A DNA stretch of 27,007 nt, taken from the IMG/VR virus record IMGVR_UViG_3300028823_000200, positions 1 to 27,007 of that record. One strand, written 5' to 3'. The DNA comes from a virus. The notes under the pieces were generated by a model. It searched no databases and was not told the DNA's origin. It saw only the letters and a list, made by a program, of their open reading frames with translations. Below are positions 1 through 27,007 of this stretch, piece by piece. The first letter of the stretch is position 1, and every line of letters begins with the position of its first letter. Made by a program: the position numbers and the translations under genes.

Positions 1-144
1 TACCAGATCACATGAACCAGTAGTTGGTTGATGACCTTTGACAAACAGATCACCAGATGCCACCGCATCGGTATCTGAGAGTGTTACCAGATCACATGAA
101 CCAGTAGTTGGTTGATGACCTTTGACAAACAGATCACCAGATGC
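1..144 (-). repeat. Perfect 60-bp direct repeat, period 84 bp
   Basis: Bases 1-60 and 85-144 are identical. The 24-base spacers that follow (61-84 and 145-168) differ. Eighty-four bases equals two 14-residue protein units, so the copies stay in frame. DNA identity here, against only protein-level similarity in the other units, points to a recent duplication or gene conversion. Confidence 0.95.
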
Positions 145-606
145 TGTTGCCCTGTCGTGTCCCTTTGTGAATAAATTTATCGACGCAGATGAATCTGTAT
201 GCCCATGAATAAACAAGTTGAATGAATTATTGGTTTGTTCATGACCGGATATAAAAAGATACCCAGAAGAAACAGAAGATAGTGCTGGTGCTGATAAGAA
301 TAAATCACATTGTCCAGAATTCGAAGATAATGCATTAATGAATAAATCGTTTGATGCAGAAATATCAGTACTGCCATTAATAAATAAATTATGATAAAAA
401 GAAAACAAATCACTTGCAAGTATGAACAGTGTATTAGATGAATTATCTATCCCGTGCCCACCGATAAATAAGTCACCAGATACAGACACACTTTCTTGTC
501 CAGTAATAAATAAGTCAATAGAATTATTGACAGTTTCATATCCTTCTACGTATAGGCTGCACTGTTTTGTTATTTGGTCATATGCACTAATAAACAGATT
601 ACCAGA
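1..606 (-). repeat. At least 14 tandem 14-residue (42-bp) protein repeats
   Basis: In the minus frame, residues 638-839 break into units of 14 (one has 15): SGNLFISAYDQITK, QCSLYVEGYETVNN, SIDLFITGQESVSV, SGDLFIGGHGIDNS and so on. The core is S-x-[ND]-L-F-[IV]-x-G-H. Such short strand-turn units fit a beta-solenoid or stacked hairpin, which is inference. The array continues past the window edge. Confidence 0.85.
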
Positions 607-2517
607 AGCCGATAGATCAGTATCCCATGGATTATAGCTAAAAGCTAGATCAAATAAGCTGTATTCATCTAGGGGAGCATGTTTCGTCTTGCCAAGATAA
701 TGTAGTTTGAATAATTCTGAACTAGAGAACTGTTCTGTATCGGCCCACATAATAGCTTCGTCTAATAATTGGCCAATATTACCATCTTGTGCCGTCACTC
801 TCGGTGCGGTGTCCGTGGTAATAGGACTTTGCGATCCAGAATTTTGTATCCCTTGGTTTATCCACGGCAAGCCATTGATAGATGTGCATAGATTCCAATT
901 ATTGTCACCTTGATATCTAAAATCAAACAAAACAAAATAATCATCATAATCAGAAATTATATCAAGAAAATTTATAATTTCTGAATCATTCCAGTAAGCA
1001 TTTTCATTGATGGAAATGTATCCAGAAGTTATGTCTAATTTATATCCTCGCTCTATCCTTACAATTGCTCCAGATGAAACAGAAAAGTTTGCCCAACAAC
1101 CCATGGTAAATCCAGACGAATCTATTGTCGAAGGATATATGGCTGATTCACTGGAATATATATCATGATATTGGGTGTAAACCAATCTAACCGTTTCGGT
1201 CTCACTATCAAAAACTACAAATCGGTCATCCCCCAAATATGTTGCTGTATTATCTTCGCCTGAAGTAAGGTCTGGATCATATGAATATGGGGTAATGTTG
1301 CCTATGTTCATAAAATAATTTTCATCTACTGTGAAAAAACCAGCCTGCATAGAAGTTGCCTGTTCTTGAACACTATATATCCCTCTGCCTTGCTGTGCAT
1401 CATACGCCAGCCTTGGTACCCACAATGTCTGTGAGTTGGCAGTTTTAGGTACAGAAAATTTATGTGTTATAACAGAACCAGATACATTATATGAATTAAA
1501 AATGATAGTACCAGCCGAATATTCTGATCTGTGCGCAGTTACAAAACAAGAATCATTAATCTTGACCATTGTATTTACCAAATTACCAGCACCATCAACA
1601 TCAATAGCTGGTTCAAGAGACATGTTCGTTCCAGAAATATTGACAATTCTAGCAACATCCTGATTATCGTTTGCCAAATCTCTATATTTTAAAATAGCTT
1701 TGTCTTGATCTAGAACAACAACTCTTCCTAAATCACCACTTGGTATTATCAGTGGTGATCCTGCGAACACATCTCCATTATCTGCTATGGTACCATAGCG
1801 TAGATATAAATTGTCCTGACTGCCGCCAGTTCCGTCATAATATGAAAATATAAAACCACCAGAAGTTGCACCTAAAACCGGTGACAACGACATGTCTCCC
1901 CCAAAGGCAAAGCTACCACTTTGTTCTATATCATAATTGAGCGAATTAAATGATACAACATCGTTGTCAACTTCGAAACTAATAGCTCCAACCCGAGAAG
2001 AATTGCTCATAGCTAGAACACATACATATAGATTTCCGCTAACATTGATAACTTGATTTGCACCTTTATTAATCAGGATTGTTGTGTTTGGTGCGGCACT
2101 ATAAGTGCTACCAGCACTTATCGTATCACCACTAACAGATATAACTTGTGCTTTTATTCCCTGATTTCTGTCAAGGTGTACAAACAATACTCTATTGTCA
2201 TCATCTGGTTTTGGAACCAACCAACATCCAAGGTTGCCAGCATACACATCTATGAACTCACCACTACTACTAATTACTGGGCCACCGATAGCACCTATCC
2301 CACTAGAAATAATAGCTGGTCCAAACGAAGCAGAGCCATTCCATATATCACCATTAATACCATCACTGTAATCGTCAAGGGGGTGATAAAAAACAACATT
2401 ATCCGAATCCAAAAATCCACTGGCAGACAAAGACCCAGCTATATATATATCAATAGATTCAGATAAAACTGAATGCCCAAAGGTGTATAAATTACCAGAA
2501 GTAGATATAAGCGCCAT
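1..2517 (-). CDS. Tail fibre/adhesin with LamG-like domain and 14-residue repeats (3' end cut by window)
   Basis: The frame is open without a stop from an ATG at 2517 (Shine-Dalgarno GGAGG nine bases upstream) to base 1, giving 839 codons, so the C-terminus lies outside the window. The N-terminus (MALISTSGNLYTFGHS) holds two copies of a 14-residue repeat. Near residue 40 a segment with FYHPLDDY begins, which resembles the start of concanavalin/LamG-like domains. Around residues 470-610, TMGCWANFSV and a closing IMWADTEQFSSSELFKLHYL look like a second half of a LamG-like jelly roll. From residue 638 onward the chain is tandem 14-residue repeats of the form SGDLFIxGHxxxxx. Serine, glycine and asparagine are abundant and there is no signal peptide. 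It is the last of the virion genes, after the connector-like protein and the propeller protein, so a receptor-binding tail fibre is the natural inference. The exact role is unproven. Confidence 0.75.
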   Translation of the reverse strand, partial: MALISTSGNLYTFGHSVLSESIDIYIAGSLSASGFLDSDNVVFYHPLDDYSDGINGDIWNGSASFGPAIISSGIGAIGGPVISSSGEFIDVYAGNLGCWLVPKPDDDNRVLFVHLDRNQGIKAQVISVSGDTISAGSTYSAAPNTTILINKGANQVINVSGNLYVCVLAMSNSSRVGAISFEVDNDVVSFNSLNYDIEQSGSFAFGGDMSLSPVLGATSGGFIFSYYDGTGGSQDNLYLRYGTIADNGDVFAGSPLIIPSGDLGRVVVLDQDKAILKYRDLANDNQDVARIVNISGTNMSLEPAIDVDGAGNLVNTMVKINDSCFVTAHRSEYSAGTIIFNSYNVSGSVITHKFSVPKTANSQTLWVPRLAYDAQQGRGIYSVQEQATSMQAGFFTVDENYFMNIGNITPYSYDPDLTSGEDNTATYLGDDRFVVFDSETETVRLVYTQYHDIYSSESAIYPSTIDSSGFTMGCWANFSVSSGAIVRIERGYKLDITSGYISINENAYWNDSEIINFLDIISDYDDYFVLFDFRYQGDNNWNLCTSINGLPWINQGIQNSGSQSPITTDTAPRVTAQDGNIGQLLDEAIMWADTEQFSSSELFKLHYLGKTKHAPLDEYSLFDLAFSYNPWDTDLSASGNLFISAYDQITKQCSLYVEGYETVNNSIDLFITGQESVSVSGDLFIGGHGIDNSSNTLFILASDLFSFYHNLFINGSTDISASNDLFINALSSNSGQCDLFLSAPALSSVSSGYLFISGHEQTNNSFNLFIHGHTDSSASINLFTKGHDRATASGDLFVKGHQPTTGSCDLVTLSDTDAVASGDLFVKGHQPTTGSCDLV

Positions 2518-2529
2518 ATATTCCTCCAG

Positions 2530-3078
2530 CTAGAATCTGTCTGTTCGCCCTGATGTCCATACAGCAAACTGATCATAATACCATGAAATAGTGCTTAAAG
2601 CATTCCCGCCAGGTACTCTATATGGACCCAAAACAGCTTTCCCAATTCTACCGCCACCTGAAGCTGCACCAGACGCCAATAAAGACCATTTAAGTTTTTC
2701 GTATGCCGCACATGGTCCTATCTCCAAAATGTCACGGTAACCCCTAAAACTGACACTCGTATCAATCGCACTGTCACCGTCTCGCACCTTGATTCCCTGC
2801 CCCAACGCCTGTTTGAACTCACCCTGCGTCAGAATGCACGCCGCTTTCAGTGGTACCAGAGCCATGAAGATGTTATCCTCGCTGATCACGGGGTCGGGAG
2901 AAATCATCAGGGCACTGATATCGTAGGTGTAATCGTAGCTGAATGGAAACTCGGCGTCAACCATGATCCCGGCAGTAATCAGCACCCGCTCAAGATACCC
3001 ATCGGTGTAAGTCTGGGGCGTTGCAATATCGCTCATCAGAACTCTCACCATCAAAACCAAATCAGTGTCCCAAGCCAT
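2530..3078 (-). CDS. Head-tail connector-like virion protein
   Basis: This 182-aa protein starts at the ATG at 3078, preceded by AGGAGGG four bases away. A longer open frame up to 3105 lacks such a site and would overlap the upstream gene. The sequence has the pattern seen in small neck/connector proteins of tailed phages: an N-terminal helical stretch LMVRVLMSDIATPQTYTDGY, a mid-segment ISPDPV near residue 62, LVPLKAACILTQGEFKQAL, and a G-x-CAAYEKLKW segment. I recognise this as a conserved phage virion family resembling the HK97 gp6-type connector, but that fold assignment is from memory of sequence patterns only. It sits eight bases downstream of the propeller gene and just before the large fibre gene, in one likely operon. 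Confidence 0.5.
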   Translation of the reverse strand: MAWDTDLVLMVRVLMSDIATPQTYTDGYLERVLITAGIMVDAEFPFSYDYTYDISALMISPDPVISEDNIFMALVPLKAACILTQGEFKQALGQGIKVRDGDSAIDTSVSFRGYRDILEIGPCAAYEKLKWSLLASGAASGGGRIGKAVLGPYRVPGGNALSTISWYYDQFAVWTSGRTDRF

Positions 3079-3086
3079 TTTCCCTC

Positions 3087-4256
3087 CTAATCGGGGTACG
3101 ACCAACGCCCACGTTCGGGCACAACAATGAAGAATTCACCATGATCATGCTCACCTTCATTTGAAGTTATTCTATAATAATAATGGTATTTCTTTTTCTC
3201 GTCAGTGAACGGAAGATGTTCTAATGACCATCCGAATTTGCCAGTGTCACCGATCGCATAACAACCGCTATTCGCAAGCATTATAGCAATATTCTGTCCA
3301 TCAACAACATCCCACACCTCGATATTAGCGCTGACCGATGTGGTAGCAAACGAGCCGATCAACTGCGGGTTGTAATCTGCCGCACGTACTAGTCGATTGA
3401 TTATTCTTAATGGTTCGTCTGATGGTGTTAGCACAGGAGGGACTGAACCGAATATAAATAGGTTACCAGATTCCTGAAATATAACCGGAGAAACCTCATC
3501 TAAGACAAATATATCATACCAAAAATTAGCAGATATTGCCAGTGTTTCTATGTTTGATCCATCTAGACTTGATCTTCTATATAAATGTGGATTCCACTCT
3601 GTCCAATATAATTTGTTTGAACTGGAGACGACAGCAATACCTAACAACCAAGCAGTTGCAGATGTTACAACCACCTCACTTCCGCTACCGTTCATATCTG
3701 ATCTGTAGATTTTGGAGGAACTAGAATCTGACCAATATATTTTTGAATTAACTAAATCTAACTCTATATCTTCTGCATAACCAGCGGCATCAGCCAATAG
3801 CAGTGTTTTGTTACTACCATCAGTATCTATTCGTGTCAAATGTTTATATGAATCAAGATAATAAAGATGTTGATTGTTTTGATCGATAGCAAGTACGTCT
3901 GCTCTAACGCCACTGGCGATAAGCATCTGATTACTTCCATCTGCGTTTGCTCGATAGAGTTCTTTATTAGCTACCGCTGGTTTGCTGTAATATATCACTC
4001 CATTAGGGCCATCCAGTGCTATTGCAGTATTATATCCGCTGACATCACTTATTATGTTTTCTTCTGGACTACTTCCATCCGAATTGGCTCTATGTATCCC
4101 ACCATTTGCTGTCCAATAAATTTTTCCTAATTCTGGAGAATATTCTACAAATATTGGATTACCAAATGTACCAGAAACAATTACAGATATATTATTACCG
4201 TCATTGTCCATTTGCACAATGGTTCCAGTTGTGTAATCTGTTGCGTATGCCATCAT
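3087..4256 (-). CDS. YWTD-type beta-propeller adhesin with C-terminal beta module
   Basis: The 389-aa product begins at tandem ATG codons (4256 or 4253). The second is better spaced from the AAAGG site. Residues 1 to about 255 contain six repeats with the LDL-receptor class B signature: GKIYWTANGGIHRANSDGS, GVIYYSKP, QHLYYLDS, SKIYWSDSSSSKIYRSDMNG and NKLYWTEWNPHLYRRSSLDG, each followed by DGSN-like turns. Six such repeats normally close a six-bladed propeller. A single SGNLFIFG unit, like the repeats of the neighbouring fibre, follows near residue 263. The last 90 or so residues (NIEVWDVVDG ... SGCYAIGDTGKFGWS ... EFFIVVPE) match the 116-aa protein encoded just upstream. With no signal peptide and a place among tail genes, a binding role on the virion is likely. 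The ligand is unknown. Confidence 0.7.
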   Translation of the reverse strand: MMAYATDYTTGTIVQMDNDGNNISVIVSGTFGNPIFVEYSPELGKIYWTANGGIHRANSDGSSPEENIISDVSGYNTAIALDGPNGVIYYSKPAVANKELYRANADGSNQMLIASGVRADVLAIDQNNQHLYYLDSYKHLTRIDTDGSNKTLLLADAAGYAEDIELDLVNSKIYWSDSSSSKIYRSDMNGSGSEVVVTSATAWLLGIAVVSSSNKLYWTEWNPHLYRRSSLDGSNIETLAISANFWYDIFVLDEVSPVIFQESGNLFIFGSVPPVLTPSDEPLRIINRLVRAADYNPQLIGSFATTSVSANIEVWDVVDGQNIAIMLANSGCYAIGDTGKFGWSLEHLPFTDEKKKYHYYYRITSNEGEHDHGEFFIVVPERGRWSYPD

Positions 4257-4284
4257 CTAACCTTTCATAAACTAAAAATAATTT

Positions 4285-4635
4285 TTAATTCTGGATAATA
4301 TAAGAACTTTTATTGTTGAGTGACGGCATACCGCCATCTCTATTTTCATGAGATATAAGTATAAAATCTCCATCGTCAGTATTCCCCAGACCGTCAGACA
4401 TTCGCCAATGAAATTGCTGACGACTGGCTGTCAGTGTTGGAATACCACTCGTAGACCAACTATACCTTCCGGTACTGTTGATCTCGGTACAACCACTAGA
4501 GGTAATTGCTACCCCAGAACCATCTTCCCACAATTCGATATTGACGGTTTGACCCGTCACCAGTTCGCCTACAATGGCAGGTGGCGAATCTGGAAAGAAA
4601 TCAAACTCAGCAATTGTTTGCCCAATAAGAGCCAT
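4285..4635 (-). CDS. Small beta-rich virion protein sharing a module with the propeller protein
   Basis: The 116-aa product starts at the ATG at 4635, five bases after AAGGAGGG. An earlier start at 4668 has no comparable site. Its body aligns by eye with the C-terminal part of the next gene's product: NIELWEDGSGVAITSSGCTE / NIEVWDVVDGQNIAIMLANS, then GRYSWS / GKFGWS, HWRMSDGLGNTDDGDFIL / YYYRITSNEGEHDHGEFFI. The shared module, about 85 residues, is beta-strand rich and could be Ig-like or a small jelly roll. I do not recognise a named family. The genes lie 28 bases apart and read the same way, so co-expression with the tail genes is likely. Confidence 0.6.
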   Translation of the reverse strand: MALIGQTIAEFDFFPDSPPAIVGELVTGQTVNIELWEDGSGVAITSSGCTEINSTGRYSWSTSGIPTLTASRQQFHWRMSDGLGNTDDGDFILISHENRDGGMPSLNNKSSYIIQN

Positions 4636-4695
4636 TTCAACCCTCCTTACATCACACATTTGCCCCAACCATCGGGACTACCAAGATTTCAAATA

Positions 4696-5082
4696 TTATT
4701 TTACTGCCAATTCCATCAACCGATTAATTACATCTGGAATCATAAAATATCGCTGAAATTCTTTCTCAGAATATCGAATACGCAAAGCCACATCACGAGA
4801 TCGCAGCGGAAATTGTATTGTGTGAAGCCGTTTGGTAACTGTCGAGGAATCAACACCTAGAAGCCGCCCAATCTGAGATACCGACAGACCCAGATTGTAC
4901 AGTGCTATAAAAACAGAATCGTGGAAGATTTGGTTTGCCTCCGATCGACTCCGTATCATCACACCAAGAGACTTGAGTCTATTATACACAGTAGTTTCAC
5001 TGCAACCGTCAATACGGGCAATTTCTGCACAACTCCTACCCTTGTTATATAATTCAATCACTGTTGCGTCTGGCAGAGACAT
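4696..5082 (-). CDS. Helix-turn-helix DNA-binding protein with two HTH repeats
   Basis: The 128-aa product starts at the ATG at 5082 with a GGAGG site five bases upstream. It has two homeodomain-like HTH units: residues 6-46 (IELYNKGRSCAEIARIDGCS then TVYNRLKSLGVMIRS) and 57-96 (ALYNLGLSVSQIGRLLGVD then STVTKRLHTIQFPLRS). The units match the N-terminal HTH repeats of the HNH endonuclease encoded directly upstream, but no nuclease domain follows. The rest is a short helical tail. It may be a regulator, or the DNA-binding remnant of a homing endonuclease. A GTGTATAAT promoter-like motif lies 39 bases before its start, so it leads the tail-gene transcript. I cannot tell the two roles apart. Confidence 0.65.
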   Translation of the reverse strand: MSLPDATVIELYNKGRSCAEIARIDGCSETTVYNRLKSLGVMIRSRSEANQIFHDSVFIALYNLGLSVSQIGRLLGVDSSTVTKRLHTIQFPLRSRDVALRIRYSEKEFQRYFMIPDVINRLMELAVK

Positions 5083-5118
5083 AGCACCTCCAGGAAAAAA
5101 GACCTTTCACCAGCTATT

Positions 5119-5132
5119 GGATTATACACCAA
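5119..5132 (-). promoter_or_regulatory. Promoter-like motif TTGGTGTATAATCC
   Basis: On the minus strand GGTGTATAAT covers 5130-5121. It lies between the stop of the HNH gene (5150) and the start of the HTH gene (5082), giving a predicted leader of about 32 bases. No TTGACA-like box lies 16-18 bases upstream. The same 9-mer core recurs at 13151, 22877 and 26931, with a close variant at 9096. Confidence 0.55.
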
Positions 5133-5149
5133 GGGGGCAGAAAGGGGGC

Positions 5150-5962
5150 TCAGGAATGCAGGCGGGTGTGTTCTTCGGCAGAAATGGTTACGCCATTGAA
5201 AACATCCCAAAAGGGTGGATATTCTTGGGCTAGATTAAATAAAGTATCACAGTCTTTTTCGGGGTCTAGGTCTGAATTAAGGGAAAGGAATTCTTCGAAG
5301 ATTTGGGCGAATGGTTTGAGATGGTGGATTTCGAGTTTGCCACCACGTTCCCCAGATATCTGGCAAGTATAATCATCTCTGATCATGCAAGCTCGTCGCC
5401 AAATTTGCCCCTTTTCGCAATGTCTTATTCTTGTATGCAAGGGTGTTATTCCGCCTTTATATGATTTAATTCTGGCACCAGAATGCTCTGGATCAATTCC
5501 GTATTTTTTCAATATTGCAGCAATACTCGATTTATGAACGCCATAATCACCGGCTATGTCAACACAGCTTTCATATATATTTGTTTGATACCTGAGACAA
5601 ATTTTTGAATGCTCTGAAACAGGAACTTTGGTATTGGCTTCTGTCGCCTGTTTTTTGCGATCTCGCATCTTAACACCACCTTTGACAAGTCTTTCCCACA
5701 CAGATGCAGAACTCATATTATATCTTCTGGCAATTTCTGATGTGGAAAATTCTAAAATTTCATATTCATACTGTAAAGTATCAAAAGAACATTTCTCCAT
5801 ATGATTTCCGTTAGACCGTATATCCACTCCTTTTTCTCTCAATCGTGTGATCAAAGTTTGCACAGAACACCCAACTATTTTGGAAACCTTGGTTGTTGGT
5901 AGCCGTTCGTCTCGATATAATCGTATAGCTTTCTCTATATCTATTATTTTTCTGGTAGACAT
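5150..5962 (-). CDS. Free-standing HNH homing endonuclease with N-terminal HTH repeats
   Basis: The 270-aa product starts at the ATG at 5962, four bases after AGGAGG. Three HTH-like units come first: residues about 9-50 (AIRLYRDERLPTTKVSKIVG), 62-99 (YEILEFSTSEIARRYNMSSA) and 117-158 (CVDIAGDYGVHKSSIAAIL). The C-terminal HNH nuclease begins near residue 180: DYTCQISGERGGKLEIHHLK with the paired histidines, then a long loop, FNGVTISAEEHTRLH and the end of the protein. This order is typical of phage HNH homing endonucleases, which recognise a site in an intron-less or neighbouring gene and spread by cleavage and repair. It sits between the capsid gene's terminator and the tail operon and is more AT-rich than the capsid gene. 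It looks intact. Confidence 0.85.
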   Translation of the reverse strand: MSTRKIIDIEKAIRLYRDERLPTTKVSKIVGCSVQTLITRLREKGVDIRSNGNHMEKCSFDTLQYEYEILEFSTSEIARRYNMSSASVWERLVKGGVKMRDRKKQATEANTKVPVSEHSKICLRYQTNIYESCVDIAGDYGVHKSSIAAILKKYGIDPEHSGARIKSYKGGITPLHTRIRHCEKGQIWRRACMIRDDYTCQISGERGGKLEIHHLKPFAQIFEEFLSLNSDLDPEKDCDTLFNLAQEYPPFWDVFNGVTISAEEHTRLHS

Positions 5963-5997
5963 AAAATCCTCCTATTAGGTAGTTTTTAATGAATGAG

Positions 5998-6027
5998 CAA
6001 AAAAGAGGCCAGAAAATCTGGCCCCTT
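5998..6027 (-). terminator. Rho-independent terminator after the major capsid gene
   Basis: Read on the minus strand, GGCCAGA-TTT-TCTGGCC forms a 7-bp GC-rich stem with a 3-base loop (bases 6023-6007), followed within two bases by six T residues (6004-5999). It begins about 21 bases past the capsid stop codon, where high expression would need a firm end. Confidence 0.85.
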
Positions 6028-6047
6028 GTTGTGATTAAAGTGTCACT

Positions 6048-7073
6048 CTAAAAGCTTCCCAAGAGGACGCGCCGTCCGTCGAGGGCTGCAAAACCGTGTT
6101 CTTGCCATCCATAAAATCCCGCCTTCTGATTACGATGCAGCGTGTCGTCCTCGAAGATCGCCAGTTCACGCTTGACCGGCATCACAAACGAGTCACCGTG
6201 CGACAGGTCGAGACCCACGACGATTTCCTCATCGCCAGTGCCCATGCTGACACCCAGCGTTGCAAAGTACGTCTGGAACTCCTGGCCCACGCCAAGCTCG
6301 TCCAGCGGATGCAGATTGACGCCGTAGATGCGAGCCATCGGGCCACCATCGTCACCAGCGGTGAAGATTTCCCGACGAGTCAGGTCGTCAACCTCATCAC
6401 TATCCCACTCACGAATGTCCTCCAGAGCCTCTGGACTGATGAACAGGTCAGTCAGACGACCGCGATTGACCGTTGCACTGTTGCCACCAGCAAGACGAGT
6501 CATAGTCGTCTTCATCAGAGACACGAGACGCTTCGTAAACTGACCAGCAGTTGCCGCCCTGTCGTACACCAGCGGAGCCCCGCCAGAGTAGTCGGTACGC
6601 CCTGCACCAGCCGCGATAATGACACGCCAACCGTCCGTGTTCATCTTCTTCACGAAACCGGCCTCCAGTACTTCCATCGCACGAGCAACGATATTCCAAC
6701 GTGCAGATGTCGCATACTTCAGCGGCCAGTCGATTGCGTTACCCACGACGTAGGTGTTGATTGTCACCGCGTCACCAGTGATGGTACGCTGTGGCAAAGC
6801 ACCTTCGGATGGGATCATATACGCCACATAGTCACTTTCCTGTGCAGTCTGGTAGAAATCCAGCGGATACTCGGCAGTTGCACTTGGGTCCAGAACTTCG
6901 GGTGCGAAGATTCCGCCCAAAATGTCGCCATCAAGCAGTGCTGAACGTAGAGGAACTTGTAGAGCCTGAGCGAGAGAATGCATCGCCTCTAGGGCCTCAG
7001 CCTTGTTGACCGAACCAGTACGCCGTAGAAGTTCAACCTGCTCAGGTGTTGGTTTTCTGATGTTACGCTTCAT
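6048..7073 (-). CDS. Major capsid protein (HK97-fold type)
   Basis: The 341-aa product starts at the ATG at 7073 after an AAGGGGG site. It follows the protease-scaffold and decoration-like genes, the usual order, and is directly followed by a strong terminator. Recognisable family segments are LDPSATAEYPLDFYQ near residue 62, DYVAYMIPSEG, the central WNIVARAMEVLEAGFVKKMN and DGWRVIIAAGAG, QFTKRLVSLMKTTMTR, FISPEALEDIREW, and the C-terminal DDTLHRNQKAGFYGWQEHGF near residue 309. These match the major head proteins of a group of tailed phages with HK97-like folds as I know them. About 340 residues is typical. The N-terminal 35 residues are helical and may be removed on maturation, which is inference. 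The GC content is higher than in the neighbouring homing gene. Confidence 0.9.
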   Translation of the reverse strand: MKRNIRKPTPEQVELLRRTGSVNKAEALEAMHSLAQALQVPLRSALLDGDILGGIFAPEVLDPSATAEYPLDFYQTAQESDYVAYMIPSEGALPQRTITGDAVTINTYVVGNAIDWPLKYATSARWNIVARAMEVLEAGFVKKMNTDGWRVIIAAGAGRTDYSGGAPLVYDRAATAGQFTKRLVSLMKTTMTRLAGGNSATVNRGRLTDLFISPEALEDIREWDSDEVDDLTRREIFTAGDDGGPMARIYGVNLHPLDELGVGQEFQTYFATLGVSMGTGDEEIVVGLDLSHGDSFVMPVKRELAIFEDDTLHRNQKAGFYGWQEHGFAALDGRRVLLGSF

Positions 7074-7087
7074 TCTTCTTCACCCCC

Positions 7088-7570
7088 TTATGTGATATCA
7101 ATCGAGACCCTCACAAAGCCATTTGCATCCTTGGTCGTCTCGAATCGACCAATCTGCGGCGAAGCACTTCCATAATTAGCAGTGCTAATATAGCCACTCG
7201 CAGCCAGATATGCAGCAGCCCCGGCAGTCGGTGTGATGCCTGCCGCAACCATATCTGTCACTACGAACCCCTTCTTGACTAGAGTACACTTCTCCCCAGG
7301 ACGAATCTCTCCGTTCTCATAGTTGCGGAAATCCCGAGTTGCACTCATAGCCGCTGCTACCGTCTGGAGCAATACACCCTTGGCAATCGCGCCTGAGGGG
7401 TTTGCCACATAGCCCACGACGTTCGGCTCATCGACAATGTTCTGTCCGATTGCCGCGCCAGAACCCTGTGTAACTACGCTAGCAACGCCGCCCTTTTCCG
7501 CAGCGACCGTAGTCCAGAAGTTGGTAATGTCGGTAACCTCGTTGTACTCACGATCTGGTTTCAAAGCCAT
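7088..7570 (-). CDS. Probable capsid decoration / head stabilisation protein
   Basis: The 160-aa product starts at the ATG at 7570 after GGGGG, two bases past the protease-scaffold stop and 14 bases before the capsid gene. It is small, glycine- and alanine-rich and beta-like: GSGAAIGQNIVDEPNVVGYV, GVLLQTVAAAM, GEIRPGEKCTLVKKGFVVTD, PTAGAAAYLAASGYIS, and a C-terminal IGRFETTKDANGFVRVSID. Proteins of this type lie between the protease/scaffold and the major capsid gene in many tailed phages and are described as decoration or head-stabilising proteins. The position is firm evidence; the exact function is inferred. Confidence 0.65.
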   Translation of the reverse strand: MALKPDREYNEVTDITNFWTTVAAEKGGVASVVTQGSGAAIGQNIVDEPNVVGYVANPSGAIAKGVLLQTVAAAMSATRDFRNYENGEIRPGEKCTLVKKGFVVTDMVAAGITPTAGAAAYLAASGYISTANYGSASPQIGRFETTKDANGFVRVSIDIT

Positions 7571-7572
7571 CC

Positions 7573-9075
7573 CTATTCACCCCCTTCGTCTTTCTCATCT
7601 TCGCGCCCACATAGCGCGCCTGCCACTGACAACCATTGATCAGCCTCCGACTTCTCCGCGTCCTCCGTAGCGTTAAAATCAGGACCGTCGTCTCCCTCTT
7701 CCACGTCGTTCAGAGCCGCCTCCGCTTGCTCTGCTTCCTTCTCACCGTCGTCCGTAGCGTCAGCCTTCTCTTCCGACTCTTCGCTCACGGCCTCTTCGGT
7801 CTTTGCCTCACCGGCATACTTTAGAACTACCGCGAATGTCTCTTCGGTCATTTCACGAAGTTCGACCAATGTCGCCTCTTCGTCCTCGACCTTCTTGACT
7901 TCCGATAGCTTCGCCAGGCGCTCACGAGCCGCTTCGTTCTTGCGGATTTCATCCAGTTCCGCAGCGCTCTTCTCGGCACGCTCTGTCACCTCATCGAGTT
8001 GCTTCTGAAGCTCAGCCTTCTCAGCCTCGACAGCTTCCATCTTCTCAGACGCCTCCGTCACACTGGCAGTCAGTTCCTCGACCTTGGTATTCAGAGCAGT
8101 AATCTGCCCCTCGTAGTCCTTGGCCTGAACATCTTCCGCTGCCTTCTGCAACTCAGCGACCTCCTTTTCCTTGCTCTCTAGGCTCGCCCGAGCCTCTTCA
8201 AGCTTTGCCTGAAGTTCCTGCAATTGTTTTTCGTCCACGTCTTCTACACCCCCTTCCGACAAATCACTCAATTCAGCAGTTACAAAACTCCGCGAAGCGG
8301 CTACTTTATTCGCCGCCACCTTAATCACCGATTCTGGATTCGCTGGGGTATCAACAAACCCCTGCGCACCGAAAATGATATCCTTCAATACCCGACCAAT
8401 CTTGTAGCCCTGGTACTCCCCGCTGCCGCCGTAAATCCTCAGATGCTTGGTCAGAAATGCGGTTTCCTCAGTACGATCGATCAATTTTGTCTCGCCAGTG
8501 ACTGGGTCTACCAGACCATAACCGAAATCGGGAAACCAAGCCTCCATCGACACAAACATCTCTCCAGCCTTAGCCTTAGCAATGATCTCGTCGATCCGAT
8601 CAGATAGCTCTGGGAATGCCCGATATAGGACACCAGCCACTTCGATATCGAATTCGGTCGGTGGTGCCTCACCCTCAGCTACGTCGATCTCTGTCCCGAA
8701 TTTGTCCAATGCCCTGGTCTGTACGATATGCCCCAGAATTTTATCAGCTTGATGATTGTCGTTCATGGGCTTGTGGAGCGGCGATGACCGAGCCTTCCAT
8801 ACCTCTTCGGGTGTGAAAACGTCATCGTTCAAATTCCAGCCCGTGCTGACCAGAATCGCAACAACGAGGGCCAAATCGGGTTGTTCCTGACCGAGAAGCT
8901 CTTCGACACTTTGTACAGTAGAAGTTGATCTCATCAGATCGGCGACAGACATGCCATCGAAATATTTCTCAATATCGCCTACCTGAACTTGTGCCGTGAT
9001 AAATGCAGAAGAACTTCCGGCTTTGTTCATCTGGAAATCGATTCCAGCATCTTTTTCAGCTTGATAAACGCGCAC
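7573..9075 (-). CDS. Prohead maturation protease fused to a scaffold-like coiled coil
   Basis: The frame opens at a GTG at 9081, but the GTG at 9075 has GGAGG five bases upstream and is preferred (500 aa). Residues about 60-250 look like a phage prohead protease: GWNLNDDVFTPEEVW, then DNHQADKILGHIV with candidate catalytic histidines (about 108 and 116) and EMFVSMEAWFPDFG with a candidate catalytic serine (about 176). KIGRVLKDIIFGAQGFVDTP closes the domain. From about residue 280 the chain becomes a long acidic coiled coil (ELQAKLEEARASLESKEKEV and onward to about 400), then a very acidic tail. Protease followed by scaffold in one polypeptide suits a self-processed internal core protein. The peptidase family is not certain from sequence alone. 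It precedes the decoration and capsid genes. Confidence 0.75.
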   Translation of the reverse strand: MRVYQAEKDAGIDFQMNKAGSSSAFITAQVQVGDIEKYFDGMSVADLMRSTSTVQSVEELLGQEQPDLALVVAILVSTGWNLNDDVFTPEEVWKARSSPLHKPMNDNHQADKILGHIVQTRALDKFGTEIDVAEGEAPPTEFDIEVAGVLYRAFPELSDRIDEIIAKAKAGEMFVSMEAWFPDFGYGLVDPVTGETKLIDRTEETAFLTKHLRIYGGSGEYQGYKIGRVLKDIIFGAQGFVDTPANPESVIKVAANKVAASRSFVTAELSDLSEGGVEDVDEKQLQELQAKLEEARASLESKEKEVAELQKAAEDVQAKDYEGQITALNTKVEELTASVTEASEKMEAVEAEKAELQKQLDEVTERAEKSAAELDEIRKNEAARERLAKLSEVKKVEDEEATLVELREMTEETFAVVLKYAGEAKTEEAVSEESEEKADATDDGEKEAEQAEAALNDVEEGDDGPDFNATEDAEKSEADQWLSVAGALCGREDEKDEGGE

Positions 9076-9094
9076 GAGCACCTCCCGTCATATG

Positions 9095-9108
9095 GCTTAT
9101 ACACAACC
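9095..9108 (-). promoter_or_regulatory. Promoter-like motif TTGTGTATAAG
   Basis: On the minus strand GGTTGTGTATAAGC covers 9108-9095, between the HNH remnant (stop at 9139) and the protease-scaffold start (9075). It differs from the recurrent GTGTATAAT core only in the last base. The predicted start would leave a leader of about 14 bases that still includes the GGAGG site. Confidence 0.4.
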
Positions 9109-9138
9109 ATCGATCGAAAGTACACGATACTCATCCCA

Positions 9139-9571
9139 TTAAAAAGACCTTTCATGAATACTATCCCGTTTACGACAATTGCAGGCTGGACATAATAAAG
9201 ACAGATTTGATAAATTAAACAATTTCCAGATATCCGACTCCGACTCTGCCGACGCTAACGGAATAATATGGTTGATATGAATCCCTGTCTCATCATACGC
9301 AGAACCACACATGGGGCAGCAATCGCCCTGTTCAGACCTGATCCGCTCCAGGTGGTCGAACAATTCAGTCCTTGGTCTCAGAAATTTCCCTAATAATCGA
9401 ACAATGTCTCCGATCAGATGTACGGAGCTTCAGTGCCTTAGCCTTGGTCGTGATGCTGGTGACAGGACGATTCAGTGCATCTGCGCAGAACTGAACACCC
9501 TCTGGGCCATAATGTTCCAGAAGGAATGATACCTCATCAGGCTTCCATTTAAGATACTGGCGGTTAGCCAT
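9139..9571 (-). pseudogene. HNH homing endonuclease split by a frameshift
   Basis: The first part starts at the ATG at 9571, overlapping the upstream stop by eight bases. It encodes a SANT/Myb-like DNA-binding unit (WKPDEVSFLLEHYGPEGVQF, then ALNRPVTSITTKAKALKLR) and stops at 9365. A second frame carries a complete HNH domain (CCPMCGSAYDETGIHINHII, then LSLLCPACNCRKRDS) and ends at 9139. The HNH frame is open well upstream of its first usable TTG (9363) and reads IVRLLGKFLRPRTELFDHLE, a natural linker that overlaps the end of the first part. So a one-base change somewhere about 9380-9430 best explains the break. A separate start at TTG 9363, with AAGGA five bases before it, is the alternative. 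It may be inactive, a programmed shift, or a sequencing error. Confidence 0.7.
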
Positions 9572-9893
9572 TCGCACGGTTCTGCTTGAGGAAATCAATC
9601 ACATCGGCCTTGGCCTTTTTGTCATCATAAAGAATTTTGGACGCGAATCCTTCCTCGTTAAGCCCGGCATGGGCTTCCATAGCAAGCTCTTCTGGGGACG
9701 GAAGATAGAATTGCCGTCTTTCCTTCATACCATCTGGATTGGTACTTTCAATGGTATAACCGAATCTCACAAATTCCTCACCCTCGTAGATATACTTCTC
9801 GACGAAAATATCACTCGCCGGAACCAGAATGCCGTTGACAGTAAGAATCGCCTGCCGACTCGACGTATCCAGTGAAACGTTCACAATAGCCAT
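9564..9893 (-). CDS. Conserved-looking protein of unknown function, 109 aa
   Basis: The ATG at 9893 with GGGAGG six bases upstream is preferred over an earlier in-frame start at 9944 inside the methyltransferase gene. The product is beta-rich at first (MAIVNVSLDTSSRQAILTVN, then VEKYIYEGEEFVRFGYTIES) and helical later (SPEELAMEAHAGLNEEGFAS). No named family is recognised. It lies three bases after the FkbM gene and its last bases overlap the HNH gene, so it was probably followed directly by the protease gene before the homing gene arrived. A small structural or assembly protein is possible, but nothing in the sequence proves it. Confidence 0.55.
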   Translation of the reverse strand: MAIVNVSLDTSSRQAILTVNGILVPASDIFVEKYIYEGEEFVRFGYTIESTNPDGMKERRQFYLPSPEELAMEAHAGLNEEGFASKILYDDKKAKADVIDFLKQNRANG

Positions 9894-9895
9894 GA

Positions 9896-10552
9896 CTACC
9901 TCCCAAGTTCGAGACCTTTGTTCACAAACAGATGGCAAGGCCAATCGTTTTGTTCCTCTACCACCCAGAAAAATTCAGACATCCTTCGCACCATTTCTTC
10001 GGTTTCCTGTTGTGGGTAGATACGACCCCCGTGAAAAGAAACACAAAGCTGACCCAACTTGTCGCGTAATTCAGGTCTGAGCAGCACTTCCTTGAGTATC
10101 CCAATCTCAGCGCCCTCGCAATTGAGGAACAATAAGTCAATACACGAGCAGTCATTTTCCTCGATGATTGTACTAAGACTGACAGACCGAATATTACTTG
10201 TTCTCCGCAGCCGACGACCTTCACCCTGATGTCTGGGATAAATACTGTTCGAAGATTCCTCAACGAACTCATAAAATTCAGCGGTACCATCAGAGCCAGT
10301 CACAACTGCACGATGAGCAGTAATGGGAGCGCCAGCATTAGCAATGCCAGCAACTAGACTCGCGTTATTTTCCTGTCCAGCTTCATATGCAATCATTGTT
10401 AGTGCATTATTGAACTTCTTGCACAGCTTGATACCATGTGCGCCGTGTATCGATCCAATCTCTACGATAACTGGATTATCTGGTAACATGTTGGATGCAA
10501 AATACATGTACGTATCACAACGATCAAATTCAAAAGGAGGTGCTTCCACCAT
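9896..10552 (-). CDS. FkbM-family SAM-dependent methyltransferase
   Basis: The 218-aa product starts at the ATG at 10552, seven bases after TAGGAG; an earlier in-frame codon at 10576 lies inside the upstream gene. Residues 30-40, VEIGSIHGAHG, form the glycine-rich SAM-binding loop of a Rossmann methyltransferase. Residues 138-149, IDLLFLNCEGAE, match the FkbM signature (usually DLLKIDVEGAE). SVSLSTIIEEN before it is also typical of the family. FkbM enzymes generally O-methylate sugars or small molecules. With a GDP-mannose dehydratase and a glycosyltransferase in the same gene run, sugar methylation is a plausible role, but the substrate is not shown. It is two bases downstream of the preceding gene. 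Confidence 0.8.
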   Translation of the reverse strand: MVEAPPFEFDRCDTYMYFASNMLPDNPVIVEIGSIHGAHGIKLCKKFNNALTMIAYEAGQENNASLVAGIANAGAPITAHRAVVTGSDGTAEFYEFVEESSNSIYPRHQGEGRRLRRTSNIRSVSLSTIIEENDCSCIDLLFLNCEGAEIGILKEVLLRPELRDKLGQLCVSFHGGRIYPQQETEEMVRRMSEFFWVVEEQNDWPCHLFVNKGLELGR

Positions 10553-10554
10553 AC

Positions 10555-10941
10555 TTAATCTCCTAATTGCCGACAAAATTCAACGAAACCTCGTTCTTCA
10601 GATATAAGAGAACTTTTGGATTTATAGGATTCTAATACGGCTTTTGCGTGCCTCTGTAAGTGGGACTTAGCTCTCTTGCGAAAATTCGTTACAGATTCCT
10701 TAACTGATTTGACCTGATTGACCCTGGCCAAAGCATTTCTTAGATGAGGAAGATCAATAGTACCATGAGCCATTGGATCAGTAGCACTTTTAGTGTGATG
10801 TGGCAAGTGGCGATATTTCTGCAATGTCTTGCCATCATCATTCTTCTCTGCACCCTTTTCCACAACAAAAGCAGCATCCGGGAAACTCTTGTCTCCATAT
10901 GCGGCATCAGACCAATCATTCAGAATACGATCCGTGTCCAT
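10555..10941 (-). CDS. Small basic phage protein of unknown function, 128 aa
   Basis: The ATG at 10941 follows AAGGGGG and sits four bases after the portal stop codon; a TTG one codon earlier is less likely. A central YRHLPHHTKS segment and DLPHLRNALARVNQVKS, then RKRAKSHLQRHAKAVLE, are seen. The HLPHH ... HLRNALARV ... HLQRHAK pattern occurs in phage head-region proteins, sometimes attached to prohead proteases, as far as I recall, but I cannot assign a function. It is helical and basic in the C-terminal half. It lies between portal and FkbM genes and is probably co-transcribed with them. Confidence 0.6.
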   Translation of the reverse strand: MDTDRILNDWSDAAYGDKSFPDAAFVVEKGAEKNDDGKTLQKYRHLPHHTKSATDPMAHGTIDLPHLRNALARVNQVKSVKESVTNFRKRAKSHLQRHAKAVLESYKSKSSLISEERGFVEFCRQLGD

Positions 10942-10944
10942 CAA

Positions 10945-13098
10945 CTACCCCCTTGTATCCACCACAGTGGCCCAAGCCAAGGACGCCAGCATTCTTCGCT
11001 CCTTAGATGTAGGTGATTTCTTGGTTGACAGAGTGAAATCAGCAACCAAATCACAAAAACGAGCTTCCATGCGACGAGCATCCTTCCCTGCCCCACCAAG
11101 CCTTTCGGCAATCAGTTCCTTCGTCACAGTATCCCCTGGACGCAAGACCGATAAGATGCCACGCTTGGTCCGCTCTAGCTCGGTACGCTGAGCCTTGGTC
11201 AGAGACCGCATATTCTTAACGCCATGCTGTTCTAGATAAGTATCATCCACCAAATTATCGATACGATCCATCAATCCCTCTGCCACAACATTGAGGACAG
11301 ATAGTGTTTTCGGAGTTCGTTCATCTCGCGGCGCTGTATCCTTGGTGGCCGGTGGCCGTCCTGGCGAATTGTTGCCTTCGTCGCTCGGCTGATCGCCGCT
11401 AGGATTATCCCCACCGCCATTGTCGTCTGTGTTCCCAGGATGTTCCGGGAATCTTGTGTCGTAGCGGTATCCCAACTTTACTTTTTCAAGCTGGATAGCC
11501 AATTCGTTTTGCTTCTTCATGGTCGAGAACGGACGGTTGTACGGATTGGATTTCTCTAGCACACCTGGGTTTTCCTCTCTAATCTTCTGCTCAGACTTGA
11601 TCCGCTCAAGCTCGATCATGTAGTTGACACCAAATACTTCTGTAGCCTTCTCGGACGATATGATGCCACGATCGAGTAGTTGGATCATCAACTGCTTCTC
11701 TGCTGCTTCGTCTCGCAACGACATGATACCGAAGCTAATCGCCGGAATCCTCTTGAAACCCATAGCGTCAGCGACGAGGCGTAGTTCGCCTTCCATCCAG
11801 CGGATAGCACGACTGCGAACATATTCAAGTCGTTCCACAAGGGTTTTCAGTTGGACAAAGGCAGACTGTGCGTTGCGTGTTCCAAGGTCTTGCCCACCGA
11901 CCAACGAATCGGGGATACCCAAGCCACGAACAATGTCGGCATTAACGCCAGCATACTTTTCTGCGCCAAGAATCTTATCTGTCGGCGGATACTCTACATG
12001 GAGATCGATCATGTCATCCCACACAAGGTCCATGACCCCGCCGCCAGTATTATGCTGTAGGATATCGATCAACTTGTCTACGGCTGCTGCCGTTGGAAGT
12101 ATTTGCTGATCGGATTTGCCCAACTTCCACAGACGAATAACATTGATCACACCATCCAGCGCGGCCATGTCTGCCAGGCGCATCTTCTCTTTGAACATCA
12201 CATCTTCAAGAACGCCATACAGAAATGGAGTGCCCCAGTCCTCCCAGTCGTCCTTCTTGTAATAATCAACGTAAATTTTGTTCATATCCAATGCGACCAG
12301 GGTGCCACTCTTCTTAGCTGCCTTGACCACCTCTGGTGGGAGCTTGGCGACGAAAGCCTTCTCGGCATCTGTCTTCGGCCTCTTGATGGCATTAGCTAGG
12401 TTGTGCGGAATCCTCATCCCCAATGCATCAGAACCGAAAAAGCGACCTACTTCACCGCCGATCTTTTCGATCATGACAGGAGACAGGAATGTATATCGCC
12501 AAGGGATTTCGCGTCGGTTGGTTGTCTTTTTGGTTGTCTTGATCTTCTCTGGAGGATCGGCTACCTTCGTCTCATCCAACGTATTGAGGCCAGTCACATC
12601 CCCCTTGGTCATCTCTTTCATAGCAGGGTTAGTAATAAAGGCATTCTTACGGCGAACAACCACATTGGCGTCTCGCATAAGAAGCTTCATAAAATCATGC
12701 GCCCGACCCTGAAGATTGACACGTCTGGCCCACTCGCGGAAAAATCTCTCCTGGGTTTTGGTTGGATGTTGCAGTTCAAGCCCCTCTGTTGCGAAATCGG
12801 TCATCAGGTCGATAATATTCCGAACCATCCCAACTTTGCGATAGATGGCTTGACAAGCGGTAAGAATTTCGGCATGTTCTACTGGCAGTTTATCATTCGG
12901 ACGGTGAGTATCATAATCATGGCGATTGTGTCCTGTGCGAAGATTGACATCCGCAGCCAGAGTACGGTGCGGAAGTCCATGGATCATATGGCATGTCTCT
13001 GGAAGTACGTGCTCGGTGATGCTTCTTGCCCCTTTGGTGTACAAATGCCCTTTGGTCGGGGTCTTCGGTTTGCGAGTACCGGGTTTTCTTTTTGTCAT
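10945..13098 (-). CDS. Portal protein
   Basis: The 717-aa product starts at the ATG at 13098 after AAAGGGG. It follows terminase and precedes the head genes, the standard place for the portal, the dodecameric ring through which DNA enters the head. Portal-like segments include VGMVRNIIDLMTDFATEGLE near residue 90, DFMKLLMRDANVVVRRKNAF, YTFLSPVMIEKIGGE, EKYAGVNADIVRGLGIPDSL near residue 385, and AIRWMEGELRLVADAMGF. Residues about 550-586 form a low-complexity linker rich in N, D, G, S and P. The last 130 residues form an extra domain with a helix-rich LTKAQRTELERTKRGILSVL segment. At 717 residues it is longer than many portals, mostly because of this C-terminal part. Its own promoter-like motif lies upstream at 13151. 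Confidence 0.85.
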   Translation of the reverse strand: MTKRKPGTRKPKTPTKGHLYTKGARSITEHVLPETCHMIHGLPHRTLAADVNLRTGHNRHDYDTHRPNDKLPVEHAEILTACQAIYRKVGMVRNIIDLMTDFATEGLELQHPTKTQERFFREWARRVNLQGRAHDFMKLLMRDANVVVRRKNAFITNPAMKEMTKGDVTGLNTLDETKVADPPEKIKTTKKTTNRREIPWRYTFLSPVMIEKIGGEVGRFFGSDALGMRIPHNLANAIKRPKTDAEKAFVAKLPPEVVKAAKKSGTLVALDMNKIYVDYYKKDDWEDWGTPFLYGVLEDVMFKEKMRLADMAALDGVINVIRLWKLGKSDQQILPTAAAVDKLIDILQHNTGGGVMDLVWDDMIDLHVEYPPTDKILGAEKYAGVNADIVRGLGIPDSLVGGQDLGTRNAQSAFVQLKTLVERLEYVRSRAIRWMEGELRLVADAMGFKRIPAISFGIMSLRDEAAEKQLMIQLLDRGIISSEKATEVFGVNYMIELERIKSEQKIREENPGVLEKSNPYNRPFSTMKKQNELAIQLEKVKLGYRYDTRFPEHPGNTDDNGGGDNPSGDQPSDEGNNSPGRPPATKDTAPRDERTPKTLSVLNVVAEGLMDRIDNLVDDTYLEQHGVKNMRSLTKAQRTELERTKRGILSVLRPGDTVTKELIAERLGGAGKDARRMEARFCDLVADFTLSTKKSPTSKERRMLASLAWATVVDTRG

Positions 13099-13149
13099 TT
13101 CTGCCCCTTTACGGAATCAATCGCATTGCAGTACAAACGTGGTCCGATT

Positions 13150-13162
13150 GATTATACACAAT
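13150..13162 (-). promoter_or_regulatory. Promoter-like motif ATTGTGTATAATC
   Basis: On the minus strand GTGTATAAT covers 13159-13151, in the 69-base gap between the terminase stop (13168) and the portal start (13098). The predicted leader is about 47 bases. No clear -35 box is present. Confidence 0.55.
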
Positions 13163-13167
13163 CTATC

Positions 13168-16100
13168 CTAAATTCGCCTACCCTTTTTGATGGCCTTAAA
13201 AACCCCACCATGACGAGTATCCTGGGCATTTCTCATCCGACCCACGCCCGGCCCACGATACATAGCCTCATTTTTGGGAGCTTTCTCTCGTTTCGCAATA
13301 TTCCCAGGCACATCCTCGTAGTCAATATCATCACCCATCGCAACATCTGTGTCGTAGATATACTTGTGTGACAGCAGGAGAGCCGTGTAACGGTCTTTAC
13401 GCAGCCGCCCCTTGCGAGTACGCCCCTCAACAGCCCCCGGCTGAACCACCTGGGGAGTATCAAATCTCTCTTTACCTGTTGCAGTTTCGCTCATCTGGAT
13501 GGTACAAAGTTCATTCTTTAATTCTTCCAGATTGAATACATTCTCTTCATAGGTGTCGAAAATGACGCCAGCAGCCTTCTCGGCCTCAATAGCGGCGTAC
13601 ATCTTCACGCTATCGAAAGCTGGGAACAGCAACGTGCGAGTCTCCAGGCTCTTGTGGAGTACAACGTTGGCATCCTGGTTGTATTCGGTGCTCTGCTTGA
13701 CAAGATAAAGGATATGGCGTCCGTCTGTCTCACCGTCAGTATCCTTCGGCTCGTTGAAGTCGATAACCTCATAGATAGGGAAATCGTCCTCGGCTATGTT
13801 CATCAGCTTCTTGTTGCGAAGCATCTCGGCGATTGCGTAGCCACCACCCTGGCTATCCATTTCAATTCGAACCGGGTTGAACAATCTAACCACATCTCGA
13901 ATCTTAGCACAACAATAGGCGTAGTAGTCATCATCTGTGATCAGTCCACGCTTTTTCCGCTTGAGGAATTCTTTCTTGTTCACAGCCCAACAATACACAA
14001 TGCGGTAGTGATTCGGCCACACTTCTATCATGGTGATAGCCAGATTATCTCTTTCTGCGGCGGGATCGACGCCCATAACATACTTGCGCTTGGATTGAGC
14101 CCTCATCAATGGTGTGAATGTAACAGGTCCATCCGGTGTTTCGATAGGCTTGTTTGGACCAACAGTACATCCTTCGATCAAACTACGTGGGTAGAAACCG
14201 TCTGAATCCTTAACAAAAACGGCACCATACTCCATGAGATAGATGTTGCGTGGCAGGGTTGCTTTCGCATGAGCCAACTGCCGTTGATCCAATAAACCCT
14301 CTGGCAGATGTGTGTGAGGAATTCTGATGATCGCGTAGTCTCTATAATCGAATCCCTCTGGGACCAAATTCTCTCCACCAAAAATCTGTGCTACCTGATC
14401 TGGATCACCCTTACTTCTGATAATCTTTCTCCACATCTCATACTTCTTTGCAAAATGGTTAAAAGCATAATATGCGGTACCAGAATAAACTATTTGGTTA
14501 CCATGCATCCTGCCATTATCTGTGGTGATCTTTTTCTTGATATCTGCTGGCAGATCAAGTTTTGCCAACTGTTTTTCGAAGGCAGCCCTCTTGGCCTCTT
14601 CGACAGGAGTCTTGGCGGTAGCTGCAAAACCACGGACAACAACGTCGAATACATCTTCTGGGATAGAATTATGCTGTACAAAACCATTACCATAGAAACT
14701 ATGGGTATTTGGCAAATGAAAATCATATAAATGATCCTGATAATCAAGCTTTCTAACAGATTCTACCTTCAGGCATGTATTATTGTTATCCAAAAATTCT
14801 TTTACAGCAGAAACTGCTTCATCTTTAGTGTCATATCTACCTAGATATCGAACTTTTCCACAATATAAAACAGCAGCTTTCCATTGATTGCGACTTTTGT
14901 CAAATGTAACTCCATATGTATCTTTATTAGAATGTGTGTGTGCTACATCTGCCAATTCTTTCCAATCATCAATTTCTAACAATTCAGATAATCTATGCGC
15001 ATGTATACCATTTGCGCGCAATATCCATTGTTTTCTGTGACTCAGTTGACTTTTTCTAGTCCTACGACCAATTATGATATCGAATTTCAAAAGTAGTGTT
15101 TGTACATCCTGTGCCAAAATATCAGAAACTGTATAATATGCAACACCAAGCTTGGTCGTAGACCTATCTTTCCACAAAAAACACGATCCATCGCCGTAAA
15201 ACAGACCGCTTAAAAATGCCGTCGATATATCTACCGGTGATCTCAGAATAGAATTAGGTATCCGCTTTTCATATACATTGGAATAACCTATTCCTAAATC
15301 GAATAATTTTTTCCTAAATTCCGTATTATGTATTTTAATTTCATACGATTTCTTACAGTCCCATCCACGTCCATCTGTATACGGCTCTCTGATATATACT
15401 TTTGGGTTTAGATGATCAAACCTATCTTTGATTCGCTCAACAAGACTGGTATCTGTAGTTCTTATAGAAACACAATGTTCATTCGTAACATCACCTTCTG
15501 ATATCAATAGGCCAATTAACCAGGCCATATCTTTAGTAATAAAATCATCATACGATTCAGTCGGGAAAGTATATTTGTTCTCTGTAATAATAAAATCATC
15601 TATCGTTAAATCCTTGCCAAGTTTCCACCCATTCTGAGTAAGTACCTTGTGTTTATTTGAACACTTAAATCTATACCCATATTTCGTAACGACTTCATAC
15701 ACATCAGTTTTCGGTGTTTTTATCAAAGAACCAATAGATTCTAGTTCTCCATATCTATTGAGTACCTTTGTATTAATGTCTGTAATATCAGATATCCTCT
15801 CAAGACCGTTCTGTGTCTCTACTAAAGTATCTTTATCCAAACAGGCAAACTCATCCGCAATGACTACATTAGCTCTGAATCCACGAATTTTCGTTCCGTC
15901 TCCCATCGGCAGCGCGTACACTATACTATCCCCCACGCGGAAGTAACATAAGTCTACATTCTGTCTTGGGCCTGCTTTTTTACCTCCACCGACGATATTG
16001 CGAAGAACGGGTGCGTTGCCCCAAATGGTATCGATGTAGTTGAACACCAAGCGGGCTTGTCTCAAGCCAGCACCGACAATCACAATCTTAGTTCCAGGGT

Positions 16101-17721
16101 CTAGCAGGGCTCTGAGTACAGCATAAACCGCCAGCATGAAACTGTTATGAGAAATCAATCCATTGGAGATAAAAGAATGGTCATCCGGTATGTAGACATC
16201 GAATGTTTGACAACAGGAACTCCCAACACTCTCAACATAATCGTAATAATAGTGTTTATCGTAAATTTTCTTAAGAAATCGCCAATCTTCATCATCACAT
16301 ATGCATTGTGTAACATCAAGAAATTTTTCTAATTTATTGTAGGATGGGACATATTGCAAAATTCTACATGGTGATGAAACAAATGTATTTTTATGGCCGT
16401 AACCACGTTTGTTCGGTCCACCAGTATCTCGCACAAACTTTTCTCGCAACCTGACCATTACTGATTGAATATTAGGAATCAAATCATTATTCGGGTTAGT
16501 AAATTTTATTATACGATTTTGCAGTCTACTATATTTTCGACTATGAACAAATCCAATATATTTTGCATATAAAGCAACATTATATTCGCCATCTATCACT
16601 AACTGGTATGATTTTACTTCTGTCCCATTCTGAGACTTTGTGTATCTTTCTCTGCATGTACAAACTATCCCAAAACCTAATAGAATTTGCTGAACCTGCC
16701 TAGCTAATAATTCAGAACACGAAGTGTAAGATATTCTAGAGCGGTTTTCTGAAACACAACCATCTGCGTCGAACAGCCCCTTAATAAAAGCAGATACTAC
16801 TTTGCGAGGACTCTGTCTTATTAATCTAGGAACTTCTTTTGTATATGAATCTTTACCACCAATATTATATAAATTATCGATATTATCCCAAATTTTAACA
16901 TTATAAATATTATAATGACCTGGTCTAAGAAGCGGCCTAGGTTCGTAACCAAATTCTTTTTGCGTAATTCGAATAAATTCATCTACAACAGATTGGTTAG
17001 TGGATGATAAGCGCAAACAAGATCGCTGGGTAAACATCCCATCGCCTGTCATGACCCCAAGCCACCAACCCAAATCCTCAGACGTAGTTGGATCGTTCCC
17101 AAAATCATATTGATCCCTACAGATAGGAATATAATCTCCTGGACTAATTTCTTCAGCATTTCGCCATATTATCTTGCCTTCCTCATTAACACATCTGATA
17201 GGATGATTATCAGTGACTTCTATTTCTATCCCAGACCGCAATTTAATAACTTTCGTCTTAGAGTGTCCATTATTCCATCCATAGGATGGTTTATTTAACC
17301 CATTTTCACCATGCATTTCACAATCAACACTAATCCGCTCCATTTCTGGAGATTGTGGATCAACAATTTCATCCATTCGTATCAAACCATCTGACGTTCT
17401 ACAAAGTGTGTCCCCACGTACACATTTACTACCACCACGGCACGCAATCAGCATCGGGAATGGAGTATTCCACATCATCTGTAGGGTAGCTATCTGAATG
17501 GGAAATAAATCGAGACCCAGAACAACCTTTGCTGTCCAGCCTATGTAATTGATATCGAGCATCCGACTTACAACAACTTGGTCAAGCGGGTCTTTGGATT
17601 GCTTCAGATCGGTAAAAATGTGTTTGCGCACATTGGGTACACGATCACGATATGGAAACAGGTATCCGTATCTTCCCTGATCTCCATGAAGCAGATCATC
17701 TAATGTGACTTTAGCACCCAA
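13168..17721 (-). CDS. terL: Terminase large subunit interrupted by two inteins
   Basis: The 1,517-codon frame begins at a TTG (17721) that overlaps the ERCC4 gene by 11 bases; GAGAGG lies six bases upstream. Removing intein 1 (residues 100-526) and intein 2 (627-1018) leaves a 698-aa DNA-packaging motor. Its ATPase has Walker A CRGGSK (94-99) continued by S527 after splicing, and Walker B VVIADEFA ending at 626 (D623, E624). The RNase H-like nuclease has VMGVDPAAERDN with D1219, IEMDSQGGG with D1289, and a late KDRYTALL with a candidate third aspartate. Inteins sit exactly at Walker A and just after Walker B, so unspliced protein would be inactive. The neighbours (candidate small terminase upstream, portal downstream) fit a packaging operon. 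The inteins are AT-rich compared with the exteins. Confidence 0.95.
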   Translation of the reverse strand: MGAKVTLDDLLHGDQGRYGYLFPYRDRVPNVRKHIFTDLKQSKDPLDQVVVSRMLDINYIGWTAKVVLGLDLFPIQIATLQMMWNTPFPMLIACRGGSKCVRGDTLCRTSDGLIRMDEIVDPQSPEMERISVDCEMHGENGLNKPSYGWNNGHSKTKVIKLRSGIEIEVTDNHPIRCVNEEGKIIWRNAEEISPGDYIPICRDQYDFGNDPTTSEDLGWWLGVMTGDGMFTQRSCLRLSSTNQSVVDEFIRITQKEFGYEPRPLLRPGHYNIYNVKIWDNIDNLYNIGGKDSYTKEVPRLIRQSPRKVVSAFIKGLFDADGCVSENRSRISYTSCSELLARQVQQILLGFGIVCTCRERYTKSQNGTEVKSYQLVIDGEYNVALYAKYIGFVHSRKYSRLQNRIIKFTNPNNDLIPNIQSVMVRLREKFVRDTGGPNKRGYGHKNTFVSSPCRILQYVPSYNKLEKFLDVTQCICDDEDWRFLKKIYDKHYYYDYVESVGSSCCQTFDVYIPDDHSFISNGLISHNSFMLAVYAVLRALLDPGTKIVIVGAGLRQARLVFNYIDTIWGNAPVLRNIVGGGKKAGPRQNVDLCYFRVGDSIVYALPMGDGTKIRGFRANVVIADEFACLDKDTLVETQNGLERISDITDINTKVLNRYGELESIGSLIKTPKTDVYEVVTKYGYRFKCSNKHKVLTQNGWKLGKDLTIDDFIITENKYTFPTESYDDFITKDMAWLIGLLISEGDVTNEHCVSIRTTDTSLVERIKDRFDHLNPKVYIREPYTDGRGWDCKKSYEIKIHNTEFRKKLFDLGIGYSNVYEKRIPNSILRSPVDISTAFLSGLFYGDGSCFLWKDRSTTKLGVAYYTVSDILAQDVQTLLLKFDIIIGRRTRKSQLSHRKQWILRANGIHAHRLSELLEIDDWKELADVAHTHSNKDTYGVTFDKSRNQWKAAVLYCGKVRYLGRYDTKDEAVSAVKEFLDNNNTCLKVESVRKLDYQDHLYDFHLPNTHSFYGNGFVQHNSIPEDVFDVVVRGFAATAKTPVEEAKRAAFEKQLAKLDLPADIKKKITTDNGRMHGNQIVYSGTAYYAFNHFAKKYEMWRKIIRSKGDPDQVAQIFGGENLVPEGFDYRDYAIIRIPHTHLPEGLLDQRQLAHAKATLPRNIYLMEYGAVFVKDSDGFYPRSLIEGCTVGPNKPIETPDGPVTFTPLMRAQSKRKYVMGVDPAAERDNLAITMIEVWPNHYRIVYCWAVNKKEFLKRKKRGLITDDDYYAYCCAKIRDVVRLFNPVRIEMDSQGGGYAIAEMLRNKKLMNIAEDDFPIYEVIDFNEPKDTDGETDGRHILYLVKQSTEYNQDANVVLHKSLETRTLLFPAFDSVKMYAAIEAEKAAGVIFDTYEENVFNLEELKNELCTIQMSETATGKERFDTPQVVQPGAVEGRTRKGRLRKDRYTALLLSHKYIYDTDVAMGDDIDYEDVPGNIAKREKAPKNEAMYRGPGVGRMRNAQDTRHGGVFKAIKKGRRI
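14668..15843 (-). mobile_element. Intein 2 of TerL, Walker B site, LAGLIDADG type with AP2-like domain (392 aa)
   Basis: It begins at Cys627 (CLDKDTLVET, block A) directly after IADEFA and ends GNGFVQHN before Ser1019. Block B is FKCSNKHKVLT, with serine where threonine is usual in T-x-x-H. Block F is LYDFHLPNTHSFY. LAGLIDADG-like motifs are AWLIGLLISEGD (intein residues 107-118) and AFLSGLFYGDGS (209-220). Between the nuclease and block F lies an AP2-like DNA-binding segment (306-353), which is an unusual addition. Edges were checked in the DNA: TGT at 15843-15841, AAT at 14670-14668, TCT at 14667-14665. The two inteins differ in sequence and look independently acquired. Confidence 0.95.
14785..14928 (-). 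other. AP2-like DNA-binding domain inside intein 2
   Basis: Within the intein, YGVTFDKSRNQWKAAVLYCG followed by KVRYLGRYDTKDEAVSAVKE has the AP2/ERF pattern: three strands (GVxFD, WxAxV, LGxYDT) and a closing helix with DEAVSAV. AP2 domains are known in phage HNH homing endonucleases. Here the domain is attached to a LAGLIDADG intein, where it probably adds target-site contacts. Confidence 0.7.
16144..17424 (-). mobile_element. Intein 1 of TerL, Walker A site, LAGLIDADG type (427 aa)
   Basis: The element starts at Cys100 (CVRGDTLCRT, block A) right after GGSK and ends SNGLISHN before Ser527, with the final His-Asn pair and a serine +1 nucleophile. Block B is present as IEVTDNHPI (T-x-x-H) and block F as QTFDVYIPDDHSFI. 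The two LAGLIDADG-like motifs of the homing endonuclease are WLGVMTGDG (intein residues 121-129) and AFIKGLFDADG (212-222). All splicing and nuclease motifs look intact, so the element is probably active in both respects. Codon edges were checked against the DNA: TGT at 17424-17422, AAC at 16146-16144, AGT at 16143-16141. Confidence 0.95.
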
Positions 17722-18256
17722 GGCAATCCTCTCCTAACTTCTTCTTTGGTTCCTGGTAAACCCAACGATCTTTCTCTACCCTAACTACCTCTTCGAAAAT
17801 CATCTGAGCCATCTTGCGACCACACTGTCCTGCCGGTATGATGTTCACCCCATACTTAACTGACAGATACATCAACCATCTGACCAGCGACTTGCCCGGT
17901 ACACCCTTGGAGAATTGTGGTGGTGACAATTCAAGGATGTCTGGTGTCATAGATGATTCGATTATGACGTAAGCGTGCTTAATGTTGGACATCCGCTCCA
18001 TCTCTTCTTCGAATTGCGGTCGTCTCTTGGCACTGTAGTTGCCCCACAATTCTGAAAAAGCGAATTTACGCTCAATAGCCAGAATGTCGGTATATCCAAC
18101 CAAGCTGTAATCGCCAGTCTCTACCGTATCCACAATCGTCCCCTCGCATCTCGGGGGTCTCCGATCTGGTACATGCGCACTAAAAATCCACCCATAATCT
18201 TTTTGTTCTCTAGTGTCACGAATTACAGTATAATTAGGCAAAATTAAACGTGGCAT
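17711..18256 (-). CDS. ERCC4-domain nuclease
   Basis: The 181-aa product starts at the ATG at 18256, overlapping the dehydratase gene by 13 bases; a GAGG site lies ten bases upstream. VIRDTREQ (11-18), VETGDYSL (45-52) and LAIERKFAFSELWG (59-72) follow the ERCC4 (XPF-type) nuclease order: D-x-R-E, GDY, then the catalytic ERK segment. The aspartate that usually follows ERK by three residues is not seen, so catalysis could be altered. Its closing residues overlap the terminase start. Phage ERCC4 nucleases are thought to act on branched DNA in recombination or packaging; the link to packaging here rests on position only. Confidence 0.75.
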   Translation of the reverse strand: MPRLILPNYTVIRDTREQKDYGWIFSAHVPDRRPPRCEGTIVDTVETGDYSLVGYTDILAIERKFAFSELWGNYSAKRRPQFEEEMERMSNIKHAYVIIESSMTPDILELSPPQFSKGVPGKSLVRWLMYLSVKYGVNIIPAGQCGRKMAQMIFEEVVRVEKDRWVYQEPKKKLGEDCLGC

Positions 18257-19257
18257 TTTATCAAAACCTCATAATCACTTTGTATCATACAATCTATCAT
18301 TTCACCGAAACCGATTGTTAATTCCCACCCGAGCACGGTCTTGGCTTTCGTAGAATCAGCCAGAAGCAAATTCACATCTACTGGTCGGTAGAATTTTGGA
18401 TCAATAACAATATAATTTCGGTAATCTAATCCAATTGTTCTGAAAGCAATATCCAAAAATTCCTTAACAGAATGAGTTTCACCAGAACCAAGTACATAAT
18501 CGTCTGGTTTGTCTTGCTGCATCATCATCCACATCCCGCGAACCATATCTTCAGCATGAGACCAATCTCTTTTTGCTTCGATATTACCCATAAAAAGTGG
18601 AGCAAAATCCACAGCTATTTTTGGAGGACCACCATGAATATCCATCCATTTCCGAAGCATTGCAACATATCGAGTAATTTTCCTTGTAACGAACGCTTCG
18701 CCACGACGAGGGGATTCATGATTAAATAGAATTCCAGCACACGCAAAAATGCCATATGCACGACGATAAAGACCTGTTAATTGATGTGCATAAAGCTTAG
18801 CAACTGCATATGGAGAATTAGGTACCATTGGCGTATTTTCATTCTGTGGCGCAATGGAAGTGTTGCCAAATAACTCCGATGTGCTCGCTTGATAGAACTT
18901 GGTTTTTGGAGACGACTGGCGAATAGCCTCCAGAATGTACAGAGGCCCCATCGCGTCGATCTGGCAAGTGGTGATGGGCTGATCAAATGATACGCCCACA
19001 TGGCTCATGGCAGCCAAGTTATACACTTCATCCGGCTGGATACCGGAAATCAGCCGATGCATACATGCCGCGTCGGTGATATCACCCTCTATCAATTCGA
19101 AATGTGGATGATGTTGAAAGTGAGCGATACGCTCTGTGGTGTCAACCGAAGATCGTCGGATAAGCCCATGGACTGTATAGCCTTTGTCCAGTAGCAGTTC
19201 AGCAAGATAACTGCCATCTTGCCCCGTTGTCCCGGTGATCAGTGCTGTCTTATTCAT
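18244..19257 (-). CDS. gmd: GDP-mannose 4,6-dehydratase
   Basis: The 337-aa product starts at the ATG at 19257, which overlaps the SEC-C gene's stop; GGAGGG lies about ten bases upstream. It belongs to the short-chain dehydrogenase/epimerase family that converts GDP-mannose to GDP-4-keto-6-deoxymannose, the precursor of GDP-fucose, GDP-rhamnose and amino sugars. The NADP-binding loop GTTGQDG is at residues 9-15. T126 and E128 in STSELFG, with Y150 and K154 in YAVAK, keep the spacing of the catalytic Thr-Glu-Tyr-Lys set of bacterial Gmd. ILFNHESPRRGEAFVTRKI and RDWSHAEDMV are further family hallmarks. No downstream reductase or epimerase is in the window, so the final sugar is unknown and may depend on the host. 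It lies in one run with a glycosyltransferase. Confidence 0.93.
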   Translation of the reverse strand: MNKTALITGTTGQDGSYLAELLLDKGYTVHGLIRRSSVDTTERIAHFQHHPHFELIEGDITDAACMHRLISGIQPDEVYNLAAMSHVGVSFDQPITTCQIDAMGPLYILEAIRQSSPKTKFYQASTSELFGNTSIAPQNENTPMVPNSPYAVAKLYAHQLTGLYRRAYGIFACAGILFNHESPRRGEAFVTRKITRYVAMLRKWMDIHGGPPKIAVDFAPLFMGNIEAKRDWSHAEDMVRGMWMMMQQDKPDDYVLGSGETHSVKEFLDIAFRTIGLDYRNYIVIDPKFYRPVDVNLLLADSTKAKTVLGWELTIGFGEMIDCMIQSDYEVLIKCHV

Positions 19258-19516
19258 TGTCTTTCTTCCCTCCGTTCTTCTGCGCTTCACGATGAGCGTC
19301 AATCATCTCCTGAATATTCTCTGGTAGCTTGGTAACATTGGCGTTGCTGTCAGATGCCGTAATGGCTTCGATTTCGTTGAGGCAACACACTTTGTACTTT
19401 TTCCCACTTCCGCACAAACACGGCCAGTTACGACCCCACCTCATACGTCTGCGGGTAATAGGCATAGAAACCCCGGCTAATCTCTTTTGTAAAAATGATT
19501 TTTCTTTTCTGTTCAT
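19250..19516 (-). CDS. Small SEC-C zinc-motif protein
   Basis: The 88-aa product starts at the ATG at 19516 with AAGGAGG ten bases upstream. Residues 32-45, PCLCGSGKKYKVCC, form a SEC-C motif, a short zinc-binding unit first described at the C-terminus of SecA and also found in many unrelated proteins. The N-terminus is very basic (KRLAGVSMPITRRRMRWG), and the C-terminal half is a hydrophilic helix. The role in the phage is unknown; the motif alone suggests protein or nucleic-acid binding. It overlaps the dehydratase gene by eight bases and lies just after the HNH gene. Confidence 0.75.
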   Translation of the reverse strand: MNRKEKSFLQKRLAGVSMPITRRRMRWGRNWPCLCGSGKKYKVCCLNEIEAITASDSNANVTKLPENIQEMIDAHREAQKNGGKKDNE

Positions 19517-19520
19517 TAGA

Positions 19521-20183
19521 CTATTTCCTCCTTCTGCTAATTACAGGAGTAGTCAATGCTTTCTGTATAGACCAATTATACAAATACAATCTAGCCCACA
19601 AAGTGCTACGAGAAATACCACATTCCTCCGACCAATCAACAATACATTTAGTTTTACCATTATAAGTTATCAAATGATTATTCCGTCTATTTCTGCTATT
19701 AATTTTAGTAGTTACCCATCGACAATTATTCTTGTGGTAACCATCGTTGTTATTAATTCGATCAATTTGATATCCTACCGGGGCTTCACCCATATCAGCC
19801 AAAAAATGTTCAAATTTCTTCCATCTTTGACATACGGCAATACCTCGACCTCCATAATTGTGGTAGGCATGATTGTGAGGGTCAACACATCTTCGAACCA
19901 TATTACTCCAAGACACATAAGTAGGAGATTGTTTATTTCTACCACCATGGCCATGCTTATACGATCTTTGTCTCGTTAAATCTGTTCGTAAATATCCACA
20001 ACTCTTTACATTACCCCTCTTCAGACCACTACTTGTCGCTATAATCAATTTGCCACAAATACATTTACATACCCAACAAACATGTCCACTTTTATGTTCG
20101 TCTGATTGCCTAATAACAATCAAACGACCAAATTTATTACCGACTAAATCATTGTTATTGCATAGCGATTGCTTTTTGCTCAT
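19521..20183 (-). CDS. Free-standing HNH-type homing endonuclease
   Basis: The 220-aa product starts at the ATG at 20183 with AAGGGGAG six bases upstream; it lies inside the last 29 bases of the glycosyltransferase gene. Residues 36-63 hold a cysteine-rich zinc unit, CWVCKCICG with a later SCG. The nuclease core spans about 88-170: TYVSWSNMVRRC, YHNYGGRGIAVCQRW, then YQIDRINNNDGYHKNNCRWV, the pattern of a large phage HNH-like homing family. A C-terminal HTH-like segment (WSEECGISRSTLWARL) probably binds DNA. The gene is AT-rich against its neighbours and sits between two tightly packed genes, as expected of an inserted homing gene. No intron is evident around it. Confidence 0.85.
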   Translation of the reverse strand: MSKKQSLCNNNDLVGNKFGRLIVIRQSDEHKSGHVCWVCKCICGKLIIATSSGLKRGNVKSCGYLRTDLTRQRSYKHGHGGRNKQSPTYVSWSNMVRRCVDPHNHAYHNYGGRGIAVCQRWKKFEHFLADMGEAPVGYQIDRINNNDGYHKNNCRWVTTKINSRNRRNNHLITYNGKTKCIVDWSEECGISRSTLWARLYLYNWSIQKALTTPVISRRRK

Positions 20184-21264
20184 AAGGTACTCCCCTTTCC
20201 TCAGCACTCAATCTGGCATCGATTTCCCAACAATGCCTGACTGCTGCTCTTTGTCCTTGCTCTATCATATCGGTAGCCAAATCATGCAATCCAGCCACCT
20301 GAAACAGATCAACCAACCGGTTGAAATATGTGTGATTGTTAGCCACATGCTCTACACTGGCACGAATTTTCTCAAATCGCTGTGGCTGGTCTTCCACTAG
20401 CCCGATAACCTTATTCATAAAGTCGGTTACGCTGGTAGATACCGCACAGTGTGATCCTAGATATCTGGATATCAGCGGGTTGTCCGACACTTGCACCCCA
20501 CCACACAACGGGATCATAAACGACCTTTCGTTGACACACGCCTGGAGACCGACCTGTTGTTCGGTATGTACGTTAGGACACACACGGGCCGTCGCGTATA
20601 CATGCGCCAATCGGTTCTGGTCATCATCAAGCGGACCATTATAGTTTAGACCGGCTCTTGCCCAGATGTCATCTCCAAAAGCTTGGTACGAATGTCCCAG
20701 CAAATCCAACCGCTTGAAAAGTGGCTCGATCAACTGTCGCATGATACCCTGTCTGTGGGCAAAATTGGCAACCATCGCCACATCTGTCAAGATTGTGCAG
20801 GTTGGTGGCATTGCACGAATCATGTTACCCGCCGCTGGAAGAAACATAATATCAACATTATTCTCTCCCCAGACAGACATATAGTTCGCCCATAAGTGGG
20901 GCTCAATCCTAGTGTGGACCGTAGCTGATTCGATTGATTTAATTATATCTGGTTCATTCTGATGAGCCACCTCGTATGGGCCGTCAATTTCCAGGTTGCC
21001 GTCATTAAGTGGAAGAGCTTCAACAAATACTATAACTTTGTTGGCATTGATCACATTTACTGGCAACTGCCGGATTCCGTATCTGGAATGAGTCAGGATC
21101 AACCGCACGCCATATTCTTCGACGAGCTTACGGCAACCCAACTTGGTCTTGGGGTCGCCAACATACACCTTCCAGCCGAAATGTCGCAGCGCATCAACAT
21201 AACCGTTCTGGATCATCCTGGACGTTCCACCTGGGCGTGGTATATACAAAGCACACTTATTCAT
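20155..21264 (-). CDS. Glycosyltransferase, CgeB-like / group 1 type
   Basis: The 369-aa product starts at the ATG at 21264, inside the end of the preceding gene and just after GGAGGATGAGG. The N-terminal half has an alpha/beta start, CALYIPRPGGTSRMIQNGYV, like the first Rossmann domain of GT-B enzymes. The second half carries the CgeB-like signature: RVCPNVHTEQQVGLQACVNE, then SFMIPLCGGVQVSDNPLI, and a C-terminal helix region about the HTYFNRLVDLF segment, typical of group 1 transferases. With GDP-mannose 4,6-dehydratase and an FkbM methyltransferase nearby, it may build a deoxysugar decoration on a virion protein, DNA or host glycan. The acceptor is not known. Its position inside the packaging gene run is unusual. 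Confidence 0.75.
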   Translation of the reverse strand: MNKCALYIPRPGGTSRMIQNGYVDALRHFGWKVYVGDPKTKLGCRKLVEEYGVRLILTHSRYGIRQLPVNVINANKVIVFVEALPLNDGNLEIDGPYEVAHQNEPDIIKSIESATVHTRIEPHLWANYMSVWGENNVDIMFLPAAGNMIRAMPPTCTILTDVAMVANFAHRQGIMRQLIEPLFKRLDLLGHSYQAFGDDIWARAGLNYNGPLDDDQNRLAHVYATARVCPNVHTEQQVGLQACVNERSFMIPLCGGVQVSDNPLISRYLGSHCAVSTSVTDFMNKVIGLVEDQPQRFEKIRASVEHVANNHTYFNRLVDLFQVAGLHDLATDMIEQGQRAAVRHCWEIDARLSAEERGVPYEQKAIAMQ

Positions 21265-22168
21265 CCTCATCCTCCACAAAGTCCGTATCCGCATCCATAA
21301 TGATTGGCTCAACACTGCCATCTGGAAATTCCACCGGATGACGAAATTCATTCTTTACGTCTTCAGCAGACAATCTAGTCAATTCAGCAAATCTCCCCTG
21401 CCTATTTCTTTCGTCCTGCAAGTGTTGTAGTCTACCTACCAATTCCAAGAAGGTTTCCTTGCCCCCCTTGAGTTCATCCATGCGATCCTTACGTGTCGCA
21501 GCTAAACTACTGTAGATTTTCTGCCGCTCTTTGACCAAGGCATCGTAACGATCATTGACATTCTTGAGATATCGATGTTTGTCGTCAAGTTGTCTTTGTT
21601 GTAAAATGCGAAACTTAGTAGCTGCTTTGTCTTCATCCTCTGGCTTGGGATTCGCCACGAACCACATTTGTAGATCGGTGATCTCTCTCTGTAGAGAACG
21701 ACTGAGAATCAATTGTCTATCAACAAGAATTCTGTGCTTCAGAAAATCGTCTACCTGCATAAATTCACTGATAACGATGTCCTCGAACTGGCAGCACAGC
21801 AAACCGAAATCCTCTAAGTACATCTCCACTTCTCCTGGTTCAAATTGTCTCTGGATGGTTTTGTAAAGATGGGTCTTTTTGAACTGGTCTCGAAACCATT
21901 TAGCCTTTTCTCCATCCGACAATCCAAGGGGCGGCACGGTAAGAATGGGACCATCCAACACATTAACATCAACTGGCTGCCCAGCACTCTTAATCACGCC
22001 CATGACACGGCGGCGTCTTCCAATAGTGTCCAGCGTCCATTGATATCCACATTCCTGAGCCAATCGCTGTTGAATTTTCTTATCGCTAAGACCCTGCTTG
22101 ACGCAATCGGCAAGAATCTTCAAAGCCTTGGGATTGGAAGATAATCTCTTATTCTTTGCTTTCGACAT
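21257..22168 (-). CDS. HTH and coiled-coil protein, candidate terminase small subunit
   Basis: The 303-aa product starts at the ATG at 22168 after GGGAGGAAG and overlaps the sigma-like gene by 20 bases. Residues 13-55 (ALKILADCVKQGLSDKKIQQ, then WTLDTIGRRRRVMGV) look like an N-terminal HTH, as in small terminases that bind packaging sites. The middle and C-terminal parts are charged helices, with DALVKERQKIYSSLAATRKD and ELVGRLQHLQDERNRQGRFA suggesting oligomeric coiled coils. The end is acidic. Small terminase is inferred from the HTH, the helical body and position upstream of terL with no better candidate. But it lies five genes away from terL, and no family is recognised with confidence. 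Confidence 0.45.
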   Translation of the reverse strand: MSKAKNKRLSSNPKALKILADCVKQGLSDKKIQQRLAQECGYQWTLDTIGRRRRVMGVIKSAGQPVDVNVLDGPILTVPPLGLSDGEKAKWFRDQFKKTHLYKTIQRQFEPGEVEMYLEDFGLLCCQFEDIVISEFMQVDDFLKHRILVDRQLILSRSLQREITDLQMWFVANPKPEDEDKAATKFRILQQRQLDDKHRYLKNVNDRYDALVKERQKIYSSLAATRKDRMDELKGGKETFLELVGRLQHLQDERNRQGRFAELTRLSAEDVKNEFRHPVEFPDGSVEPIIMDADTDFVEDEDE

Positions 22169-22706
22169 CTTCCTCCCTCTCGCTCAGAATCTCGGCCACC
22201 TTTTGACGTACTTCATCTACAACCGAACTGCGGACACGATTATTGCCAATCAAATCCTCAAACGGAGCACTCAGGTTTTCCGGTATACGCTCTCTGATGT
22301 ACTCCAAGGTTTCATCACAAAGAAGATGATCAACCGGATCGATATTGACGGGAATGGACCCCAAGAGCATACCCTGTTCGGCAATATCTCCACCACCGAG
22401 CGGCAGCGCGTTCACCAAGTTCATCCTGGTACGTGCCAAACCAGAACTCGGAGCATCGGAACCTGGACGGAAGTAATTGTCCCTTTTGAGGTTCTTAAGT
22501 CTGTTGGTGACATGTCTCACTAGATAATTCTCGATTGGCCCTATCTGTGGATCATATCTCTCAAGGGCATCTAAACACATTCGCCACACCTCTTGATAAA
22601 CATCGCTGTTCTCATAATATGCGAACGAACCATTGGCGCTACGAGACGTGGCTAATCGTTCGACAATTGAATGTGCTTCGTCAAGAATTTCCTGTTTGAC
22701 TGTCAT
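22149..22706 (-). CDS. Sigma-70-like transcription factor
   Basis: The 185-aa product starts at the ATG at 22706, overlapping the preceding 59-aa gene by 26 bases; AAAGGG and AGAGG lie close upstream. Residues 34-79, DVYQEVWRMCLDALERYDPQ then IENYLVRHVTNRLKNLKRDN, match sigma region 2, the part that binds RNA polymerase and melts the -10 element. The C-terminal half (LEYIRERIPENLSAPFEDLI, then SSVVDEVRQKVAEIL) could be a reduced region 4, but is weaker. Phage sigma factors of this kind switch host polymerase to late genes. A shared -10-like motif without -35 before several genes in this window is consistent with this. It is the second gene of the leftward transcript. Confidence 0.65.
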   Translation of the reverse strand: MTVKQEILDEAHSIVERLATSRSANGSFAYYENSDVYQEVWRMCLDALERYDPQIGPIENYLVRHVTNRLKNLKRDNYFRPGSDAPSSGLARTRMNLVNALPLGGGDIAEQGMLLGSIPVNIDPVDHLLCDETLEYIRERIPENLSAPFEDLIGNNRVRSSVVDEVRQKVAEILSEREEDVESKE

Positions 22707-22860
22707 CCTCTGACCCTTTCTCCATCGCATCCTTGATTATCTGCTCACCAACAGCCGGTTCTGGATCGGGGACATTCAAATCCTCGATAGCCTTGGTGTT
22801 GGCCTTATCTGTCCCACGGGTAATCAAACGGCAATTAATCTGTGTTTTCTTGTCACTCAT
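22681..22860 (-). CDS. Small acidic protein of unknown function, 59 aa
   Basis: The start chosen is the ATG at 22860, preceded by GAGGGTG. The open frame continues upstream to 23193, but that part crosses the promoter region and reads as non-coding. The product is hydrophilic, with CRLITRGTDKANTKAIEDLN and a run of acidic and polar residues at the end. No family is recognised. It is the first gene of the long leftward transcript, ahead of the sigma-like gene it overlaps, so a regulatory or early-late switch role is possible but unproven. Confidence 0.6.
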   Translation of the reverse strand: MSDKKTQINCRLITRGTDKANTKAIEDLNVPDPEPAVGEQIIKDAMEKGSEDDSQTGNS

Positions 22861-22876
22861 TTCTATCACCCTCGAA

Positions 22877-22889
22877 ATTATACACAATT
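22877..22889 (-). promoter_or_regulatory. Promoter for the leftward virion transcript, AATTGTGTATAAT
   Basis: On the minus strand GTGTATAAT covers 22885-22877, 17 bases before the first leftward gene. A TTGATT box lies 16 bases further upstream and could serve as a -35, which makes this the best sigma-70-like match of the set. The predicted start leaves a leader of only about ten bases. Confidence 0.6.
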
Positions 22890-23004
22890 GCATCCGATAA
22901 TCAACGTCCGATAAAAACCCCCCTCCATATATATAGAGAGTCCGTTTTGGGAAAAGCGCTCCAACTTTTTTTTCTTTTTTTCGAACAAACCCCCTAGTTG
23001 ACCG

Positions 23005-23010
23005 TATAAT
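23005..23010 (+). promoter_or_regulatory. Candidate rightward promoter -10 box TATAAT
   Basis: CCGTATAAT lies just before the first rightward reading frames, and no other good -10 box lies between here and 23101. There is no clear -35 box at normal spacing. It shares GTATAAT with the recurrent motif but not the preceding TG. Confidence 0.35.
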
Positions 23011-23015
23011 GGAGT

Positions 23016-23096
23016 ATGCCAAGGTTCGTCGTAAGAAAAAACACGCTGCCCTACGTTCATCAGTGGGCTGTGATCGATACCGAAATGAGCGGGTAA
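23016..23096 (+). CDS. Possible 26-aa ORF at the start of the rightward transcript
   Basis: ATG at 23016 to TAA at 23096 encodes MPRFVVRKNTLPYVHQWAVI and six further residues. The ATG lies about six bases after the TATAAT box, so a transcript from that box would be almost leaderless, and no usable ribosome site precedes it. It could instead be untranslated leader. Kept only because it fills the gap neatly before the next gene. Confidence 0.2.
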   Translation: MPRFVVRKNTLPYVHQWAVIDTEMSG

Positions 23097-23100
23097 CAAG

Positions 23101-23271
23101 GTGGGCGAATACAAAACCAAGAAATTCGCTGAAAAGGCTTGTGATGGCTTTGAGAGGAACGCCTGGAACGCTATCAATAAGCGTATGAGGCATCCTTGCG
23201 GCGATCCACCACCGAAACTACCAAAGAGGCAGCGAAAGCACTCAGACAATCGGCGAGTAGAGCTAGACTGA
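23101..23271 (+). CDS. Small basic protein of unknown function, 56 aa
   Basis: The first start codon in this frame after a stop is the GTG at 23101; the frame ends one base before the methyltransferase ATG. The product (MGEYKTKKFAEKACDGFERN, then AWNAINKRMRHPCGDPPPKL) is rich in Lys and Arg, with a proline-rich middle and a basic tail, and reads as a plausible small DNA- or protein-binding factor. No family is recognised and the ribosome site is weak, so translation may depend on the leader. The tight spacing to the methyltransferase supports a real gene. Confidence 0.5.
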   Translation: MGEYKTKKFAEKACDGFERNAWNAINKRMRHPCGDPPPKLPKRQRKHSDNRRVELD

Positions 23272-23272
23272 T

Positions 23273-23986
23273 ATGATCAAGTTAATCCATGGACGATTCG
23301 AGTTAACCCCGGTAGCGAACCTCGGCCAAATTGATCTGATCATAGCTGATCCGCCAGATTGCATCGGCCTCAAATATAATGGCTTCATGGATCGTCAGCC
23401 AACAAATGAATATGAAACTAACATTCGGATTTGGTTAAGCCTTATGGCTAATATAACAGATGGACCTATATTCTTTACTTTTAACGAAAAATGGACAAAA
23501 ACTGTAGAAAACGCTATAGAAGAAGTTGGTCTACCATTAATTCAAAGATTACAGTGGTATTATACATTCGGGCAAGACCAAACAAGTAAAGGAAAATATG
23601 GTCTATGTCATCGACCAATATATTGGCTGAATTCTGATTATGTTCAACCAGAATGCATAAAAATCCCCAGCGCCAGACAGGCAAATTACAATGACAAAAG
23701 AGCAGCTAAGAATGGGAAGATGCCACCGAACGTCTGGGAATTTTCCCGTGTATGTGGAACATTCAAGGAACGACGGAATTGGATACCGACTCAGTTACCA
23801 GAAGCTCTTGTAAATCGCATTGTTAGTGGTCATTGCCGTCCGAATGGACGTGTGCTCGATCCATTCATCGGCAGTGGAACTACTGCTATCGTATGCAAAC
23901 GACTCGGATTAAATTGTATTGGTATCGAAATAAGCGAACCCATCATCCAGAAAACGGCAGCTAATCTAGGAGTCAATTACGAATGA
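23273..23986 (+). CDS. DNA methyltransferase, N6-adenine/N4-cytosine type
   Basis: The 237-aa product starts at the ATG at 23273, one base after the preceding stop. Motif IV is ADPPDCIGL with DPPD at 26-29, a variant of DPPY. Motif I is VLDPFIGSGTT at 194-204, followed by CIGIEIS. Motif IV before motif I is the beta-class order, used by exocyclic amino methyltransferases. The target base cannot be told from the sequence, and no separate recognition domain is obvious, although the middle part (NVWEFSRVCGTFKERRNWIP) has the conserved region preceding motif X/I in this family. No restriction partner is adjacent, so protection from host restriction or regulation is more likely than a restriction-modification system. 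Confidence 0.88.
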   Translation: MIKLIHGRFELTPVANLGQIDLIIADPPDCIGLKYNGFMDRQPTNEYETNIRIWLSLMANITDGPIFFTFNEKWTKTVENAIEEVGLPLIQRLQWYYTFGQDQTSKGKYGLCHRPIYWLNSDYVQPECIKIPSARQANYNDKRAAKNGKMPPNVWEFSRVCGTFKERRNWIPTQLPEALVNRIVSGHCRPNGRVLDPFIGSGTTAIVCKRLGLNCIGIEISEPIIQKTAANLGVNYE

Positions 23987-24214
23987 ATAAACTGAAAGCT
24001 TTACAAATCAGAAGCAGCGATTTTTGGAACAAAGATCGAGCCTACTCTATGGTGCTTCATTACCAGCATCTTCTGGGAATTGACCTTCGCTGGTTCCACG
24101 CCTAACAAAGTTGCTGACCACATGGAAGAAATCTCCGGTCGCATAGAAGAAGTCAAAGAATACTTTGAAAGAAACAGCGATGAAGAAAGTGACGATAATC
24201 CCCTTGTCAGTTGA
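23983..24214 (+). pseudogene. Small gene apparently split across two frames
   Basis: An ATG at 23983 overlaps the methyltransferase stop (ATGA), with TAGGAG ten bases upstream, and gives a 40-aa ORF ending at 24105. A second frame is open from 23995 to 24214 and reads more like a real protein: KLYKSEAAIFGTKIEPTLWC, then FITSIFWELTFAGSTPNKVA and DHMEEISGRIEEVKEYFE, with a hydrophobic segment and an acidic tail. That frame has no good start except an ATG at 24122 without a ribosome site. Loss of one base near 23992 would join the good start to the good frame (MNKRKLYKSEAA). So either the gene is frameshifted here, or the 40-aa ORF is real and the second frame is chance. No family is recognised. 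Confidence 0.45.
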
Positions 24215-24479
24215 GCACAACACATTCAAGCAGATACTCGAACTGCCTCCAGAAGCCATGCTGGAGTTAATCGAAACTGTAAGTGTTGCTGCTATGATGA
24301 GCAGCAATCTTGCTCTGGCCCCCAACGACAAAATCGCTATTGCATGTACCATGCTCGCAAATGCCAACGCCATGCTTGAGCAATACGGTTGCGAAATTGA
24401 TACGACTATCAAGAACAAAGCGTGGACGAACAATGCCACGTACAAAACTGGAATGGATGGTATGGAGGGTATCGCGTGA
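24180..24479 (+). CDS. Helical protein of unknown function, 99 aa
   Basis: The ATG at 24180 is chosen; a TTG at 24165 is also possible. It overlaps the end of the preceding frame. The protein starts with a short basic beta-like stretch (MKKVTIIPLSVEHNTFKQIL) and then forms amphipathic helices, PPEAMLELIETVSVAAMM and IAIACTMLANANAMLEQYG. No family is recognised. The stop overlaps the GTG of the following gene (GTGA), which implies coupled translation within the rightward operon. Confidence 0.55.
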   Translation: MKKVTIIPLSVEHNTFKQILELPPEAMLELIETVSVAAMMSSNLALAPNDKIAIACTMLANANAMLEQYGCEIDTTIKNKAWTNNATYKTGMDGMEGIA

Positions 24480-24829
24480 ACACAATGAAGGTGCAACAAT
24501 TATTGGACCGATGGGACACATTGTTGGAAATGGGAGAACAAGCTTCCAAGGCCAAAGCCAGCAAAAATGCTGACGGTCTTGAGGGGCGTATTCGTAGGAC
24601 AACCGGGACACCCGTCATCTTTGATTTTGATACCTATGAATACCAGAAGGATATTCAGAATTCGCTGTGCCAAGAACTTCCACAATACGCCGATCTTATC
24701 CGCAGCACACCGGAGATAATGGATGGACATGCGTGGACTCGTGGTGATTTTATTGAGCTTTATTTCGGACACTTTCGTCTGGTCGTGGAGAAACTCCGAC
24801 GATTTATCGGCCAAACGACTGACGTGTGA
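24476..24829 (+). CDS. Helical protein of unknown function, 117 aa
   Basis: The GTG at 24476 overlaps the previous stop and has GGAGG seven bases upstream, which favours it over the earlier ATG at 24422 or the later ATG at 24485. The product is hydrophilic and helical: VQQLLDRWDTLLEMGEQASK, a basic GRIRRTTGTP turn, FDFDTYEYQKDIQNSLCQEL, and a C-terminal FIELYFGHFRLVVEKLRRFI. No family is recognised. It overlaps the zinc-ribbon gene by about 107 bases if that gene's start is right. Confidence 0.5.
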   Translation: MNTMKVQQLLDRWDTLLEMGEQASKAKASKNADGLEGRIRRTTGTPVIFDFDTYEYQKDIQNSLCQELPQYADLIRSTPEIMDGHAWTRGDFIELYFGHFRLVVEKLRRFIGQTTDV

Positions 24830-25046
24830 CGCCTGCGGAAAGCTCAAGCCAACAACAAACATGCACCAAGTGTGGGGTGGTGTCTGCATCTGTGAGCAGT
24901 GTACGGAGATTATCTTGACCGTCCATACAGCTACCCACCCACTTAAAACGCTGTGTCCATATTGCTATGGGAAAGAAGGGAACGCAGAGAAATGCCGTTA
25001 TTGCGACCTACCGTCGCTCCCGGAGGAAACAGACAGTGATAGTTAA
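24723..25046 (+). CDS. Small protein with paired CxxC zinc ribbons
   Basis: The frame ends at TAA 25046. The ATG at 24723 has GGAG seven bases upstream but causes a long overlap with the preceding gene, so a later start cannot be excluded. If correct, the first 22 residues are hydrophobic (LVVILLSFISDTFVWSW) and may anchor the protein in the membrane. Then come four CxxC pairs: TCDACG, ICEQCT, LCPYCYG and KCRYCDLP, enough for two zinc ribbons. Such proteins often contact nucleic acid or polymerase, but no family is recognised. The tail is acidic. In the same frame, coding-like sequence continues past the stop, described separately. Confidence 0.6.
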   Translation: MDMRGLVVILLSFISDTFVWSWRNSDDLSAKRLTCDACGKLKPTTNMHQVWGGVCICEQCTEIILTVHTATHPLKTLCPYCYGKEGNAEKCRYCDLPSLPEETDSDS

Positions 25047-25157
25047 ACTCGAACGAATCCACGCATTCCTTATGTTGTAGCCGATCATGGAGATATACGT
25101 AAGATACTTGGCAGCTTGTTTTATGTGAATGAAACTGATAAAGAAAGAGGAAAATAA
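25036..25157 (+). pseudogene. Short gene apparently interrupted by a frameshift
   Basis: A GTG at 25036 with GGAGG nine bases before it opens a frame (MIVKLERIHAFLML) that stops at 25080. The adjacent frame from about 25050 to 25157 reads NPRIPYVVADHGDIRKILGS followed by LFYVNETDKERGK, a natural-looking sequence without a start of its own. One inserted base near 25055 would join them into a protein of about 40 residues. Function unknown. The break could be genuine or an assembly error. Confidence 0.4.
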
Positions 25158-25201
25158 TGGCAAATTATTCACATGATACGGAGATAATAAACAATGAATG
25201 A
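25157..25201 (+). CDS. Possible 14-aa leader peptide before the SPFH gene
   Basis: ATG at 25157 follows GAGG by six bases, a very good ribosome site, and encodes MANYSHDTEIINNE before TGA at 25201, overlapping the SPFH start at 25194. It could couple translation of the SPFH gene or be the relic of a lost gene. Confidence 0.3.
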   Translation: MANYSHDTEIINNE

Positions 25202-25925
25202 ACTATTCACTAACATCATTTCAATTATAGAAAAATTACTAATACATCCTCTGATTTGGCTCTTCCCGATTAAATGGATAACAATAATACCAGGGTCATC
25301 TGCTGTACGGTTTACATTTGGATTACCAGGTCCAGATTTGAAACCAGGAATTCACTTTGGTACTATAGGACAAACATTTCACAAAGAACATGTGCGAACA
25401 AGATTAGCTTCGGCAGAATCTATGTATGTATTAACTGAAGATGGTGTATCATTACGGGTTAGTGGAGTAACAATATATAAAATCACATCTTTGGTGAAAT
25501 ATCTGACTATTACTGAAGATTCAAATACATTTGTTTTGGAAGCATGTGAAGCAGCAATCAAAAATGCTATTAGTTCAGTACCATTTGACGATTTGGTTGT
25601 TGATAGTAATACTGTTGAAGAAGCAATTAGTGTAAAAATTTCTAAAATATGTAAAGAACTTGGTATAAAAGTTAAGCGATATCGCTTCCAAGATATAGAG
25701 TTAACTGACCCTATAGGACGAGGATTATCCTCGTTACGAGCTATGGAACCAACATTGACATCCTCAGCAAAAAATATGACAAATTCATCACCCATATCAT
25801 TCAGAGATGCTGTCGCAGCCTTGTCACCGAATATCCACTTCATTTCTAATATTTTGTCTGTTGAACAACCTAAGTCAAATCTTGATCAAGAGGAAAAAAA
25901 TGAATCTGAAGGAATATCAGAGTAA
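25194..25925 (+). CDS. SPFH/Band-7 (stomatin/prohibitin-like) membrane protein
   Basis: The 243-aa product starts at the ATG at 25194 with GGAG ten bases upstream. Residues about 8-32 are strongly hydrophobic (IISIIEKLLIHPLIWLFPIK) and form a membrane anchor. The SPFH domain follows: ITIIPGSSAVRFTFGLPGPD, LKPGIHFGTIGQTFHKEHVR, TEDGVSLRVSGVTIYKI, FVLEACEAAIKNAISSVPFD, and CKELGIKVKRYRFQDIELTD. The last stretch is the typical end of an SPFH domain. Past residue 195 the chain is polar and disordered, without the long coiled coil of full-length prohibitins. The gene is markedly AT-rich compared with its neighbours, which suggests separate acquisition. It overlaps the MazG-like gene. Host relatives (HflK/HflC, stomatins) organise membranes and control proteases, so a phage protein could alter these, which is inference. 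Confidence 0.85.
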   Translation: MNELFTNIISIIEKLLIHPLIWLFPIKWITIIPGSSAVRFTFGLPGPDLKPGIHFGTIGQTFHKEHVRTRLASAESMYVLTEDGVSLRVSGVTIYKITSLVKYLTITEDSNTFVLEACEAAIKNAISSVPFDDLVVDSNTVEEAISVKISKICKELGIKVKRYRFQDIELTDPIGRGLSSLRAMEPTLTSSAKNMTNSSPISFRDAVAALSPNIHFISNILSVEQPKSNLDQEEKNESEGISE

Positions 25926-26472
25926 AGCACGCGATACTGCAATCTATCTAGATACAAAACACAGTCGGATAATATATCCTGCTCTTGGTATCATAGGTGA
26001 GTGCGGTGAGGTAGCCGAAAAGACCAAGAAATTCATCCGTGATGCCGGTTGGAAGATGAAGCCTGATCGCATAGCAGCAATCATGAAAGAATTAGGTGAT
26101 TGTTGTTGGTACCTCGCCAACATTTGTTGTGACACCGGTCATGATCTCAGTATGATGTACGAAATGAGAGGGGCTTCCATTCTGCACCAAATCCGTGGTC
26201 TCGTGTTCCCTAGACTTGCCATACACATGAACCGCCACGCCACCGCTGTCGCCACCGCCCTGGAAGAGTGGTATTACCAGTACGGTTGTAGACTATGCGA
26301 AAGGGGACGATACACAGAAATCCCCAACCACCTGTCTCACATTCTAACGTGCATAGAAGAGATCGCTCGCAGATGTGGTTTTACTCTCGAAGAAATCTAT
26401 GTCGCCAACATAGAAAATCTTACTGGACGAAAGCAGCGTGGTACGCTAAAGGGAGATGGTGATGACAGGTGA
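25900..26472 (+). CDS. MazG-like nucleotide pyrophosphohydrolase
   Basis: The 190-aa product starts at the ATG at 25900 just after GAGGAAAAA, inside the end of the SPFH gene. The first 70 residues carry the MazG catalytic helices: GECGEVAEKTKKF (E34, E37, E40) and MKELGDCCWYLANIC (E64, D67), the E-x-x-E and E-x-x-D pairs that bind magnesium. A middle segment of about 70 residues (RLAIHMNRHATAVATALEEW) looks helical and is longer than in the smallest family members. The end, IYVANIENLTGRKQRGTLKG then DGDDR, is typical of phage MazG-like enzymes. These cleave nucleoside triphosphates or (p)ppGpp-like alarmones to monophosphates and pyrophosphate. The exact substrate cannot be read from sequence. 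Confidence 0.85.
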   Translation: MNLKEYQSKARDTAIYLDTKHSRIIYPALGIIGECGEVAEKTKKFIRDAGWKMKPDRIAAIMKELGDCCWYLANICCDTGHDLSMMYEMRGASILHQIRGLVFPRLAIHMNRHATAVATALEEWYYQYGCRLCERGRYTEIPNHLSHILTCIEEIARRCGFTLEEIYVANIENLTGRKQRGTLKGDGDDR

Positions 26473-26922
26473 TCTCAGGCAAGTACCAGACTTCCCTCAG
26501 TGCCTTGTCGATACCAATGGCAATGTCTATCGTCGATACAAGAACGGAAAATTGCGGCAATTGGCCTAAAGATCAGACAGATACGGATACATATCTGTCT
26601 GAAAGTACATCGATTGGTGTGTATCGTATTCTATGGTCCATGTCCTGCCGATATGGAAGCACGACATCTTAACGGTGTTCGAAGCGATAATTCTGCAAGT
26701 AACTTGAGATGGAGAACTAGAAAGGAAAACTCAGACGACAAAATCCGACACGGCACTCTCTGCACCAAAGAGCAACATGGACGGGCCAAAATAACCGAAC
26801 ATCAAGCAAAACGCATCCGGCAGCGATGTGCCGCTGGCGAATCACAAGTATCAGTTGCCTCTGACTTCGGTATAGTCTAAAGTGTAGTCTCGAAAATCGT
26901 GCGATAAAAAATCTGGAAGTAG
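26462..26922 (+). pseudogene. Decayed HNH homing endonuclease with three in-frame stops and a frameshift
   Basis: An ATG at 26462, overlapping the MazG stop, opens VPDFPQCLVDTNGNVYRRYK, a NUMOD4-like start, and stops at TAA 26567. The same frame then reads RSDRYGYISV. A frame change near 26598 continues as LKVHRLVCIVFYGPCPADME, then ARHLNGVRSDNSASNLRWRT and RKENSDDKIRHGT, the core of a phage HNH homing enzyme, with a C-terminal HTH, ASDFGIV. After a TAA at 26878 the HTH goes on in frame (SVVSKIVR, TAA at 26905, KIWK, TAG at 26922). The three TAA codons could each come from a lysine or glutamine codon by a single change. Elsewhere TAA ends genes normally, so recoding is not the cause. The gene is probably dead. 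Confidence 0.75.
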
Positions 26923-26927
26923 CAGTT

Positions 26928-26940
26928 TTGGTGTATAATC
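26928..26940 (+). promoter_or_regulatory. Promoter-like motif TTGGTGTATAATC, rightward
   Basis: GTGTATAAT covers 26931-26939, the only copy of the motif on the plus strand. It lies 41 bases before the ATG at 26980, so the predicted leader is about 34 bases. No -35 box is evident. It shows the motif also serves the rightward arm. Confidence 0.55.
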
Positions 26941-26979
26941 ACTACAGAAGTCCTCACTTCGTCGTGAAAGGGGGCGACT

Positions 26980-27007
26980 ATGACTGTCGAGGTTGTCTGG
27001 ACCATTC
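26980..27007 (+). CDS. Start of a further rightward gene (cut by window end)
   Basis: ATG at 26980 follows AAAGGGGG by five bases and a promoter-like motif by 41 bases. Only MTVEVVWTI is visible, too little for any functional call. Confidence 0.6.

Follow-up and report, generated by a model that had tools for sequence, protein, structure and literature searches.

A minus-strand gene at the left end of a viral contig encodes a tandem array of 14-residue units, and arrays of this kind recur in related viruses, where they lie in a conserved gene neighbourhood, are combined with a recurring set of domains and differ in length. The window, by which we mean the whole stretch of DNA analysed, is the entire IMG/VR record (27,007 bases), which is classified there as linear. 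We propose that the array serves as the spacer or stalk of a virion protein protruding at the head-tail neck, that its rod is probably a beta-solenoid or beta-roll in which each unit makes one coil, and that its anchor is one of two C-terminal domains; we put this reading at an even chance. The names (a) and (b) for these domains, like the name adaptor for a neighbouring gene, are our own labels.

The array and the protein that carries it

606..1 (-): array of 14-residue units, residues 638-839; 14 full units, then five residues of a fifteenth, at which the contig stops
268..312 (-): the sole 15-residue unit, residues 736-750, seen in the sequence
607..2415 (-): globular region of the fibre protein, with homologues among other array proteins (23-54% identity)
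2416..2499 (-): two repeat units at the N-terminus, residues 7-34; profile scores 20.2 and 20.0
1..60 (-): left-hand member of a pair of exact 60-nt copies, identical to 85-144 and abutting the contig end
85..144 (-): right copy of the 60-nt repeat, from self-comparison
58..99 (-): poorly matching unit SCDLVTLSDTDAVA, residues 807-820, between the copies; profile score 8.7
2530..3105 (-): gene in the adaptor position, adjoining array proteins and conserved in nearly all relatives
3087..4256 (-): LDL-receptor-type propeller protein (Pfam Ldl_recept_b, E 9e-14)
3429-3470 (-): one repeat unit in the propeller gene, followed by domain (b) from about 3395
4285..4677 (-): stand-alone domain (b), from comparison with relatives

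The frame that holds the array (2517..1, minus strand) has 839 residues and is still open at the left contig end; because the window spans the whole contig, the array cannot be read further to the left. At least 14 tandem units had been predicted, and the count of 14 units and five further residues bears this out; the unit profile, which was trained on the window's units and then on those of relatives (four rounds, cut-off 8.3 to 14.0 bits, final 13.2), found three or more units in none of 1,322 shuffled frames. Thirteen of the 14 full units have 14 residues and the remaining one has 15. The period is 42 nt, the consensus of the window's units is S-x-D-L-F/Y-I/V-x-G-H/Y, and the self-identity of positions 1-606 exceeded 36% only at lags of 42, 84 and 126 nt when lags of 20-129 nt were compared.

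The globular part appears by eye to comprise a beta-rich region from about residue 40 (FYHPLDD) and a laminin-G-like region from about residue 468 to 605, and it gave no Pfam match above the cut-off. No family in Pfam, PHROGs or NCBIfam covers the repeat or the protein with any confidence, and searches with the whole array protein returned no relatives from IMG/VR, isolated phage genomes or the PDB. A description of the repeat was not found in the literature, where a motif search catches printed sequence strings only.

Elsewhere, the window contains a large terminase gene (13168-17721, minus strand) with two in-frame inteins that carry LAGLIDADG-type homing endonuclease domains (Pfam Intein_splicing, E 4e-27; LAGLIDADG_3, E 9e-35), genes for an HNH endonuclease (26500-26880, plus strand; PF13392, E 5e-15), an N6/N4-type DNA methylase (23273-23986, plus strand; PF01555, E 6e-31) and helix-turn-helix proteins (5150-5962 and 4696-5082, both minus strand), and, beside the packaging genes, a frame that by eye resembles a GDP-mannose dehydratase-like sugar enzyme (18244-19302, minus strand). 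Two other IMG/VR contigs (L049 and L054) are 99.97-100% identical to window positions 6971-16084 and 11278-20310 and do not reach the array; judged by this identity, they are the window virus in other assemblies.

A repeat family and its gene neighbourhood

Relatives of the window were gathered as about 100 related loci, with the capsid and portal genes as queries (capsid identity 65-97%). Thirty-seven frames held at least three units (a few contigs were counted twice), up to 67 per protein among the relatives, with 386 neighbouring pairs spaced exactly 14 residues; since the relatives share ancestry, these counts do not represent independent events. The family consensus is S, I/G, D, L (0.94), F/Y, I/V, x, G (0.89), H/Y, D/E, S/T, x, S/T, G.

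A profile built from the diverse arrays was too degenerate to scan collections, and a DNA pattern for two adjacent units matched 17 contigs in IMG/VR, 15 of which the capsid or portal searches had already retrieved. Another carries domain (a), and the last, 3300007352_000013, is unplaced, although its sample also holds a relative (L039). Among GTDB genomes the pattern found 16 stretches, of which 14 had zero or nearly zero units and were rejected as arrays; the two real arrays (L114 and L127) come from assemblies that both also hold relatives of the capsid (87-92%) and portal (71-78%) proteins. Thus the repeat occurs almost only in one uncultured virus lineage at the sensitivity of the pattern, and the restriction is valid only at that sensitivity, because a two-unit pattern misses diverged arrays. 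A tblastn match in LR756501.1 (L171), a 735-kb uncultured phage, was rejected as a different repeat; it is of the PHPPVSGTIDTSF type, with a period of about 14 residues, inside a frame of 1,215 residues.

Of the two GTDB contigs, QIFK01000183.1 (L127), from a Nitrosospira MAG, carries a related virus with about 29 repeat units and an uncertain host link, and CP070695.1 (L114, L159-L162), a scaffolded Heimdallarchaeota MAG, includes a 46-kb piece of a related virus at about 47.5-93.9 kb that may be mis-binned, since 100-N gaps flank it on both sides. With one MAG pointing to Heimdallarchaeota, through a scaffold with N gaps around the viral piece, and the other to a Nitrosospira bin, host assignment was dropped.

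In most relatives that extend far enough, the array repeats lie downstream of the capsid gene. Typically, the capsid gene is followed by a stand-alone (b), in many cases by a larger protein with (b) at its end, then by the homologue of the 2530-3105 gene and by array proteins that finish with (a) or (b); a stand-alone (a) often closes the series. L045 and L047 are among the relatives with an array protein ahead of the 2530-3105 homologue. The product of the window gene gave no family match and is a putative adaptor by position only. Domain (a), which also lacks family matches, has about 200 residues with paired cysteines, and its gene sits between the capsid and (positionally labelled) adaptor genes and the tail genes. 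It stands alone in L012, L035, L039, L041, L044, L046 and L047 and is C-terminal to arrays in others, and nearly every copy of it opens with a single repeat unit.

The arrays sit between lectin-like, beta-propeller or collar-like domains and a C-terminal (a) or (b), the variable N-terminal parts including RCC1 or LDL-receptor-type propellers, laminin-G-like domains and, by eye, collar-like domains. In L023, the relative nearest to the window in the globular part, the array precedes a ConA-like region, which indicates that the modules are shuffled and that a single fixed order fails. Where a ConA-type protein follows the 2530-3105 homologue, its C-terminus is (b) in six distinct viruses (L011/L012, L013, L019, L026, L034 and L035) and (a) in L015. 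Because (b) predominates, the anchor of the window protein, which would lie beyond the contig end, is more likely (b) than (a).

The exact repeat at the contig end and array length

The original prediction described positions 1-60 and 85-144 as a recent in-frame duplication of two units in an array that is still expanding. The two copies are indeed identical over 60 nt and in frame, but identity breaks off at base 61, so that 60 of the 84 nt match and two whole units were not duplicated. The intervening 24 nt code for part of the unit at residues 807-820, the low score of which compares with a median of 21.5 for units in relatives. A contig search found the 60-nt repeat in no other contig, and no array-side contig end of a relative shows a comparable terminal repeat. 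The length of 60 nt may reflect the k-mer length of the assembler.

Either the end of the window is a rare real duplication at which the assembly stopped, or it is an artefact, and we hold the two to be about equally likely, each at a little under an even chance. A real and recent duplication, which would mean that the array is still changing in length in the window virus and that the 84-nt repeat at 1-144 halted the assembly, is favoured by the reading frame, by a lag of exactly two units, by identical synonymous sites and by the differing array lengths of the relatives. However, about 25 other arrays hold no equivalent, distance does not lower the similarity between units, the unit between the copies is abnormal and the copy stops exactly at the contig edge. 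This last feature also supports an assembly effect, in which the contig end re-entered its own sequence or joined two similar units and the exact copy is not in the genome, as do the general lack of exact copies in the arrays and the finding of only one other terminal repeat of at least 15 nt (L110) among about 27 relative contig ends tested. Against an assembly effect, the 14-residue phase and the open frame continue across the junction, and the intervening 24 nt occur at no other place. An apparent recent duplication at a contig end is a trap and, without reads, is not to be read as evolution.

Within runs of units, in the relatives and in the window's short runs, about 22% of variable residues and 51% of nucleotides are shared at distances of one to ten units, duplicate contigs having been taken out by hand. 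The best nucleotide identity between units of one run is 83%, with no excess between neighbours. Exact repeats of at least 24 nt are few inside the relatives' array proteins; one is in phase (33 nt at a lag of five units, L045), and those in L017, L134 and L140 are out of phase. The arrays of near-identical contig pairs align without gaps, which is weak evidence for stability because such pairs are probably the same virus. Assemblers break at long exact repeats, so recently duplicated arrays may be under-represented, a bias that opposes a conclusion of no expansion. Old, diverged arrays fit these data better than ongoing expansion does. Array length does differ widely between relatives, but the description "still expanding" is not supported, since the near-exact copy occurs only at the contig end and units in relatives are equally dissimilar at every distance.

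Predicted fold and position in the virion

AlphaFold was run, on monomers only, for the window array (18 rows) and for the array of a relative together with its domain (a), which was picked to identify the anchor. The model of the window array has a pLDDT of 71 and a pTM of 0.64 (58.6-71.1 over five models, with pLDDT above 90 at no residue) and assigns L-F-I to a three-residue strand in almost all units, some of which contain a further short strand. In the second model the strand pattern recurs in the first half, pLDDT drops towards the end of the array (residues 125-185 are mostly below 50), and (a) is mostly above 80. The repeating strands expected from the original prediction are thus present at moderate confidence and are compatible with the proposed beta-solenoid.

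No Foldseek match reached an E-value of 0.001 with either model, and we take the matches as hints rather than as identification. For the array they included left-handed beta-helices, a YadA-type head, an ice-binding protein and an uncharacterised phage protein (probability 0.96, TM 0.54, E 0.17), and the weak sequence and model matches together concern beta-helix, YadA-head and beta-roll proteins. For the array with (a), the top PDB matches, all with E of at least 0.1, were the phage connector 9lbn (probability 0.90), the PhiTE connector 9cc7 (0.69), the phage 812 stopper and the lambda portal complex. Connector, stopper and neck proteins thus head the structure matches, none of them significant, and domain (a) shares the gene position of phage connector and stopper proteins between capsid and tail genes, but differs in its cysteine pairs and long N-terminal extensions.

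The left-handed parallel beta-rolls that form the heads of YadA/BpaC-type trimeric autotransporters are built from layers of 14 residues, rarely 15, with a conserved glycine; their length varies, and these adhesins are anchored C-terminally (PMC9543794). The array likewise combines 14-residue layers, as seen in the exact spacings, with a glycine conserved at 89%, a rare 15-residue unit and variable length. In contrast, the hydrophobic triplet of the array occupies positions 4-6, whereas BpaC is described with core residues 5 and 7 and glycine 8, and the YadA/BpaC anchor is a membrane barrel while that proposed here is a virion domain. The corresponding family, PF05658, matched nothing in the window even at E 10 (control genomes matched) and none of 18 array members at E 0.1. 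The grass ice-binding beta-roll LbR_Ice_bind (PF21300) has short coils of similar length and no functional link to the array; one of 18 array members matches it below significance (E 0.0012), and LpIBP (3ult) is among the weak Foldseek matches. The BACON repeats of crAss-like phages (PMC6949934) also stand in tandem in a phage protein, but they are whole domains, of unrelated sequence, rather than 14-residue units.

Beta-structured trimeric shafts are frequent in phage and virus fibres, and the units might instead form a shaft of this kind, a triple beta-spiral or interdigitated beta-helix in which the strands enter a three-chain bundle. The beta-helix of T4 gp5 has been described (PMC4576200), and one array member weakly matches the gp5-type PHROG 430 (E 3.5e-4). 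The single hydrophobic cluster per unit and the occurrence of single units as linkers would suit such a shaft, but regular strands already appear in the monomer models and known shaft proteins are absent from the PDB sequence matches, and we regard it as a minority possibility. A flexible, low-complexity linker without any repeating fold is improbable: although S, T, N and D abound in the loop half of each unit and model confidence is moderate, the leucine (94%), the glycine (89%) and the hydrophobic triplet are conserved at a fixed 14-residue spacing across 584 units.

Under the stalk reading that we prefer, each 14-residue unit would supply a single short strand of hydrophobic residues (L-F/Y-I/V) together with a glycine turn, and stacking of the units would most likely give a rod, probably of the beta-solenoid or beta-roll type. 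The rod would bear the variable lectin-like, beta-propeller or collar-like domains and be fixed to the particle by the conserved C-terminal (a) or (b), its length having been set by old gains and losses of units. Against this reading count the lack of a significant Foldseek match, the pLDDT values of the window model, the position of the array ahead of the ConA-like region in L023, the window's own anchor domain, which is unseen within the contig, and the single units beside other domains, which a lone solenoid coil would leave unexplained. The array had been assigned to a phage fibre. Its place in a virion protein is supported, but gene order and (a), one of the two C-terminal domains found after arrays, point to the head-tail neck over a classical tail fibre.

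Our analysis raises the further, more tentative possibility that lineage-specific 14-residue beta units, which may derive from the single unit opening (a), convert a head-tail connector protein into a C-terminally anchored adhesin; at the neck, a rod whose length varies would then present the lectin, propeller or collar domains. If these interpretations are right, the array represents an unregistered repeat family, by whose simple sequence signature one group of large uncultured tailed viruses could be recognised; in these viruses exchangeable binding domains would be borne by proteins of the neck and not of the tail tip.
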